Assembly: GCF_001625015.1 (NCBI RefSeq)
Contig: NZ_LVWJ02000014.1
Span: 3,100,001-3,164,000, forward strand
Direction: 5' to 3'
DNA: 64,000 bases
Source: Lewinella sp. 4G2
Lineage (GTDB): Bacteria > Bacteroidota > Bacteroidia > Chitinophagales > Saprospiraceae
Below are positions 1 through 64,000 of this stretch, piece by piece. The notes below the pieces were generated by a model. It was not told where the DNA came from. It saw only the letters and a list, made by a program, of their open reading frames with translations, and did no database searches. The first letter of the stretch is position 1. Each line of letters opens with the position of its first letter. The position numbers were made by a program, and so were the translations under genes.

Positions 1-382
1 CCTCCAGGGTGCCTTCGTCGACACCCCCGAAGTGGAGGAGGTGATCGACTTCATCGGTAAGCAGCGCGGTTACGTGGAACCCTACTTGCTACCGGAGTAC
101 AACACCGACGAAGAAATGGCCGGCAGCGGCGCCCTCTCCTACGCCGACCTCGACGATATGTTCGAGGATGCCGCTCGCCTGATCATTCAGCAGCAACACG
201 GCTCTACTTCCATGATTCAGCGCCGCCTGAAGCTGGGCTATAACCGCGCTGGACGGATTGTCGATCAGATGGAACAGTTGGGCATCGTTGGGCCAGCTCA
301 AGGTTCTAAGCCGCGGGAAGTACTCGTGTACGATGAGCAGGAATTGACGCGGTTTATTGATGATCTGAGAAATCGGGGGTAG
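1..382 (+). CDS. ftsK: DNA translocase FtsK, C-terminal fragment
   Basis: Partial gene cut by the window edge; the reading frame is open from base 2 and stops at 382. The visible residues begin LQGAFVDTPEVEEV and run into the winged-helix gamma domain of FtsK/SpoIIIE, with the family hallmarks ARLIIQQQHGSTSMIQRRLK and GYNRAGRIVDQMEQLGIVGP. This domain reads polar DNA motifs (KOPS) and activates XerCD at dif during chromosome segregation. The motor and membrane domains lie upstream outside the window. No downstream gene is close enough to be in its operon. Confidence 0.93.
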   Translation, partial: LQGAFVDTPEVEEVIDFIGKQRGYVEPYLLPEYNTDEEMAGSGALSYADLDDMFEDAARLIIQQQHGSTSMIQRRLKLGYNRAGRIVDQMEQLGIVGPAQGSKPREVLVYDEQELTRFIDDLRNRG

Positions 383-409
383 ACTCGGTGCGCGGCCTTC
401 AGTCGGGAT

Positions 410-420
410 TTTTCGACAAG
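410..420 (+). repeat. Half copy of the TTTTCGACAAG palindromic element
   Basis: TTTTCGACAAG followed by a purine-rich run (AAG/GGA words) matches the left arm of the two full palindromes at 11987-12087 and 12143-12246, but no pyrimidine-rich closing arm follows. The rest of the 281-base gap between ftsK and the next gene (383-663) shows no gene or clear hairpin. Confidence 0.5.
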
Positions 421-663
421 AAGATCAAGGGGATAAGGAGGAAAAGAGGTTTCTGGTCACGTCCTGCGGCCTGATTGGTTTCGCAAAGATGAATAAGAAG
501 TTTAAGAAGAAAGAGACGCCCAGGTTCGCGGCCTCCGGCCGGGGAAAAGTGCTAATTATTGCTACGGGTTTAGTGTCAGGCTAAAGCCTAAGAGATGCCC
601 GGATTCATGAGATATTGACAATCCCCAAACACCCACCCCAACCGCAGCTGCGATCTTTGCGCC

Positions 664-972
664 ATGCTAAGTAATCACCTCTCTTCCGAGTTCGGCCGCT
701 TCCGACTGCTCGGCATTATTGAAGGCATTTCTTTCCTGCTGATCCTGGGGATCACGATGCCGCTGAAGTATATCTATGACCAGCCGGAACCCAACAAGAT
801 TGCGGGGATGATCCACGGCGCCCTGTTCATCTTTTATTGCGCCGGGGCGCTGATGTTCTACTGGCAACGGAAATGGCCGGTCTGGAAATTATTGGCCTTG
901 TGGGGCGCGGCCATCATCCCATTCGGGACTTTTGTGGCGGATTGGAAGTTGTTGGCGGACCAGGAAGGGTAA
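664..972 (+). CDS. DUF3817 family small integral membrane protein
   Basis: A 102-residue protein with three hydrophobic segments (about residues 15-33, 48-66 and 75-95). It has the pattern of DUF3817 proteins: a start of the type FRLLGIIEGISFLLILG, then MPLKY, then a central histidine in GMIHGALF. The biochemical role of the family is not known. A GATCTTTG box, one mismatch from the Bacteroidota -7 motif TAnnTTTG, ends 4 bases before the ATG, so the transcript leader would be very short. It stands alone between ftsK and the convergent caspase gene. Confidence 0.8.
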   Translation: MLSNHLSSEFGRFRLLGIIEGISFLLILGITMPLKYIYDQPEPNKIAGMIHGALFIFYCAGALMFYWQRKWPVWKLLALWGAAIIPFGTFVADWKLLADQEG

Positions 973-1043
973 GACCAGACCCGTACGGATTCAATTTAGT
1001 GCTGAGGTAGCCTCAGCGGAAACCCTGTATCCTCTCCCAATGC

Positions 1044-4000
1044 CTATCTCCGGCCGACCGCAACGGGGAAATCCTGCCCAAAGCCAAAGCTGGCGGGGTA
1101 TTGGGCGGTCCCCGTTTTCTGCTCGGTCAGTTCCGGGACGACGCGGTCCAGGTACGCCTTTAGTTCATTCACGGTTACCCTTGTGTCGTCGCCGGCTGCC
1201 TTTCCCTTCAGCGCTTCCAACACGGCGTAGGTGAAAGCCCCGTGCCCCAGGTCGTCAAACTCGCTGGCTAGTTGTTCCGAGCCGGTCGAAGTGAGCCAGT
1301 GCGTGCCGGTGGAACGGGCCAGTTGGGCGATGGCGCGCTCCTCGGCAGCGCCCCTGGTGGCGATGGTTTCAACGGCGCTAGCGCTGTGGCAGGCATCGAG
1401 AATGTACAACTGCTTGCGGGCGGCTATGGCACTGGAGATGGCCTTCAGCTCCGTCGCGCTAATGCCCTTTGCCTTCAGGCCGTCATCATTTCCGTACAAT
1501 TGAGTCAGGTCGTGGGGGATCAGGTAGAAGTCTCTGTCCACTCCCTCGGTCATCACCCCGTGCCCGGCGTAGTAGAATACTAGTAGGTCTTCTGGCTTTG
1601 CTTCCTGGCGGATTTTTTCCAGCGCCGCAATGATGTCCGATCGCGTCGCCCGGTCATTTCTGATGGGGTAGCGGCGGGTTTCGCTTACGATGCTCGCCAT
1701 GCCTCCGGATAGCTGGGCGTCGATCCCACCGGCGTCGGCCTCCGCGTAGTTGAGGTTGTACTTTCGGTTCTTGTATTCGTTGATCCCAATGGTTATAAGG
1801 TGCAGCGTGATCCCCTTCTTCTCGGGCGCTGACGCAGGTGCGGTGTACGTAAGGCGGAGCAGGGCGGGAGCTGATTCGGTCCGCTGAGCGTTGACGGCGA
1901 CGGCTCGGAAGTCATTATCACCCTCCAGTAAGCGGACGTTGTAGGTCTTGGTCTCTCCGTCCTCAGTATCGTCCTCGACGACCAAATTTCGGTCGGTCCG
2001 GTCGATGAGTTTTCCGTTGTGGTAGAGGCGTAGTTCTTCGATGGCGCTTCCCCTCCCGGTGCCCTCTATCACCAGCTTGGCATCCTGCGTCAGCGCCCTG
2101 ATTGTTTGGATACTTTCGTCGTCATCTTCCACGATGAGGTTGCGCGTTCCGGCCAGGTAAGTCAATTTCACGGTGGGTGGGTCCTGCAATTGGCCAATTT
2201 TGATGGAACTGACTGGCGGTAGGGGTGAGCGCGTAAGGACCTGACCCAGCAAATTGGGCGTGAGGAAATTTTCAAAGTACTGCTCCAAAGGAACCAAGCG
2301 AGAACCTACCCGGTAGTGCATCAAGCCCAGCGCGCCTTCGGTTGCATCGAAGCGGCCATCGGGAGCGATGGTAACCCACTCGTTGGGGTTCGCGAAGAAG
2401 AAAAACTTGGCTTTTTCTTCGCCCGTACGCTCGTCCCAGAGCCGGATGGTGTTGTCAAACCCGGCGCTCAAGTGAAAGCCATCCACCAAAAATCCATTGG
2501 CGATAATCATGTTAACGTGCCCGGAAAAGGTCTGGCCGGTGCGTTGACTGCCGACCTCCATGATTCGTATGTCTTCTCCCATTTTCCCGTCACTCCGTAC
2601 AGTTAATTTATCTCCGCTGGGGTGCTTTGCTCCGTCCATTGCGAGAGGGCCGCGGGTTGAAAATTCGGTAACGGGTTTTCCATTGGTAGCCCGCCACTGG
2701 AAGACGTCTTTATAATCGCCCCCCGTCAGCAAAGTACCGTCAGCGTTGAAGGCGTACCCGGTGAGCGATGAGGCTTTGAACCATTGCTCCTTTCCGTCGC
2801 TAGTCCGAAACGCGGCGGTGATAGCTGTATAGTCGTTACCATTGCTCCCACCCGCCCGGTAGCCCGTGGCGACCAACTGCTCTCCATCGGGCGAGATGGC
2901 GATACCGTGGTAAATATCGAGGGCATGGTTTGGGTCGGGATCAAAAGACTTGACCCACGCCGCCGCAGTTGACCCAGGCGGATAGAATGCTACCCCGGCG
3001 GCCGATACGACCCCAATCACTCCCTCTCTACTCACGGCAGACCAGAGTGGCTTACTGAACGGCAACGCTAATGATCGCGTCCTACCGGTAACCACGTCAT
3101 GGACCAAGACGGATCCGTTCTTTGTGTCCACCGTCGTCAGAAACTGCCCGCCGGGGCTTAGGGCTAATTTTACGTAATCGGGTACCTCCGTAGCGTAGCG
3201 GAGCCGAGGCCCCCGCCCGGTCAGGTCGTAGACGCGAACACTCCTTTCCCGACCGGATACCGCAAAGCGAGAACTATACGGATCGGTCACGAAATCGCTG
3301 ATAGAAAGTGTCCCCGCCCCAAAGACGCGCGGAGCCGCACCGCCCGCCGGATCGGTAACTTGAATGGACACTGGCGATTGCGTAGTAACCACCAAATCTC
3401 CGTTGGTGCTGATCAGGAGCGCCTCTCCCGTCGCGCCAGCGGGCTTTTGTCGATACCCGACATTTGCCCCGGTACGGTAGTTGCCGGAGATCATTCCACC
3501 GTCCTTAAGGCCATAGTAGAATTGCTGATCGGGGATGCTGAAGGCCAGGTTACTGAATTCCGGCTGCCACTGCTTGAAGATCGGGTTGGAGATCTTCTTT
3601 TCCCAGATCGTTTCTCCCGCCACCGTGACGGCGCGAAGGGTAGTTGCCCCTTCCTCCCTGAACTGGACGAGAAGATTTCCGTCGGGGAGGTAAGACTCGC
3701 CGTAGTTATAGTCAAAAGCTTCCCGCTTGGTTAAATTGATGATCTTGTTGCCCATCGTGGAAGTGAAGGTCACCAGCACCAGATTACCGTCGGGGCTGTA
3801 ACTGATCCGCCGCGCGGGTTTCTTCACCTCTCCGCTGACGTCGAACGTAGCTACAGTTGTCAGCCGCCGATCAACAATAGTGTATTCCTCCAGACTCGTC
3901 TTGCCATCAATCAGCCGTTCAAAGTGAAAGCGGCTGCCATCGGGGTGAGCAGACACGGCCCCCGTGTGGGAAGTCCGATTCAAAATGCGGTTCTCCGTCG

Positions 4001-4346
4001 TGAAGAGTTGCTTTTGGTCGACTACTTCCAGGGAACGGAGATCAATCAAGTGTAGAGCCTCATCGGAGAGCGCCAGTAAATATTTGTCGTCGTTGCTGAA
4101 GGCCAGAAAGTCCTTGTAACTAGTGAAGGATGACTCGCCGGGGAAATTAAAGTTCTTGATCAGCCGGCCGGTCCGGTACTCCCACAACTTGACGTCCGTG
4201 CCCGAACTTGAAGCCACCGTGCGGCCGTCTTTTGACAGGACCAACCCGCGGATGGGCTCCGTATGGTTAGTGGGCAACACCAATTCCGGCCCCTGAGCCA
4301 GTAGGCTGGTGGACACGAGAACAAGTAGAAATATAAGGGCACGCAT
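1044..4346 (-). CDS. Exported WD40-repeat protein with C-terminal caspase (C14) domain
   Basis: An 1100-residue protein starting with a signal peptide (cleavage near LLAQ, residue 18). Residues about 25-680 are WD40-like beta-propeller repeats (for example DGRTVASSSGTDVKLWEY near the N-terminus and DNTIRLWDERTGEE near 640). A beta-rich linker (700-850) follows, then a caspase p20-like domain (about 855-1095). The predicted catalytic dyad is visible: His929 in YYAGHG and Cys986 in LDACHSAS. Cys and His in this order are typical of peptidase family C14. The linker holds two copies of an acidic motif, RNLIVEDDD (735-743) and RNLVVEDD (786-793), also present once in the upstream protease gene. 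The gene lies 38 bases downstream of that gene on the same strand, so the two are probably co-transcribed. Export of a caspase-like protein suggests a periplasmic or surface role; the target is unknown. Confidence 0.85.
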   Translation of the reverse strand: MRALIFLLVLVSTSLLAQGPELVLPTNHTEPIRGLVLSKDGRTVASSSGTDVKLWEYRTGRLIKNFNFPGESSFTSYKDFLAFSNDDKYLLALSDEALHLIDLRSLEVVDQKQLFTTENRILNRTSHTGAVSAHPDGSRFHFERLIDGKTSLEEYTIVDRRLTTVATFDVSGEVKKPARRISYSPDGNLVLVTFTSTMGNKIINLTKREAFDYNYGESYLPDGNLLVQFREEGATTLRAVTVAGETIWEKKISNPIFKQWQPEFSNLAFSIPDQQFYYGLKDGGMISGNYRTGANVGYRQKPAGATGEALLISTNGDLVVTTQSPVSIQVTDPAGGAAPRVFGAGTLSISDFVTDPYSSRFAVSGRERSVRVYDLTGRGPRLRYATEVPDYVKLALSPGGQFLTTVDTKNGSVLVHDVVTGRTRSLALPFSKPLWSAVSREGVIGVVSAAGVAFYPPGSTAAAWVKSFDPDPNHALDIYHGIAISPDGEQLVATGYRAGGSNGNDYTAITAAFRTSDGKEQWFKASSLTGYAFNADGTLLTGGDYKDVFQWRATNGKPVTEFSTRGPLAMDGAKHPSGDKLTVRSDGKMGEDIRIMEVGSQRTGQTFSGHVNMIIANGFLVDGFHLSAGFDNTIRLWDERTGEEKAKFFFFANPNEWVTIAPDGRFDATEGALGLMHYRVGSRLVPLEQYFENFLTPNLLGQVLTRSPLPPVSSIKIGQLQDPPTVKLTYLAGTRNLIVEDDDESIQTIRALTQDAKLVIEGTGRGSAIEELRLYHNGKLIDRTDRNLVVEDDTEDGETKTYNVRLLEGDNDFRAVAVNAQRTESAPALLRLTYTAPASAPEKKGITLHLITIGINEYKNRKYNLNYAEADAGGIDAQLSGGMASIVSETRRYPIRNDRATRSDIIAALEKIRQEAKPEDLLVFYYAGHGVMTEGVDRDFYLIPHDLTQLYGNDDGLKAKGISATELKAISSAIAARKQLYILDACHSASAVETIATRGAAEERAIAQLARSTGTHWLTSTGSEQLASEFDDLGHGAFTYAVLEALKGKAAGDDTRVTVNELKAYLDRVVPELTEQKTGTAQYPASFGFGQDFPVAVGRR
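1825..1841 (+). repeat. 17-bp interspersed repeat, A-type
   Basis: Exact GGCGCTGACGCAGGTGC inside the caspase gene. On the coding (minus) strand it is read as Ala-Pro-Ala-Ser-Ala-Pro in the linker just before the caspase domain. Confidence 0.85.
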
Positions 4347-4384
4347 GGCGCTACGTTCTGGAGGGCTAGGGTAAAGGAATCGGA

Positions 4385-5923
4385 TCAGTCGTGGCGCAAC
4401 TCAATCAGGATAGGGACAACCGTGCCGGCGGTTTCCCCGACGACTTCGAACCCGACTTGATTGGCCGCGTAGTTTATTTGGGAGGGATCGATCAAGGCAT
4501 CACCCAGCGCAGCGCGGAGCTTGGTGGCCAGGCCGCCTTCCACCTCCGCCATCCGTAACTCAAGTTTGTTTACGTCCAGGGCTTGCTGGCTAAAGAGGAC
4601 CATCAAGTAATCCGTACCGGGGTTATTGTCCATTCGGATCACCTTGGTGTCCGCTGGGAAGGGAATGATGGAGTTCCGGCCCACGAGGGGAGAAACGCTA
4701 TTATCGTAGGGGAAGATCCGATTTACCTGGCGACTCAGATCGCTGGCAAATGCGTAGAGATAACCTTCGACTTTCGTCTCCAGATAGAAGCGGAACCGGG
4801 TGCCGCTGGGGTAGGCTTCCCGCATTCGGTAGGCCGGTGCTGCGGGGGCGGAACCGTCATCGTCTTCCACGATCAGATTGCGGGTAGAGACGCGCGAGAC
4901 GGGCATGGTTTCGCCATTCCGTAAAACGAATTCAATCCCCCCGGAGGGAGCCTCCGCCGCGATCGGGGCCGGGGCCGGTTTTGGTTGGGGTGGGCTGGGC
5001 ATTGGCGTTGGCGCGGGTGCCGGCGGCTCGGGGGTAGGTGCCGGGGCGGGGTGGGGGTTCACCGGAAAGGGGAACGCCTGGTAGGCGCCGTAGCAGAGCT
5101 CACCCGTCGTCTCGTAAGGGACCCAGGTGAAACCACCGTCGCCCCATCCCGTGCCCCAGGAGTTGAGGTAGCGGAAGGCGCCGCCGTATTTTTCGTCATC
5201 GTAACCAACAATCACCATTGCGTGGCGGCCGTGCTCAGGGTGTAGCTTTTCTTGAGGGGTGACCTTCCATACATCCTTGGCCGTTTGAAAGCTCTCGAAG
5301 AGAATGTGGCTAACCAGCACCGGGTAACCTTCGGCCAGTACTTTTTTAATGGTGCGGATTTTCTCTTCGGCCGATACTACGGGTTCGGTTTTAAACAGGA
5401 TCTGTAAATCACGGATGCGCGCGGCTTGGGCTTCTTCAAAATAGGCGTCTAGTTCCGTTAGCCGTTCCTCCCGGGTGCCCGTCATACAGGCGAAGGGCAG
5501 GCTGGCGTAACTCGGCACACCCAACTTCTGAAATACCGCCAGGGTATTGACCGTGGATAGCCCCATGTTGCAAGTTTCGTCCTCGTCCTGCTTCAGGATC
5601 TCATTGACCCAGGTAGGGCTGTACGCCAACTGATCAATCGCTGCCTGATCCTCAACGCCACGTTGCTTGGCTTCGATGATCGTCCGAAAATGATAGGCAG
5701 ATGCCCAACTGCTACAGGTTCCGTAAGGGCCCTGATCTCCCGGCGTCGGCGCGTATTGCTCCAGGCTAACCCTTGGTGGGAGAATTGATCGGGTGGAAAT
5801 TTTGGCCTTCAGCGGAAGGGCGTTATACGCCGCTTCGTCAAAGGTTTCTCCCATCATGTACCGCTGGGCCGCGGCGGGAAGGGTAATCAGAAGGAGGCTA
5901 AAAAAGAGCGAAAGCCGGATCAT
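4385..5923 (-). CDS. Exported papain-like cysteine protease with DUF4384-like tail
   Basis: A 512-residue protein with a signal peptide (residues 1-19, ending PAAAQ). Residues about 50-285 form a papain (C1) fold with the catalytic Cys70 in QGPYGTCSSWA, His234 in HGRHAMVIVGYD and Asn254 in YLNSWGTGWGD. A Pro/Ala-rich linker (289-325) leads to a C-terminal domain (about 365-440) resembling DUF4384, which in other bacteria is often found in caspase-family proteins. Here the DUF4384-like part and the caspase are on neighbouring genes instead. The linker end carries RNLIVEDDD (348-356), matching motifs in the downstream caspase. It is the first gene of the pair. It is divergent from the DUF547 gene across a 208-base gap in which I see no clear consensus promoter. 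Confidence 0.85.
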   Translation of the reverse strand: MIRLSLFFSLLLITLPAAAQRYMMGETFDEAAYNALPLKAKISTRSILPPRVSLEQYAPTPGDQGPYGTCSSWASAYHFRTIIEAKQRGVEDQAAIDQLAYSPTWVNEILKQDEDETCNMGLSTVNTLAVFQKLGVPSYASLPFACMTGTREERLTELDAYFEEAQAARIRDLQILFKTEPVVSAEEKIRTIKKVLAEGYPVLVSHILFESFQTAKDVWKVTPQEKLHPEHGRHAMVIVGYDDEKYGGAFRYLNSWGTGWGDGGFTWVPYETTGELCYGAYQAFPFPVNPHPAPAPTPEPPAPAPTPMPSPPQPKPAPAPIAAEAPSGGIEFVLRNGETMPVSRVSTRNLIVEDDDGSAPAAPAYRMREAYPSGTRFRFYLETKVEGYLYAFASDLSRQVNRIFPYDNSVSPLVGRNSIIPFPADTKVIRMDNNPGTDYLMVLFSQQALDVNKLELRMAEVEGGLATKLRAALGDALIDPSQINYAANQVGFEVVGETAGTVVPILIELRHD

Positions 5924-6131
5924 AGCTGACGGGTGTTTGGACCCCTAATTTCCGAATCCAGCCATTATTCCCAAAATAAATTCAATTTTTAGCCCGATAC
6001 GCGTTGAAAGGGATCACCTTGACCTGTAAACCACCGGTGCGGAGTAACTACAGTCGCTTTCGGACATTCACCACAAAATCCTTACCACACAATTAGGGAA
6101 TAATACTGTTTAGATTGGCAAATAACCACCT

Positions 6132-6941
6132 ATGCTACGCTGCTCCTCACTGTTGACGTTCGCTCTCGCACTTCTATTCTCCTCCTGCGGCAGCTACCAA
6201 CCCACCGAAACCTACCCACCAACGGACCCCGATTTCGTAAGCCCGAACCAACTCAGTGAAGAGCTTCTCCAGGGACTTAAAGATGGGGAAGACGTATCCG
6301 CCCTGGTTACCGATCTAGCTGATTTGAATCCCAAATTGCTGGCGGCCGCCCTCGATACGCGGGAGAAGCAACTCTCCTTCTGGGTCAATACCTACAATGC
6401 GATGGTACAACATCTACTGACGGAAGACCCAAGTTTGTTCGATAACCGTGGCGACTTCTTCTCAACGCCCGCCTTTACCGTAGCCGGCAAAACCATGTCG
6501 CCGAACGAAATGGAACACGGCATCATCAGGGGAGGGGAGAACCGCTTTGGGCTAGGCTTCATTCCCCAGATCTTCTCCAACAAGTTTGAACGGACCTTTG
6601 CCATCGACGGCGGTGACTCCCGCGTCCACTTTGCGCTGAATTGCGGGGCCGCCGACTGCCCTCCGGTCGAGATCTACGAACCCGAAACTTTTCAGGATCA
6701 GATCAACGAAAGGGTGACCAAGTACCTGGCAAAACACTCCGAGATCAAAGAGGTAGACGGAGAAAAGACTATCTACCTAACCCCACTATTCTCCTGGTTC
6801 CGCGGCGACTTCAAAGACCGCGGCGGGATCGCCGACTACCTGGTAGAATACGGCGTGCTCACGGAGGAACAGAAGGACATCAACCGCGAGTTCAAAGACT
6901 ACGACTGGACACTGAAGACGGGGATCTGGGCGGAGGATTAG
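6132..6941 (+). CDS. DUF547 domain lipoprotein
   Basis: A 269-residue protein with a lipobox (LLFSSC, Cys19), so it is probably anchored in a membrane on the periplasmic side. The body matches DUF547: REKQLSFWVNTYNAMV, KTMSPNEMEHGIIRG, RVHFALNCGAADCPP and a C-terminal FKDRGGIADYL segment. The conserved Asn-Cys-Gly and Asp-Cys pair are present. No enzymatic activity is firmly established for the family. It ends head-to-head with murA across a short region filled by a hairpin, so it is monocistronic. Confidence 0.85.
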   Translation: MLRCSSLLTFALALLFSSCGSYQPTETYPPTDPDFVSPNQLSEELLQGLKDGEDVSALVTDLADLNPKLLAAALDTREKQLSFWVNTYNAMVQHLLTEDPSLFDNRGDFFSTPAFTVAGKTMSPNEMEHGIIRGGENRFGLGFIPQIFSNKFERTFAIDGGDSRVHFALNCGAADCPPVEIYEPETFQDQINERVTKYLAKHSEIKEVDGEKTIYLTPLFSWFRGDFKDRGGIADYLVEYGVLTEEQKDINREFKDYDWTLKTGIWAED

Positions 6942-6954
6942 TCGGGTAGTCAGG

Positions 6955-7019
6955 TAGTAGCGTAGTCGGGTAGTGCCGTAAGTACTACCCGACTACCGGA
7001 CTACCCGACTACGCTACTA
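6955..7019. terminator. Hairpin between convergent genes, built from GTAGTCGGGTAGT units
   Basis: GTAGTCGGGTAGT (6962-6974) pairs with ACTACCCGACTAC (6984-6996) across a 9-base loop. A second, longer arm at 6998-7019 can pair instead with 6955-6974. The unit is also partly repeated upstream from 6941. It fills the gap between the DUF547 gene and murA and could terminate both; there is no long T-tract. Confidence 0.6.
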
Positions 7020-8330
7020 TTCCCGGATGATGCTTGCACCCAAAGCCCGCAGACGCCCATCAATATCCTGGTACCCCCGGTCAATTTGGTGGATGTTATC
7101 AATGCGGCTCGTCCCCTCGGCGGAAAGGGCGGCAATCAGTAGCGATACACCGGCACGGATGTCGGGCGATGACATCGAAATACCCCGTAGCGGAGCCCGG
7201 CGGTCCATCCCGATGACGGTGGCGCGGTGCGGATCACAGAGGATGATTTGAGCACCCATGTCGATCAGTTTATCGACGAAGAATAGGCGGGACTCAAACA
7301 TCTTTTGGTGGATGAGCACCGATCCTCGCGCCTGAATGGCCGTTACCAGGCAAATGCTCATGAGGTCGGGCGTAAAACCTGGCCAGGGTGCATCGTAGAT
7401 GGTCATCAGACCGCCGTCGATGAACGATTGGATTTCGTAATGATCGTGGGCGGGGATGTGGATGTCGTCCCCCTTAATGTTCAAGGTGATCCCCATCCGC
7501 TCGAAGGTGCGGGGGATGATCCCCAGGTTTTCTACGGAGACGTCCTTGATCGTGATGTCCGAACCCGTCATGGCGGCCATCCCGATGAAGCTGCCGATCT
7601 CAATCATGTCGGGCAGCATCCGGTGTTCCGTGCCACCAAGGGTATTGACGCCCTGGATTTTCAGCAAGTTGGAGCCAATGCCTTCGATCTTCGCGCCCAT
7701 CCGGTTCAGCATCTTGCAGAGCTGTTGGAGGTAGGGTTCACAGGCGGCGTTATAAATGGTGGTCTCCCCGTCAGCCAGGGCGGCGGCCATGACGACGTTG
7801 GCGGTGCCGGTCACGCTGATCTCATCCATGTGAATGTAGGCGCCCTTCAGTCCGTCCGTGGAGAAGGAATAAATGTGGCGGTCCGCGTCGTACTTGAAGT
7901 CCGCGCCGAGAGTTTGTAATCCTAACAGATGAGTATCCAGCCGGCGGCGGCCGATCTTGTCACCACCGGGTTTGGGCAGTGTCGCGCGTCCGTAACGGTT
8001 GAGGAGGGGCGCGATCAACATCACTGACCCACGGATGTGCTGAGCGTCGCGCACGTAGTTGGCGCTCTGCATGTACTCCACGTCGATGTTCTTCGCCGTC
8101 ACCCGGCAGGTATGGCGGTCGATACGGTCCACTTCGGCACCCAGTCCTTTCAGTAGATCGAGCAGCTTATTGACGTCCCGGATGTCCGGCAGATTGGTCA
8201 GCATTACCGGTTCCTCGGTCATCAGCGTGGCGCTGATGATCTGTAATGCTTCGTTCTTAGCCCCCTGTGGGATGATCTCGCCGGAGAGCTTATGCCCGCC
8301 TTCGACGATGAATGTTCCGTTGTCCGTCAT
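7017..8330 (-). CDS. murA: UDP-N-acetylglucosamine 1-carboxyvinyltransferase MurA
   Basis: Catalyses the first committed step of peptidoglycan synthesis: transfer of enolpyruvate from PEP to UDP-GlcNAc, in the cytoplasm. The 437-residue length and motifs (GAKNEAL at 23-29, PDIRDV, AAALADG, MIEIGSFIG) are typical. The start at 8330 gives MTDNGTFIVEGG, the usual N-terminus; a longer frame to 8432 has no family similarity. In the active-site loop the residue normally occupied by the PEP-adduct cysteine (Cys115 in E. coli) is Asp124 in PGGDKIGRRRLD. This substitution occurs naturally in Mycobacterium tuberculosis and Chlamydia, where it gives fosfomycin resistance. Confidence 0.95.
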   Translation of the reverse strand: MTDNGTFIVEGGHKLSGEIIPQGAKNEALQIISATLMTEEPVMLTNLPDIRDVNKLLDLLKGLGAEVDRIDRHTCRVTAKNIDVEYMQSANYVRDAQHIRGSVMLIAPLLNRYGRATLPKPGGDKIGRRRLDTHLLGLQTLGADFKYDADRHIYSFSTDGLKGAYIHMDEISVTGTANVVMAAALADGETTIYNAACEPYLQQLCKMLNRMGAKIEGIGSNLLKIQGVNTLGGTEHRMLPDMIEIGSFIGMAAMTGSDITIKDVSVENLGIIPRTFERMGITLNIKGDDIHIPAHDHYEIQSFIDGGLMTIYDAPWPGFTPDLMSICLVTAIQARGSVLIHQKMFESRLFFVDKLIDMGAQIILCDPHRATVIGMDRRAPLRGISMSSPDIRAGVSLLIAALSAEGTSRIDNIHQIDRGYQDIDGRLRALGASIIRE

Positions 8331-8434
8331 AGTGGGCGCGAATATAGTGTTGCCGCTTGCGCTATTCAGAAAACCGGTTTGATGATTTGCAATTTGTTGC
8401 ATCGCTCTGTGTTTTGGTACGCTACAAATCACGG

Positions 8435-8451
8435 GGCGCTGCCGCAGGTGC
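8435..8451 (+). repeat. 17-bp interspersed repeat, C-type
   Basis: Exact GGCGCTGCCGCAGGTGC in the gap upstream of murA. Read in the direction of the flanking minus-strand genes it is GCACCTGCGGCAGCGCC. Confidence 0.85.
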
Positions 8452-8584
8452 CGGGTAGGGGATTAGGGAGCGAGGGAATGGGGGTAGGATTCGACGCGTG
8501 GCTGGGAGGATTCGCGGCGGGGGAATAGAATCTTTGAGTTGTTGTGATTTTAGAGAGGCCTTAATCTTACTGCCAATTTCGATT

Positions 8585-8660
8585 GGTGCTTTGGTGCTGT
8601 GGTCTTTTGGGCTGCCGCACGTAACAGCGGCAGCCCAAAGCACCAAAATACCAAAGCACC
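8585..8660. repeat. Nested inverted repeat (76 bp)
   Basis: Inner arms TTTGGGCTGCCGC (8606-8618) and GCGGCAGCCCAAA (8627-8639) pair perfectly over an 8-base loop. Outer arms GGTGCTTTGG (8585-8594) and CCAAAGCACC (8651-8660) also pair. It may terminate the upstream minus-strand LLM gene, or be a dispersed palindromic element. Confidence 0.65.
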
Positions 8661-8731
8661 GTTTCCTCAGCAAAGGCCAAACCACCAGTTCCTGTTAAGT
8701 AGAGCCACAATCCGGAATGCTAATTTCTCCA

Positions 8732-9760
8732 TTAAACCTCCGCCAAAACCACCGGCATCACCTCCTCCCCAATCAAGCGAATCGCCTCTAGTTGGCCCGC
8801 GTGCCCGCCACCCGTCGGTGAGTTCATGACCATATCCATCTGGAAGGTGAAGCGATCAATCCCGCCGAGCGCTTTGGAATGACGGAGGATCTTCTCCGCT
8901 ACCTCCGAAGGTTCACCGACTACGAGCGCACCCGTTGGACCCACTTGCCCGCGGTAGCCATCCGGCGTGACGGGGGCGCCGCCGCGTTCTTTGCCAATCT
9001 TATCAAACATCTGTTTGTAGCCTGGGTAGAACCCCTCGTGCGCAGCCTCCGACGTCGCGGCAACGTAACCTAAACTGTGGAGGCCGACCCGCATCTCTGA
9101 CTCAGGGTGCCCAGCCTGGAGCCAGGCTTCACGGTAAGCGTCCACCAGGGGAGCGAAGCGGTAGGTTTGGCCACCGATGACGGCCACCATCAACGGTAAG
9201 CCCAGTTGGCCCGCCCGGACGAAGGACGCCGGCGTACCCCCAACTCCCAACCAAATGGGGAGCTTTTCCTGTGCCGGGCGTGGGTAAATGGACTGCTCTA
9301 CTAACGGCGCCCGAAAGCGTCCGCGCCAGGTGATGGTTTCTTCGTCGCGGATCTTCAGCAATAATTCGAGCTTCTCCTTGAAGAGCTCCCGGTAGTCCGC
9401 CAAGTCGTAACCGAAGAGGGGGAAGGATTCCACGAAGGAACCGCGACCGGCAACGATCTCCGCCCGACCGTTACTGATCAGATCCAGCGTTGCGAAATTT
9501 TGGAAGACGCGTACTGGGTCCGCGGCGCTCAGTACCGTCACGGCCGATCCTAATTTGATGCGTTTTGTCCGCGCCGCAGCGGCCGCCAGGTACATATGGG
9601 CCGCTGAGTCCAGGAAATCACCCCGGTGGTGTTCCCCCAGAGCGAAGAGATCCAGCCCTGCCTCATCTGCGGCGACAATCCGATCGAGTAAGTCCGCAAC
9701 GGCTTGCGCGTCGTCCTGACCGGGGCAGGTGGCGACGAAGCTGTCAATTCCAATTTCCAT
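8732..9760 (-). CDS. LLM class flavin-dependent oxidoreductase
   Basis: A 342-residue member of the luciferase-like monooxygenase superfamily (F420/FMN TIM barrel). Visible family signatures are GLDLFALGEHH, RIKLGSAVTVLSAADPVRV, AEIVAGRGSF, PIWLGVGG and a late G-PSEVAEKI segment. The alkanal-monooxygenase-like group has many uncharacterised bacterial members and the substrate cannot be read from sequence. It is divergent from the M13 peptidase gene. Confidence 0.85.
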   Translation of the reverse strand: MEIGIDSFVATCPGQDDAQAVADLLDRIVAADEAGLDLFALGEHHRGDFLDSAAHMYLAAAAARTKRIKLGSAVTVLSAADPVRVFQNFATLDLISNGRAEIVAGRGSFVESFPLFGYDLADYRELFKEKLELLLKIRDEETITWRGRFRAPLVEQSIYPRPAQEKLPIWLGVGGTPASFVRAGQLGLPLMVAVIGGQTYRFAPLVDAYREAWLQAGHPESEMRVGLHSLGYVAATSEAAHEGFYPGYKQMFDKIGKERGGAPVTPDGYRGQVGPTGALVVGEPSEVAEKILRHSKALGGIDRFTFQMDMVMNSPTGGGHAGQLEAIRLIGEEVMPVVLAEV

Positions 9761-9861
9761 AGTTTAAGTGTTGTCCTCCAATAACTTGCTTGTAGGTACA
9801 ATGGTTGATGGGCTCGTCCCCCTCCATCGCGTTTGGTCCTGTTTGCTAGCCTATTAACAAA

Positions 9862-9878
9862 GCACCTGCGGCAGCGCC
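9862..9878 (-). repeat. 17-bp interspersed repeat, C-type
   Basis: Exact copy (GCACCTGCGGCAGCGCC on the plus strand) in the divergent gap, 7 bases before the -7 box of the M13 peptidase gene, so it covers the place where a -33 box would be expected. Confidence 0.85.
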
Positions 9879-9885
9879 CAAATCG

Positions 9886-9893
9886 TATCTTTG
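9886..9893 (+). promoter_or_regulatory. Bacteroidota -7 promoter box for the M13 peptidase gene
   Basis: TATCTTTG fits TAnnTTTG and lies 25 bases before the ATG at 9919. No TTTG is found at the expected -33 distance, where the 17-bp repeat sits. Confidence 0.6.
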
Positions 9894-9918
9894 GCGCGAC
9901 TAATTCATAACCTGACTA

Positions 9919-11973
9919 ATGACCAGACTTTTATCCGCCTCCCTCGTCTTATCACTACTCGTACTGGCTGCCTGTTCGCCCGACGTGAATAACGCAGAAT
10001 TGACTCCCGCCCAGCCCGGCATCATCCTGGCAAACATGGATACGACCGTGAGTGCTAAGGACGACTTCTACAATTTCGTTAACGGCAACTGGGTGAAAAA
10101 CACCGAGATCCCCGCCGACCGCACTACCTGGGGTGGTTTCAGCGTACTCCGCAAAACCACGGACGCTGACGTACTCGCCATCATGGACGAAGCACGCGCC
10201 TCCGGCAACTATGCCCCGGAGACCGATCAGGCCAAGGCGTTGGTTCTGTACCAAAACTACCTCGATACCACGGCCCGCAACAAGATGGGCGTGGAGCCAC
10301 TGAAGGCCGCGCTCGAACAAATCGATGCCGTCAAAAGTATCGCCGACTTGCAAGCAATCATGCAGGATCTGGAAACATCCGCTGCCGCCCCTTTCCTGAG
10401 CCTTAGCGGTTTCCCCGACCTGAATAACTCCAGCGTAAACGCCGCCTACGTGGGTGGTGGTGGCACCGGTCTGCCGGACCGCGACTTTTACCTCGATGAG
10501 GACGAAAAATCAGTCGAGATCCGGGAGGAATATGTGAAGCACGTCAGCCGGATGCTGCAATTATTGGGTGACGAAGCCAGTGAGGCCGATAAAGCCGCGG
10601 CTACCGTTCTCGATCTCGAGAAGCAACTCGCCGAACCTACCCTGGATAAAGTGCAACGTCGCAACCCCAGCAATTACAACAACCCCCGCACCATCGCGGA
10701 ATTCCAGAAAATGATTCCCGTGCTAGACGTCGAAGAGATGCTCGGTGCCCTCGGCCTCGAGAGGTTGGATACCGTGATGGTCACCGAACCAAAGTACGTA
10801 GCCGCACTGAATGACTTCCTGCAGAACACCCCCCTGGAAGACGTCAAAACGCTGATGCGGTGGGCGACCATCAACAATAACACCAGTCGTTTGACCACCG
10901 AAATTGACCAGGCCAACTGGGAATTCTTTGGTAAGTACCTCAACGGCGCCAAGGAACAGCGCGCCATGGATGAGCGCGCCCTCGCCTTCGTAAGCGGCTC
11001 CGCCGGCGAAGCCATTGGTCAACTCTACGTGGATGCCAAGTTCCCACCCGAGGCCAAGGCCAAGGCGGAACTGATGATCGCCAACATCATCACCGCCTTC
11101 CAACAGCGCATCGAAAAGCTGGACTGGATGACCGAGGAAACCAAGCAAAAAGCCATCGAAAAACTGGACAAGTTCACCGTCAAGATTGCCTACCCGGACG
11201 AGTGGGAAGACTACTCCAAAATGATGGTCAGCAGTGACAAATCCTACTTTGAAAACAGCAAGGCCGTCTCCAAATGGGCCACTGAAAAGAACCTCGCCGA
11301 GATTGGCCAGGAGGTTGACAAGGGAGAGTGGGGCATGGCGCCACAAACCGTGAACGCGTACTTCAATCCACTCAACAACGAGATCGTATTCCCCGCCGCA
11401 ATCCTGCAGCCGCCGTTCTACAACTACCAGGCGGACGAAGCCGTGAACTACGGTGGCATCGGCGCCGTAATTGGCCACGAGATCAGCCATGCCTTCGACG
11501 ACCAGGGTTCCCGGTTCGACGGTGACGGCAACCTCATCAACTGGTGGCAGGAGGAAGACCTGGAAAACTTTACCGCCCGCGGCAAGGCCCTCGCCGATCA
11601 GTACAGCAACATCGAAGTGATGGAAGGCGTCAACATCAACGGTGAGTTCACCCTCGGCGAAAACATCGGTGATCTCGGTGGCGTCCTCGGCGCTTACGAC
11701 GGCCTCCAACTCTTCTACGCCGAAAATGGCCACCCCGAACCCGTGGACGGCTACACCGCCGAACAACGCTTCTTCATGAGCTGGGCCACTGTCTGGCGGA
11801 CGCTACAACGCGATGAAGCTCTCCGCAACCAAGTCAAAACGGATCCACATAGCCCCGGCAAAGTAAGAGCCACCCAACCGCTGGTGAACATCGATGCCTT
11901 CTACGAAGCTTTCGACATTAAGGAAGGCGATGGGATGTACTTGGCGCCGGAGGAGCGGGTGCGTATCTGGTAA
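9919..11973 (+). CDS. M13 family zinc metallopeptidase (neprilysin/PepO-like) lipoprotein
   Basis: A 684-residue protein with a lipobox (LVLAAC, Cys19). An N-terminal M13 domain starts at DDFYNFVNGNWVKN and a C-terminal catalytic domain follows. The zinc site is visible: His520-Glu521-x-x-His524 in VIGHEISHAFDDQG and third ligand Glu581 in GENIGDLGG, with Asp585 four residues on. VNAYFNPLNNEIVFPAAILQ and the terminal PEERVRIW are typical of the family. It would cleave small peptides in the periplasm or at the cell surface. Length is normal for the family. A -7 box lies just upstream. Confidence 0.93.
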   Translation: MTRLLSASLVLSLLVLAACSPDVNNAELTPAQPGIILANMDTTVSAKDDFYNFVNGNWVKNTEIPADRTTWGGFSVLRKTTDADVLAIMDEARASGNYAPETDQAKALVLYQNYLDTTARNKMGVEPLKAALEQIDAVKSIADLQAIMQDLETSAAAPFLSLSGFPDLNNSSVNAAYVGGGGTGLPDRDFYLDEDEKSVEIREEYVKHVSRMLQLLGDEASEADKAAATVLDLEKQLAEPTLDKVQRRNPSNYNNPRTIAEFQKMIPVLDVEEMLGALGLERLDTVMVTEPKYVAALNDFLQNTPLEDVKTLMRWATINNNTSRLTTEIDQANWEFFGKYLNGAKEQRAMDERALAFVSGSAGEAIGQLYVDAKFPPEAKAKAELMIANIITAFQQRIEKLDWMTEETKQKAIEKLDKFTVKIAYPDEWEDYSKMMVSSDKSYFENSKAVSKWATEKNLAEIGQEVDKGEWGMAPQTVNAYFNPLNNEIVFPAAILQPPFYNYQADEAVNYGGIGAVIGHEISHAFDDQGSRFDGDGNLINWWQEEDLENFTARGKALADQYSNIEVMEGVNINGEFTLGENIGDLGGVLGAYDGLQLFYAENGHPEPVDGYTAEQRFFMSWATVWRTLQRDEALRNQVKTDPHSPGKVRATQPLVNIDAFYEAFDIKEGDGMYLAPEERVRIW

Positions 11974-11986
11974 AAGAGACGGGTTG

Positions 11987-12087
11987 TTTTCGACAAGAAG
12001 GATAGGAGGGAAAAGAAGTTAAAGAGGGCGTTACACTGCGCTATCCCACTTCTTTTCCCTCCTTTTCTTCTTTGACACCTTGTCGAA
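11987..12087. repeat. Palindromic element 1 (TTTTCGACAAG ends)
   Basis: Starts TTTTCGACAAG and closes with CTTGTCGAA. Inside, GGAGGGAAAAGAAGT (12005-12019) pairs perfectly with ACTTCTTTTCCCTCC (12048-12062). One arm is purine-rich, the other pyrimidine-rich. Located directly after the M13 peptidase stop codon. Confidence 0.75.
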
Positions 12088-12142
12088 TACTAGACCTCGC
12101 TCCCCGCTGCCGTAAAGCTATTTTAGTATATCCGGCTGATTG

Positions 12143-12246
12143 TTTTCGACAAGAGCTTAAGGGTGGAAAGGAAGTAAAAGGAGGCACAGTAGCGCGCTTG
12201 CGCGACCTCCTTATCTTCTTATCCTTCTTGGCCCCCTTGTCGAAAA
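12143..12246. repeat. Palindromic element 2 (TTTTCGACAAG ends)
   Basis: Second, diverged copy: TTTTCGACAAG at 12143-12153 closes with CTTGTCGAAAA at 12236-12246. AAGGAGG and CCTCCTT pair inside, with a central CGCGC-TTG-GCGCG hairpin. It ends immediately before the aroC stop codon. The two elements together fill most of the 273-base gap. Confidence 0.75.
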
Positions 12247-13329
12247 CTAAACCCGCGCCCCCCGCTGCCGCAACGCCATATCCGCCAGCACCAGCGCCAC
12301 CATATTATCCACAATCGCCACTGCCCGCGGAAGGACGCAGGGATCATGCCGTCCCCTCCCGGACACGGTGACGTCCTCGCCCGCTTCGTTGACGGATTGT
12401 TGGTCCTGAATGATGGTGGCTACCGATTTAAAGGCCGCCCGGAAGTAAATATCCTCCCCGTTACTGATGCCACCCTGGATGCCGCCGCTGCGGTTGGTTT
12501 TCGTTTTTACCGTGCCTTCATCGTCCGTGTAAAAGGCATCGTTGTGCTGGCTCCCGCGGAGGGTCACCCCGGCGAAACCGGAACCGTATTCAAAGCCTTT
12601 GCAGGCGTTGATACTTAGGATGGCCTTGCCCAGTTCGGCGTGTAATTTGTCAAAGACGGGTTCCCCCCATCCGGGCGGGACGCCCTTCACTACGCAGGTG
12701 ACGCAACCGCCGATCGTATCTCCGTCTTTACGGACGGCGAGGATCTCTTTTTCCATCGCTGCGGCAGTTTCCGGATCGGGGCAACGCACGTCGTTGGATT
12801 CGATGAGGGAAAGGTCCAATTCCTGGTAGGGCCTATTCACCGTGATGTGTCCCACCTGGCTTACGTAGGTTTTGATGTCCACGCCCTGGCTGCGCAGGAA
12901 GAGTTGCGCTACCGCTCCGGCCGCCACTCGTGCTGCCGTTTCCCGAGCGCTGGACCGTCCGCCACCACGGTAATCGCGGGCACCGTACTTAGCGTGGAAG
13001 GTGTAATCCGCGTGGCTGGGGCGGAACTTATCGAAGATGTGGCCGTAATCCTTACTCCGTTGGTCCTTATTGTAAATGACCATCCCGATGGGCGTGCCGG
13101 TGGTCTTGCCTTCGAAGACGCCACTGAGGACTTGCACCCCATCATTCTCTTTTCGCTGAGTGACGATGCGGCTTTGCCCGGGCTTGCGGCGGGCCAGTTC
13201 AGCTTGGATAAAATCTTCGTCAAAATTAATACCGGCGGGGCATCCGTCGATGATGACGCCTAATCCAACGCCGTGGGACTCCCCAAACGTGGTGATCTTA
13301 AATGCGGATCCGTAAGTGCTACCGGCCAT
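12247..13329 (-). CDS. aroC: Chorismate synthase
   Basis: Converts 5-enolpyruvylshikimate 3-phosphate to chorismate, the last step of the shikimate pathway, using reduced FMN. The 360 residues match the family end to end: [20 protein letters not shown] (13-32), [38 protein letters not shown] and the late [17 protein letters not shown]. The start gives the standard [21 protein letters not shown] -7 box lies 20 bases upstream. Confidence 0.97.
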
Positions 13330-13348
13330 ATCCTGCTTCGTTTACGGG

Positions 13349-13356
13349 CAAAGATA
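13349..13356 (-). promoter_or_regulatory. -7 promoter box for aroC
   Basis: The minus strand reads TATCTTTG, a perfect TAnnTTTG box, followed by a 19-base leader to the aroC ATG at 13329. No -33 TTTG is evident. Confidence 0.6.
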
Positions 13357-13376
13357 AGTAGCCGGCCGGCCCGCGC

Positions 13377-13775
13377 TCAGACTAAGTCGGCCTCATTGTA
13401 CAACGGCCGGGAAACGGGCTCCGCGGAATCCGTCCAGATGCTACGATCGTACCCACTTTGGCTACGCGGATTATTGACGGAGTAAGTATACACTTGGCGT
13501 GGATAGCGGCCAGATTCGTCGTGGATACAGATTCCGTTTTTCAGTACATCCACGGCACAGCCGTACCAATTTCTGAAGCTGGTCGTAAACTCAACCCGGT
13601 AGTGATCTACGTTGCCGGTGCTTTCGTCCGAGACCATAAATTCATGGACGCCACTGAACCAGTTGAAGGCGCGGGCTACGCGGTAGCCGTTGAAGTAAAC
13701 AGTTTCTACACCCGTCAAAAAGTTGTTGTGGACTTCAATGAGGTTTCCGTCGTGTTTTAAGGATACGATTTTCAT
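13377..13775 (-). CDS. Small beta-rich hypothetical protein
   Basis: I do not recognise the family with certainty. The 132 residues start MKIVSLKHDGNLIEVHNN (the internal ATG at 13775 is preferred because the upstream residues look like untranslated sequence). The alternating pattern TGVETVYFNGYRVARAF then HEFMVSDE then YRVEFTTSFRNW suggests a small all-beta fold, loosely similar to FAIM-like domains. There is no signal peptide and no membrane segment. The N-terminal 80 residues look like one module and the C-terminal 40 are Ser/Tyr/Arg rich. It stands between aroC and the nuclease gene on the same strand. Confidence 0.6.
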   Translation of the reverse strand: MKIVSLKHDGNLIEVHNNFLTGVETVYFNGYRVARAFNWFSGVHEFMVSDESTGNVDHYRVEFTTSFRNWYGCAVDVLKNGICIHDESGRYPRQVYTYSVNNPRSQSGYDRSIWTDSAEPVSRPLYNEADLV

Positions 13776-13917
13776 GGCGCGAATAATTTGAGGCTTCGTT
13801 GCTTGTTGATGCCACAAATAACGGTCCGTAATCTTGCCGGAGCGCGATTGCTTCGACGAGCGTCCAGAAAATATCGATTAGGGAAAACTTGAAGTTACTG
13901 GGTGGAAATTCTTCTAT

Positions 13918-14508
13918 TTAGTTGCTGCCGCGGCGTTGCAACTCGTCCCGAATCAGCGCTGCCTTCTCGTAATTTTCGTTGCTGAGCACTTCGTCCAGCA
14001 TCGTGTTGAGTTCCTTCACGTTGTAGCGGGCGAGGTTGTCCTTATCGCGGGCGGCGGTTTGGGTGCCTACGTCATCCATCTCCTCTTCGGTCTCTTCGTC
14101 TTCCATCGTGACGCCAGCCTCACTCATGATGTGGTCGTAAGTGTAGATAGGGCAACCGAAGCGGACGGCCAGCGCAAGCGCATCACTCGTACGGCTATCA
14201 ATCTCAATGATGTCTCCGTCGCGATCGAGAATGAGGCGGGAGAAAAAGATGCCTTCGCGGATTTCGTTGATGACTACTTCGCGTAGGTCACTATTCAGGA
14301 TCTCCAGGGTATTCTTGAACAGATCGTGCGTCATCGGCCGCGAACTATCGAGCCGTTCGATCGCGATGGCGATGGACTGGGCTTCGTTCCCCCCCACAAT
14401 CACGGGAAGGCGGCGTTCGCCATGGTCTTCACGAAGTACCACGGCGTAATTACTGGACTGGGTCACGCTGCGGCTGATAGCAATAATGCTAAGTTCGATC
14501 TTATTCAT
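13918..14508 (-). CDS. Bifunctional nuclease (BFN/DUF151) domain protein with UVR motif
   Basis: A 196-residue protein. Residues 1-135 form a BFN (DUF151) domain (YAVVLREDHGERRLPVIVGGNEAQSIA is typical; also SRPMTHDLF and DSRTSDALALAVRFGCPIY). An acidic linker (136-150) follows, then a UvrB/UvrC motif (about 160-194: LNTMLDEVLSNENYEKAALIRDEL) likely to mediate protein contact. This two-part architecture is common in Bacteroidota. The plant homologue has DNase and RNase activity; the bacterial role is not settled. Confidence 0.9.
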   Translation of the reverse strand: MNKIELSIIAISRSVTQSSNYAVVLREDHGERRLPVIVGGNEAQSIAIAIERLDSSRPMTHDLFKNTLEILNSDLREVVINEIREGIFFSRLILDRDGDIIEIDSRTSDALALAVRFGCPIYTYDHIMSEAGVTMEDEETEEEMDDVGTQTAARDKDNLARYNVKELNTMLDEVLSNENYEKAALIRDELQRRGSN

Positions 14509-14580
14509 CTGTCGGTATATACTGTGTCCAACGGTTGCTGCTCGATTTCAGTTCGCGGAAAGGCCGTCGGAATTGGGGCG

Positions 14581-14588
14581 CAAATGTA
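14581..14588 (-). promoter_or_regulatory. -7 promoter box for the bifunctional nuclease gene
   Basis: The minus strand reads TACATTTG (TAnnTTTG), 72 bases upstream of the ATG at 14508, in the gap after mazG. Confidence 0.5.
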
Positions 14589-14603
14589 CGGAATCAGGAA
14601 TGG

Positions 14604-15365
14604 CTAGGCATCGGTTTTTTTAGCTTGCTGCCACAGCAATTCCATATCAGCCAACGCCATTTCGCTCAGGCCTCCGGGGCCGGCGGCTTGCTCGACGTAC
14701 TCAAACCGGTTACGGAACTTCAGGTTGGTCCGTTCCAATGCCGTTTCGGGGTCGATCCCCTTCCAACGAGCATAGTTGATAAGGCTGAAGAGTAGGTCGC
14801 CAAACTCCGCTTCCTGGTCCCGTTCATTATCCGCTTCCCGGAACTCCTGGATTTCTTCGTTGACCTTTTCCCATACCTGGTCCACGTTGTCCCAGTCAAA
14901 ACCGAATTGGGCGGTTTTTTCCTGCATCCGCATGGCCTTCACCATGGCGGGCAGGGCGGTTGGCACGCCACTCAGGACGGTTTTCTTGCCCTTCCCTGCG
15001 GCTAGTTTGATCTTTTCCCAGTTCTGCTTGACGGCTTCTTCGTCCTCGGCGACGACGTCACCGTAGATGTGGGGGTGGCGCTCAACCAATTTGTCGCAGA
15101 CCGAATTCAGGGCGTCGGCAATATCCCAGGCACCCTGTTCGCTGGCGATCTTGGCGTAGAAAACCATGTGGAGGAGCAGGTCACCAACCTCTTCTTTGAT
15201 GCCTTCCAGGTCTTCCTTCAGCAATTCATCCGCCAGTTCGTAGGTCTCTTCAATCGTCAGTTTGCGGAGGGAGAGGAAGGTCTGTTTGCGGTCCCACGGG
15301 CACTGCTCCCGGAGCTCATCCATGATGGTGAGGAGGCGTTCAAAGGCCGTGAGTTGCTTTTCCAT
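14604..15365 (-). CDS. mazG: Nucleoside triphosphate pyrophosphohydrolase MazG
   Basis: A 253-residue housecleaning enzyme hydrolysing NTPs to NMP and pyrophosphate. Two tandem MazG domains are visible: the N-terminal one with CPWDRKQT, EETYELADE and EEVGDLLLH, the C-terminal one with FGFDW, VNEEIQEF and EAEFGDLLFSLIN. The acidic magnesium ligands are present in both. Length is typical. It begins 100 bases after the radical SAM gene ends, with its own -7 box and a 17-bp repeat in the leader. Confidence 0.95.
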   Translation of the reverse strand: MEKQLTAFERLLTIMDELREQCPWDRKQTFLSLRKLTIEETYELADELLKEDLEGIKEEVGDLLLHMVFYAKIASEQGAWDIADALNSVCDKLVERHPHIYGDVVAEDEEAVKQNWEKIKLAAGKGKKTVLSGVPTALPAMVKAMRMQEKTAQFGFDWDNVDQVWEKVNEEIQEFREADNERDQEAEFGDLLFSLINYARWKGIDPETALERTNLKFRNRFEYVEQAAGPGGLSEMALADMELLWQQAKKTDA

Positions 15366-15383
15366 TTGGGGTTTATTTAGCAG

Positions 15384-15400
15384 GGCGCTGCCGCAGGTGC
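15384..15400 (+). repeat. 17-bp interspersed repeat, C-type
   Basis: Exact GGCGCTGCCGCAGGTGC in the presumed mazG leader, between its -7 box and its ATG. In the gene direction it is GCACCTGCGGCAGCGCC. Confidence 0.85.
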
Positions 15401-15441
15401 GGGGCGGGGGACGGAAGGAATAAGAAAATGTGGCCAGCGTC

Positions 15442-15449
15442 CAAATTTA
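15442..15449 (-). promoter_or_regulatory. -7 promoter box for mazG
   Basis: The minus strand reads TAAATTTG, a TAnnTTTG match, 76 bases upstream of the mazG start and 19 bases after the end of the preceding gene. Confidence 0.5.
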
Positions 15450-15468
15450 GACCCGAGCTAAGGCGAAT

Positions 15469-17631
15469 TTACACCACTAATAATCCGTACGCACGGATCA
15501 ACTCCATTTCTTCGGATTGCCAGAAATCTACGAACCCCTCCTCGTAAGCTTCCATCGTCGCCTTGAGGGTGGGGTAGGGTTGGGCGTGATTCCCACAGCG
15601 GATCAGGAGGTCCCGTACCCACCTCCCCTGCACCTGCGGCAGCGCCAAAGAATCGGTGTCGCGGCGATCGAATAAGGTGAGCTGTACTTGTTTGTCGTTG
15701 AGGACTTCGAGATCGGGCGTACCGCCCACCCAGACGAGTTTGCGGCTGGTGTGGCGAAGGGCGTCCTTCTGGTACTCCAAGGACCGCTGAATGTACTCCG
15801 GGTCAATAGATGTTTCAGGAATCTCAAAGTCGAACCACTCCTGCAAGGGATAGTCGAAACAGGTGCCGTGCATGTAGTTGAAGAGCGACTTTTTGAGGCC
15901 AAAACTGAACTGCCCGTGGTCGATGCCCGTAGCGTCCTTGAATTGTACGTCGTTGTTGGCAAACGTGATTTCCTTGAGGTCCGGAACCACCCCATAAGCC
16001 TCCGGGTCCAAGCCGACCGGGCTGTGGGCCGTTAGTGCAAATTGGTGCCAGAAACCCGACTGGATAACCCCCGCCTGAAACAGCTGCCGAACCATCTCCA
16101 GGCTATCGACCGTCTCCTGAATAGTCTGCGTAGGGTAGCCGTACATGAGGTAAGCGTGAACCATGATCCCCGCATCGGTGAAGGCGCCAGTGACGCGGGC
16201 AACCTGCTCCACGGTCACCCCCTTCTGGATGAGGGCTAACAGGCGATCGCTCGCCACTTCCAAACCACCCGAAACGGCGATGCAACCGCTGGCTTGCAGG
16301 AGCCGACACAAATCCGGCGTAAAATTCTTCTCGAAGCGGATGTTAGTCCACCAGGTCAATCGCAATTTGCGCCGGATGATCTCCAGCGCTAAATCGCGCA
16401 TGAGCGCGGGTGGGGCGGCCTCATCCACGAAGTGAAAACCATTTTCACCGGTTTGGGCAATGATCTCTTCCATCCGGTCCACGAGCACGGTCGCGCGGAC
16501 GGGCTGATAATTGCCGATGTAGTCGAGACTAACGTCGCAAAAAGTACACTTGCCCCAGTAGCAGCCGTGGGCCATCGTGAGCTTGTTCCACCGCCCGTCG
16601 CTCCACAAACTGTGCATCGGGTTGGTGACTTCGATAACGGACACATATTGGTCAAGTGGAAGCCCGGTGTAGTCGGGCGTGCCAACGGCGTTCATCTTGT
16701 AGTCCTGACGGAGGGAGTAGTCGTTGTGAATCACCTCGCCATCCTGCCGCAGGAAGGTCCGTTTGTAGAGTTGGTGGTTGGGGTTTTGGGGGCTGGGATC
16801 AATGAGGTTGCTCCACAGTAACTCAATGGGTAACTCTCCGTCGTCCAACGTGATGAAGTCGAAGTAATCAAATACCCGCGGGTCGGATACGGAGCGTAAT
16901 TCCGTATTCGCAAACCCTCCACCCATCGCGGTTTTGGTGACGGGGTAGTGCGCCTTGATGTATTGGGCGCAGCGAAAGGCACTGTACAGATTGCCGGGGA
17001 ACGGGACGCTGAAGCATACCAATTTTGGCTGTTCTTCCTGCATTACGGCGTCCAGCAGCGCCAGAGTGATACCGTCAATAAAAGTTGGTGGACCGCTTAG
17101 TTTATCGTGTAATTCTTCGAAGGAGTTGGCACTACGCCCGAGCCTTTCCGCGTAGCGGGAGAAGCCAAAGTCGGGATCGAGCGCTTCAACGATGAAGTCC
17201 GACAGATCCTCCAGATAAAGCGTGGCCAGGTGCTTAGCCTTGTCTTGGTGGCCCATGGCCCCGAAGGCGTAGTCGAGATCACTGAGTTGGTCAAACCGAC
17301 TAGCATGCGGCAAAAAATTCTCACTTGCAATTTGTCGGGCCAGCGTCGGTTGCTTCCCCTGCAGAAAGGCAATGACGGATTCAACGGACGCGAAATACTC
17401 TTCCCGCAGCGCATAGATCCGCCGTGCGTTAGCCGATACGATCGTCTCCCGCTCCGCCGCCAACGCAAAGGCTTCCCGTAACCTTGGCTGGCTAAACAGC
17501 TCGAGGATCACTTCAATTCCTAGGTCCATCTGCCGCGCCGGTATCCCCTTGGTGTTTAGGAACCCCTTGAGGTACGCCGTAGCCGGATAGGGCGTATTGA
17601 GCTGCGTAAAGGGTGGGGTGATGAGGAGCAT
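15469..17631 (-). CDS. B12-binding-type radical SAM protein
   Basis: A 720-residue protein. Residues 1-280 look like a cobalamin-binding-like Rossmann domain (MLLITPPFTQLNTPYPATAYL, then KLVCFSVPFPGNLYSAF, then TAMGGGFANTEL). Residues 340-600 are a radical SAM barrel with the Fe-S cysteines Cys357, Cys362 and Cys365 in HGCYWGKCTFCD, followed by FVDEAAPP and GLEVASDRLLALIQKGVT. Spacing is Cys-x4-Cys-x2-Cys rather than the usual Cys-x3-Cys-x2-Cys; I have the impression that related sub-groups share this spacing. No His of the DxHxxG cobalamin motif is evident, so B12 use is uncertain. Substrate unknown. Neighbours (lpdA, mazG) do not point to a pathway. Confidence 0.82.
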   Translation of the reverse strand: MLLITPPFTQLNTPYPATAYLKGFLNTKGIPARQMDLGIEVILELFSQPRLREAFALAAERETIVSANARRIYALREEYFASVESVIAFLQGKQPTLARQIASENFLPHASRFDQLSDLDYAFGAMGHQDKAKHLATLYLEDLSDFIVEALDPDFGFSRYAERLGRSANSFEELHDKLSGPPTFIDGITLALLDAVMQEEQPKLVCFSVPFPGNLYSAFRCAQYIKAHYPVTKTAMGGGFANTELRSVSDPRVFDYFDFITLDDGELPIELLWSNLIDPSPQNPNHQLYKRTFLRQDGEVIHNDYSLRQDYKMNAVGTPDYTGLPLDQYVSVIEVTNPMHSLWSDGRWNKLTMAHGCYWGKCTFCDVSLDYIGNYQPVRATVLVDRMEEIIAQTGENGFHFVDEAAPPALMRDLALEIIRRKLRLTWWTNIRFEKNFTPDLCRLLQASGCIAVSGGLEVASDRLLALIQKGVTVEQVARVTGAFTDAGIMVHAYLMYGYPTQTIQETVDSLEMVRQLFQAGVIQSGFWHQFALTAHSPVGLDPEAYGVVPDLKEITFANNDVQFKDATGIDHGQFSFGLKKSLFNYMHGTCFDYPLQEWFDFEIPETSIDPEYIQRSLEYQKDALRHTSRKLVWVGGTPDLEVLNDKQVQLTLFDRRDTDSLALPQVQGRWVRDLLIRCGNHAQPYPTLKATMEAYEEGFVDFWQSEEMELIRAYGLLVV
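15630..15646 (-). repeat. 17-bp interspersed repeat, C-type
   Basis: Exact copy inside the radical SAM gene near its C-terminus, read there as Leu-Ala-Leu-Pro-Gln-Val-Gln, a different frame and peptide from other coding copies. Confidence 0.85.
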
Positions 17632-17661
17632 GGTGGATTCCTGAGACTAGTGCAAAATAGA

Positions 17662-17696
17662 GAGGCCGGTGCCGACAATCAATCGGTACCGGCCTC
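17662..17696 (-). terminator. Rho-independent terminator of lpdA
   Basis: GAGGCCGGT (17662-17670) pairs with ACCGGCCTC (17688-17696), with extra CCGA/TCGG pairing inside. On the minus strand the stem is followed by TCTATTTTG. It lies downstream of lpdA and just upstream of the radical SAM gene. Confidence 0.8.
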
Positions 17697-17754
17697 CGTG
17701 ATGGCGAAGCCATGGGCTCCGTAGGTCTAAGATCTAAAGTCTAAGATCTAATTT

Positions 17755-19152
17755 CTACAGATGAATCACCTCATCATAAGCCGCCGCAGCCGCTTCCATC
17801 ACCGCTTCGGACATCGTCGGGTGAGGGTGGATCGTCTTGATGAGTTCGTGGCCGGTGGTTTCCAATTTACGGATAGCCACGGCTTCGGCGATCATTTCCG
17901 TCACGTTGGCACCGATCATGTGGGCACCGAGGAGTTCACCGTATTTGGCGTCGAAAATGAGCTTTACGAAACCTTCCTTGACGCCGGCGGCACTTGCTTT
18001 TCCACTTGCGCTGAAGGGAAATTTACCCACCTTCAGTTCGTAGCCCGCTTCCTTGGCGGCCTTTTCCGTGTAACCTACGGAGGCGATTTCGGGGATGCAG
18101 TAGGTACAACCGGGGATGTTGTTGTAGTCAATCGCTTCGGGCTTCAGGCCGGCGATGTTTTCTACGCAAGTGATGCCTTCCGCGCTGGCTACGTGGGCGA
18201 GGGCGGGGCCGCTCACAACGTCACCGATGGCGTAAACGCCGGGGGCGCTGGTGCGGTACATGGCATCTACTTCGATGAGGCCACGCTCTACCTTGATGCC
18301 CAGATCTTCCAGGCCGATGTTCTCGGTATTGGGGGCTACGCCGGCGGCAGATAGGACCACGTCACATTCGATGGTGACATCCTTACCCGTCTTGCGGTTC
18401 TTGGCCGTCACCTTGATGACCTTACCGGAGGTATCGATGGTCTCCACCGCGGTGTTGGCCAGGACGTTGATGCCCTTCTTCTTGTACAGCTTAGTAAGTT
18501 CCTTGCTGATGTCGGCGTCTTCGCGGGGGACGAGGCCTTCGGGGGCAAATTCTACCACGGTCACTTCCGTGCCAATACTGGAGTAGACGTAGGCAAACTC
18601 GGTACCAATGGCACCAGCGCCGACTACGACCATCCGCTTGGGCTGCTTAGCCAGCGTCATGGCCTGTCGGTAGCCGATCACCTTTTCGCCGTCGATGGGC
18701 AGATTGGGAAGGGCGCGGGCGCGGGCACCGGTGGCTACGATGATGTGTTCGGCGCTGTAAGTGGTGGCCTTACCGTCAGCATCGGTTACTTCCACCTTTT
18801 TGCCACGGAGCAGCTTACCCGTTCCGTTAATGACTTCGATCTTGTTCTTGCGCATCAGGAAATTTACGCCCTTGCTCATGCCATCGGCGACGCCGCGGCT
18901 GCGTTTGATCATCGCGGGAAAGTCCATCTCTGGCTTGGAAACTTTGATGCCGTAGTCGCCAGCGTGCTCGATGTACTCAAACACCTGCGCGCTTTTGATG
19001 AGGGCCTTGGTGGGGATACAGCCCCAGTTCAGGCAGATTCCGCCGAGGTTTTCGCGTTCGACCACGGCTACCTTCATGCCGAGTTGGGAGGCGCGGATCG
19101 CCGCTACGTAGCCACCGGGGCCGCTTCCAACAATAATTAGATCGTAAGCCAT
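17755..19152 (-). CDS. lpdA: Dihydrolipoyl dehydrogenase (E3)
   Basis: The FAD flavoprotein that reoxidises dihydrolipoamide in the pyruvate and 2-oxoglutarate dehydrogenase and glycine cleavage complexes. The 465 residues start MAYDLIIVGSGPGGYVAAI with the FAD Rossmann motif (9-14). The redox disulfide is Cys40 and Cys45 in GGICLNWGCIPTKAL. An NAD-binding GAGAIGTEFA and the C-terminal HPHPTMSEAVMEA with the catalytic His/Glu pair are present. The start at 19152 is chosen over a longer frame (MRQNNYKI...) because this is where family homology begins. Confidence 0.97.
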   Translation of the reverse strand: MAYDLIIVGSGPGGYVAAIRASQLGMKVAVVERENLGGICLNWGCIPTKALIKSAQVFEYIEHAGDYGIKVSKPEMDFPAMIKRSRGVADGMSKGVNFLMRKNKIEVINGTGKLLRGKKVEVTDADGKATTYSAEHIIVATGARARALPNLPIDGEKVIGYRQAMTLAKQPKRMVVVGAGAIGTEFAYVYSSIGTEVTVVEFAPEGLVPREDADISKELTKLYKKKGINVLANTAVETIDTSGKVIKVTAKNRKTGKDVTIECDVVLSAAGVAPNTENIGLEDLGIKVERGLIEVDAMYRTSAPGVYAIGDVVSGPALAHVASAEGITCVENIAGLKPEAIDYNNIPGCTYCIPEIASVGYTEKAAKEAGYELKVGKFPFSASGKASAAGVKEGFVKLIFDAKYGELLGAHMIGANVTEMIAEAVAIRKLETTGHELIKTIHPHPTMSEAVMEAAAAAYDEVIHL

Positions 19153-19173
19153 AATTTTGTAGTTATTTTGGCG

Positions 19174-19181
19174 CAAAGGTA
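19174..19181 (-). promoter_or_regulatory. -7 promoter box for lpdA
   Basis: The minus strand reads TACCTTTG, an exact TAnnTTTG followed by CG, 21 bases before the lpdA ATG at 19152. This also argues against the longer reading frame. Confidence 0.6.
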
Positions 19182-19328
19182 ATTCTTCGCGTCTTACGTT
19201 AGTTATGGTTGCTCCATAACCGTTTTGTAAAATGAAGTCCGGCAGCCGCTGGCCACCGCTAACGTTACAAATCGAGGTTTAGATCATTCCATCTTCGTTC
19301 TTCTACTGATTCCAAAAGCAGACACCAA

Positions 19329-19955
19329 ATGAGATTCATTACGCTGACCAGCGCCGCTATTGGTGTCCTGCTCCTCCTTTGCTCGTGCCAGCCGAAGGAA
19401 AAGTCCACTTTCGATACGCCCCCCGACCCCTACAGTCTTCCCGCGATGGATGGCGACTTCCTGAACGTAATCGTGGAAATCCCCGCGGGTACCAACCACA
19501 AGATTGAATTTCGCAACGACAGCGGTTTTACAAATGACACCGTTGCAGGTGGCGACCCCAGAGTGATCAACTTCTTACCGTACCCGGGTAACTACGGTTT
19601 TGTACCCTCCACCTTGATGGATAAGGAGCGCGGAGGCGATGGCGATCCGCTGGATGTATTGGTTCTCAGTGAGAGCGTTCCTACCGGTGCCTTGATTGCA
19701 GTTCAACCCATCGGCGCCTTACTCCTGCGGGATCGTGGTGAAATTGATACAAAGATCATTGCGGTACCTCGAGATTCATCCTTGCGCGTATTTACGGTGG
19801 ACAACTACCTCGACTTCGCCCTCAAACAGGACGCCGCTCGCCAAATCATTGAAACTTGGTTTCTCAATTACAAGGGGCCAAACAAAACAGAACTTCTCCG
19901 TTGGGAAGACGAAACCTACGCCTGGCGAGAGGTACGCAAATGGCAGAAACGATGA
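19329..19955 (+). CDS. Family I inorganic pyrophosphatase, predicted lipoprotein
   Basis: Hydrolyses pyrophosphate to two phosphates. Family I PPase signatures are present: VIVEIPAGTNHKIEF near residue 47, FLPYPGNYGFVPST (82-95) and the metal-binding DGDPLD (104-109, Asp104/Asp106/Asp109). Unlike the usual cytosolic enzyme (about 175 residues), this 208-residue protein begins with a hydrophobic signal segment ending in a lipobox (LCSC, Cys20), so it is probably exported and lipid-anchored. It is monocistronic, divergent from lpdA. Start MRFITLTSA is the only one giving a complete signal peptide. Confidence 0.9.
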   Translation: MRFITLTSAAIGVLLLLCSCQPKEKSTFDTPPDPYSLPAMDGDFLNVIVEIPAGTNHKIEFRNDSGFTNDTVAGGDPRVINFLPYPGNYGFVPSTLMDKERGGDGDPLDVLVLSESVPTGALIAVQPIGALLLRDRGEIDTKIIAVPRDSSLRVFTVDNYLDFALKQDAARQIIETWFLNYKGPNKTELLRWEDETYAWREVRKWQKR

Positions 19956-20148
19956 ACAGAGTATACTTCGCGGCTGTTATAAAGTCCAAGAAGTAATAAA
20001 ACATTTGTTTGATTATTTCGTTTTATGTTTGCTTTTGTGACTTTTTGTTTATTTCTTGCGTCTACCTTACTGATGTCTAAACTTCTCTTTTCGGCAGCGT
20101 TTTCTTTCCAATCTGCGTTCCCGAAAGGCGGTCTTCAAATCACTCAAC

Positions 20149-21399
20149 ATGAAATATATTATCGCTTTAGCCGCGCTAATCTTTACGGTAAGCGCCTCCG
20201 CCCAAACCTTTAAGTGGGATAAAAAGGGCGCTGACGCAGGTGCAGTGAAAAAGGTCGAACCTTCCACCAACAGTAAGGCATACTCCGAACGTCAGATCGG
20301 TCTCGCCGGTGAGTACAGCGCTGATGCGGCTGGGACTCAAACCATCTTTGGTGAGCGCTACGTACCGACGCTGCTGACGGCTAGCCACCCAACTCTGCCA
20401 CTAGGTTCCCTCGTAAAGGTTACCAATCTGTCTAACAACAAAACGGTTACCGTCCGCGTGAACGATAAAGTTCAGACCTGCAAGGACTGCTTAATCACTT
20501 TAAGTGCCGCAGCCGCTGAAGAACTGGACATGAATCTTCGTGGCCGCGTCGCCGTGGAGAGAACGGGCTTCAGCAACTGGAACCCTACCGTAAGCGGGAA
20601 AGCGCAGGCACCTCAACCCGCTACCTACGGAACTGTCCAGCCAGCCCGGACCCCTACTCCTGGCAACGACGGACCAATTTCCATAAAGGGCGAAACGTAT
20701 GGCTGGGACGCAAGTCCTAGCGATGCTCCGGCCACTCGCGCTAGTGAAACGGGAATCGTAAAACCGACGGTTTACCGAGAGCCAGCAGCCTCACCCCCCT
20801 CCGCACCGGCAACGTACGGCAGCGCCCAACCTACGATCTTTGATAAGGAAGTAGCCCCCATCGTGGCCAGCAACGAAGCGGACTTTATCGAAGCTGGTGC
20901 TCAACCCGTTGTAGCGGCACGCCCAGCTACCGCTATTCCAGCCCAAGGGCAGCCCAACCAGGTAGCTCCTCCCGCACCGACCGTTCCTTATTTTCAGGAT
21001 GGCCGGACGGTAGCTGCACCCAGCGACTTCCCAGTTCCGCAAACGGCAGTAATTCGCGCTGCACCAAATAAAGCCAGTATGCCTGCTCCAGTTGTTGCCA
21101 GTAGTAATACCTCCGCGAATGTGACAAATGCGAATGCTAGCCCATCCAGCAGTCAATCTACCGGTCACGTCATCCAACTTGCTGCCTATAGCAACTTAGA
21201 CTACGCGAAGGCCCGAGTGGCCGAACTTAGCAAGACCGGTGTTGCGGGCGTGTTCTACCGTACGTTCACTAAGGACGACGGATCAACCATCCACCGCGTT
21301 TATTCTGGCTTTTACCCGACACGGTTGGAAGCACAGAAAGCCGAGGCTTTCAATCGTTCCAATTTTCAGTTGACCGGCGTTGTGACTGAGTTGAAATAG
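20149..21399 (+). CDS. RlpA-like septal ring protein with SPOR domain
   Basis: A 416-residue secreted protein with a signal peptide (residues 1-18, SASAQ). Residues about 45-145 form a double-psi beta-barrel of the RlpA type (IGLAGEYSADAAG, then LTASHPTLPLGSLVKVTNL and VTVRVNDK with the conserved Asp). A long Ala/Pro/Thr-rich linker (150-335) follows, then a C-terminal SPOR domain (about 340-416, starting GHVIQLAAYSNLDYAKARV) that binds denuded peptidoglycan at division sites. RlpA proteins of Pseudomonas are lytic transglycosylases; here catalysis is inferred only. Followed by a strong terminator. Confidence 0.85.
   Translation: MKYIIALAALIFTVSASAQTFKWDKKGADAGAVKKVEPSTNSKAYSERQIGLAGEYSADAAGTQTIFGERYVPTLLTASHPTLPLGSLVKVTNLSNNKTVTVRVNDKVQTCKDCLITLSAAAAEELDMNLRGRVAVERTGFSNWNPTVSGKAQAPQPATYGTVQPARTPTPGNDGPISIKGETYGWDASPSDAPATRASETGIVKPTVYREPAASPPSAPATYGSAQPTIFDKEVAPIVASNEADFIEAGAQPVVAARPATAIPAQGQPNQVAPPAPTVPYFQDGRTVAAPSDFPVPQTAVIRAAPNKASMPAPVVASSNTSANVTNANASPSSSQSTGHVIQLAAYSNLDYAKARVAELSKTGVAGVFYRTFTKDDGSTIHRVYSGFYPTRLEAQKAEAFNRSNFQLTGVVTELK
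20227..20243 (+). repeat. 17-bp interspersed repeat, A-type
   Basis: Exact GGCGCTGACGCAGGTGC inside the RlpA-like gene, read as Gly-Ala-Asp-Ala-Gly-Ala shortly after the signal peptide. Confidence 0.85.
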
Positions 21400-21419
21400 G
21401 TTGCCGTAAAAAGTTTGTT

Positions 21420-21463
21420 AGGCCCATTTGGATTTATCTTCCAAATGGGCCTTTCTCTTTTTT
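21420..21463 (+). terminator. Rho-independent terminator of the rlpA-like gene
   Basis: AGGCCCATTTGG (21420-21431) pairs perfectly with CCAAATGGGCCT (21441-21452) over a 9-base loop, followed by TTCTCTTTTTT. Confidence 0.92.
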
Positions 21464-21491
21464 GCTTTGCTAACATTGTACAGTACTTTTA
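21461..21491 (+). promoter_or_regulatory. Possible promoter of the ThuA/PQQ dehydrogenase gene
   Basis: TTTG (21461-21464), 19 bases, then TACTTTTA (21484-21491), one mismatch from TAnnTTTG. The start codon used is at 21601, leaving a leader of about 100 bases. Confidence 0.4.
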
Positions 21492-21600
21492 GCAACCAAA
21501 CTTCAAAAGGTGAGGTTTGTACTGTCTTACAAGCACCTTGAGACCCTGTTTTCGCGTTTTTCTGTTTTCTTTCCAATCAAGCTACACAACGTTTTCGATC

Positions 21601-24600
21601 ATGAGTCAACAAACACATCACCCGCCGATGGCGGTGATCTTTTTTATTGGGTGCATACTGCTGTTTTTACTGATGGGCTGTGGCAACAACGAGATAGATC
21701 GTAGTGTACTGGTATTCTCTAAAACTGCCGGTTTTCGCCACGCCTCCATTGAAGAAGGCAAACAGATGTTCCTCAGCATGGGGGAGGAAGAGGGCTTCAG
21801 AGTGGATACTACCGAGGATGCATCCGTCTTCACCCAGGAAAATCTTGAGCAGTATAACCTGGTTGTTTTCCTAAGTACTACTGGCGACGTCCTTAACGGA
21901 GATCAACAGATTGAGCTGGAGCGCTTCATGAAAGCCGGCGGCAATTGGATGGGCGTTCACGCTGCTGCGGATACGGAGTACAACTGGCCCTGGTACAATG
22001 AACTTTGCGGTGCCTATTTCCTCAGCCACCCCAAACATCAGGACGCCGAAATGAACGTGCTGGAAAATACCCACCCAGCCGTAGCCCACCTGGGAGAAAA
22101 ATGGTCCCGCTTCGACGAATGGTATAATTACAAAAGCATTCAGGATGGTATCACACCTATCCTTAGCGTAGATGAGACCACTTACGAGGGAGGGGAAAAC
22201 GGAGATTTCCACCCCATCGCCTGGTACCGTGACTTTGAAAACGGTCGCTCGTTTTACACTGGGGTGGGTCACACCAAGGAAAGCTACTCCGACCCTCAGT
22301 TCATCCAACACATTAAGGGCGGTATGGAATACCTCTGGGGTAAGAACCAAGCCGTTAATTACGACGGTGTAAAGAAGAGCCCGGAAGCCAATCGCTTCCA
22401 GGTGGAAGCCCTCGTTACTGGCATGTCGGAACCCATGGAAATGGACCTCCTCCCCGACGGCCGTCCCATCTGGATCGAACGGAAAGGAAAGATCAAGATC
22501 TACGATTTCGACTACGAGATGTCCCTGGAAGCAGCGGAGCTCGACGTGTGGAACAAGTTCGAGGATGGTGGCCTCGGTATCGCCGTGGACCCCAACTTCT
22601 CGGAGAACAACTGGCTCTATGTATACTACAGCCCCAACGGTGAAGCATCCATCAACCGACTAAGCCGCTTCCAATTTGTGGATGATAAAGTAGACCAGTC
22701 AACCGAGCAGATTATCATTGAGGTACCCACGGACCGCAACGAATGTTGCCATTCTGGCGGCAGCATTGAGTTTGGCGGAACTGGCTTACTTCACCTCTCC
22801 ATCGGCGATAATACCAACCCCTTCGAATCCGACGGCTTCGCACCGATCGACGATAGCCGCGACATCCCCAATTTTGACGCCCGCCGCTCCGCCGCAAATA
22901 CGATGGATTTACGGGGTGGGATCATCCGCATTAAGGTGGAGGAAGATGGTTCCTACACCATTCCTGAGGGCAACCTATTTACCGACCCAGCAATAGGTCG
23001 CCCTGAGATCTACGCAATGGGCATGCGGAATCCCTTCCGTATCCACGTGGATCAGCACAACGGCAACGTTTACTGGGGTGACATTGGCCCGGATGCCCGT
23101 CAGGATAGTACCGGCATGGGCCCCAAAGGGCACGACGAGGTCAACGTTGCCCGCGAGGCCGGTTTCTTTGGCTGGCCGCTGTTCATTGGCGACAATAAAC
23201 CCTATCACGCCCGTGATTTTGCTGATGGGACGACCGGTGCGGCACACGATCCTACTAAGCCTGTGAATACTTCCAAGCTTAATACGGGTGCGCAAACACT
23301 CCCCCCGGCACAACCCGCCATGATCTACTACCCATATTCGAAGAGCGAAGAGTTCCCAGAAATGGGTACGGGTAGCCGCAACGCGATGGCCGGACCGGTC
23401 TTCTACCGCGATGACTACCAGAACAGCGAGCACCGTTTCCCCGAGCATTACGATGGTAAGTTCTTCTTCTACGAATGGGCCCGCGATCAAATAATGGTGG
23501 CCGATCTGGACGAAACTGGTTACGTTACGGACATGGAACGTTTCCTTCCCGATACCAAACTCCTCCACCCAATGGATATGCTATTTGGGCCGGAGGGTGA
23601 TCTTTACATCATTGAATACGGCCACAAGTGGTTCAGCCATAATAGCGATGCACGGCTGCTCCGGATTCGCTACAACGCCGGCAACCGGGCCCCAGTACCC
23701 GCCATCGAGATCGAACACCGCATTGGCGCGGCACCGCTGGCCATCGTCGCAAGTGCAGCGAATACAATTGATTACGATGGGGATGAAATGACCTACGAGT
23801 GGTACTTAGGTGAAGATAAAATAGGTGACGGGCCCGAACTGAAGTACAGTGCCTCGGAGAAGGGTAGTCAACAACTAATTCTAAAAGTCGACGATGGAAT
23901 GGGCAATACGGCCAGTTCCGAAGTCAACTTGTTAGTGGGTAATAGTCTCCCCGAAGTGGCCGTAGAATTGCAGGGTAACCGCTCTTTCTTCTTCCCCGGC
24001 CAATCCGTGGCCTACGCTGTTTCAGCCTCCGATGTGGAAGATGGTAACATCGAGCCTGAAAACATTACCATCACCTTCGATTACCTGGAGGGAGAGGATA
24101 TTGTTCAAATTGAAGCGGGCCACCAAGTAGCGGGAGAGAGCACGGCATTTGCTGCGGGCAAAGCGCTCATCGCCAATAGTGATTGTAGCGGCTGCCACCA
24201 GTTGAACGAGGCCAGTAGTGGCCCTGCCTTCTTGGCCATTGGTGAACGCTACCGTCAGGATAAGAAAGCCGCTGACTACCTGGCCGGTAAGATCATCGCC
24301 GGCGGCGGAGGCGTCTGGGGAGAGCGTGTAATGGCTGCTCATCCGGACATCGAGGAGGCGGACGCCAAACAGATGGCCGAGTACATCCTCAGTCTGGCCG
24401 GCCCGGCCCCGTCTCAGGTTAGCTTGCCTGCACGTGGCAACTTGGCGTTGAACAAGCACCAGGATAACATTCCTGGCAAGTATATCCTGCAAGCTAGTTA
24501 CACCGACAAGGGTGGTGGAGCGGCCCTTCCGCGCCTCACTACGAAGGAGGTCATTGTACTCCGTAACCCAATGATCAGGGCCGACAAATTCACTAGTGGT

Positions 24601-25005
24601 AATAAAGTGATGGCTTACCACATCGAAGCGGAGGATAACCCAATGGGCGACGAAGCCGCCGATGTACTCGTTGCTTCCGGTGGCGGCTGGTCCAGCTACG
24701 GTGATCTTGACCTCACGGGCATTGACCGCATTGAAACGCAGTTGGCCCTCGCTCCCGGTATCACTTCCGGTGGAACGATTACCGTCCTGGCTGGTCACCC
24801 AACTACCGGAAAGGTAATTGGGCAGGGTACGCTCAAGCAGGGCGTCACCACCTACGGGCTGAATGAGATGATCATTGAACTTAAGGATCAGCCCACTTCG
24901 CCAACGCCGATTTACTTTAAGTACAAGGCCGATGATGGCGGGGCCGAAGCGGTTATGGCCGCCGTGCTGTCCTACAAATTTCTTCCCGCTAGCGCTAGTA
25001 AATAA
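21601..25005 (+). CDS. ThuA / PQQ sugar dehydrogenase-like / PKD / cytochrome c fusion lipoprotein
   Basis: A very large protein (1134 residues from ATG 21601, chosen because it directly precedes the signal segment and lipobox LLMGC). Domains in order: ThuA-like (about 30-250, SVLVFSKTAGFRHASIEEG, MGVHAAADTEY), a beta-propeller of the PQQ-dependent glucose/sorbosone dehydrogenase type (about 263-690, GGLGIAVDPNFSENNWLYVYY, MRNPFRIHVD), a PKD-like domain (about 697-780), a class I cytochrome c (about 837-930, heme site Cys862-x-x-Cys865-His866), and a C-terminal beta-sandwich resembling CBM6 (about 990-1130). The combination suggests periplasmic or surface sugar oxidation with the electron acceptor built in. 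ThuA plus dehydrogenase fusions are common in Bacteroidota. The next gene, a small cytochrome, is probably co-transcribed. Confidence 0.88.
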   Translation: MSQQTHHPPMAVIFFIGCILLFLLMGCGNNEIDRSVLVFSKTAGFRHASIEEGKQMFLSMGEEEGFRVDTTEDASVFTQENLEQYNLVVFLSTTGDVLNGDQQIELERFMKAGGNWMGVHAAADTEYNWPWYNELCGAYFLSHPKHQDAEMNVLENTHPAVAHLGEKWSRFDEWYNYKSIQDGITPILSVDETTYEGGENGDFHPIAWYRDFENGRSFYTGVGHTKESYSDPQFIQHIKGGMEYLWGKNQAVNYDGVKKSPEANRFQVEALVTGMSEPMEMDLLPDGRPIWIERKGKIKIYDFDYEMSLEAAELDVWNKFEDGGLGIAVDPNFSENNWLYVYYSPNGEASINRLSRFQFVDDKVDQSTEQIIIEVPTDRNECCHSGGSIEFGGTGLLHLSIGDNTNPFESDGFAPIDDSRDIPNFDARRSAANTMDLRGGIIRIKVEEDGSYTIPEGNLFTDPAIGRPEIYAMGMRNPFRIHVDQHNGNVYWGDIGPDARQDSTGMGPKGHDEVNVAREAGFFGWPLFIGDNKPYHARDFADGTTGAAHDPTKPVNTSKLNTGAQTLPPAQPAMIYYPYSKSEEFPEMGTGSRNAMAGPVFYRDDYQNSEHRFPEHYDGKFFFYEWARDQIMVADLDETGYVTDMERFLPDTKLLHPMDMLFGPEGDLYIIEYGHKWFSHNSDARLLRIRYNAGNRAPVPAIEIEHRIGAAPLAIVASAANTIDYDGDEMTYEWYLGEDKIGDGPELKYSASEKGSQQLILKVDDGMGNTASSEVNLLVGNSLPEVAVELQGNRSFFFPGQSVAYAVSASDVEDGNIEPENITITFDYLEGEDIVQIEAGHQVAGESTAFAAGKALIANSDCSGCHQLNEASSGPAFLAIGERYRQDKKAADYLAGKIIAGGGGVWGERVMAAHPDIEEADAKQMAEYILSLAGPAPSQVSLPARGNLALNKHQDNIPGKYILQASYTDKGGGAALPRLTTKEVIVLRNPMIRADKFTSGNKVMAYHIEAEDNPMGDEAADVLVASGGGWSSYGDLDLTGIDRIETQLALAPGITSGGTITVLAGHPTTGKVIGQGTLKQGVTTYGLNEMIIELKDQPTSPTPIYFKYKADDGGAEAVMAAVLSYKFLPASASK

Positions 25006-25053
25006 TTGTGAACCTATCTCCGGGCTGGTCAGTTAGCTGGTGAATAATCCCGT

Positions 25054-25443
25054 ATGCGTCACCTCCTGATTGTCTTGCTGCTCGGCACCGTGTTGTTTCT
25101 CTTCAGCTATTGTGGCAAAACGACCCATCAGCAGGGCCACGTGCTGTACGATCAGCACTGTGGGAATTGCCATATGGAGGACGGTGCCGGCCTCAGGCAA
25201 TTGATCCCGCCCCTCGCCGGCTCGGATTATTTGCGTGATAACCCCGCGGCTGTGGTTCACGGTATCGTGCACGGAATGCAGGGCCCGCTGGTGGTAAATG
25301 ACATTACCTACAATCAACCCATGCCGGGCAATAAAGAACTCACGGAGTTTCAGATCGTCAACATCGTTAACTACATCAACCAGGCCTGGGGAAATGATTA
25401 CGGCCTCATCACCGTGACCGACGCCCGACAATGGATGGAGTGA
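25054..25443 (+). CDS. Monoheme cytochrome c lipoprotein
   Basis: A 129-residue protein with a lipobox (FLFSYC, Cys20) and a class I cytochrome c fold: heme-binding Cys36-Gly-Asn-Cys39-His40 in YDQHCGNCHMEDG, then PPLAGSDYL, a probable axial Met in NQPMPG, and the C-terminal helix FQIVNIVNYINQAWGN. It starts 48 bases after the fusion dehydrogenase and probably accepts its electrons, passing them towards the terminal oxidase. That partnership is inferred from position. Confidence 0.88.
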   Translation: MRHLLIVLLLGTVLFLFSYCGKTTHQQGHVLYDQHCGNCHMEDGAGLRQLIPPLAGSDYLRDNPAAVVHGIVHGMQGPLVVNDITYNQPMPGNKELTEFQIVNIVNYINQAWGNDYGLITVTDARQWME

Positions 25444-25548
25444 CCATTATGCGTTCCTACTAATTTCGTACTTTGCCATCCCGCACGCCGCCCGATGGCA
25501 CACCATATTGGCGCGTACCGCGGGCCCACCAAAACCGGGTACTCACCT

Positions 25549-27972
25549 ATGAAGCCATATTTGTCCTTCCTTCTGCTGCCTTTGTTTTTCTCGTTATTCC
25601 AGGCGCCCCTTAGCGCCGGCGACGGCATTACAACACCTGGCGTCTTAAAGTCTCTGGTAATGGAGCCCGAGGTGTCCATCGATGGCCCGGATACCATTCT
25701 AATCTGCCGCGGAGATACTGTTCAGCTTACGCAAACCAATAATGTCGCTGATGCCGGATTGCGTTGGTCGCCCGAGGAGGGTTTACTCAGTGCGCTGGGC
25801 GACCCCACCGCAACGGTGGTGCCAGTAGTTTCACGCTACTATAAGGTCACGGTCAGCAACGCGGACGGCACGGCATCCGATAGTGTCTATATCAACGTCA
25901 ACCAACTCATCGTACCCGAGCTAATTGCGGATACTACCGTTTGCGAGGGTACGGCGCTGCCGCTGGTGCGAAGTTTGGTGGACAATACCCGTGGTACAAC
26001 GTACCAGTACTCACCCTCAAGGCGCTTCGTCGAACCGACGGACGTAAACTCATTAGTTACACCGACGGCAGGCGGCCGCCCGGAGTACACCCTCATCTCT
26101 ACGAGTGCTGATGGTATTTGTGCGGACACCCAACTAGTAAGCATACAGGTAACTCCAAGCCGACTGACCATTTCTCAACCGGACACCGTTTTCCGCTGCA
26201 ACGATGAAGACCCGCTCAGCCTACTTGTTACCGCGGCCCCAGATGTTACGACTGGCGAGATCACCTGGTCCCCCCGCCAGGGAATCATCGACGATCTCGC
26301 GCAGGGTGGCGTAAACGTCCGCCCAACGAAGGACATCACCTATTTTGTATCCGCCGAAGTCAATGGCTGCCCCCAAACAGACTCCGTCCATATCCGGGTT
26401 GATTCACTACCGACGGACCTTTCCCTCACCAGTGAGCCGGTAATGGATCCCTTCTGTATCGGTGATACCTTCAACCTCCGCGGCGAGGTCTTCGACGTGG
26501 GGGATTTCCCCTTGATCCAACACCAGTGGTTGACCTCCCCCGGCATCCAAAGCCCGGAACGTCTGTACCAGGGCATCTTCATCGCTCAGGACTCCGCCCT
26601 TTACCAGCGGCAGACCGTCAATGGTGCCTGCGTGGATACCGCGGAGATTCAGATTAATGTCATCAAGCCACCCATTTTGATCAAAGACCCAGAGAATCCG
26701 GTCGCCTGCCCCGGTGAGCCCCTCCAGCTAAACGTATCCTTTGATCCCACCCGCCCGGCTGGAGAATTGACGTGGATGGACCCCACCGGTGCGTTGAGTT
26801 GTACCGAATGCCTGGACCCCGTCGTCACCACCAACCAATCCGTCACCTTCATGATCGAGGTGATTGCGGAAGGTTCGGACTGCCCGTCGATGGATAGTTA
26901 CACAGTAAATATTGCACCCGACGTATCTCCCGACCTAACCACAAATACTGTGGTATGCCCCGGTACGAGCCTGAGCTTAATCACTGGAAATGTCCGCGAC
27001 GGGATCGAATATGAAATCTCGGGTGGTGGACAGGTGTTGCTCGATCCAAACGCGGAGGTGACGCCAACCCAAACTACGACGTATACCGTTACGGCCCGCA
27101 ATCCAGCATTCGAGGCGTCTTCGGCGTGTGGAACGGTAACGCAGGAGATCACCATCCAGGTAGCGGATACCTACGAGTTATTCCTGGACGCGCCGACTAG
27201 CGTTTGCGTCGGCGAGCAGGCCAACTTTACCGCAAGGGTGGAACCGAATACCCCGGGCGTATTTTCTTACACGTTCGGCAACGGTGGTACCTCTCAGGGC
27301 GCCAACGCTTCCTTAAATATCACGCGAGACACCACGGTCAGCGTAACCTTTATCGACAATGCTGGGTGTAATTCCCTCACCCAAACCGCCACCGTTCTGG
27401 TGGATCTCGCCGGCATCCAACCGGGAATCGACGCCACCACTCTGAACGGTACCGAAATTTTGGGTACCGCCATCATTCAGGGAGCGGAGATTGTACTAAC
27501 GGCTACGGGCGTTCCGGACGACTTTTCGGGTACCATCACCTGGGCATCCAATAACGGCAGCCCGTCCACTGGTACAGGACGCAGTATTACCGTCCGTGCG
27601 CCTGAGGAAGGGCGCTCCTTGTCCTACACACTTACGGTTAACCCGGACAACGGCTGTGAGTCCTCTGCATTCATCACTTTTGAGCTGGTGGAGGAACCCT
27701 TCGCTATCCCAGAGATCATTAGCGCCAACCAGGATGGACTCAATGACGACTTCCAGGTGTTTTTTACTGGTGGTACTGCGGTAGACGACTTCAGTTTGCT
27801 GGTATTCAACCGCTTTGGGCAGGAGGTCTTTAACTCCAGTGACCCGGAGGAAGGCTGGGATGGTACCAAGAATGGATCTCCTCAGAACCTGGGCACTTAC
27901 CTATTTCTCACCAAGTTTACCATTGCCGGGCAGGAATTCCAGCGGGAAGGGCAGTTTTCTTTGGTCCGTTGA
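25549..27972 (+). CDS. Secreted Ig-like repeat protein with CHU_C (T9SS type B) sorting tail
   Basis: An 807-residue protein. Start ATG 25549 gives MKPYLSFLLLPLFFSLFQAP, a clean signal peptide; the frame extends to 25495 without one. The middle consists of repeated beta-sandwich domains of about 80-90 residues, each with paired Cys (for example VACPGEPLQLNVSF, VVCPGTSLSLITG, SVCVGEQANFTARV). The last 90 residues are a gliding-motility-associated C-terminal domain: IPEIISANQDGLNDDFQVFF, LLVFNRFGQEVFNS, GWDGT, GTYLFLTKF. This tail directs type IX secretion. Binding partner unknown. Confidence 0.88.
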   Translation: MKPYLSFLLLPLFFSLFQAPLSAGDGITTPGVLKSLVMEPEVSIDGPDTILICRGDTVQLTQTNNVADAGLRWSPEEGLLSALGDPTATVVPVVSRYYKVTVSNADGTASDSVYINVNQLIVPELIADTTVCEGTALPLVRSLVDNTRGTTYQYSPSRRFVEPTDVNSLVTPTAGGRPEYTLISTSADGICADTQLVSIQVTPSRLTISQPDTVFRCNDEDPLSLLVTAAPDVTTGEITWSPRQGIIDDLAQGGVNVRPTKDITYFVSAEVNGCPQTDSVHIRVDSLPTDLSLTSEPVMDPFCIGDTFNLRGEVFDVGDFPLIQHQWLTSPGIQSPERLYQGIFIAQDSALYQRQTVNGACVDTAEIQINVIKPPILIKDPENPVACPGEPLQLNVSFDPTRPAGELTWMDPTGALSCTECLDPVVTTNQSVTFMIEVIAEGSDCPSMDSYTVNIAPDVSPDLTTNTVVCPGTSLSLITGNVRDGIEYEISGGGQVLLDPNAEVTPTQTTTYTVTARNPAFEASSACGTVTQEITIQVADTYELFLDAPTSVCVGEQANFTARVEPNTPGVFSYTFGNGGTSQGANASLNITRDTTVSVTFIDNAGCNSLTQTATVLVDLAGIQPGIDATTLNGTEILGTAIIQGAEIVLTATGVPDDFSGTITWASNNGSPSTGTGRSITVRAPEEGRSLSYTLTVNPDNGCESSAFITFELVEEPFAIPEIISANQDGLNDDFQVFFTGGTAVDDFSLLVFNRFGQEVFNSSDPEEGWDGTKNGSPQNLGTYLFLTKFTIAGQEFQREGQFSLVR
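25953..25969 (+). repeat. Near-copy (16/17) of the 17-bp repeat
   Basis: GGCGCTGCCGCTGGTGC, one mismatch from the C-type repeat, inside the Ig-like gene (read Ala-Leu-Pro-Leu-Val). Could be chance in a GC-rich codon context. Confidence 0.4.
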
Positions 27973-27988
27973 TCCACTACCAGAAATG

Positions 27989-28027
27989 TAAAAAGGGGTA
28001 GATACGCTGAAGTATCTACCCCTTTTT
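27989..28027. terminator. Bidirectional terminator between convergent genes
   Basis: AAAAAGGGGTAGATAC (27990-28005) pairs with GTATCTACCCCTTTTT (28012-28027) over a 6-base loop. It has A and T tracts on the two sides, so it can stop transcription from both flanking genes. Confidence 0.92.
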
Positions 28028-28050
28028 CATTTCTATAATGTCAGTCTTTA

Positions 28051-28536
28051 TTATACCATCCGGCTGTGCCAGCTATCCTCCAGTGGCCGCTCGAAGATCT
28101 GCCGAAGTTCTCCGACCTCTTTAATGAGGGTGTCAAATACGATGGTATCGTTGGGTAATTTACCGCTGTGGTACAGCTCCTTGAATTCGTCCTTACTAAC
28201 GGTTTGGATTTCTCCTGACTCATCCCGGTAGCTGAAACGCATGCGGTTGAAGAAGTCGACACCAATCTCCGCGCCAATTTCTTTGATCTTGTTGACCGAA
28301 CCGTCGATGGAGCAGCCACTGGCTTCGGCCTGTGTTTCATCGACTGCGATCACTAAAAAGCGGCCGTGAAGAACATCCGCAGCTGCTTTTAGCTCCTTGC
28401 GGTGACTTACCCACTCCTTAACGTAGGCTTGCATCGCTGATTTGACGACTTTTTCCTCCTCTGCATTCAGTGCGCGTTCGGCGCCATAGATCCAAATTCG
28501 GCTTTCCGGCGAGATGGTAGATAGTGTAGTAGACAA
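28051..28536 (-). CDS. Conserved small cytosolic protein (often mis-named ABC transporter ATPase in Bacteroidota)
   Basis: A 161-residue protein without signal or membrane segments. The recognisable part begins SPESRIWIYGAERALNAEEE and includes FLVIAVDETQAEASGCSID and KEIGAEIGVDFFNRM. Similar Bacteroidota proteins are labelled ABC transporter ATPase but I see no Walker motifs, so that name is not supported. The frame is open to 28671, but a TACCTTTG -7 box at 28558-28565 puts the transcript start downstream of those codons. The TTG at 28536 (giving MSTTLSTISPESRIW) is therefore the best start. Function unknown. Confidence 0.72.
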   Translation of the reverse strand: MSTTLSTISPESRIWIYGAERALNAEEEKVVKSAMQAYVKEWVSHRKELKAAADVLHGRFLVIAVDETQAEASGCSIDGSVNKIKEIGAEIGVDFFNRMRFSYRDESGEIQTVSKDEFKELYHSGKLPNDTIVFDTLIKEVGELRQIFERPLEDSWHSRMV

Positions 28537-28557
28537 TAGTACTGAGTTTGGTCGCCG

Positions 28558-28565
28558 CAAAGGTA
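28558..28565 (-). promoter_or_regulatory. -7 promoter box of the minus-strand small protein
   Basis: The minus strand reads TACCTTTG followed by CGGC, an exact TAnnTTTG. It lies 21 bases upstream of the TTG start at 28536 and decides that start. Confidence 0.65.
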
Positions 28566-28651
28566 GCTGCTGCCGGTTATAGTTATGGATGGATCCACTG
28601 ATGGAGTCGTTTCCGAAGTAGTTTACCGGTCCCCCGTGACCCCATTTCATA

Positions 28652-28668
28652 GCACCTGCGGCAGCGCC
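28652..28668 (-). repeat. 17-bp interspersed repeat, C-type
   Basis: Exact copy in the divergent control region. A computed frame reads it as Gly-Ala-Ala-Ala-Gly-Ala before an ATG, but that lies upstream of the promoter and is not expected to be translated. Confidence 0.85.
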
Positions 28669-28750
28669 CAAACTCCTGACGTCTAATTGTAGGATCCATG
28701 CATTTGCTGGGTCAATTATACAGCGAAGGGGAACGATGATGCTTGCTACC

Positions 28751-28765
28751 TAGACGCCGTCTAAA
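28751..28765. promoter_or_regulatory. Candidate operator dyad upstream of the act promoter
   Basis: TAGACGCCGTCTAAA. The core TAGACG-C-CGTCTA is a perfect dyad. A near-identical sequence stands upstream of coxB at 38766-38780. It ends 23 bases before the -33 box of the act promoter. Confidence 0.5.
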
Positions 28766-28788
28766 TAAGATGGCCATTCATGAACAAG

Positions 28789-28820
28789 TTTGTTAAAGAA
28801 ATGTCATGAAAGTATCTTTG
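28789..28820 (+). promoter_or_regulatory. Promoter of the act-cox operon
   Basis: TTTG (28789-28792), 20 bases, TATCTTTG (28813-28820) followed by CGGC. This is a full match to the Bacteroidota primary sigma promoter (TTTG about 19-20 bases before TAnnTTTG). Leader to actA is about 60 bases. Confidence 0.8.
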
Positions 28821-28883
28821 CGGCACTCTAGGACGGGCAATTTTCGCCCGCTCCGGCGTAACTTCTTAAATGTCAATTACATA

Positions 28884-30395
28884 ATGGCATACCAGCTTAA
28901 ACTGACCAAGACCCTGCTTCTGCTTTGCTGTCTCTTCCTGAGCAGCTTCACGGCTTTTGCACAAGATGAACCCGCCGCAGAGGCACCCGCACCCACGGAA
29001 GTGGCCGGTGAAGCTTCGGCCGGTGGCGTGGCCGTCGGGGCGGGAGATTACTCCAAGGGTAAATCCGTCTGGAACGCAAACGCGTGTGGTACCTGCCACA
29101 TTAAAAACATGAAGGACAACGGTACCGGCCCCGCTCTCGGTGGGGTTGAGGAGCGCTGGGCTGCGGAGCCGCGCGAGCACCTTTACCGTTGGGTGCGTAA
29201 CTCCCAAAAACTGATCGCTTCCGGTGAATCCGCCCGCGCTATCCAGGTGTGGAACGAGAATAAGCCGAAGATCATGTCGACCTACACCAAGTTGACGAAT
29301 GACGACATCGAACACCTGCTGGCTTACATTGACGGACAGTACACTGGAAACATTCCTGGTGGCCCTGGCCCTGATGTTGCTGGTCCTAATGGTATTCAAG
29401 CTGAAGAGGCAGACAACACCTGGATCTTTGTTATCCTCGGCATTTCCTTACTCCTGCTTTCCCTCATCCTCGCCCGTGTAACCAGTAACATGCGTTACCG
29501 CGTTGCTGCCAGCGAAGGTGCAGCGCCAACCCGCCGCACACTCGTAGAAGTGCTAACTAGTAAGGGAGTTATTGCTTTCGTAGTCTTTGCCCTCGTGGTA
29601 CTGGGTGGTTACACGACCGTCAACCACGCCATCGACCTCGGCCGCCAGCAGGATTACCAGCCGGAGCAACCCATCAAGTTCAGCCACGTTACGCACGCAG
29701 GCCTCAACAAGATCGAGTGTCAGTACTGCCACGACGGCGCCCGCCGCTCTAAGCACTCCGTGATTCCTGCCGTTAATACCTGTATGAACTGTCACCGCGC
29801 CATTAAGGTGGGTAGCCAGTACGGTACGGCCGAAATCACCAAGATATTTGCTGCGATCGGTTACGATCCCAAGACCGATACCTACATCGAGAACTACGAG
29901 GACCTGACCAACGAGGAGATCAAGGCGCTGTACTCCAGCTGGATCCTAGAGAATCAGCAGAAAGAATACGAGAACCCTGCGGAGATCGACTTCGACGAAG
30001 TAGAAGAAGAAACGGAGCGTCAACTCGCTGCCCTAGAGGATGCACTGACCAATGAGTACACAGGTGACGATAAGATCGCAGGACCAGTTGAATGGGTACG
30101 TATTCACAATCTCCCCGACCACGCTTACTTCAACCACGCCCAGCACGTAACTGTGGGTAAGTTGAAGTGCCAGAACTGTCATGGCCCGGTGGAAGAAATG
30201 GAACTCGTCTACCAGTACTCACCACTCAGTATGGGTTGGTGTATCAACTGTCACCGCCAGAGTGAGGTGCAGTTCGAAGAGAACGACTACTACAAGGCTT
30301 ACGAACGCTACCACAACGAGATTGAAGACGGCGTGCGTGCCGGCGTAACCGTTGAGGATATCGGCGGCCTGAATTGCCAGCGCTGCCACTACTAA
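28884..30395 (+). CDS. actA: Alternative complex III multiheme cytochrome c subunit ActA
   Basis: A 503-residue subunit of the quinol:electron acceptor oxidoreductase (ACIII). Start ATG 28884 gives MAYQLKLTKTLLLLCCLFL, a signal peptide (cleaved near AFAQ); the frame to 28806 would lie inside the promoter. An N-terminal cytochrome c-like domain carries Cys68-x-x-Cys71-His72. A membrane helix (about 174-192) and a second hydrophobic segment (about 230-245) follow. The pentaheme domain then has CxxCH at 279-283, 300-304, 429-433, 453-457 and 498-502, the last ending one residue before the stop. That makes six heme sites, one more than the five typical of ActA. First gene of the operon. Confidence 0.93.
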   Translation: MAYQLKLTKTLLLLCCLFLSSFTAFAQDEPAAEAPAPTEVAGEASAGGVAVGAGDYSKGKSVWNANACGTCHIKNMKDNGTGPALGGVEERWAAEPREHLYRWVRNSQKLIASGESARAIQVWNENKPKIMSTYTKLTNDDIEHLLAYIDGQYTGNIPGGPGPDVAGPNGIQAEEADNTWIFVILGISLLLLSLILARVTSNMRYRVAASEGAAPTRRTLVEVLTSKGVIAFVVFALVVLGGYTTVNHAIDLGRQQDYQPEQPIKFSHVTHAGLNKIECQYCHDGARRSKHSVIPAVNTCMNCHRAIKVGSQYGTAEITKIFAAIGYDPKTDTYIENYEDLTNEEIKALYSSWILENQQKEYENPAEIDFDEVEEETERQLAALEDALTNEYTGDDKIAGPVEWVRIHNLPDHAYFNHAQHVTVGKLKCQNCHGPVEEMELVYQYSPLSMGWCINCHRQSEVQFEENDYYKAYERYHNEIEDGVRAGVTVEDIGGLNCQRCHY

Positions 30396-30486
30396 GTCGG
30401 TTCTCCACTTGCCTTAGCAGGCTCACCTATTCGTATTGCCTCAACCACGGAGGCTTTTCCAACCAGAAAGAAATCATCCCCAGGGA

Positions 30487-33400
30487 ATGAGTAAGAATAA
30501 CAAACAAGTTTGGCTCGGTACTGATCAGTTAGAGTCCAGCGCCGAATACGTAAAGGCAACCGATAACGAAGTTGCTCAGGTAACTACCCAGGACCTCGAG
30601 TCCCCCCGTCTAGAGAGCAGCCGCCGTGACTTCCTGAAGTACCTCGGTTTTGGTATGACGGCTGCTACCATTGCGTCCTGTGACATTCCCGTCCGTAAGG
30701 CAATCCCATACGTCAGCAAGCCAGATACCATCGTTCCCGGTGTAGCTACTTACTTCGCCTCTACGTTCGCTCAGAGTGGAGACTACGTGCCGTTGCTCGT
30801 CAAGACTCGTGAAGGCCGCCCAATTAAGGTGGAGGGTAACGGTATGAGCCCCATCACTCAGGGTGGTACTACGGCTCGCGCTCAGGCTGCCATCCTTGGT
30901 CTGTACGATACCAGCCGCTTCGACGGTCCTTACCGCATCATCGAAGGTAAGGCCACCAGCGATCGTGACCCTAGCAATAATGATGGTTGGGATATCATCG
31001 ATGGCGAAATCATGGGCAAGCTGACCGCCGGATCTCAGATTCGGGTAGTTACGCACACGCTGATGAGCCCCTCCACATTGGAGGCGATCGCTGAGTTCAA
31101 AAAAGCATACCCCAACACGGAGATCGTTCAGTACGACCCCGTATCTAGCGCCGCCCTGCTGGATGCCAACCAGGCTACTTTCGGCAAGCGTGCTATCCCG
31201 ACTTACCGTTTCGACAAGGCGGAGACAATCGTCAGTTTTGGCGCTGATTTCCTCGGTACCTGGATCAGCCCCGTTCAGTACGCCCGCGACTACGTTCAGG
31301 GTCGCAAGACAAACCAGGCGCGCATGAGCCGCCACATCCAGGTAGAAAGCGGTATGTCACTTACCGGGTCTAACGCTGATAACCGGATCATGGTCAAGCC
31401 AAGTGAGCAAGGCCAAGCCATTTTGGCACTCTACGGAGCAGTTGTCGGTGGAGGGAGCGCTTCACTTTCTGGTGCAGTCGCCGAAAAGATTGCCGCGGTC
31501 GGTGCGGAACTCAAGCGTAACCGCGGTCGCAGCCTCGTCGTTTCCAGTAGCAATAACCTTGGAGAACAACTTCTCGTTAACGCCATCAACGAAGCGCTGG
31601 GTAACTACGGTTCCACCATCATGACCGATAAGTGGAGCATGCAGCGCAAGGGTGACGACAAAGCGATCGCCCGATTCGCCAGCGAGTTGGAGGCCGATAC
31701 CATCGATGCTGTCTTTGTTTTGGAGGGTGCCAACCCCGTCTATGACAACCCGTGGGGCGCGACCATCGCTGCTAACCTCAGCAAAGCAACCATTGCGGTG
31801 AGCCTAAGTGGTGTCCCAAATGATACTAGCGTCCTTTGTAACTACGTAGCTCCCGATCACCACTTCCTGGAGAGTTGGGGCGACGTTGAAGCCGTTGAAG
31901 GTGAATTGAGCCTCATTCAGCCAACCATTACGCCAATTTTTGCCAGTGTGGGTCGTGCCGGTACGCGGCAGGCCGGTGAGTCTTTCCTCATTTGGGGTAA
32001 GTCCGCCACCTACCAGCCAGATGCTGATCAGCCTTACCTGGAGTTCGTAAAGAGCGTCTGGGAACGTACGGCATACAATCGCCAATCCGGTTTCACTGCC
32101 TTCCGTTCTTTCTGGGATTCAGCGCTGCACGACGGTGTTGTTACCCTGGGTGGCGGTACACCATTCACGGCTAGTACTGACGCTGAAGCCGTACCGTTAG
32201 CTGCCCCTGCCGCCTTCAATCAGGGCGCTGTCGCGGGTGCGATGCAAAGGGTTAATGTACAAGGGACCGGCCAGGAAGTCAGTTTCTCGGAAACGATCAA
32301 CGTGGGTAACGGCGTCTTTGCCAATAACCCCTGGTTACAGGAGTGTCCCGACCCGGTTACGCGTACCGTATGGGGTAACTACCTCACCATCCCGGTAAAG
32401 TGGGAAGGTGGCAATAGCTATACCGCTTACAATGACCTCAACGCCGAAGAATACAAAGGCAAGGCCGATATTGTTAGCCTCCGCCCCGGTGGCGACAAGA
32501 CACCCGCTGATGTAACGGTGGTTCGTCAGTTCGGCCAATTAGAAGATACCTTCTCTATCGCCGTAGGTTACGGCCGCAAAGTCACCGGAATGTCCGGCCG
32601 CGCAATTGGCCACGACATCGGCGTAAATGTTTACCCCTGGCTTCCAGTCGTAGATGGTTACGTACAGTACTACATCACGGGCGCGGAAGTGTCCGGGGTT
32701 GTGGACAACGAAGAAGAATTTGCCTCCGTCCAGTACCACCACACGATGGGTCTTACGACCAAGAATGAGGCTGGCGCGATGGTCTACTACGATCGCCACA
32801 CCGGCGAAACCGTAGAATATGATCGTCCGCTAACGGATGAGGAAAAAGAACACCTGGAACCCTTCCACGTCGACGAAAAGACGGTCATGGAACTGGGTGA
32901 AGGTATGCAGGGTGGTCTCACCAAGCGTTCCATAATTTACCAGGGCACTTTCGCTGAGTTGGGTGAACTAAAGGGCGAGATCAAGGAGCGCCGCGAGGAA
33001 GCACAACACCTTAACGAGCAAACACTTTACCCTTACGAAGAGTACGCGGAGAACATCTACGGACAGGGTCACTGGTGGGCGATGCACGTCGACCTCACCG
33101 CCTGTATCGGTTGTGCCGCCTGTGAGGTAGCCTGTGTGGCGGAGAACAACGTTCCGATCGTAGGTAAGTACGAAGTATGGCGCCACCACGAAATGAAGTG
33201 GATGCGCATCGACCGTTACTTCTACGGCGACGTCGAAAACCCCCGTGCCGTCTACCAACCCATGATGTGCCAGCACTGCGACAACGCTCCGTGTGAGAAC
33301 GTTTGCCCGGTAAACGCCAGCCAGCACAGCAATGAGGGGCTTAACCAGATGATCTACAACCGCTGTATCGGAACCCGTTACTGCGCCAATAACTGTCCCT

Positions 33401-33831
33401 ACAAAGTCCGCCGCTTCAATTGGTTGGATTTTACTACTGGTGACCTCTTCAGCTCCAACGAACCCAGCGTTCAGGACGAGGAATTGGCCTTCGGTGCGGA
33501 CAACCTGACGCGGATGGTTCTGAACCCAGACGTGACCGTACGTAGCCGTGGTGTAATTGAGAAATGTAGCTTCTGTACCCAGCGCCTTCAGGCCGGCAAG
33601 CTGACCGCGAAAGTGGAAGGCCGCCGCCTCCGCGACTCTGACGTACGGACCGCTTGCCAAACCGCCTGCCCCACGGGTGCCATCACCTTTGGTGACCGTA
33701 ACAACAAGCAGGGTGAAGTAGCCGCAAAACTGAACAACCCGCTAAACTACCTTGCTCTTGAGGAAGTGAACACCCAAAGCGCCGTATTCTACGCTGCACG
33801 GGTGCACAATCCCATGGACGAGCTGGTCTAA
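30487..33831 (+). CDS. actB: Alternative complex III iron-sulfur subunit ActB
   Basis: An 1114-residue fusion of a molybdopterin-oxidoreductase-like domain (known in ACIII to lack molybdenum cofactor) and a ferredoxin-like domain. A Tat-type motif SRRDFLKYLGFGMTAA near residue 40 indicates folded export. Fe-S ligands lie in the C-terminal third: Cys873/876/879/883 (CIGCAACEVAC), then CQHCDNAPCENVC, CIGTRYCANNCPYKVRRFNW and CSFCTQR with a distal CQTACPTGAI. Start ATG 30487 (MSKNNKQVW) is preferred over an upstream ATG at 30436. It carries electrons towards the heme subunits. Confidence 0.94.
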   Translation: MSKNNKQVWLGTDQLESSAEYVKATDNEVAQVTTQDLESPRLESSRRDFLKYLGFGMTAATIASCDIPVRKAIPYVSKPDTIVPGVATYFASTFAQSGDYVPLLVKTREGRPIKVEGNGMSPITQGGTTARAQAAILGLYDTSRFDGPYRIIEGKATSDRDPSNNDGWDIIDGEIMGKLTAGSQIRVVTHTLMSPSTLEAIAEFKKAYPNTEIVQYDPVSSAALLDANQATFGKRAIPTYRFDKAETIVSFGADFLGTWISPVQYARDYVQGRKTNQARMSRHIQVESGMSLTGSNADNRIMVKPSEQGQAILALYGAVVGGGSASLSGAVAEKIAAVGAELKRNRGRSLVVSSSNNLGEQLLVNAINEALGNYGSTIMTDKWSMQRKGDDKAIARFASELEADTIDAVFVLEGANPVYDNPWGATIAANLSKATIAVSLSGVPNDTSVLCNYVAPDHHFLESWGDVEAVEGELSLIQPTITPIFASVGRAGTRQAGESFLIWGKSATYQPDADQPYLEFVKSVWERTAYNRQSGFTAFRSFWDSALHDGVVTLGGGTPFTASTDAEAVPLAAPAAFNQGAVAGAMQRVNVQGTGQEVSFSETINVGNGVFANNPWLQECPDPVTRTVWGNYLTIPVKWEGGNSYTAYNDLNAEEYKGKADIVSLRPGGDKTPADVTVVRQFGQLEDTFSIAVGYGRKVTGMSGRAIGHDIGVNVYPWLPVVDGYVQYYITGAEVSGVVDNEEEFASVQYHHTMGLTTKNEAGAMVYYDRHTGETVEYDRPLTDEEKEHLEPFHVDEKTVMELGEGMQGGLTKRSIIYQGTFAELGELKGEIKERREEAQHLNEQTLYPYEEYAENIYGQGHWWAMHVDLTACIGCAACEVACVAENNVPIVGKYEVWRHHEMKWMRIDRYFYGDVENPRAVYQPMMCQHCDNAPCENVCPVNASQHSNEGLNQMIYNRCIGTRYCANNCPYKVRRFNWLDFTTGDLFSSNEPSVQDEELAFGADNLTRMVLNPDVTVRSRGVIEKCSFCTQRLQAGKLTAKVEGRRLRDSDVRTACQTACPTGAITFGDRNNKQGEVAAKLNNPLNYLALEEVNTQSAVFYAARVHNPMDELV
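32224..32240 (+). repeat. Near-copy (15/17) of the 17-bp repeat
   Basis: GGCGCTGTCGCGGGTGC inside actB, read Gly-Ala-Val-Ala-Gly-Ala. It differs at the variable central base and at one further base. Confidence 0.45.
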
Positions 33832-34002
33832 TAGCCATTGATTCTCTACGGTTCATGTTATTGACTTGGACCGCGGAGGTAAACTGAGATAACCGGCACC
33901 CAGCCGCAAACTATAAAAACTGATGGGTGAGTAAGGGTACTTGAATTCTGTGAGTCATCTCACATCAAGCACCATTAATTACCAATCGCATATTAATACC
34001 TA

Positions 34003-35529
34003 ATGAGTGGACATGTAGCACCCGTTCGCAGGCCGTTAATCACGGGGAACAAAACGTACCACCAGATCACGGAGGATATCTGTCGCCCAACGGAAACGGC
34101 GCCTTCCCTTTCCTGGGTTATTACGTTTATCCTTTCCGTGATGTGTTTGGGCTTGTTCGTCTTTTCCGTCGCCTGGACGATCTGGGTTGGAATTGGCTCC
34201 TGGAACCTTAACCGTACCATTAACTGGGGTTGGGATATCACCAACTTCGTTTGGTGGGTAGGTATTGGCCACGCCGGTACGTTGATCTCGGCCATCCTTC
34301 TCCTTTTCCGCCAGAAGTGGCGTACGGGGGTAAACCGCGCCGCGGAGGCCATGACGATCTTCGCCGTGATGTGTGCCGGTCAATTCCCTTTGATTCACAT
34401 GGGTCGCCTCTGGTTGGCCATCTTCATCTTCCCTTACCCGAACACGCGTGGCCCACTGTGGGTGAACTTCAATAGCCCACTACTGTGGGACGTATTCGCC
34501 ATTTCTACCTATTTCACGGTATCGTTGCTGTTCTGGTACGCTGGTTTGGTTCCCGACTTGGCTACGGTTCGTGACCGGGCCAAAGGCCTTCGCAAAAAGA
34601 TCTACAGCGTAGTGTCCTTCGGCTGGAATGGTTCCGCTAAGCACTGGCAGCGTTGGGAGAGCCTTTCTCTCATCCTCGCCGGTCTCGCTACGCCACTCGT
34701 TCTTTCCGTACACACGATTGTATCCTTCGACTTCGCGACTTCCGTAATTCCCGGTTGGCACACGACGATCTTCCCTCCCTACTTCGTAGCGGGTGCGATC
34801 TTCTCTGGCTTTGCGATGGTACTGACGCTGATGCTGATTGCCCGTAAGGTCCTCCACCTGGAAGATTACATTACGATCGAGCACATCGAGTCGATGAATA
34901 AGGTAATTCTGCTTACTGGATCGATCGTGGGTGTGGCTTACCTCACGGAGCTCTTCATCGCCTGGTACTCCGGCTACATCTACGAGCAGTTCGCCTTCCT
35001 CAACCGGGTGCTCGGGCCTTACTACTGGTCCTACATCGGGATGATGCTGTGTAACGTATTATCGCCGCAGATCTTCTGGAGCAAGAAATTGCGGACAAGT
35101 CTGTTCTGGACCTTCTTCATGTCGATTTTCATCAACATTGGTATGTGGTTCGAACGCTTCGTCATTATTGCTACAACGCTGGCCCGTGATTACCTGCCCT
35201 CCAGCTGGTCCTACTACGTACCTACCTGGGTGGAGATTTGCATCTTCATTGGAACCATCGGGCTGTTCTTCACCCTCTTCCTGATCTTCACCCGGGTTGC
35301 ACCGGTAGTAGCGATTGCGGAAGTGAAATCTATCCTGAAGACCTCCGGCGACCAGTACATCGGTCCTAACGCCCACCACGGGCATAGCTACGGACACGGT
35401 CACCACGTGCCCGCAACGGCGAATGACCACGCGGCTGGTTCTACGGTAGATATTGACCCAGCGGACCCTAACCGTCGCTTTGACGGCAAACCTGACTCAC
35501 AAAAAGACAGCTACGGCGGCGACAACTAA
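34003..35529 (+). CDS. actC: Alternative complex III membrane subunit ActC (NrfD-like)
   Basis: A 508-residue integral membrane protein of the NrfD/PsrC type with about ten hydrophobic segments from residue 45 to about 440. It forms the quinol-binding membrane part of ACIII. Visible anchors are [33 protein letters not shown] and [10 protein letters not shown] near the N-terminal half. The last 55 residues are hydrophilic with a His-rich tract ([15 protein letters not shown]). 171 non-coding bases separate it from actB, with no terminator seen. Confidence 0.94.
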
Positions 35530-35534
35530 TAACC

Positions 35535-36125
35535 ATGGCAACAACTACAATCCCCCACAGCGGAGTACCCGCAGGTAGCCTCCAAGCTACTGAGGACGAT
35601 GGTCTGTCCGATATCCTATTTGGACTTTACGACGATGAGGAGAAGCTGTTGGAAGCCGTGAAGGCTGCTAACGCTGCTCACCTCGAGATTGACGACGTTT
35701 ACACGCCGTTCCCCGTTCACGGGTTAGATCCTCTTCTGGGCCTCGCCGAAAGCCGTCTGCACCAGGCTGGATTCGTCTTTGGTTCTATCGGCTGTCTGTT
35801 TGGCTTTGGCTTTATGACGTGGGTATTTACCCGCGATTGGCCGATCATCTTTGGTGGTAAGCCTTACTGGTCCGTACCGGCGTTTATTCCAATCACTTTC
35901 GAACTGACGGTTCTTTTTGCTGCGGTAGGAATGGTTCTGGTATTCTACATCATTTGTGGACTGGGCCCCGGTGCAGAGCCTCGCCGTCTGCACGACCGCA
36001 TAACGGATGACAAGTTCTGTATTGCCTTCGACGCTACGAATGTTGGCAGTGAGCAGACGGACAAGTTCCGCGAGTTCTTCGCTCAAACTGGAGCGGAGTC
36101 AGTTCATATGAAACGAACGCACTAA
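35535..36125 (+). CDS. actD: Alternative complex III subunit ActD (DUF3341)
   Basis: A 196-residue DUF3341 protein with two membrane helices (about 82-102 and 118-140) and the usual N-terminal FGLYDDEEKLLEAVKAA and YTPFPVHGLD segments. It begins 5 bases after actC, so translation is probably coupled. The C-terminal FCIAFDA-type soluble domain is present. Confidence 0.93.
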   Translation: MATTTIPHSGVPAGSLQATEDDGLSDILFGLYDDEEKLLEAVKAANAAHLEIDDVYTPFPVHGLDPLLGLAESRLHQAGFVFGSIGCLFGFGFMTWVFTRDWPIIFGGKPYWSVPAFIPITFELTVLFAAVGMVLVFYIICGLGPGAEPRRLHDRITDDKFCIAFDATNVGSEQTDKFREFFAQTGAESVHMKRTH

Positions 36126-36177
36126 ACTGGATCATCCACGGGATTAAGCTTGGCGCAAGCTACTTGGTCCTTCCCTT

Positions 36178-36193
36178 GCACCTGCGGCAGCGC
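36178..36193 (-). repeat. 17-bp interspersed repeat, C-type (16/17)
   Basis: GCACCTGCGGCAGCGC then A instead of C, in the 106-base gap between actD and actE within the operon. In the transcription direction it reads GCACC..., as do the other intergenic copies. Confidence 0.75.
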
Positions 36194-36231
36194 AGGAAAA
36201 ATTTAACCGGGCGTCTTCAGGATTCCCACTG

Positions 36232-37155
36232 ATGATATCAAGCATGAAAGATTTGCGCAATTTGGTAATAATGCTCGCTTTTGCGGTAGCTCTCGTATCC
36301 TGCGATGCGGAAGACAACTACACGGGAAGTGAGTACATGCCCGACATGGCCCACTCGTTGGCGTTGGAGGCAAATACCTACAACTACTACTATTACAATA
36401 CGTGGGATGACCGTTCTACGGTAGAACTTGCCAAGTTGGTCTACCCGCGGGTTACGGTTGAAGGTACCGTGCCCCGTGGTTACGCCGGCCGTTACCTGGA
36501 TGGTGCCCCCGCACCACCGGAAGGAGAGGAAGAACTGCGTAGCTACACGCTCGCTGAGCAGTCCGACAACGGTATTAGCGCGCCGACCAATGGCCACGTT
36601 CCTTATTATTACGATGATACTCCCGAAGGCCGTGAACGTGCCATTGCAGAGTTGACGGAAAATCCATTTCCAATCACCGAGGAAGGCATGATCCGCGGCG
36701 CGGTGCTCTACAACACCTTCTGTGGAATCTGCCACGGTGCTCAGGGCAATGGCCTTGGCTACATCTACGACGAGGAGCAAAATCCTAATGCTGCCTACCC
36801 ATTGGCACCAGCGAACTTCCTCACGGATGAGTTCAAAGCAGCCAGTAACGGCCGCTACTATAACGCCATTATGCACGGCTACAACGCAATGGGAGCCTAC
36901 AAAGACAAGATCTCCTACGAGGAGCGTTGGCAGGTGATTCACTACATCCGCGCCCTGCAGGCTAAGGACGGTAAGTTCCAATACGATCAGGACGGTAATA
37001 CGTTCAACGCGGCTTTCGGTACTCCGGTAGCCCAGTATGACCCCCGCGCCCGCTCGGTACAAGATGCCGGTGAGCAGATTGGCGGCGTCATCGAAGACGT
37101 CGACGTAGAGGATGCGGAAGCAGCGATGGAAAGCGGCCAAATGCGCAAGAAGTAA
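36232..37155 (+). CDS. actE: Alternative complex III monoheme cytochrome c subunit ActE
   Basis: A 307-residue lipoprotein (lipobox ALVSC) with one class I cytochrome c site, FCGICHGAQGNG (around residue 165), and a distal Met region (AIMHGYNAMGAY). ActE is the exit heme of ACIII, facing the oxidase. Start is either ATG 36232 or ATG 36244 (MKDLRNLV); both keep the signal peptide. It overlaps no neighbour; actF follows after 52 bases. Confidence 0.92.
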   Translation: MISSMKDLRNLVIMLAFAVALVSCDAEDNYTGSEYMPDMAHSLALEANTYNYYYYNTWDDRSTVELAKLVYPRVTVEGTVPRGYAGRYLDGAPAPPEGEEELRSYTLAEQSDNGISAPTNGHVPYYYDDTPEGRERAIAELTENPFPITEEGMIRGAVLYNTFCGICHGAQGNGLGYIYDEEQNPNAAYPLAPANFLTDEFKAASNGRYYNAIMHGYNAMGAYKDKISYEERWQVIHYIRALQAKDGKFQYDQDGNTFNAAFGTPVAQYDPRARSVQDAGEQIGGVIEDVDVEDAEAAMESGQMRKK

Positions 37156-37207
37156 TTACCACCCACTTATTTTAAGGAGTCTGACTCCCAACTATAGATA
37201 TCTATTG

Positions 37208-38761
37208 ATGGAAACATTTGTATTCTCATCACGCGCTAAAGCGACGACTGGCGGACTGGCCATCTTTGGGCTCATCCTGCTCGTGCTGAGCTATTTCGTT
37301 GACGGTGGTGAAGGGCACCACATGCGCTTCTGGACGAACCTGCTACACAACTCCGTCTTCTTTCTGGGGATTGGTGCCTTAGCTGGTTTTGCTTACTGTG
37401 CCTTTACGACGGCTTACGCTGGTTGGTTCGTACAGTTCAAGCGGGTCTGGGAAAGCTTCTGGATGTTCCTACTTCCCGGTCTTTTCCTAATGGGAATCAT
37501 TATCGTTGGTCTGTGGATGCATTCCCACCACATGTACCACTGGAACGATGCTGCGGCCGTTGCGGATGATGCTATCCTGACGCACAAGAGCTCCTTTCTG
37601 AATGCATACTGGTATACGGGAGCATCCATCCTATTCGTAGGTGTTTGGTACTTCATGCTCGGAAGAATCCGGAGCATCAGCATTGACGAAGACGCTAACG
37701 GTACTACTGCTTTTGAGCACCACGCGCGGATCAAGAAGTACGCGGCTCCATTCCTGGTGATCTTTGGTTTCACCTCAGCAGCTTTGATCTGGCAGTGGAT
37801 CATGTCTTTGGATAGCCACTGGTACTCAACAATGTTTGCCTGGTACGCAACGGCTTCGTTGTTCGTAGCGATGATGGCACTGACCATCATGCTATTGATC
37901 TACCTCAAGAGCCGTGGCTACTACACCGGCATCACGGCGGAGCACTTCCACGATATGGGTAAGTACTTGTTTGCTATCTCCATTTTCTGGACTTACCTGT
38001 GGTTTAGCCAGTACATGTTGATCTGGTACGGAAACGTAGGGGAGGAGACGATCTACTTCCGTGAGCGGATGGACAATTACCCAGTTCTGTTCTGGACCAA
38101 CCTCGGTATCAACTTCCTGCTGCCATTTTTCGTGCTGATGCGGAACGATACCAAGCGGAAAGCGGGTACGCTGTTTTTTGCGGCTGCGTTTGTGTTCTTC
38201 GGCCACTGGTTGGACTACTTCCAGATGATTAAGCCAGGTGCCCGCCTAACGCTCATCGAGATGGAACACCACGATGCACACGGTGGACACGGCGAGGAAC
38301 ACGCGACCATGGACGGCCACGGTGCTGACCATAGTGAAGATCACGCCAGCGTTGATGGCCACGGCGACGATCATGACATCGTACCGGGTGAATCCACGGA
38401 TCACGCAACGAATCGTACCGAAGCGGACCCTGCAGGCGAAGATCACGCGTACGATAACCACAACATCGAGCAGCATCCCGACGCAGTGGAGAGCAACATC
38501 CCCGTAGCCGCGAACAACAACCACGGCCCGGGTGGTGATCATAATTTCACCGACCTGGTTACTGCTAGCGATGGAGAAGAGCATTTAAGCCCGTCTGCGG
38601 AGTTCAAGTCCGGATACACGCTGCCAGGACTACTGGAGATTGGCATCTTTTTAGGTTTCCTCGGCGGGTTCTTATTCTTCGTGTTGAGCAAACTACAAGA
38701 AGCCCCGCTCGAGCCAAAACGTGACCCCTACTTCGAAGAGAGTCTGCACCACCACACCTAG
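37208..38761 (+). CDS. actF: Alternative complex III membrane subunit ActF with His/Asp-rich insertion
   Basis: A 517-residue NrfD-like membrane subunit; the start METFVFSSRAKATTGGL at 37208 is preferred over an upstream frame overlapping actE. About ten hydrophobic segments span residues 15-345, with MHSHHMYHWND in an early loop. Before the last helix (about 474-494) a hydrophilic stretch of about 110 residues is rich in His and Asp, with a near-repeat of DGHGADHSEDHA and DGHGDDHD. That stretch is longer than I would expect for this family and could bind divalent metal ions. Last act gene; coxB follows after 136 bases with its own -7 box. Confidence 0.92.
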   Translation: METFVFSSRAKATTGGLAIFGLILLVLSYFVDGGEGHHMRFWTNLLHNSVFFLGIGALAGFAYCAFTTAYAGWFVQFKRVWESFWMFLLPGLFLMGIIIVGLWMHSHHMYHWNDAAAVADDAILTHKSSFLNAYWYTGASILFVGVWYFMLGRIRSISIDEDANGTTAFEHHARIKKYAAPFLVIFGFTSAALIWQWIMSLDSHWYSTMFAWYATASLFVAMMALTIMLLIYLKSRGYYTGITAEHFHDMGKYLFAISIFWTYLWFSQYMLIWYGNVGEETIYFRERMDNYPVLFWTNLGINFLLPFFVLMRNDTKRKAGTLFFAAAFVFFGHWLDYFQMIKPGARLTLIEMEHHDAHGGHGEEHATMDGHGADHSEDHASVDGHGDDHDIVPGESTDHATNRTEADPAGEDHAYDNHNIEQHPDAVESNIPVAANNNHGPGGDHNFTDLVTASDGEEHLSPSAEFKSGYTLPGLLEIGIFLGFLGGFLFFVLSKLQEAPLEPKRDPYFEESLHHHT

Positions 38762-38763
38762 TA

Positions 38764-38780
38764 TTTAGACGACATCTAAA
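38764..38780. promoter_or_regulatory. Candidate operator dyad upstream of coxB
   Basis: TTTAGACGACATCTAAA, an 8+1+8 dyad with one mismatch. Its core TAGACGACATCTAAA differs at two of 15 bases from the dyad at 28751-28765. Alternatively it is a small hairpin after actF. Confidence 0.5.
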
Positions 38781-38818
38781 CAAAGCCACGGCGGGTAACC
38801 AAAATGGTGTAATCGAGT

Positions 38819-38826
38819 TAAATTTG
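38819..38826 (+). promoter_or_regulatory. -7 promoter box for the cox part of the operon
   Basis: TAAATTTG fits TAnnTTTG; 71 bases before the coxB ATG. No clear -33 box. It suggests the cox genes can be transcribed separately from the act genes. Confidence 0.5.
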
Positions 38827-38897
38827 TGAACAGTCCGGAAACGAGAATTTCTCGCCAGGTTACTGTCTCAATCGTAAGAAAAGCTAACTAACAGCTG

Positions 38898-40415
38898 ATG
38901 AAAACATTGATCGTACTTTTCTGTATCGCGTTGATCCTTTTGATCGTGCTACAGATCGCCAAAGTCCGGGATCTTGCCAAGGTTCTCCGGGGCCCGGAGG
39001 AGATCGAGGCAAGGAACACTAACATGACTGGCATCTACCTGCTTGGTTTTGTTGGCGTATTTTTGGTTGGTGCCACGCTATCCGCATTCTACTACAAGAA
39101 TTGGATCCTTGGTTACGGACCACATGAGTCTGCTTCCGAACACGGTGCGCGTATTGACTCGATGATGGGATGGACACTACTCGTTACCTACAGTGTATTC
39201 GTACTAACGCATATCCTGCTCTTCTACTACGCCTTCCGGTACCGCACGCGCAAGGGACGTAAGGCCCAGTTTATCAGCCACGACAACACGCTTGAGATCG
39301 TTTGGACGGCTGTTCCTGCAATCGTCATGACCTTCCTCGTAATCGGCGGCCTTGATGCCTGGAACGATATCATGGGTGATGTTGGTACGGATGAAGATGT
39401 ACTGGAAATTGAAGCCACTGGTATCCAATTTTACTGGCAGATGCGCTACCCAGGAGACGATGGGTTATTGGGAACTAAGGACTTCCGTTTGATCACTGGA
39501 ACCAATTCACTCGGTCAGGACTGGACCGATATGAAGAACGCCGACGACTTTCTCGTGAATGACGTCGTTCTCCCAGTTGACCAGAAGGTTCGGGTACGGA
39601 TCACGGCCCGCGACGTTCTCCACGATTTTTACCTTCCCCAGTTTCGGGTGAAGATGGATGCAGTACCTGGTCTCCCAACGTTCTTCGTCTTTACTCCTAC
39701 GAAGACTACCAAAGAGTGGCGTAAGGAATTGAGCGAGTACGAAGAATACCAGATCCCAGATCCTGAGAATCCTGAAAAGATGTTGTGGGAGACCGCCAAC
39801 TTCGAACTGGCTTGTGCAGAGCTTTGCGGCATTGGCCACTGGTCCATGGCCAGAACCGTTACCATCCTTGAGCGGGATGAGTACGATGCCTGGGCTGCGG
39901 AGCAAAAGTCCTATTACATGGAGAACATCCGTGGTACGGATGCAGATCCTAACACCGGTATGCTGATGCCTCAGGAGATCACGCAACGCCGTGCCGAGTT
40001 CATGTCCAGCGCCATGGCTGCTCTCGAAACTGAAGATGATACTGACAACACGTTGGTACTCGACTACGTAACCTTTGAAACCGGAAGCGCAAAGCTGACC
40101 GAGCTCAGCCAGTACCAATTGGATGACGCCGTCACCTTCTTGATGAAAAATGCAGACGTTTCTGCCATTGCACGCGGCCATACCGACAATACCGGTAACG
40201 CAGAGATGAACATGGCACTTAGCGTTAGCCGCGCTGAGGCTGTGAAGAATTATCTGACGGCAAACGGCGTTGACGCCAACCGCTTATCATTTGAAGGATT
40301 CGGCCAAGAGCGGCCTCGCGAGACAAATGACACCGAGGAAGGCCGGCAGGCTAACCGACGTACGGAGCTTTACATCACCCGTTCCCTCACCGAGGATGAA
40401 CAGTTGAGCAAGTAA
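38898..40415 (+). CDS. coxB: Cytochrome c oxidase subunit II fused to an OmpA-like peptidoglycan-binding domain
   Basis: A 505-residue protein; ordinary subunit II is 250-350 residues. The N-terminus has a hydrophobic segment (1-22), then the two subunit II helices (about 46-65 and 95-120). The CuA cupredoxin domain carries the full ligand set Cys306, Cys310, His314 and Met317 in CAELCGIGHWSM, so electron entry is intact. A linker leads to residues 389-500, a complete OmpA/MotB C-terminal domain: LDYVTFETGSAKLT, HTDNTG (428-433), LSVSRAEAVKNYL, FEGFGQERPRETN and NRRTELYI. Asp430 and Arg445 stand exactly 15 residues apart, as do the two residues that bind diaminopimelate in Acinetobacter OmpA (Asp271, Arg286). 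caa3 oxidases carry cytochrome c at this position instead. The topology puts the domain in the periplasm. Confidence 0.95.
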   Translation: MKTLIVLFCIALILLIVLQIAKVRDLAKVLRGPEEIEARNTNMTGIYLLGFVGVFLVGATLSAFYYKNWILGYGPHESASEHGARIDSMMGWTLLVTYSVFVLTHILLFYYAFRYRTRKGRKAQFISHDNTLEIVWTAVPAIVMTFLVIGGLDAWNDIMGDVGTDEDVLEIEATGIQFYWQMRYPGDDGLLGTKDFRLITGTNSLGQDWTDMKNADDFLVNDVVLPVDQKVRVRITARDVLHDFYLPQFRVKMDAVPGLPTFFVFTPTKTTKEWRKELSEYEEYQIPDPENPEKMLWETANFELACAELCGIGHWSMARTVTILERDEYDAWAAEQKSYYMENIRGTDADPNTGMLMPQEITQRRAEFMSSAMAALETEDDTDNTLVLDYVTFETGSAKLTELSQYQLDDAVTFLMKNADVSAIARGHTDNTGNAEMNMALSVSRAEAVKNYLTANGVDANRLSFEGFGQERPRETNDTEEGRQANRRTELYITRSLTEDEQLSK

Positions 40416-40470
40416 GCCTATTTTATCCATTAGTATACTATCACAGAAGAACCTCTTTTAAAGCTGAACC

Positions 40471-42324
40471 ATGGCAAGCGCAATCATTACAGCACCGGTG
40501 ACTCGTGAAGAAGGTCTAATCCAAGAACTGGGTTACGACGATCACTTCCACGACCACCACCACGGGGACAAGTACCAGTCTAACTTCGTCTCTCACTACA
40601 TCTTCTCGATGGATCACAAGATGATCGCCAAGCAGTTCCTGATCACGGGAATGATGTGGGCAATCATCGGTGGCTTGATGTCACTCGTTTTCCGTCTTCA
40701 GTTGGGTTTTCCCGAGGAAAGCATCGCTTTTCTCAAGCCGGTACTCGGTAAGTGGATTGCCGTAAACAGTGACGGCATTGGTACGCTCACCCAGGATTTT
40801 TACTATGCTTTGGTGACGATGCACGGTACAATTCTGGTTTTCTTCGTACTAACGGCGGGCCTTTCGGGTACTTTCTCGAATCTGCTTATTCCGTTGATGA
40901 TTGGTGCTCGTGACATGGCATCTCCATTGCTGAACATGTTGAGCTACTGGTTCTTCTTCATTTCTGGTATGGTAATGTTCTCGTCACTCTTCCTCTCTAC
41001 CGGCCCATTTGCGGGAGGTTGGGTTGCGTACCCACCGCTGTCGGCATTGCCGCAAGCTATGGACGGTTCCGGTGCAGGTATGACGCTCTGGACCATTTCC
41101 TTGGTTCTCTTCGTAGTATCCGTCCTTCTTGGTGGTGTGAACTACATTACTACCGTCCTGAACCTTCGTACGAAAGGAATGAGTATGTGGCGTTTGCCAC
41201 TTCCTATTTGGGCGTTCTTCGTAACGGCAATCATTGGTCTCCTTTCCTTCCCAGTATTGACCTCTGCCTTCTTCCTGATGATGTTGGACCGTGGTATCGG
41301 TACCAGCTTCTACCTGAGTGATATCTACATTGGTGGAGCAGCACTAGACCACGTCGGTGGTTCGCCGATCCTTTACCAGCACCTTTTCTGGTTCCTGGGT
41401 CACCCGGAGGTATACATCATTATCCTTCCGGCGATGGGTATCGTATCCGAGGTACTATCCGTACACGCTCGCAAGCCAATTTTTGGCTACAAGGCGATGG
41501 TATTCTCCATTCTGGCGATTGCCTTCCTGTCCTTTATTGTTTGGGCTCACCATATGTTTATGTCCGGTGTAAACCCGTTCATCTCTAACTTCTTCGTGAT
41601 CTTCACGCTGATCATTGCTGTGCCTTCCGCGGTAAAGGTCTTCAACTGGATTGCAACGCTCTACGGAGGTAACATTCGCTTCAATCCCGCCAGCCTTTTT
41701 GGTATCGGGTTCGTTTCGATGTTCATCTCCGGTGGTCTCACTGGTATCTGGTTGGGTAACTCCACGCTAGATATTCAGCTCCACGATACTTACTTCGTTG
41801 TTGCTCACTTTCACATTGTGATGGGTGTTGCTGCCTTCTTTGGTATGTACGCTGGTGTTTACCACTGGTTCCCCAAAATGTACGGTCGCTTTATGAATGA
41901 GACCCTCGGCAAGTTCCACTTCTGGGGTACGATCATTGGCGCTTACTGCGTGTTCTGGCCCATGCACTACCTCGGTATGGCTGGTGTGCCCCGTCGTTAC
42001 TACAGCTTCGATGCCTTCAAGACTTTCGGTCACTTCGACGGCATGAACAAGTTCATCACAATTGCTGCGATCATCACTTTCGGTTTCCAGCTCCTCTTCG
42101 TGATCAACTTCTTCTACTCCATCTGGAAAGGGCGCAAGCTTAAGCAGCAGAACCCATACAACGCGAACACGCTCGAATGGACAACTCCAATCGAAGTTGG
42201 CCACGGCAACTGGCCGGGCAAGCTTCCAGCCGTTCAGCGCTGGGCTTACGACTACGGAAAAGATGGTCGCGAATTTATCCCACAAGTGGAACCAATCGGA
42301 GAAAACGAGTCTCCGGCTCACTAG
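40471..42324 (+). CDS. coxA: Cytochrome c oxidase subunit I
   Basis: The 617-residue catalytic subunit of an A-type heme-copper oxidase, with twelve membrane helices. Metal ligands are visible: His118 (MHGTILVF, heme a), His311 with the cross-linked Tyr315 in GHPEVY, His360-His361 (WAHHMF) for CuB, and His446/His448 (VAHFHIV). The Glu in GHPEVY is that expected of A1-type proton uptake. The N-terminal tail holds DDHFHDHHHGDK, a His-rich tract not needed for the core. Followed by a terminator-like hairpin. Confidence 0.97.
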   Translation: MASAIITAPVTREEGLIQELGYDDHFHDHHHGDKYQSNFVSHYIFSMDHKMIAKQFLITGMMWAIIGGLMSLVFRLQLGFPEESIAFLKPVLGKWIAVNSDGIGTLTQDFYYALVTMHGTILVFFVLTAGLSGTFSNLLIPLMIGARDMASPLLNMLSYWFFFISGMVMFSSLFLSTGPFAGGWVAYPPLSALPQAMDGSGAGMTLWTISLVLFVVSVLLGGVNYITTVLNLRTKGMSMWRLPLPIWAFFVTAIIGLLSFPVLTSAFFLMMLDRGIGTSFYLSDIYIGGAALDHVGGSPILYQHLFWFLGHPEVYIIILPAMGIVSEVLSVHARKPIFGYKAMVFSILAIAFLSFIVWAHHMFMSGVNPFISNFFVIFTLIIAVPSAVKVFNWIATLYGGNIRFNPASLFGIGFVSMFISGGLTGIWLGNSTLDIQLHDTYFVVAHFHIVMGVAAFFGMYAGVYHWFPKMYGRFMNETLGKFHFWGTIIGAYCVFWPMHYLGMAGVPRRYYSFDAFKTFGHFDGMNKFITIAAIITFGFQLLFVINFFYSIWKGRKLKQQNPYNANTLEWTTPIEVGHGNWPGKLPAVQRWAYDYGKDGREFIPQVEPIGENESPAH

Positions 42325-42388
42325 ACAAGTTTACCCTAGCCGAATTCTTTTCGGCTTCGGTTGATGTCTTCGTGACTACCGATATAAT

Positions 42389-42434
42389 AGCAACCCGTAG
42401 TCCTTCAGCTTTGCTGTATGCTACGGGTTGCTTT
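42389..42434 (+). terminator. Terminator or attenuator hairpin between coxA and ctaB
   Basis: AGCAACCCGTAG (42389-42400) pairs perfectly with CTACGGGTTGCT (42421-42432) across a 20-base loop, followed by TTAATTAA. As ctaB follows at once, partial termination may lower expression of the downstream genes. Confidence 0.75.
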
Positions 42435-42468
42435 AATTAATCCCCCCACTCTTAACAGCAGCCGTTTC

Positions 42469-43383
42469 GTGAAGAACCAAGCTACAAGCCAGCAGGAAAT
42501 CAATGCTACCAGTTCCTGGTTAGCCGATCTCGCCGCGTTGGTAAAGTTTCGGCTGTCGGCGACAGTGGTGCTATCGTCAGTGCTGGCTTACCTGATTGCC
42601 CTGGGCTCCGGCGCTTTTAGCTGGTGGGCGATTACGGTGCTGACCCTGGGTGGATTTCTAACTACGTCAGCGGCTAACATTCTGAATGAGCTGCTGGAGA
42701 AAGATTACGATGTGCTCATGGAGCGCACAAAATCCCGCCCGCTCGCGACCGGTCGGTTGAATAGCTCCAATGCACTATTGATGGCAGGTTTTGCCAGTAT
42801 TGGTGGAATTACCTTCCTGGCTCTGTTCAATCCTTGGACGGCCTTTCTGGGAATGGTGTCACTCATCAGTTACGCTTTTGTGTACACACCACTCAAGAGA
42901 GTAGGACCAATAGCGGTTCTGGTTGGCGCTATACCAGGGGCACTTCCAGCATTGATTGGGTGTGCTGCCGCGGAGGGCAGCATTACTACGTTGGGCCTGA
43001 CCTTGTTCGCCATTCAGTTCTTCTGGCAGTTACCCCACTTTTACGCAATTGGGTACCTAGGGTTTGATGACTATCGTAAAGCAGGGTTCAAACTGGTTCC
43101 AGCCATTGGAGAAGAAGCCGATACTGCGACACTCGGAAGGGATGCTGTAGCTTCAACCCTAATATTGCTTCCACTGGGCGTGCTGCCTTTCTTTTTGGGT
43201 ATTACTTCCCTTTGGGCAGTCCTACTCGTTACGCTGCTCGGACTGGCGTTCACTTATTTTGCCATGCGGTTCAGTCGGTTGCCTAACCGGAAGACTGCAC
43301 TATCCATGATGTTCTTCTCTTTTGCCTACCTACCGCTGGCCTTTACCATTTACTGGTTGGGCCACCAAACCGCGTTAATCTGA
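42469..43383 (+). CDS. ctaB: Protoheme IX farnesyltransferase (heme O synthase)
   Basis: A UbiA-type prenyltransferase that adds a farnesyl group to heme b, the first step towards heme a. Signatures: ALVKFRLSATVVLSSVLAYL, LNELLEKDYDVLMERT followed by KSRPLATGRL, YTPLKRVGPIAVLVGAIPGALPALIG, and FFWQLPHFYAIGYLGFDDY. About nine membrane helices. The first in-frame ATG (42418) lies inside the preceding hairpin; the GTG at 42469 gives the N-terminal length usual for the family and is preferred, but the choice is uncertain. ctaA is not in the window. Confidence 0.93.
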   Translation: MKNQATSQQEINATSSWLADLAALVKFRLSATVVLSSVLAYLIALGSGAFSWWAITVLTLGGFLTTSAANILNELLEKDYDVLMERTKSRPLATGRLNSSNALLMAGFASIGGITFLALFNPWTAFLGMVSLISYAFVYTPLKRVGPIAVLVGAIPGALPALIGCAAAEGSITTLGLTLFAIQFFWQLPHFYAIGYLGFDDYRKAGFKLVPAIGEEADTATLGRDAVASTLILLPLGVLPFFLGITSLWAVLLVTLLGLAFTYFAMRFSRLPNRKTALSMMFFSFAYLPLAFTIYWLGHQTALI

Positions 43384-43388
43384 GTGCT

Positions 43389-44009
43389 ATGGAAAAGATA
43401 ACTATCGACAACAGACTTTTGGGAGACGGGCATGAACGCAGCCTGGCATCTCCGGCACGCCACAATAAGATCCACCCTAAGAAACTAGCGCTGTGGGTTG
43501 GGCTGGTAAGCTTGGTAATGATGTTTACCGCACTGACCTCCGCCTTCATTGTGCGCCGGGCGGCGGGTAACTGGCTGGAATTCTCGATTCCCTCTATTTT
43601 CTACATCAATACTTTGGTCATCCTGGGTAGTAGTATAACTTTGCACGCTGCTTACGTAGCCTTCAAACGAGAAGCTGCGGCGGCCTACAAGTTCCTGCTT
43701 GGAATCACCTTTATCCTTGGGATTGCCTTCGTCGTACTCCAGTACGTAGGTTGGGAGGATCTCGCTGCGAGCGGTGTGCCCCTGAAGATCAACCCAAGTG
43801 GAGATTTCATCTATGCTATCAGTGGCTTACACGCGCTGCACGTCATAGGTGGAATTGCGATCTTGTTGGTAGCCTTGATAATGGCTTTCATTTTACCACT
43901 GAAGGCTACCCCCGCCAGGAAGCTGCGGCTAGAATTGACGCTGACTTACTGGCATTTCGTTGATGCACTCTGGATCTACCTCATCGTTTTCCTGAGTTTG
44001 CAACGATAA
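43389..44009 (+). CDS. coxC: Cytochrome c oxidase subunit III (short form)
   Basis: A 206-residue heme-copper oxidase subunit III with five hydrophobic segments. It starts 5 bases after ctaB. Family marks: KLALWVGLVSLVMMFTALTSAF, YAISGLHALHVIGGIAIL and the C-terminal LELTLTYWHFVDALWIYL. The first two helices of the seven-helix form are absent, as in many Bacteroidota. It is followed by a second subunit III gene. Confidence 0.92.
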   Translation: MEKITIDNRLLGDGHERSLASPARHNKIHPKKLALWVGLVSLVMMFTALTSAFIVRRAAGNWLEFSIPSIFYINTLVILGSSITLHAAYVAFKREAAAAYKFLLGITFILGIAFVVLQYVGWEDLAASGVPLKINPSGDFIYAISGLHALHVIGGIAILLVALIMAFILPLKATPARKLRLELTLTYWHFVDALWIYLIVFLSLQR

Positions 44010-44079
44010 TATTGATAACCAAAACTACGCACTGCCTCCGTGGTAGTGCCGCACCCATCTACAGTTAAATAAATTACAC

Positions 44080-45036
44080 ATGGCCGAAGAAACGGACATT
44101 CTAGTCGCCGCGGAGCACGATCATTCAGATCACAATGCGTCCTGGGAAGGTGGTGATGCCAAGCCGTTTGAGGCTTCCTACGGGAAGCTGATGATGTGGT
44201 ATTTCCTACTCTCCGATGCATTCACTTTCGCTGGTTTCCTGATTGCGTACGGTACGTTGCGTTTTTCAAGCCCCAGCTGGCCGGTACCCGATAGCGTATT
44301 TAACACGGCGCCGTTTGGTATCCACGGCATGCCGCTGATCTTCGTTACGTTCATGTCCTTTCTCCTGATCATTAGCTCGGGAACTATGGTGCGTGCCGTA
44401 CAGGAAGGTGCCCGTGAAAACAAGCGTGGGGTAGTATTTTGGATGTTACTCACCGTTATTGGTGGCGCTGGTTTCCTTGGCTGCCAGGCATGGGAGTGGA
44501 ATAACCTAATCAACGTCGAGCACATGACCGTTACTACGAATCCATTCGGGACGTACACGGAGAACGGCTTCTACCTGGACCCAGAAACTGGAGAACCGAC
44601 CTCCGAGGAAGTCGTAGCGGGAGAGACTTATCTGCTTCACCTAGCTGGAGCTAGCCACGGGGAAGGACACGAAGGGGAAGAAGAGTCCTTCGACTACGGT
44701 GCTACACCCGGCAATTACGCTGGCTACGAGATCAACGAGGAGAACATGTTCATCCGCCGCAAATTTGTTGTCTCTGGCGGCGATCGTGACGGTGAAATTA
44801 TGACCCAGCAGCTGGGGCCAACAGCTTTCGGTGCGCTCTTCTTTGGTATCACTGGCTTCCACGGCTTCCACGTACTGACGGGTGTTGTGTTCCTACTGAT
44901 TATCCTGATCAACGCCGGTAGCGGTGTCTATGCTGCACGCCAGAACGGCTACGAAATGGTCGAGAAGATCGGTTTGTACTGGCACTTTGTCGACCTGGTT
45001 TGGGTCTTCGTCTTTCTGGTATTCTACCTCCTGTAA
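44080..45036 (+). CDS. coxC: Cytochrome c oxidase subunit III (second copy)
   Basis: A 318-residue subunit III. Helices lie at about 42-62, 88-108, 125-142, 252-280 and 295-318, with the C-terminal KIGLYWHFVDLVWVFVFLVFYLL typical of the family. A soluble stretch of about 90 residues between the third and fourth helices includes HLAGASHGEGHEGEEESFDYG and is rich in Glu/His; the N-terminal tail has AAEHDHSDHN. Tandem unequal coxC genes are usual in this phylum. Confidence 0.92.
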   Translation: MAEETDILVAAEHDHSDHNASWEGGDAKPFEASYGKLMMWYFLLSDAFTFAGFLIAYGTLRFSSPSWPVPDSVFNTAPFGIHGMPLIFVTFMSFLLIISSGTMVRAVQEGARENKRGVVFWMLLTVIGGAGFLGCQAWEWNNLINVEHMTVTTNPFGTYTENGFYLDPETGEPTSEEVVAGETYLLHLAGASHGEGHEGEEESFDYGATPGNYAGYEINEENMFIRRKFVVSGGDRDGEIMTQQLGPTAFGALFFGITGFHGFHVLTGVVFLLIILINAGSGVYAARQNGYEMVEKIGLYWHFVDLVWVFVFLVFYLL

Positions 45037-45075
45037 TCACTGCCGTCCATCTAACCGAACTAAAAATATAATACT

Positions 45076-45489
45076 ATGGCCAGCCACGCTAGCTACGAAG
45101 AACAAACAGCCGCGGTATGGAAGGGACTTGGTCTCCTCGCATTCGTGACCCTCGTTGAGGTAGGATTATCCCTGCTCAAAGCTACGGATTGGGCGAAGGA
45201 TATCCAGTGGGTATTCGTTGCCGCCGCCGTCCTTATCATCGCGCTTTCCATTTACAAGGCTTACTTCATCATTTACGAGTTCATGCACATGGCTTACGAG
45301 GTGAAGGGTCTTGCCATGACGGTCCTACTCCCCGTCTTCCTTTTAGTTTGGGCGGTCATCGCCTTCTTCTACGAAGGTGGCGCCTGGAAGGAGAACCGCG
45401 AGAAGGTACAGGAACTGAACAACCGCACTGAATTGGTTACACCCTCCGATCCGGTTGGAATGAATGAGGATTACGCTCCGTTTGAATAG
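45076..45489 (+). CDS. Cytochrome c oxidase subunit IV-like protein
   Basis: A 137-residue membrane protein with three helices (about 15-33, 47-65 and 78-99), matching the prokaryotic COX4 family (VEVGLSLLKATDW, YKAYFIIYEFMHMAYEVKG, FLLVWAVIAFFYEGGAWKENR). It assists assembly or stability of the oxidase. 39 bases after coxC; followed by a terminator. Confidence 0.88.
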   Translation: MASHASYEEQTAAVWKGLGLLAFVTLVEVGLSLLKATDWAKDIQWVFVAAAVLIIALSIYKAYFIIYEFMHMAYEVKGLAMTVLLPVFLLVWAVIAFFYEGGAWKENREKVQELNNRTELVTPSDPVGMNEDYAPFE

Positions 45490-45510
45490 AACGGAGATCT
45501 ACCTCCAACA

Positions 45511-45544
45511 AACGCTGTCACTTAGTAGGTGGCGGCGTTTTTTG
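45511..45544 (+). terminator. Rho-independent terminator after the subunit IV gene
   Basis: AACGCTGTCAC pairs with GTGGCGGCGTT (one mismatch) and is followed by a run of T. The SCO-like gene downstream would need its own promoter or read-through. Confidence 0.78.
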
Positions 45545-45568
45545 TTTCTGCTCCTATCCCTTGGCATT

Positions 45569-45585
45569 GCACCTGCGGCAGCGCC
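45569..45585 (-). repeat. 17-bp interspersed repeat, C-type
   Basis: Exact GCACCTGCGGCAGCGCC on the plus strand, just after the terminator and about 100 bases before the SCO-like start. It is followed by AAATGAACG, similar to the flank of the copy at 60352. Confidence 0.85.
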
Positions 45586-45686
45586 AAATGAACGTAAGCA
45601 CCGCCCATTTCAAGGCTACCGTCATATTTGAAAAAAGGGTAAACCCTTCGGGCGAAGATTCCTTCTTCTTTTACAGCAGTGCACCT

Positions 45687-46328
45687 ATGGCAAAATCTAA
45701 GAATTTTCTCACACCGATCATTGTGATCTTCCTCTTGGTAGGCTTTCCCGCTATTTCCTACTACTACCTGAGTACTGGATTTGATTACCGCAAGGAGGCG
45801 ATCTTAACGCAGGGTGATTTTGGTAAAATGCCGGATCTTTTGGCGCTGACGCAGGTGCGGGGTAAGTTACCGAGCAAGCTCCGCGGAAGCATGGTAGTTG
45901 TTGGGTGGCTGAACCCTAATAATGTCTCAGCAGCGGGGAAATATGGCAATATGTTGGACAGCCTCTACAACCAATTTGAGGATAGCCCCAATCTACACTT
46001 CACGACGGTTGTACCGGCTAGTAACGGTAAGGCGGCAGCTGATCAGTTTGCCACCACGCACAATCTGCCCGATACAGAAATGCTAAGCTTTTTGGAGGCC
46101 GACGCTACTACCTATGCCTCTACGGCGGAAGCATTTCAACTGCCACTGGGGGAAGACTCCCCCGGCCAACGGCCCATCGTTGCCTTGGTCGACAGTTCGC
46201 AGACGATCGTAAAACACTACGACTTGGGTAATCGCCAAGAAGCCATTGGGCTGGTTGAGTTGATCTCGGTTATCATCCCATTGCCAGAGCGCCAGGACAT
46301 TCTGTTGAACCGCAAGAAAGAATTGTAG
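45687..46328 (+). CDS. SCO-like thioredoxin-fold protein without cysteines
   Basis: A 213-residue protein with one N-terminal membrane anchor (about 8-28; start MAKSKNFLTPIIVIFLLVGFP at 45687, the upstream frame being untranslated leader containing the repeat). The rest resembles the thioredoxin-like fold of SCO copper chaperones by position in the operon and by the late strand PIVALVDSSQTIVKHYDLG. Where SCO has CPxxCP after the first strand, this protein has VVVGWLNPNNVS, and there is no Cys anywhere in the chain. It therefore cannot bind copper in the SCO manner or act as a thiol reductant. Assignment to the SCO family is by context and pattern, not certain. Confidence 0.7.
   Translation: MAKSKNFLTPIIVIFLLVGFPAISYYYLSTGFDYRKEAILTQGDFGKMPDLLALTQVRGKLPSKLRGSMVVVGWLNPNNVSAAGKYGNMLDSLYNQFEDSPNLHFTTVVPASNGKAAADQFATTHNLPDTEMLSFLEADATTYASTAEAFQLPLGEDSPGQRPIVALVDSSQTIVKHYDLGNRQEAIGLVELISVIIPLPERQDILLNRKKEL
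45842..45858 (+). repeat. 17-bp interspersed repeat, A-type
   Basis: Exact GGCGCTGACGCAGGTGC inside the SCO-like gene, read Leu-Ala-Leu-Thr-Gln-Val-Arg. Confidence 0.85.
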
Positions 46329-46329
46329 C

Positions 46330-46932
46330 ATGGAAGCTAAAACGTACCCTCAGCTGCCAACGATTCCTGAAAAGGAAGGCGCCCTTAAAATTGCTATTAT
46401 CATTGCTTCAGTCGCAGTGACCGCACTGGTGGTGCTTATGCGCTACGTAAAGCTACCCGTACCGGAAAGCTGGGACGTAGGCTTTCTACCCGCCGCAAAT
46501 GCAATGCTAAATGCGTTGACGGCCGTGGCTTTGGTGTTCAGCCTATACTTCGTGAAGAAAGGGCAGGTGGTCAAGCACCGTAACGCCAATGGAATTGCAC
46601 TAGGCTTATCGGTAGTGTTTCTGTTGTGTTACGTCACCTACCACTTTACAACTCCCGAAGTGAAGTTTGGCGACGCCGATTTGGACGGAGTAATTAGTGC
46701 AAGCGAAGCCGCCGCCGTGGCTGGAACCCGTACAGTTTACCTGCTGATCCTTATCTCCCACATCACACTTGCTGGAATCTTGCTGCCATTCATCTTATGG
46801 ACGACGATGTACAGTCTGGTAGGAAAGTACGCGCAGCATCGCCGGCTCTCCAAAATTGTGTGGCCGCTATGGATGTACGTGGCCATCACCGGCCCGGTAG
46901 TTTACTTGATGCTGCGAGAATACTACCCTTGA
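46330..46932 (+). CDS. DUF420 membrane protein with an EF-hand loop
   Basis: A 200-residue protein starting one base after the SCO-like stop. Membrane helices lie at about 18-36, 55-74, 88-105, 135-155 and 177-195. The family (DUF420, related to YozB) accompanies cox operons and is thought to help oxidase assembly. In the loop before the fourth helix it has a canonical EF-hand: Asp115-x-Asp117-x-Asp119-Gly120-x-Ile122-x-x-x-Glu126. From memory, other Bacteroidota members have a short glycine-rich segment there. Confidence 0.85.
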   Translation: MEAKTYPQLPTIPEKEGALKIAIIIASVAVTALVVLMRYVKLPVPESWDVGFLPAANAMLNALTAVALVFSLYFVKKGQVVKHRNANGIALGLSVVFLLCYVTYHFTTPEVKFGDADLDGVISASEAAAVAGTRTVYLLILISHITLAGILLPFILWTTMYSLVGKYAQHRRLSKIVWPLWMYVAITGPVVYLMLREYYP

Positions 46933-46996
46933 TCACCAGCAACTATCCACTTACCGTTTCGTTTACTTTTTGCGTCTTCACCCAAATTAGTACTGT

Positions 46997-47257
46997 ATGA
47001 AAAATTCAATGATTGCGTGGGTTTTACTGCTTTGCATCCTGGTGCTGCCGCTGGGTGATCTCTTGTCGCAGTGCCCGATGTGCCGCGCCACGGCTGAGTC
47101 TAATTTGGCGAATGGTGGGACGGAAGGCCAGGGCCTCAACAACGGTATTTTGTACATGCTCGGAATGCCATATGTTCTTATCGGTACGATTGCTTTCTTG
47201 TGGTGGAAAAACCGACGTGGCGACGAAGAGGCGGAACCCCTACAAAATTTGAATTAG
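46997..47257 (+). CDS. Small cox-operon membrane protein with a CPMC motif
   Basis: An 86-residue protein: signal-like N-terminal helix (6-24), then SQCPMCRATAESNLANGG, a short linker GQGLNNGILYMLGMPYVL and a second membrane helix (about 50-68). Proteins of this shape recur downstream of cox genes in Bacteroidota but have no established function. The exposed Cys-Pro-Met-Cys pair could bind copper or act as a redox pair, which would be notable as the SCO-like protein nearby lacks cysteines. Confidence 0.75.
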   Translation: MKNSMIAWVLLLCILVLPLGDLLSQCPMCRATAESNLANGGTEGQGLNNGILYMLGMPYVLIGTIAFLWWKNRRGDEEAEPLQNLN

Positions 47258-47940
47258 TGAAGTATAAATGGTTGCTCTTCGATGCGGACAACACCCTTTG
47301 GGATTTCAGTGCCGCTGAAGCCGCCGCACTGGAGAAAGTGCTACTGTCTACGGACATTGTCTGGTCTCAAGATGTCTTGGCGGATTACCGAACAATCAAT
47401 CATAAAGCATGGTCGGATTACGAAGCTGGTGTCCTGCCTAAGTCACAGTTGAGGACGATCCGTTTTAAACGGTTGCTCGAAGCTTACCAAGTAGATCACC
47501 CCGCGGAGGAGCTCTCCCTTAACTATCGGAATTATTTGGCGCAGAGTACACACATGCTTCCCGGAGCGCTGGATCTGCTGAATAAATGCAACGGCGAATA
47601 TCAATTGGGTTTAATCACGAACGGGCTGAAGGAGGTACAGCGACCACGGCTAGCCGCCACGCAATTATCCCCCTATTTTGAATTCATCGTCATCTCCGAC
47701 GAGATAGGAGTAGCCAAACCTTCCGCTGCATTCTTCGACGTAGCCTACGAGCAAATGGGTGGGGTAGAAAAGCACGAAGTCCTCGTCATCGGGGATAATC
47801 CGAACGCAGACGTAGCGGGTGCCCTAGCTTACGGCTTTGACGCTTGCTGGTTGCGCCATCCCGGAGTCGCCGACAGAAAGCACTTAGGCGAGACTTACCG
47901 CATTCGTGACATCCGTGAATTAGAGCAGGTACTAGCGTAA
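47257..47940 (+). CDS. YjjG-type HAD phosphatase (noncanonical pyrimidine nucleotidase)
   Basis: A 227-residue HAD hydrolase. GTG at 47257 overlaps the last base of the previous stop codon (TAGTG) and gives MKYKWLLFDADNTLWDF, the normal family start. HAD motif I is DADNT, motif II LITNGLKEVQ, motif III the Lys in GVAKPS, motif IV IGDNPNADVAGA. YjjG removes phosphate from noncanonical pyrimidine nucleotides and so protects DNA. Translational overlap places it at the end of the respiratory transcript. Confidence 0.87.
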   Translation: MKYKWLLFDADNTLWDFSAAEAAALEKVLLSTDIVWSQDVLADYRTINHKAWSDYEAGVLPKSQLRTIRFKRLLEAYQVDHPAEELSLNYRNYLAQSTHMLPGALDLLNKCNGEYQLGLITNGLKEVQRPRLAATQLSPYFEFIVISDEIGVAKPSAAFFDVAYEQMGGVEKHEVLVIGDNPNADVAGALAYGFDACWLRHPGVADRKHLGETYRIRDIRELEQVLA

Positions 47941-47947
47941 AGGAAAT

Positions 47948-48595
47948 ATGACGAAGCAGGAGAAAGCCAATGACATCCATCGGATTCTGGAGGAATTGTA
48001 TCCCGTCGTTCCCGTACCCTTGGATCACAAGGACCCCTTCACCTTGTTGGTAGCCGTATTACTCAGCGCCCAGTGCACGGACGTGCGAGTCAATCAGGTC
48101 ACACCAGCCCTATGGGATTTGGCCGACAACCCCCTGGAGATGCAGGAGCAAGACGCGGACGATATCCGCGCCATCATCCGACCCTGTGGCCTTTCGCCCC
48201 GTAAGAGTAAAGCCATCAAGGAGCTGAGCCGAATCATCGTAGAGGAGCACGGCGGGGAAGTCCCCCAGGACTGGGAGGCGCTGGAAGCCCTGCCCGGAGT
48301 GGGGCACAAGACGGCTTCCGTGGTGATGAGTCAGGCGTTTGGTATTCCTGCCTTCCCCGTGGACACCCACATTCATCGCCTGGCTTACCGTTGGGGACTG
48401 ACGACGGGAAAGAACGTCGAAAAGACCGAGAAAGACCTGAAGCGACTCTTTCCAAGAGAGCACTGGAACCGCCTTCACTTACAGATCATTTTCTTTGGCC
48501 GGGAGTACTGCCCGGCGCGTGGCCACCGCATGCGGGATTGCCCCATCTGTTCTCTCTACGGCAGAAAGTCACTGCTCAATAAGGAAAAGGTATAG
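47948..48595 (+). CDS. nth: Endonuclease III (DNA glycosylase/AP lyase)
   Basis: A 215-residue HhH-GPD glycosylase for oxidised pyrimidines. LLSAQCTDVRVNQVTPALW, the helix-hairpin-helix LPGVGHKTASVVMSQAFG with the catalytic Lys, and PVDTHIHRLAYRWGL with the catalytic Asp are visible. The C-terminal Fe-S loop is CPARGHRMRDCPICS: three cysteines with unusual spacing compared with the four of E. coli, a form that as far as I recall is common in Bacteroidota. It starts 7 bases after the HAD gene. Confidence 0.95.
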   Translation: MTKQEKANDIHRILEELYPVVPVPLDHKDPFTLLVAVLLSAQCTDVRVNQVTPALWDLADNPLEMQEQDADDIRAIIRPCGLSPRKSKAIKELSRIIVEEHGGEVPQDWEALEALPGVGHKTASVVMSQAFGIPAFPVDTHIHRLAYRWGLTTGKNVEKTEKDLKRLFPREHWNRLHLQIIFFGREYCPARGHRMRDCPICSLYGRKSLLNKEKV

Positions 48596-48773
48596 CGGGA
48601 ACGGCCTTTTAAACGCGGAAGGAAGGAGTTGGCGCACACCGAGTGAGTCGAGCTCTTTCGAGCCTAAATGGTACCGTATATTGCGGTGACCTCAAAAGCT
48701 AATTGTCATCCTTAAAGCCAAAGAAAAAGCGAAGAAGAAGAGCCGTGCGACCTCAACCAGAGTCCTGCGGTGG

Positions 48774-50807
48774 GTGCTGGGCCTGAGCGCCGTAGCCATC
48801 ATTTCGTTGCTGTACCCAGACCGGTTAAAGTTTCCCTTTGAGTTTGAGCGCGGACAGATCTGGCGGTACGAAGACCTACGCGCCCCCTACGATATACCCA
48901 TCCTGAAGCCGGGTGACCAATTTCGAATCGACGTAGAAAATGCGGTAGCGTCAAGTAACCCCGTCTACGTGTTTGACCCAACGGTAGCGCGAACGGCGAG
49001 GGAGGCATTTTTATCCCAGTTTGCCGTAGAGCTGGATAGTGCTCGGTCGAGAGCAGACAACCCCGATTTGCTGCGGCAACCCGAGCGGCACCGCCGCTAC
49101 GGGCTGAGGGTCCTGGATAAACTTTACGGGCAGGGCATCATCATGGCCCGCGATAAGGATGAGATGAACGGCATGGAAACCGTTATCACTACCATCAACG
49201 GCAGTGAACAGAAGGACCGGACCATTGCTCAGTTCTACACCCCGGGGGATGCCGTGCAGTGGCTGGAGGATAGTTTGTTTTATACGGACTTGAAAAGCCC
49301 AGAGTTCCTACTTGGGTTGCTGGAAGATAAACTTGAACACAACGTCTTCTACAACGATAGTCTGACCAATCGCTTTCAGGCCATGGCGCGTGACCGAGTG
49401 GGTAAATATGACGGCTTGGTGCGGGAGCGTGACCTCATCATCCGGCAGGGGGATCGGGTAACGGAGGACATTCACCAAAAGCTCCTCAGCTACCAGGATG
49501 TCTACCAGTCCAATCTGCAGACGGACCGCTCCTTTTGGTCCATCTTCGGAGGCTTTGCCATTCAGGTGGCTCTGGTATTAGGTCTTCTGTTTTTGTACCT
49601 AAGGCGGTTCTTTCCGAGGGTTTACAGCCGGGCATCAAGTTTGATCCTGCTGCTCATGTGGCCGGTACTCTACGCGTTGTTGGTCCGGACGGTCGATGCT
49701 ACGATAGGCATTAGCCCGTGGCTTATTCCGTTCTGTATTGTGCCAATGGTCATCCGTATTTTCTTTACGGAACGGCTGGCCTTCTTCGTGCACGTGGTGG
49801 TTGTCCTGATTGCTAGCTTCCTCACGAGCTTGGGTTTCACTTTTACCTTCTTGAGTATCATGGCGGGTGCGGTGGTCATCGTAATGGACGTCGAGACCCG
49901 GGATATGGGAAGGTACTTCAGAAGTTTGCTGGTCCTATTTGCCTTTTACTGTATCGGTTACATCGGCCTGGAGTTACTGCGTGGTGGAACGTGGCGGACA
50001 GTCGATTACCTCACCCTGGGCTGGATTGGTGCTAACGTATTTCTGGTACTCCTGGCCCATCCCCTTATACCGTTGATTGAGCGAATTTTTGGTTTTACTT
50101 CACCCATTACGCTTTCGGAGTTGAGTGATATGAACCGGCCATTGCTGGAGAAATTAGCCCGGCAGGCGGCAGGGACGTGGCAGCATTCCCTTAACGTAGC
50201 TAACCTCTCTGAGCAGGCTGCTCGCGCCATTGGGGCGGATGCCTTGCTGGTTAAGACTGCGGCGCTTTACCACGACATTGGTAAAATCAAGAACCCGGGG
50301 TACTTCATCGAAAATCAGAATGGCCCGAACCCACACGATAAGCTTGGCCCCAAGGAAAGCGCGAAGATCATTATCAGCCACGTTACGGATGGGGTGGCCA
50401 TGGCCAGCAAGGCCGGGCTGCCACCGGTGATCATTGACTTCATTCGTACCCATCACGGCAAGACGCGGACGGAATACTTCTACCGGACGTACGTTAAGGA
50501 TAACCCTGCGGGAGAGGCCGAAGAAGCCACCTTTCGGTATCCGGGCCCCCTTCCCATTACGAAGGAGCAGACCATTTTGATGATTGCCGATAGTGTGGAG
50601 GCGGCGAGCAAAAGCCTCAAGAGCCCAACCGAGGAAGAGCTGTACAGCTTCATCGATAAGATCATCGACGGTAAACTGCTTTCGGGACAGTTGGAGGAGA
50701 GCAACCTCTCTTTCAGTGAATTGGAGGTCTGCCGTAAGACGTTCAAAACGATCCTCAAGAGCGCCAATCACGTACGGATCGCTTACCCAAAAAAGGAAGA
50801 GGAATAA
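48774..50807 (+). CDS. 7TM receptor with HD hydrolase domain (PgpH-like, cyclic di-AMP phosphodiesterase family)
   Basis: A protein of at least 677 residues. Order: one membrane helix, a large extracytoplasmic 7TMR-HDED domain (about 25-255), a seven-helix membrane region (about 260-445), then a cytoplasmic HD domain (about 460-660) with HSLNVANLSEQAARAIG, YHDIGKIKNPGYF (His500-Asp501) and THHGKTRTEYFY. Listeria PgpH of this layout hydrolyses c-di-AMP. The first standard start is GTG 48774, inside the first helix. The open frame continues upstream to 48690 with a Lys-rich tail (KAKEKAKKKSRA) fitting a cytoplasmic N-terminus, but has no ATG/GTG/TTG, so an ATT (48702) or ATC (48708) start is possible. 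Confidence 0.88.
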   Translation: MLGLSAVAIISLLYPDRLKFPFEFERGQIWRYEDLRAPYDIPILKPGDQFRIDVENAVASSNPVYVFDPTVARTAREAFLSQFAVELDSARSRADNPDLLRQPERHRRYGLRVLDKLYGQGIIMARDKDEMNGMETVITTINGSEQKDRTIAQFYTPGDAVQWLEDSLFYTDLKSPEFLLGLLEDKLEHNVFYNDSLTNRFQAMARDRVGKYDGLVRERDLIIRQGDRVTEDIHQKLLSYQDVYQSNLQTDRSFWSIFGGFAIQVALVLGLLFLYLRRFFPRVYSRASSLILLLMWPVLYALLVRTVDATIGISPWLIPFCIVPMVIRIFFTERLAFFVHVVVVLIASFLTSLGFTFTFLSIMAGAVVIVMDVETRDMGRYFRSLLVLFAFYCIGYIGLELLRGGTWRTVDYLTLGWIGANVFLVLLAHPLIPLIERIFGFTSPITLSELSDMNRPLLEKLARQAAGTWQHSLNVANLSEQAARAIGADALLVKTAALYHDIGKIKNPGYFIENQNGPNPHDKLGPKESAKIIISHVTDGVAMASKAGLPPVIIDFIRTHHGKTRTEYFYRTYVKDNPAGEAEEATFRYPGPLPITKEQTILMIADSVEAASKSLKSPTEEELYSFIDKIIDGKLLSGQLEESNLSFSELEVCRKTFKTILKSANHVRIAYPKKEEE

Positions 50808-50830
50808 GACGATCCGGGCGGGCAAACAGC

Positions 50831-50838
50831 TACCTTTG
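50831..50838 (+). promoter_or_regulatory. -7 promoter box for the MarC-like gene
   Basis: TACCTTTG followed by CGG, an exact TAnnTTTG, 23 bases before the ATG at 50862. Confidence 0.6.
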
Positions 50839-50861
50839 CGGCCCGAAATCAAGCCTGCGCT

Positions 50862-51488
50862 ATGGTCACCTTTTTCTTTGCTACCCTGGGTTCCCTCTTC
50901 TCGGTTGTCAATCCCTTCGGAGCGATCCCTATTTACCTGACGTTGACGAGTGAGATGACGCCCGCTGACCGAAGTAACACGGCACTCAAGACCTCCATTT
51001 GGTTTGCCCTGATTCTGGTCACGTTTTTTCTGGGCGGCAGCGCTATCCTTAACTTTTTTGGCATTACCCTCAACGCACTTCAGATCGCCGGCGGCGTCAT
51101 CATCGTAAATAGTGGTTTCGGATTGCTGAACTCCAAATTCCAGGAACGCAGGATGGACGACGATATGCAAACGGAGGCGGAAGAAATGGATGACGTCAGC
51201 TTTACCCCGATGGCCATGCCCATGCTTTCCGGCCCGGGTAGTATCTCGCTACTCATTGGTCTTTTCGCAGCTCAGAGCGAATGGGTGAGTCGGGGCCTCA
51301 TCATCGGCGTCATCCTGACCATGGCCGGATTGATCTACGGAACACTCCGGTTGGCTCCCGTACTGGACCGACTGCTGGGGCGTACCGGTCTTGCTGCACT
51401 GAGCCGGATCATGGGATTCCTGGTAATGAGTATTGGGATACAGATGCTGATGGCCGGCGTCGTTGACCTGGTGAAGAGTCTGCTCTAA
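50862..51488 (+). CDS. MarC family (UPF0056) integral membrane protein
   Basis: A 208-residue protein with six hydrophobic segments. It has the MarC start FFFATLGSLFSVVNPFGAIPIYLTLT, the internal ALQIAGGVIIVNSGFGLL and a second half PMAMPMLSGPGSISLLIG that repeats the NPFG-like element. Despite the name the family has no proven role in antibiotic resistance; its transport substrate is not known. The central loop is acidic (DDDMQTEAEEMDDV). Confidence 0.9.
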   Translation: MVTFFFATLGSLFSVVNPFGAIPIYLTLTSEMTPADRSNTALKTSIWFALILVTFFLGGSAILNFFGITLNALQIAGGVIIVNSGFGLLNSKFQERRMDDDMQTEAEEMDDVSFTPMAMPMLSGPGSISLLIGLFAAQSEWVSRGLIIGVILTMAGLIYGTLRLAPVLDRLLGRTGLAALSRIMGFLVMSIGIQMLMAGVVDLVKSLL

Positions 51489-51598
51489 TTGAGACGAGCG
51501 ACTGAATTAGTACTCCTTTGGATTGATATTAATAAGTGGCCTGGCCGTTAGGCATTCCACTTAAAGGCGGTTTAACGGACCCGTCCTGCGTTCTATCC

Positions 51599-51630
51599 TT
51601 TGGGGGTTGTGTAGCTGCGTGGTATGTTTA
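51599..51630 (+). promoter_or_regulatory. Promoter of the beta-glucosidase gene
   Basis: TTTG (51599-51602), 20 bases, TATGTTTA (51623-51630; one mismatch from TAnnTTTG). Same spacing as the act promoter. It lies 28 bases before the ATG at 51659 and within the longer open frame, arguing for the shorter protein. Confidence 0.55.
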
Positions 51631-51658
51631 TGGCTTTAGTCACCATGCAATTTCACTG

Positions 51659-54052
51659 ATGAATCGTCTTCCCTTATTTTTTGCGGCCTCCCTTCTATTG
51701 GTGGTTGCTTGTAATTCTACCAAGGTAACACAAGAGGCTTCGGTGCCCGTTCCTACTTCCCCGGCACCTGCGGCAGCGCCCGCTGCTGTGATGAGTGCTT
51801 CGGTGGGTAACGGTATGCGGGCCTCAGCGCTTGATTCAGAACGGTACCGGGAATTGCAACACGGAGTGCCGACATTCAGCTTTTTGAGTGCGGAGCAAAA
51901 TGCATTCGTCGCCAGTGAAGTAGCCCGTCTTACACTTAAGCAGAAGGCTGGCCAAATGACCCAGGTGGCGATGGACCTGCTATTCAAAGGAGATACCTAC
52001 GTACTGACGACACCCGCAGAGTACGACATGGATAAGGTGCAGAGAATCCTTGGTGATCTGGAAGTAGGTTCGATCCTGAACCACCCCAGTAACAATTGGG
52101 TGGGCCCGGAGCAGTGGTACCAGTACATGCAGCTCATTCAGAATAAGGCGATGGCGACAACCGGCGTGCCGGTCCTATTTGGGCAGGATGCCATTCACGG
52201 CGCCAACTACATCGATGGCGCTACCCTGTACGCACAGCCACTCGGAGTGGCCGCCAGCTTTAATAAATCGCTGACGGAGGAACTTGCCGCCATGACGGCA
52301 TACCAACTGAAGGCCGCCAGCATCCCCTGGAACTTCAGCCCAGCGATGGACGTTGGCCGCAACCCCGCCTGGCCCCGGACCTGGGAAAGCTTCGGCGAAG
52401 ACGTATACCTGAACCTGACGATGGGGGAAGCCATGCTCCGTGGCTACCAGGGTAATGACGTTACCGCTGACGACAAGGTAGTCGCCTGCCTGAAACACTT
52501 CACCGGCTACGGAAGCCCACTTTCGGGCCGCGACCGTAGCCCCGCCTACATTCCGGAACGGCAGTTGCGCGAGTACTACCTGCCGCAGTACGCCAATGCC
52601 ATCGACAAGGGAGCCCTCTCCGTAATGATCAACTCGGGTGAGATCAACGGCGTACCCACCCACGCTAATCGCTGGTTACTGACCGACGTGCTGCGCGGAG
52701 AATTAGGTTTCGAGGGCCTAGCCGTTTCGGACTGGGAGGACGTACGCTTCCTGAACTACCGTTACCGGATCGCCGAAAACCTGAAAGCCGCCGTTAAACT
52801 ATCCGTCGACGCTGGAATGGACATGAGCATGACCGCCGCCTTCACGGACTTCCCCGTACTCCTGAAGGAACTGGTTGAAGAAGGAAGCATCCCCATGGCA
52901 CGCATCGACCGCTCCGTAGCGCGCATCATCGCCCTCAAGGTGAAGGCGGGGCTGTACGAGCAGCACGTTTGGAACCCGGCTGACTTCGAAAAATTTGGAA
53001 GCGAAGACCACGCGGCTTTATCCCTGCAGTCCGCCGAAGAAGCGATTGTTCTGCTCAAGAATGATGGACTGCAACTACCCTTAAAAAATGGCCAAACCAT
53101 CTTCTTAACCGGACCGACGGCAGATAATATGCGCAGCCTCAACGGTGGGTGGACCTACAGCTGGCAGGGAGAAAATGGCGACAAGTTCCTCGGTGATTAC
53201 CACACCATCAAAGAAGCGCTTCAAACCAAATTCGATGGCCGGGTACAATACGCTGAGGGCGTTAGTTTTAGCCGGGAGCAGAACATCGCCCAAGCCCTGG
53301 AACTCGCGAAAAAAACCGACGTAATCGTCGTCTGTTTGGGAGAAAGTTCCTACACGGAGATTGAGGGCAATATCGATAACCTTGATCTACCCAGTGACCA
53401 GCGGGACTACTACGATCAACTCGTAGCGCTCGGCAAACCGATCGTGCTGGTGATGGCCGCTGGTCGCCCCAGAATTATGACGGATCTAGCAGCCAAAGCC
53501 CAATCCGTACTCTACCTGCCGTATCCCGGCCCGAGGGCGGGTGATGCGCTGGCCAATATCCTGTCGGGAGACACCAACCCTAGCGGCCGCCTCCCGCTGA
53601 CTTATCCACGAGCCGCAAACGCCATCGTGGCCTACGATCACAAAACGGTGGAGATCGTGAAGAATGGCCATAACCCACTGTTCGGATTTGGCCATGGGTT
53701 GAGCTACTCCACCTTCACGTACGGTGACCTCCAACTCTCTAGCCCCGAACTGACCGGAAGCAATTCCGTCACTGTTTCCGTGACGGTGACTAACGAGGGA
53801 GACCGCGCCGGTAAACACTCCGTGCTGCTATTTTCTAAGGATGAATACGCGAGCATCACGCCCAATATGCGGCGCTTGCGCGCTTTCGAAAAGCTTGAGT
53901 TAGCTCCGGGAGCCAGCCAACGTGTGACGTTCACCATCGACGCTGATGACCTAAGCTTCATCGATATTGACCACAACCGCATCACCGAGCCTGGTGAGTT
54001 TACCCTGATGGTAGGAGACAAAAAAGCTACGCTGAATTACGTGGCTAAGTAA
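51659..54052 (+). CDS. bglX: Glycoside hydrolase family 3 beta-glucosidase (BglX-like) lipoprotein
   Basis: A 797-residue lipoprotein (start ATG 51659; lipobox LLVVAC). An Ala/Pro-rich linker leads to the GH3 barrel (about 90-400) with the nucleophile Asp358 in GFEGLAVSDWEDV and substrate-pocket motifs FGQDAIHGANYI and KHFTGYGSPLSGRD. The alpha/beta sandwich (about 430-640) includes GESSYTEIEG, and the C-terminal fibronectin III-like domain (about 690-795) ends the protein. It would release glucose from beta-linked oligosaccharides in the periplasm; the sugar linkage cannot be fixed by sequence. Monocistronic, ended by a bidirectional terminator. Confidence 0.93.
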   Translation: MNRLPLFFAASLLLVVACNSTKVTQEASVPVPTSPAPAAAPAAVMSASVGNGMRASALDSERYRELQHGVPTFSFLSAEQNAFVASEVARLTLKQKAGQMTQVAMDLLFKGDTYVLTTPAEYDMDKVQRILGDLEVGSILNHPSNNWVGPEQWYQYMQLIQNKAMATTGVPVLFGQDAIHGANYIDGATLYAQPLGVAASFNKSLTEELAAMTAYQLKAASIPWNFSPAMDVGRNPAWPRTWESFGEDVYLNLTMGEAMLRGYQGNDVTADDKVVACLKHFTGYGSPLSGRDRSPAYIPERQLREYYLPQYANAIDKGALSVMINSGEINGVPTHANRWLLTDVLRGELGFEGLAVSDWEDVRFLNYRYRIAENLKAAVKLSVDAGMDMSMTAAFTDFPVLLKELVEEGSIPMARIDRSVARIIALKVKAGLYEQHVWNPADFEKFGSEDHAALSLQSAEEAIVLLKNDGLQLPLKNGQTIFLTGPTADNMRSLNGGWTYSWQGENGDKFLGDYHTIKEALQTKFDGRVQYAEGVSFSREQNIAQALELAKKTDVIVVCLGESSYTEIEGNIDNLDLPSDQRDYYDQLVALGKPIVLVMAAGRPRIMTDLAAKAQSVLYLPYPGPRAGDALANILSGDTNPSGRLPLTYPRAANAIVAYDHKTVEIVKNGHNPLFGFGHGLSYSTFTYGDLQLSSPELTGSNSVTVSVTVTNEGDRAGKHSVLLFSKDEYASITPNMRRLRAFEKLELAPGASQRVTFTIDADDLSFIDIDHNRITEPGEFTLMVGDKKATLNYVAK
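51764..51780 (-). repeat. 17-bp interspersed repeat, C-type
   Basis: Exact GCACCTGCGGCAGCGCC on the plus strand inside bglX, read Ala-Pro-Ala-Ala-Ala-Pro in the linker after the lipobox. Confidence 0.85.
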
Positions 54053-54101
54053 ATCTTAATCGACAATAATTAACTCAGTCACTGGAGCTATCTGGTAGGA
54101 A

Positions 54102-54140
54102 AAGTGGCCCGTCGGAATTCTTTCGACGGGCCACTTCTTT
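54102..54140. terminator. Bidirectional terminator between bglX and the amidohydrolase gene
   Basis: AAGTGGCCCGTCG (54102-54114) pairs perfectly with CGACGGGCCACTT (54124-54136), followed by CTTTG. It lies between convergent genes. Confidence 0.88.
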
Positions 54141-54142
54141 GC

Positions 54143-55699
54143 CTAGCGTTGCTTGGCTTCCCGTACCATTCGTTTTACGTCCTCCCGTAGTTTCACTGCA
54201 TCGTAAACGATCCCATCTTTGACGGTATACAGAATGCCCGAAGTGGTGGTCACGCTACCGTCGTCCGCGAGGCGGGTGGCGCCGGTGCCGTAGAGGACCT
54301 TTAAATCCGCAAGGGGGTTCTCACCAACAATGACGATATCCGCCAGTTTGCCGGCTTCGATCGTTCCAATCTCGTCTTCCATCCCGATCGCTTCCGCGCC
54401 GTACAGCGTGGCGGAACGGATCACCTCCAGCGGATGGAATCCGGCTTCCCGTAGCAATTCCAGCTCCCGGATGTACCCAAAGCCGTAGGTCTGGTAGATG
54501 TAACCCGAGTCCGATCCGGCGGTGACGCGGCCGCCGCGGTTTTTGTACTCGTTGATGAAGGTCATCCACAGCCGGTAATTTTCCTTCCAGTCCACCTCCT
54601 GTTCGGTGCCCCAACGGTGCCAGTAGCTACCGTGGGCGGTACGGCTGGGTTGGAAGAACTTCCAAAGACTGGGCATGGTGTACTCATCGTGCCAGTCGGC
54701 GTTGCGGGCTCGCATCACGTCGCGGTTAGCATCGTAAATATTGAAGGTGGGGTTGATGGTGAAGTCCAATTCCAGTAGTTCATCCATTACGGCGTTCCAG
54801 TGGTCGGAGTAGGGTGGGGCGGCCTGCTTCCACAGGCGGCCGGCTTCGCCAAATCGGTCCTGCTCATCCTGGTAGTTATAGTCTACGGGGTAATCTTGGA
54901 TAGTCCGGTCGGTGAAAAGGGCTTCGGGTAGCCCGTACCAGTGTTCCATGGAGGTGAGGCCGGCGCGGGCGGAGTTGAGGACGTTCCAGCGGCCGACGTC
55001 CATTTGGGCGTGATGGCAGGCGGAGCCCAGTCCAAGTTCCTTGTTTGTTTCAAGCGCGGCTTGCATAAAATCCGGGCGCGTCCCGAATAGTTTGATACCA
55101 TCCGAGCCCTTCCGTTGGTTTTCGCGGATCCATTCTTTCACCTGCTCTACGTCGGTGAAGGGATCTTCGCGGCCCATCCCGAAACCGGTGTAGGCGATGA
55201 TTCGCGGCGCTACTATTTCGTTGGCAGCCGAGCGCCGTTTGTGTTTAAGTACCCAGTCAATCCCGTTAAAACTACCGGGTTCGCGGATCGTGGTGATGCC
55301 GTGGCCGAGCCACAATTTGTAGACGTAATCCGCTTCCGCCCCCTGGGCGCGGCCGCCGGTATGGCCGTGCATATCTACGAAACCGGGGAGGGCGTACATA
55401 CCGGTGCAATCAATTTCGCGGCCGCCGTCTTTCAATTTCGGGCGGCGATTGACATTGATGGGAACGCCGGGGTTACCGACGGTCCGGGCCGATACGATCT
55501 TGTTGCCCTCCACCACGATATCTACCGGACCGATGGGTGGTGCGCCGTTGCCGTTGATCAAGGTCAAGCCACGTAGAATGAGTTGTGGGAAGGGGCCTTC
55601 CCCAAAACTTCCGTCCCGATCCGGTGCTTCGGGCATCTGTTGGGCGCTGACGCAGGTGCAGAGGAAAAGAGCAAGAAACAGGACCGGAATAATACGCAT
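54143..55699 (-). CDS. Exported amidohydrolase
   Basis: A 518-residue metal-dependent hydrolase of the amidohydrolase superfamily with a signal peptide (start ATG 55699, MRIIPVLFLALFLCTCVSAQQ; the frame runs on to 55873 without homology). Metal-binding His pair in YALPGFVDMHGHTGG, further His in SACHHAQMDVG and TSMEHWYGLPE, Asp in VTAGSDSGYIYQTYG, and the closing GTIEAGKLADIVIVGENPL. Related secreted enzymes act as imidazolonepropionase- or dipeptidase-like hydrolases; the substrate is open. Confidence 0.88.
   Translation of the reverse strand: MRIIPVLFLALFLCTCVSAQQMPEAPDRDGSFGEGPFPQLILRGLTLINGNGAPPIGPVDIVVEGNKIVSARTVGNPGVPINVNRRPKLKDGGREIDCTGMYALPGFVDMHGHTGGRAQGAEADYVYKLWLGHGITTIREPGSFNGIDWVLKHKRRSAANEIVAPRIIAYTGFGMGREDPFTDVEQVKEWIRENQRKGSDGIKLFGTRPDFMQAALETNKELGLGSACHHAQMDVGRWNVLNSARAGLTSMEHWYGLPEALFTDRTIQDYPVDYNYQDEQDRFGEAGRLWKQAAPPYSDHWNAVMDELLELDFTINPTFNIYDANRDVMRARNADWHDEYTMPSLWKFFQPSRTAHGSYWHRWGTEQEVDWKENYRLWMTFINEYKNRGGRVTAGSDSGYIYQTYGFGYIRELELLREAGFHPLEVIRSATLYGAEAIGMEDEIGTIEAGKLADIVIVGENPLADLKVLYGTGATRLADDGSVTTTSGILYTVKDGIVYDAVKLREDVKRMVREAKQR
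55643..55659 (+). repeat. 17-bp interspersed repeat, A-type
   Basis: Exact GGCGCTGACGCAGGTGC at the signal peptide cleavage region of the amidohydrolase, read on the minus strand Cys-Thr-Cys-Val-Ser-Ala-Gln. Confidence 0.85.
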
Positions 55700-55813
55700 G
55701 GGATCAATTTGAGCCACTAAAGTAAGCCGGAACGAGACATATTGATCCTCATTAAAGTAGGTGTGCCCCCTTGGTATGGGTACTGGACTTACCTTGCGGA
55801 AAATTCGTCTGCC

Positions 55814-57214
55814 GTGCCACCGATCAGCGTTTTCGACATTTTCAAAATTGGCGTGGGGCCGTCCAGCTCCCACACCATAGGCCCGTGGAAGGCGGGGCTG
55901 GATTTCGTACGTACCCTGCCGGACGTTGCCATCGACCGGTTGGACGTCCAGCTATTTGGCTCCCTCAGCAAAACCGGCCGGGGGCACGCTACGGACGTAG
56001 CCGTTATCATGGGACTCCTCGGTCACGACCCGGTGACGGTCGATACAACCCGGATCGCCGACTATGTGCGGGAGTTGGCGGATTGCATGACGCTGGAAGT
56101 CAACGGCAAACCCATCGTTTTTGAGCGGAAACAGAACATCCACTTTACGAACGCGACCCACGACGCTCACCCGAATACGCTGATTTTCAATGTCTACTGC
56201 CAAAGTGAGTTGGTACATTCCGTCCGCTACGCTTCCGTGGGTGGTGGATTTGTGGAGCGGGCAAATGCTGGTCCTCGCCAAAAGCTGCAGAAGTTCCCTT
56301 ACCCAACCGCAAGGGGCATTGATTTGATGCGCCACCACCAGCGAACCGGATGGTCAATTGCCGAGATAGTCCGGGCCAACGAAGAAAGCATTGACACGCC
56401 TGCGAACGTCGATCGCAAGATCCAGGAGATATTCAGTACGATGAAAGAGGCCGTTTACCGGGGATGCACCACCAGTGGAATCCTTCCGGGAGGTTTGAAC
56501 GTCGTCCGCCGCGCCAAAGCAATGAACGACGATCTGCTTGATGGTCGGAAGTTTGCGGATATAGCCCACTGGGAAAAGATGATCCGCAATAGCTACCAGG
56601 ACTTTAATACGGTCAACAAATGGATCAGTTGCTTTGCCCTCGCCGTTAACGAAGAGAATGCGGCAATGGGCCGGATTGTCACCAGCCCTACGAACGGAGC
56701 AGCCGGGGTGGTGCCGGCGGTTTTGCTGTACTACTACTTCTTCTGCACGGATTACGACGAGCCCCGGATCGAAGATTTCCTGCTGACGGCTGGTGAAATT
56801 GGATCGCTTTTCAAAAAAGGGGCAACGATATCCGCCGCCGTGGGAGGTTGCCAGGCAGAAATTGGGGTTTCCTCCAGCATGGCTGCTGCGGGTCTGACGC
56901 AAGCGCTCGGTGGCTCCCCCGCCCAGGTGCTGATGGCAGCAGAAATAGCGATGGAGCATCATTTAGGGCTCACCTGTGACCCCGTCGGTGGCTTGGTCCA
57001 AATCCCCTGTATTGAACGCAATGCGATGGGCGCCATGAAGGCCATTACCGCGGCTAACCTGGCATTGGCTGGTGATCCGAATACCTCCGTCGTCAGTATT
57101 GATACGGTCATCAAAACCATGTGGCAAACGGCGAAGGCCATGAATTCTAAGTTTAAAGAAACAAGTGAGGGTGGCCTCGCATTTAACCTCCCGGTAGCCA
57201 TGCCTGACTGTTGA
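55814..57214 (+). CDS. sdaA: L-serine ammonia-lyase (iron-sulfur dependent, single chain)
   Basis: Converts L-serine to pyruvate and ammonia. The 466 residues contain both the beta domain ([34 protein letters not shown]) and the alpha domain, so the enzyme is of the fused type. Fe-S cysteines are visible: Cys346 (GGCQAEIG), Cys388 (LTCDPVGG) and Cys399 ([12 protein letters not shown]). The start is GTG 55814 ([10 protein letters not shown]). The frame extends to a TTG at 55742, but a TACCTTGCGG promoter-like box lies in that extension. Divergent from the amidohydrolase gene. Confidence 0.93.
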
Positions 57215-57262
57215 TCGTCAGACACCACGCGCGACCTACTTCACCACTGATTTTACTTTATT

Positions 57263-57994
57263 ATGCACGTAGATATTCTGGCCATTGGCGTTCACCCCGA
57301 CGACGTGGAACTCTCCGCCAGCGGCACGCTGCTGAAACACATTGAACTTGGCTATTCCGTTGGATTACTGGATCTTACCCGCGGTGAGCTGGGTAGCCGC
57401 GGAAGTGCTGCCATCCGTACACGCGAAGCCAACGAAGCAGCCGTCAAGATGGGGGCCAGCTTCCGCGAGAATTTGGATATGCCGGACGGCTTCATGCAGT
57501 ATAGCCAGGAAAACTTACTTAAGATCATCCAGGTGATTCGTAGGTGTACACCAAGTATTGTACTCACCAATGCCTTGGCGGACCGCCACCCGGACCACGG
57601 GCGCGCGGCTAAACTGACCGCCGATGCTTGCTACTACAGTGGCCTCATCAAAATCGAGACCCTGGACGATGCGGGTAAACCACAGGATAAATTCCGCCCG
57701 GACAACGTCTATCACTACATCCAGGACCGAAATCGTAAACCAGATTTCGTAGTGGACATCACCGGGCACCTGGATAAGAAGATGGAGGTCATTCGCTGCT
57801 ACGAGAGCCAATTCGACGACCACAAGGCCGGGCCCTACGCTGAAGAAGTGAAGACGCCCATTAGCGGTAAAGACTTTTTGGATTTTGTAGAATCCAAAGC
57901 CCTTCACTTCGGCAGAGAGGCAAATTTTCAGCACGCGGAAGGCTTCGAAGTCAGCCGTTACCCGGGGGTGACCAATTTGTTTGACCTGAAGTAG
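57263..57994 (+). CDS. bshB1: Bacillithiol biosynthesis deacetylase BshB1
   Basis: A 243-residue zinc-dependent LmbE-type deacetylase that removes acetate from GlcNAc-malate on the way to bacillithiol. The zinc site HPDDVE (His11, Asp13, Asp14) and the late HPDHGRA are present, with RGELGSRGSAAIRTREANEAA between, which distinguishes BshB1. It implies the cell uses bacillithiol as its low-molecular-weight thiol; bshA and bshC are not in the window. It ends 6 bases from the convergent gene. Confidence 0.92.
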   Translation: MHVDILAIGVHPDDVELSASGTLLKHIELGYSVGLLDLTRGELGSRGSAAIRTREANEAAVKMGASFRENLDMPDGFMQYSQENLLKIIQVIRRCTPSIVLTNALADRHPDHGRAAKLTADACYYSGLIKIETLDDAGKPQDKFRPDNVYHYIQDRNRKPDFVVDITGHLDKKMEVIRCYESQFDDHKAGPYAEEVKTPISGKDFLDFVESKALHFGREANFQHAEGFEVSRYPGVTNLFDLK

Positions 57995-58000
57995 TAGGCG

Positions 58001-59359
58001 TTACTCATCCAAGTCATGCAGGCCCTGCACCAATTCTTCGTACATCTCTCCCCAACCCGCCCAGCCGTGTTCGGGGGCATAGCTACTGTTGTGCCACAGC
58101 AATGTGAACGGTCCTCCGTATTTGGCTACGGCAGCACGTAGTTCCAATATTTGGTCGCGCGCTTCCGCGGGGCCGATATTTTCGTAGTTCTTCAGCGTCA
58201 CGTCCATTGCGGCGAAAGGATGAATGGTGAGCCCAGTTGCTGCTTCCCGTTCCAGGTCGTACCATTTGTAGGGGAGGTTCGTCCCGGCGCGCCAGCCCGG
58301 TTGGTCGGCGTAACCCATGCTGTGGTCGTTAGCGATGCCGGCCAGTAACAGGTTCCGGTAAGTATCCGGGAGGCGAAACCGCAAAAAGTGCTGCCGCCCG
58401 TGGCGGGGGGCGCAACCCGTGATTTGTCCCAACCGTTGAGTCTCTTCGCGCAAAAGCTCGAGGTTGTCAAGCGTGCCGTAACCGGGGTGTATGCCGTGTT
58501 GCGCCACGTCACTCGTCGTCCGTATCGCTTCCACTTGTTCATCGGGAATGGGGTACGGGTTGACGTCCTGCCGTAAATCATTATTTGCCAGTAGCCAGAA
58601 TACGTACGGCAAGGTGCGCTTATTCGGGCGCTGCCGCGGGTGCAAAGCAAGAAGGCGAGTAAGCAGGTTATAGGAATCCTCGGACTCAGATACGCTGAAG
58701 CGAAGTCGGGCCCGGTCCCACTTCCCGGTGACGGAATCACGCACTCCGGATGCAAGGCCTTTCCAACCCCGGTGGTGGTAGGCCCAGAGCAGGTCGATAT
58801 CGTAGGTAGGTTGGAAGTAATTGGGGTGGCTTTTCGGTGGCGGCAGGGTGGGGTAGGCACCTTGCAGTAGTTCAGCTATCCGCCGGCACCAGTACCGAAC
58901 TACCGGGAGGTGCAGGTAATCGTTCGCGGCGGCGTGGCTCTGGGTTGCGGGAAAACGACCGTGGTCATCCGGCTGGAAGGGAGAGTATTCTTCGTAGCGC
59001 CCCAGGCAAAAGAAGATGCAGGCGAGCGCATCGAAAGGTAATTGCGATGTCCCTTCAGGCTGGGCGGGGGAGTTAAAGAATGTTGGATAGCCATCTCGCC
59101 GAAATTCGACGGCTAATTCCACTTCAGAGACACCCTTCCCCTTCAGGATTGGACTTGTGGGAATCGCTGGGCATGCGACGTCTCGTCGCTCTTCCAATCC
59201 ATACCGCAGTTTGAAGGGGGACTCATGGGCTAGCCATTTATCCTGATCCGTAATGAGTTGGAATTGGTATCCGAGGTCACGGCTTACCTCCTTCAGTACG
59301 TACCGAAGCCGCGGGTGGCGGGCGGCAGCGAGCGTGGGGATGATTGTAGGCTGAGGCAT
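58001..59359 (-). CDS. Polysaccharide deacetylase-like protein
   Basis: A 452-residue cytosolic-looking protein (start ATG 59359, MPQPTIIPTLAAARHPRLRYV; a longer frame reaches 59446). The N-terminal 190 residues form a distinct domain (YVLKEVSRDLGYQFQLITD, LPFDALACIFFCLGRYEEY). From about 195, a NodB-like fold appears with the metal-binding Asp pair in PTYDIDLLWAYHHRG and a His motif in HGIHPGYGT; a late TLLWHNSSY is also typical. Members of this group occur near capsule or exopolysaccharide genes, but none are here. Substrate unknown. Confidence 0.78.
   Translation of the reverse strand: MPQPTIIPTLAAARHPRLRYVLKEVSRDLGYQFQLITDQDKWLAHESPFKLRYGLEERRDVACPAIPTSPILKGKGVSEVELAVEFRRDGYPTFFNSPAQPEGTSQLPFDALACIFFCLGRYEEYSPFQPDDHGRFPATQSHAAANDYLHLPVVRYWCRRIAELLQGAYPTLPPPKSHPNYFQPTYDIDLLWAYHHRGWKGLASGVRDSVTGKWDRARLRFSVSESEDSYNLLTRLLALHPRQRPNKRTLPYVFWLLANNDLRQDVNPYPIPDEQVEAIRTTSDVAQHGIHPGYGTLDNLELLREETQRLGQITGCAPRHGRQHFLRFRLPDTYRNLLLAGIANDHSMGYADQPGWRAGTNLPYKWYDLEREAATGLTIHPFAAMDVTLKNYENIGPAEARDQILELRAAVAKYGGPFTLLWHNSSYAPEHGWAGWGEMYEELVQGLHDLDE
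58627..58643 (+). repeat. Near-copy (16/17) of the 17-bp repeat
   Basis: GGCGCTGCCGCGGGTGC, one mismatch from the C-type, inside the deacetylase-like gene (minus strand reads Leu-His-Pro-Arg-Gln-Arg-Pro). Confidence 0.5.
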
Positions 59360-59495
59360 GCAGAAATGTAAGCGGCGTGATATATCGGGTTTGAGGGCAG
59401 CTAATCCAAATGCTTGTCCGCCAGGCTTCACGCCGTTGCGCAACAAATAAACGTAAAATGCTGTCTACACCTTTAATTACGTTTAACTTCCCATC

Positions 59496-60305
59496 ATGAT
59501 ACGTTCTTTTCTGATTCTGTTGTTCAGTTGCCTGGTGATCGGTACGGCTACGGCGCAGCAACGCCTTCCGGGAAACCAAAACATCTACTCCGCCAATACG
59601 CGGGGGATCATATACGACAAGGAGTTGGGTTTCAGCCTAGCGATCCTTAGCCCCCGGAATATTGAGTTCAGCGTACGGAGCGGGAAGATCGTAAGCTTCG
59701 ATAAGATGAAGTATTGGAGCCTTGGTCTAGGCAATATCCGCCACAGCCGGGAGCGGAAAATTAACCCGGAGGACTTCAACCCGCAGACGAACCGGATCAG
59801 CCGGTCCTATACCTACGGTAAAGAGAACCAGTTGTACGCCCTGCGCTTTGCGTTCGGTACGCGTAAATACATCAGCGAAAAAGCCAAGGACAAGGGAGTA
59901 GCGATGGGTTACTCCTATGAATTCGGCCCCAGTTTAGGTTTGTTGAAGCCCTACTACATCGAATATGAGTTGCAGGACGCCGCGTTCACCGTTATCGACA
60001 TCCGCCACGACGGGGAGAATACAGCTCAATTCCTAAATGACCAGGGCCGCATCTTCGGCGCCAGCGAATGGACGAAAGGGCTAGGGGAGATTGGGTTACG
60101 CCCCGGCCTCCACGCCCGCGCCGCCGCCCACTTTGGCTTTGGTGCCTACGATGAAGTCCCCAAATACCTGGAGGCCGGCCTGATGGCGGACTTCTTCCTG
60201 GGGGAAACGGATCTGTTGATCGAAAGTGACCTGACGCCCGGCGTGAAGAACAGCCCCCTGTACCTCAGCCTGTACGTTAAAGTTACGATGGGTAAGCGGT
60301 GGTAA
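59496..60305 (+). CDS. Secreted, probable outer-membrane beta-barrel protein
   Basis: I do not recognise a named family. The 269 residues start with a signal peptide (MIRSFLILLFSCLVIGTATAQ). Below it, alternating hydrophobic/polar strands (ELGFSLAILSPRN, QLYALRFAFGTRKY, GVAMGYSYEFGPSLGL) and a C-terminal strand ending YLSLYVKVTMGKRW with a terminal aromatic residue fit an outer-membrane barrel. Basic tracts (RHSRERK, SEKAKDKG) would be loops. Monocistronic; about 85 bases before a convergent gene. Confidence 0.65.
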   Translation: MIRSFLILLFSCLVIGTATAQQRLPGNQNIYSANTRGIIYDKELGFSLAILSPRNIEFSVRSGKIVSFDKMKYWSLGLGNIRHSRERKINPEDFNPQTNRISRSYTYGKENQLYALRFAFGTRKYISEKAKDKGVAMGYSYEFGPSLGLLKPYYIEYELQDAAFTVIDIRHDGENTAQFLNDQGRIFGASEWTKGLGEIGLRPGLHARAAAHFGFGAYDEVPKYLEAGLMADFFLGETDLLIESDLTPGVKNSPLYLSLYVKVTMGKRW

Positions 60306-60351
60306 GGCAATCCTTGTGCTCGTGGAAGCATCCCTTCCAACCCCTTGCCTG

Positions 60352-60368
60352 GCACCTGCGGCAGCGCC
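60352..60368 (-). repeat. 17-bp interspersed repeat, C-type
   Basis: Exact GCACCTGCGGCAGCGCC on the plus strand between convergent genes, followed by AAACTAACG. Confidence 0.85.
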
Positions 60369-60393
60369 AAACTAACGTCAGGTTGCTTAATAT

Positions 60394-60972
60394 TTAAGAC
60401 CGCAGAAATTCTAATTCTGACCGCTCGTTCATCCTGACTGTTACCGCAGGTTGCTGGCCAATCTCTTCGTTGAGGCGACGACGGACGACGTGTTGTGCGG
60501 CTTGCAGTACGTCTGACTGAATTTTTCCGAAACGGGTCGGTAATCCCGCCTGTGAGGAACTCGCCGCCAGACAGGCCACAAGCGGGAATTCAAGATCTTC
60601 GCAAATCCGGTAGCAAGCGCTGTCGAAAGCCAGACGGACGGCGACTTCCCCACGCTCATCGAGCAAGCTTACCGGCACCCGTTTGCCCGCAGGCACCGAG
60701 ACGGTAAGTGGTCGCTTGTGGTAATGCAGCAAAGTTTCCAACGCCGGGTCGATGCCGGGGCACCAGGCCCGTAGCAATGCAGTATCGGCAAAGATCAATT
60801 CCGGGCGATTGGTGGGGGAGGGTGGGCAGACCTGCAACAACCTCTCGATGGCTGACCGTTTGCCACCGTGGGCGATGAGTTGCCAAAGATTTGCGGTGGG
60901 TAGCAGGACCAAGCCCTGCTGTTCGAGCACGGACAGGGTGCCCGCACCGAATGCCGGAAAGGGGTGTTGCAT
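60394..60972 (-). CDS. Degenerate Sua5/YrdC-like protein
   Basis: A 192-residue protein (start ATG 60972; also possible 61002). It follows the YrdC/YciO layout: GLVLLPTANLWQLIAHGGKRSAIERLL, then LLHYHKRPLTVSVPAG, then VAVRLAFDSACYRICEDLEFPLVACLAASSSQAGLPTRF. Key positions of threonylcarbamoyl-AMP synthase are changed: the PTDT(V/I)xG(L/I) motif reads PTANLWQLI, the KxR motif after it is missing, and the SAN motif reads AASSS. It is therefore probably not an active TsaC; a true one would be elsewhere in the genome. Function unknown. Confidence 0.7.
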   Translation of the reverse strand: MQHPFPAFGAGTLSVLEQQGLVLLPTANLWQLIAHGGKRSAIERLLQVCPPSPTNRPELIFADTALLRAWCPGIDPALETLLHYHKRPLTVSVPAGKRVPVSLLDERGEVAVRLAFDSACYRICEDLEFPLVACLAASSSQAGLPTRFGKIQSDVLQAAQHVVRRRLNEEIGQQPAVTVRMNERSELEFLRS

Positions 60973-61142
60973 TAAAGGGTTTGAATTTGTTCTCAGAGCC
61001 ATGTGCAGTTGGGAAAGACGGGCCGATTCGGGCCTAAAGCAAAGCGAAGTGAGCGGAAGACTTACGCCGGGGCTCCAGCACTGGAAAAGCAAGTTTTCGT
61101 GCGGACGTTTCAGCGACAATTAGGGCCGCTTCGGCTGCTATA

Positions 61143-63554
61143 ATGGTGCGTTCAAGAAATCAAACTGTATTTTGCGGGGCAGATTGTACCCTCATCAGAA
61201 TTTTAATTGTGCCCGGTAGATTATATCCAATTCTAGCTTTTTTCCTGTTGCTGATGGCCAGTGGAAGCCACCAACTGAATGCCGGCCACATTGTGGGTGG
61301 CGAATTCAGCTATGCCTGCCGGGGCTACCTGAATAACGATACCCTCAGTGGAATCAAGGTGTACGATATTCGGCTTAATATGTACCGGGACAACATCGGG
61401 CCGGGGGCGGATTTTGACGGCGCGGATGGGCTGAATCGCGGGACGGGCCCAAATGATCGCGTCAGTCTCGGGGGCCACATGACGGTATTCAGGGGCCGAT
61501 CGATCTTTATACGGGAACAGGTGCTTCAACTTGGCCCAATTCGGCCGGTAGACGTGAATTTGGGTAATCCTTGCGCCGACCCCAACGTGCCGGCAGATCA
61601 ACAGATTGCCGTCTATGAATTCACGCTGGAGCTGCCGGAATCCGCAGAGAGCTACACCCTGGCTTACCAGCGCTGTTGCCGTAATGGAGCAATCTTAAAC
61701 TTGAGCCAACCGGAGATCATTGGATCGACTTATTTTATTGAAATTACACCGGAAGCGCAAACGCGCTGTAACGCCAGCCCGCGCTTCAACATCGACCCAC
61801 CTATTGCAATCTGCGCAGGCTTTGAGTTTCAATTGGACCTTGGCGCAACGGACGAACAGGGAGACAGCCTGGCGTACAAATTGTGTGATCCGGTAGTCGG
61901 TGGTGGTAACGTGAACGGACCGACCGGCATGGACGGTGGTGCTATTGACGGAGTGGCACCGCGGCCAGAATCGGCACCGCCCTACGGAATTGCCAACTGG
62001 GCCGGATTTAATTTTGACACGCAAAATCAACTCGGGCGCAACAGCGAACTTTCCCTGGATGAATTAACCGGGCTGCTCGCCGGGGTGCCAGCGCGGCAGG
62101 GGACCTATTCTCTGGCGGTTTGCATTGAGGAATGGTCGCGTGACGAAACACCTATTTTGCTGAGCGAGACCAAGCGGGAGTTCCAACTGGTCGTAGCCCT
62201 ATGCGGAACCGCAGTGACCGCGGATCTGGTAGAAACGGAGTTGGACGCGCAGGGCAGATTCTACATTCAACAGTGTGGCCTCGGTGAAAACACGATCTTC
62301 AACGAAAGCACGGATGAGCGTTTCATAGATCGTTACGATTGGATCGTCAACGGTCCGGAAGGAAGGATAACGGGGCGAGGGCGCGATTTTAGCTACAGTA
62401 TAGAAGAAGTTGGAGAGTACACTGGGATGATGATACTCAACCGTACCAGTTTCGCGGCAAACTGCCGTGATACCGCCGAATTCCTGTTGGGTGTCTTCCC
62501 CGGAATCGAGCCTGACTTTGAGTTTGAGGACATCGCTTGTGAAGACCAGCCCATCAACTTTACGAATGAGTCTACTACGGAGTCGGATAACTTCATTACC
62601 GGCTATTCATGGGACTTTCGTGACTCCACTGCACTGGTGACGACTACGGACGCCACGCATCAATTTACCTTCCCGGGGACGTACCCCGTCCGGTTGGTGG
62701 CGACGGATAATAATCTGTGTAAGGACTCGATTGACATCGACGTACCCTTCTTCCCAATTCCAAAAACGGTGATCGTCCCGCCGGACGGATCGTTTGGTTG
62801 CTTGCCGTTGGTGAAGAAATTCCCCAACCTAAGTTCCCCCATCTCGGAAGAGTATGACTTCGAGTGGCGGTTCGGCGACGGTGGTACCAGTGATGAACTC
62901 AGCCCAACTTATGCGTACGATACGGAGGGTATTTATGATGTTTACCTAAAGATCACCAGCCCCCTGGGTTGTTCGGTAGATACTACACTGCTGGAATTCG
63001 TAGACGTACGCCAATCCCCGATGGCGGACTTTTTCTGGACGCCGGAACGACCAACGCGATTGGCACCCGACTTTCAAGTATTCGATGCCTCCCAGAACTC
63101 GCTGGGTAAGAAGTACTGGGTCAGTAATGCGAACGGAGACCGACTCTTCGCCACGCCAAACGCCAGTTTTCCCTACACGCTGCGGGATACCAGTTCCATT
63201 TTTATCACCCAGGTAGTGAGCCACCCCAGTGGATGTACCGATACGATTGTGAAGTCTCTGCGATTGGCGGGAGCGAGCACATTTTATGTCCCGAACGCTT
63301 TCACGCCGAATGGTGATGGCCTAAACGATATCTTCTTCCCAAAGGGAGAGCTCAACGAAATCACTGAGTACCGATTCCGCGTGTGGAACCGTTGGGGTGA
63401 GTTGGTCTTCAGCACTTCCGACCCGGAGCAAGGTTGGAACGGGCAATTCAGGGAAATTGATAGCCCCGGTGGCGCCTATTTGTGGGATGCAGAGTTTCTT
63501 GACCCCCTCGGTTTGGAACAGCGGTTTAAGGGCGGGGTAGTGCTCATTCGCTGA
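61143..63554 (+). CDS. Secreted PKD-repeat protein with CHU_C (T9SS type B) sorting tail
   Basis: An 803-residue protein. A hydrophobic export segment lies at residues 22-42 (RLYPILAFFLLLMASGS), so the true start may be downstream of the first ATG (for example GTG 61208). The N-terminal 330 residues contain AGHIVGGEFSYACRG and LAYQRCCRNGAI, a module common in large Bacteroidota surface proteins. At least two PKD domains follow (about 455-535 and 545-620: GYSWDFRDSTALVT, FEWRFGDGGTSDELSPTYAY). The C-terminal 85 residues are the sorting domain: YVPNAFTPNGDGLNDIFFPKG, RVWNRWGELVFST, GWNG, GGAYLW. Confidence 0.87.
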   Translation: MVRSRNQTVFCGADCTLIRILIVPGRLYPILAFFLLLMASGSHQLNAGHIVGGEFSYACRGYLNNDTLSGIKVYDIRLNMYRDNIGPGADFDGADGLNRGTGPNDRVSLGGHMTVFRGRSIFIREQVLQLGPIRPVDVNLGNPCADPNVPADQQIAVYEFTLELPESAESYTLAYQRCCRNGAILNLSQPEIIGSTYFIEITPEAQTRCNASPRFNIDPPIAICAGFEFQLDLGATDEQGDSLAYKLCDPVVGGGNVNGPTGMDGGAIDGVAPRPESAPPYGIANWAGFNFDTQNQLGRNSELSLDELTGLLAGVPARQGTYSLAVCIEEWSRDETPILLSETKREFQLVVALCGTAVTADLVETELDAQGRFYIQQCGLGENTIFNESTDERFIDRYDWIVNGPEGRITGRGRDFSYSIEEVGEYTGMMILNRTSFAANCRDTAEFLLGVFPGIEPDFEFEDIACEDQPINFTNESTTESDNFITGYSWDFRDSTALVTTTDATHQFTFPGTYPVRLVATDNNLCKDSIDIDVPFFPIPKTVIVPPDGSFGCLPLVKKFPNLSSPISEEYDFEWRFGDGGTSDELSPTYAYDTEGIYDVYLKITSPLGCSVDTTLLEFVDVRQSPMADFFWTPERPTRLAPDFQVFDASQNSLGKKYWVSNANGDRLFATPNASFPYTLRDTSSIFITQVVSHPSGCTDTIVKSLRLAGASTFYVPNAFTPNGDGLNDIFFPKGELNEITEYRFRVWNRWGELVFSTSDPEQGWNGQFREIDSPGGAYLWDAEFLDPLGLEQRFKGGVVLIR

Positions 63555-63575
63555 CCATCCGCGACAAGACATAGG

Positions 63576-63613
63576 AAAGGCCGTAACGCATTCTTTTGCG
63601 TTACGGCCTTTTT
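63576..63613. terminator. Bidirectional terminator between convergent genes
   Basis: AAAGGCCGTAACGCA (63576-63590) pairs perfectly with TGCGTTACGGCCTTT (63597-63611) over a 6-base loop, with a T-run after it. Confidence 0.92.
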
Positions 63614-63635
63614 CAATTGTGGAACCGAAGGGTTG

Positions 63636-64000
63636 TTACTTCCCGCGAGTAAATAGGTACTGCGTGCTACCCCCCGTGGAACTGGCGTTGCCTTCGGTCG
63701 GGAGGACCATGGATTCTTCGTAAACCCATCCATTAGCAATGAGGAAGTTGACGGCGTGCATCACGGAGTTGAAGCGCATCCGTTTCCCGTCGCGGGGGTT
63801 GATAACCTCCATGCGCTGGCGGCTACCACCGGCTACGGATTGGCCGTAATCGACGAAGATCGTCACCTTATTGGAAAGGAAGCGCTCCTGGGCGATCATG
63901 CGGACCATGAAGACTTCCTCCAGATTGTTGATGTTAACGCCGTCGACGACGACCTGGCTGAAGGCAGCGGTAGTACCGGCAAAAACGAGGGCGAGGGCAA
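63636..64000 (-). CDS. Secreted small protein, cut by the window edge
   Basis: The frame is open from the stop at 63636 to the window end. The most upstream residues read LALVFAGTTAAFSQVVVDGV, the end of a signal peptide, so only a few residues are missing. The mature part includes NNLEEVFMVRMIAQERF, TIFVDYGQ and MRFNSVMHAVNFLIANGWVYEE. No family is recognised; similar small secreted proteins occur in Bacteroidota. An internal ATG at 63908 would remove the signal and is unlikely to be the start. Confidence 0.7.
   Translation of the reverse strand, partial: ALALVFAGTTAAFSQVVVDGVNINNLEEVFMVRMIAQERFLSNKVTIFVDYGQSVAGGSRQRMEVINPRDGKRMRFNSVMHAVNFLIANGWVYEESMVLPTEGNASSTGGSTQYLFTRGK

Follow-up and report, generated by a model that had tools for sequence, protein, structure and literature searches.

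In the usual picture, the respiratory complexes of bacteria diffuse in the membrane. OmpA-like anchors on envelope machines are well known. The coxB gene of Lewinella sp. 4G2, which lies in a window of 64,000 nucleotides (the whole stretch of DNA analysed, in which all positions are counted), raises the question of whether a respiratory complex can itself carry such an anchor. The presence of an OmpA-like domain on CoxB here, and on a neighbouring subunit in relatives, suggests a respiratory machine that is fastened to the wall. The best reading, which we consider probable, is a non-covalent wall tether of an ACIII-oxidase supercomplex, in which the carrier subunit differs between lineages.

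Fusion gene and operon setting

A preliminary description of this DNA had claimed one continuous reading frame joining a CuA domain to an OmpA-like domain, and this was confirmed: the frame runs uninterrupted from the ATG at 38898 to the stop at 40413-40415 and encodes 505 residues with both Pfam domains above cut-off (Table 1). The CuA residues C306, C310, H314, and M317 are as described there, and H242 and E308 complete the ligand set. Together with the COX2_TM and COX2 domains and the adjoining coxA, the complete CuA set marks the protein as an aa3-type subunit II; it scores 146.2 bits on the NCBIfam CoxB equivalog model against a cut-off of 147.7 (1.5 bits short) and is the only COX2 match in the genome. 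The Pfam OmpA model aligns with residues 392-487 (profile positions 1-98 of 98, 72.0 bits, E 5.6e-20, cut-off 27.2), and the domain matches PDB chains including A. baumannii Omp38 (3td3) and Pal (4g4v). The motifs HTDNTG, LSVSRA, and NRRTEL noted previously are present, with a spacing of 15 residues between D430 and R445. The triad D430/N438/R445 has the same 8- and 15-residue spacing as Asp576, Asn584, and Arg591 of PorE. In PorE, the side chains of these three residues touch a peptidoglycan fragment bound to the protein, and the residues are conserved in A. baumannii OmpA and Pal, according to the available part of the PorE paper (PMC7192894). CxxCH is absent from all 505 residues and no Pfam cytochrome c was found, so that the protein does not qualify as a caa3-type subunit IIc. 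It is not Pal either, with membrane segments present and 76 bits on the Pal model TIGR02802 (cut-off 125.35), and the MotB, MotD, and MotY models fall far below cut-off among the matches listed (25 of 41 families). The genome contains 23 OmpA matches, of which 22 are above cut-off, and it encodes DapF.

The setting is an ACIII-aa3 operon, since ActE matches the ActE chains of solved structures (6f0k_E, E 3e-15; 6btm_E, E 6e-12). The genes actABCDEF stand in order at 28806-38761 and are followed by coxB-ompA, coxA, and then cyoE-like and coxC/D-like genes. Complete ActA homologues in relatives have six CxxCH motifs, and actC has a match at E <= 1e-60 in 392 of the 393 genomes of the order searched. 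The actE gene of Lewinella sp. 4G2, two genes upstream of coxB, encodes no OmpA domain. ActF has an insert of ~110 residues rich in His, Asp, and Gly (549 aa vs about 400-470 aa in most relatives read), which is possibly a metal buffer beside the oxidase genes. Elsewhere in the window, 1044-4346 (-) encodes a protein of 1100 residues that combines WD40 repeats with a caspase-like Peptidase_C14 domain, and upstream of the operon lie the genes for a multidomain protein with ThuA, GSDH, PKD, and cytochrome c domains (21517-25005) and, after it, a protein bearing the CHU_C signal for type IX secretion (25495-27972).

Table 1. Features of the ACIII-oxidase operon and of the coxB-ompA gene, by position in the window
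Feature	Position	Strand	Basis or remark
actA, multiheme cytochrome c subunit of ACIII	28806..30395	+	NCBIfam QrcA-like below cut-off; position
actB, Fe-S/molybdopterin-like	30436..33831	+	NCBIfam MoCo_extend_TAT above cut-off, QrcC-like below
actC, quinol-binding membrane subunit	34003..35529	+	function from ACIII literature
actD	35535..36125	+	syntenic homologue in relatives
actE, lipoprotein monoheme cytochrome c	36232..37155	+	matches 6f0k_E, 6btm_E; Pfam cytochrome c only
actF with His/Asp/Gly-rich insert	37112..38761	+	syntenic homologue; no Pfam match
coxB-ompA fusion gene, 505 aa	38898..40415	+	single open frame; Pfam COX2_TM, COX2, OmpA above cut-off
COX2 transmembrane domain, residues 77-148	39126..39341	+	PF02790, 36.8 bits, cut-off 22.8
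Periplasmic CuA domain	39405..39848	+	PF00116 over residues 170-259, 54.4 bits, cut-off 22
CuA ligand loop C306-M317	39813-39848	+	H242 also in ligand set
Charged linker, residues 341-388, ~45 residues	39918..40061	+	
OmpA-like peptidoglycan-binding domain, residues 389-495	40062..40382	+	PF00691; PDB OmpA-family matches
D430; N438; R445	40185-40187; 40209-40211; 40230-40232	+	triad of the OmpA-like domain
coxA, oxidase subunit I	40471..42324	+	NCBIfam CtaD_CoxA 582.7 bits, below cut-off 670.75; adjoins coxB
Two coxC-like genes and a small coxD-like gene	43389..45489	+	position (names too); homologues in relatives

Conservation of CoxB-OmpA among homologues

A protein search bore the fusion out: among the best 120 of 3100 proteins, the window's own included, PF00691 occurs with PF00116 in 119, and the lone exception (P0081) has a frame-shifted OmpA part. 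All six CuA ligand positions are invariant in these 120 proteins, and the triad is kept in most of them (D430 in 114, N438 in 115, R445 in 118, and all three residues in 111). Among the nine exceptions, one is the frame-shifted P0081, five have lost Asp (P0084, P0086, P0100, P0101, and P0102, with P0086 also lacking Arg) and three have another residue at 438; three of the five Asp-less proteins are named Lewinella or Neolewinella. Asp is also lost in the ActE-OmpA of family f72 and in P0198. The mean identity of the other proteins of this set to the window protein is 0.75 in the core, 0.50 in the linker, and 0.58 in the OmpA domain, and the linker between positions 341 and 390 measures 45-53 residues in the listed proteins over 470 aa. 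Source names among the best 120 include Neolewinella and Lewinella species and Saprospiraceae MAGs. Some CoxB-OmpA records (e.g., P0100 and P0110) are named "flagellar motor protein MotB" or "OmpA family protein", so that the annotation hides an oxidase subunit.

Absence of the fusion from all relatives, which the preliminary description had considered, is not what whole-genome searches found: a full-length match occurs in 19 of the 21 genomes of the genus, Lewinella sp. 4G2 among them (the two without such a match are 88% and 55% complete), and in 10 of 16 genomes from other genera of the family, with five of these 16 matching in the CoxB part only and the remaining one (87% complete) having no CoxB match among the matches listed. 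Even within the family the fusion does not occur everywhere, as some genera lack the domain and one genus has a decayed domain. In that genus (g64; operons L060, L300, and L301), the CoxB tail has the length and rough pattern of OmpA without the HTDNxG or Arg motif, no OmpA was found by Pfam in the L060 tail, and the tail looks like the decay of an anchor within one genus. The median dN/dS of CoxB pairs was 0.025 in the core and 0.054 in the OmpA domain (5/16 close-relative pairs with usable dS in both parts), and ActE-borne OmpA domains gave 0.04-0.15 (4/5 ActE pairs with usable dS). The single g64 pair measured gave 0.146 in the decayed CoxB tail, so that a low ratio alone is no proof of wall binding.

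Two carriers, CoxB and ActE

A search of 60 relatives gave three genomes, two of the same family and one of the same order, that have a CoxB without OmpA and an OmpA domain ~1.4 kb upstream on the same strand. This upstream domain is the C-terminus of ActE, in which Pfam found both cytochrome c and OmpA (L040, L041, and L042). An aside in the preliminary description, that an ACIII-oxidase supercomplex might be tethered, was strengthened by the finding of the same kind of domain on ActE elsewhere and by its distribution: the 151 operons readable for both genes comprise 85 with OmpA on CoxB only, 35 on ActE only, 31 on neither, and none on both. The tally covers 161 operons, two of them from one genome, and its counts are operons and not independent events; beyond the 151, seven operons have an ActE without OmpA and three an ActE-OmpA, in each case with no complete CoxB. 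The operons were collected mostly as one per genus of the family first, then more of the family, and then other families of the order, and were scanned with profiles built from the operon's own proteins, the samples not being random. One of the 35 ActE carriers (L392) has an ActE cut at its start. The 31 operons with neither carrier include the three g64 operons with the decayed tail, and L323 and L328, in which the ActE and OmpA parts are interrupted by runs of N and which are "neither" in the tally by profile and ActE carriers in the tree only.

Twelve operon products were scanned by best profile hits, some of them partial, and OmpA was found on CoxB and ActE only; it was not found on ActA (119 operons), ActB (137), ActC (157), ActD (159), ActF (161), CoxA (150), CyoE (138), or three CoxC/D products (130, 129, and 64). 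A directed search for an operon with both carriers in 398 genomes of the family, with ActE-OmpA matches listed to E 1e-75, newly listed 13 ActE-OmpA genomes, of which 11 have a readable CoxB and none has OmpA on it (part of the tally), and seven further operons read alongside carry OmpA on CoxB only. In the operon subset of the tally, the triad is intact in 78 of 78 CoxB-borne and 24 of 25 ActE-borne domains, and the linker measures 38-63 residues on CoxB (78 operons) and 36-174 residues on ActE (22 of 25). A tail start resembling IRGT..DP was seen in the CoxB of several lineages without OmpA on CoxB. A second OmpA was also considered for the CoxB tails (40-190 residues) of ActE-OmpA lineages and discarded, since these tails have no OmpA profile match and mostly look low-complexity or coiled. 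Genome G374 has two ACIII-oxidase operons (L081 and L304), both with OmpA on CoxB. A named sample of 80 loci, six of which duplicate operons of the first set, gave 16 CoxB carriers, one ActE carrier, 56 loci with neither, and seven incomplete loci. OmpA on CoxB was seen there in one species of Lewinella and in MAGs assigned to Saprospiraceae or Bacteroidota/Bacteroidetes, and neither carrier was found in the loci from Chitinophaga, Niastella, Niabella, Flavihumibacter, Winogradskyella, and Pontibacter. L202, whose CoxB and OmpA lie in separate frames, was counted as having neither.

With CoxB-OmpA as the query against 396 genomes of the class, full-span matches among those listed occur only in the family of Lewinella sp. 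4G2, a form of matching that misses fusions, as the known fusions G017 and G060 matched in part only. Reading 30 class loci from this query (of which L193 alone sits in the 161-operon tally) gave six with OmpA on CoxB, all in the family. Outside the family, CoxB-OmpA is found in f4 (G059, G073; partial in G798) and f19 (G054). One f4 genus has two genomes with a full-length CoxB fusion, a third matching to the domain end from a cut start, and two without it; similarly, one f19 genus has the fusion in one genome, lacks it in two, and is cut in another. Used as a query, the f19 protein brought up numerous further CoxB-OmpA proteins, including one named Chitinophagales. With ActE-OmpA as the query against the 396 class genomes, G653 is the one match among those listed that spans the whole query; on reading, G544 and G568 also proved to be ActE-OmpA, and G491, a long-frame ActE match, had no OmpA. 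A phylum search of 296 genomes gave no ActE-OmpA match spanning the query among the matches listed.

A tree of concatenated operon proteins was built for 140 operons, using the first 420 residues of CoxB frames (to which a few linker columns may contribute) and outgroups chosen partly for carrying ActE-OmpA. A derived clade of the family holds 97 operons (75 CoxB, 15 neither, 7 not readable, 0 ActE) with a local support of 0.99. The ActE carriers L064/L092, L108, and four L041-type operons lie below this clade, joining at 1.00, 0.98, and 0.85, and once the L281-type ActE carriers and L118 (neither) are added, the whole family is joined at 1.0. Since ActE carriers branch below the derived CoxB clade, the carrier within the family changed from ActE to CoxB. 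Parsimony with equal costs gives four gains on CoxB, three gains on ActE, one ActE-to-CoxB change, and nine losses, and with gains costing twice as much as losses it gives one gain on CoxB, one ActE-to-CoxB change, and 17 losses; the number of gains therefore depends on the costs, and by either reconstruction the anchor would have reached CoxB at least twice. The OmpA domains of f4 CoxB group with other OmpA proteins (bootstrap 88), so the f4 fusion probably arose separately. In the domain trees, the OmpA of family CoxB is neither joined to nor parted from that of family ActE. In L339, the spacer of ActE-OmpA looks like the calcium-binding repeats known from OmpA proteins of Bacteroidota, a hint that this fusion had an origin of its own. 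Most of the CoxB fusions read belong to one clade, so that the non-overlap of the two carriers rests on few evolutionary events.

A probable wall tether and its alternatives

The CuA domain of subunit II faces the periplasm, so that the C-terminus of CoxB reaches the compartment of the wall. By our own estimate, ~45 linker residues would extend over roughly 7 nm as a helix or 16 nm in extended form, and together with the CuA and OmpA domains the linker should be long enough to meet peptidoglycan. In the mechanism proposed here, the periplasm-facing C-terminus of CoxB would present the OmpA-like domain on this linker, the domain would grip diaminopimelate in peptidoglycan with no covalent bond, and the oxidase, and with it the ACIII-oxidase supercomplex, would thereby be tied to the wall. 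Where present, the anchor would be one per operon, carried by CoxB or ActE, with many lineages having none, and its purpose may be to immobilise or position the respiratory centre or to brace the inner membrane to the wall. A physical association of ACIII and oxidase is reported for F. johnsoniae (PMC8552683) and R. marinus (PMC5928083) in the available parts of these papers, and here it is gene adjacency alone from which we infer that a supercomplex forms. In a low-resolution map of the R. marinus ACIII-caa3 supercomplex, ActE and subunit IIc lie side by side, and an anchor that moved between them would therefore hardly change its position; for the F. johnsoniae supercomplex, the same partly available paper (PMC5928083) reports another arrangement. 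The claim of a wall tether in the preliminary description stands as the best reading, with the third contact residue, Asn, present too, and nothing was found to support its version in which the wall senses the complex. Against a tether stand the loss of Asp in some proteins and the many relatives without any anchor. The wider proposition, that the respiratory supercomplex of Saprospiria and of some other Bacteroidota is anchored to the wall, with one anchor per assembly where an anchor is kept, a carrier that changed, and an anchor that reached CoxB at least twice, seems to us evenly poised between true and false.

The OmpA domain may instead have ceased to bind the wall and now act in assembly or in contact with another protein, such as a lipoprotein of the outer membrane or some other partner in the periplasm. 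The loss of Asp in five of the best 120 proteins and the decayed g64 tail, with dN/dS < 1 in one pair, fit this alternative, as the tail outlives the site; the full triad in 111 of the best 120 of 3100 and in 24 of 25 domains on ActE makes it unlikely, since a triad kept on two unrelated carriers is not demanded by a private protein contact. Neutral accretion, in which OmpA-like domains common in Bacteroidota fuse now and then to genes of periplasmic proteins without benefit, would accord with the 23 OmpA matches in the genome and with a presence that is patchy, also inside genera. We regard it as distinctly unlikely, because only two of twelve operon products carry OmpA and both are neighbours in the R. 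marinus map, as far as the available part of that paper goes, and because domain and triad are conserved and kept through much of a large family. A domain that reports the state of the wall to the oxidase, and does not anchor it, is possible from the architecture alone, with nothing found in its favour, and a linker that is long and variable on both carriers (38-63 residues on CoxB, 36-174 on ActE) is poorly suited to transmit a conformational change, which leaves sensing or regulation very improbable. An assembly or annotation artefact, finally, has practically no standing: nothing was found in its favour, and the suspicion of an error at the joint is dispelled by the 118 of 119 other proteins (best 120 of 3100) with both domains and by recurrence of the same joint in other assemblies at 52-81% identity.

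The wall tether can be compared with several known systems. In caa3-type oxidases, cytochrome c is fused to the C-terminus of subunit II. CoxB-OmpA resembles these oxidases in that subunit II is likewise extended at this end by a periplasmic domain, but the added domain is a redox carrier in caa3 and a putative wall binder without CxxCH in CoxB-OmpA. The nearest precedent is PsaB of Gloeobacter violaceus photosystem I, whose C-terminal domain was reportedly noted as peptidoglycan-binding in older work. Like CoxB-OmpA, PsaB (7f4v chain aB) is a core subunit of a bioenergetic membrane complex with a complete OmpA-like domain at its C-terminus (in a PDB comparison, its residues 754-868 of 872 align with CoxB-OmpA profile positions 389-497, E 5e-20), although it belongs to a photosynthetic and not a respiratory system; the 7f4v structure paper gives PsaB residues 3-727, and its main text mentions neither peptidoglycan nor OmpA. 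In MotB/PomB/MotY, TagL (T6SS), and PorE (T9SS), an OmpA_C-like domain is proposed to fix a machine to the wall, as here, and PorE, in the available part of its description, shares the DAP triad with CoxB-OmpA; however, there is no electron-transfer complex among these systems, and their carriers are unrelated. The ACIII-aa3/caa3 supercomplexes of F. johnsoniae and R. marinus have ACIII subunits homologous to those of the window (ActE vs 6btm_E and 6f0k_E), whereas no wall-binding domain is mentioned, and the word peptidoglycan is absent, in the available main text of the two papers (PMC8552683; PMC5928083). Mentions of OmpA in the available text of the former, considered as a description of ActE-OmpA, concern an ompA promoter (PMC8552683), and a further paper contains none of peptidoglycan, OmpA, ActE, and Flavobacterium johnsoniae (PMC8361435). 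By title and abstract start, no description of a CoxB-OmpA or ActE-OmpA fusion was found in the open-access literature, subscription papers being outside the scope of the search. To our knowledge, these fusions are the first case on a respiratory oxidase or ACIII subunit.

If the tether is real, respiration would take place at sites held in position relative to the wall, whether the anchor sits on the terminal oxidase or on the complex that donates electrons to it. The anchor opens two questions to testing, namely whether ACIII-oxidase supercomplexes occur in vivo and whether it matters where in the membrane they lie, and close relatives with and without the domain provide natural sets for comparison. 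Should the reading as an anchored supercomplex be true, the non-overlap of the carriers would be evolutionary evidence of the supercomplex in living cells, and a respiratory complex may double as a brace between the inner membrane and the wall.

Other domain additions were seen in related operons. CoxB frames of 476-562 aa from other parts of the class raised the suspicion of OmpA fusions, which was rejected: L180-L185, L189, and L195 have CxxCH, and their CoxB part begins at least 150 residues in, which indicates an N-terminal cytochrome c (Pfam run on L189 only). This N-terminal part on CoxB, in four other families of the class, is another domain addition to subunit II. In L181 (family f32), a 380-aa frame with OmpA at 5185-6324 (-) lies ~2 kb upstream of the CoxB with N-terminal cytochrome, and L196 has a 1202-aa frame (259-3864) whose last ~300 residues are CoxB and whose first ~850 have no Pfam match. 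Similarly, ActC frames of 568-635 aa with C-terminal extensions of ~90-160 residues occur in 14 of 81 operons (L063, L064, L071, L083, L096, and others).
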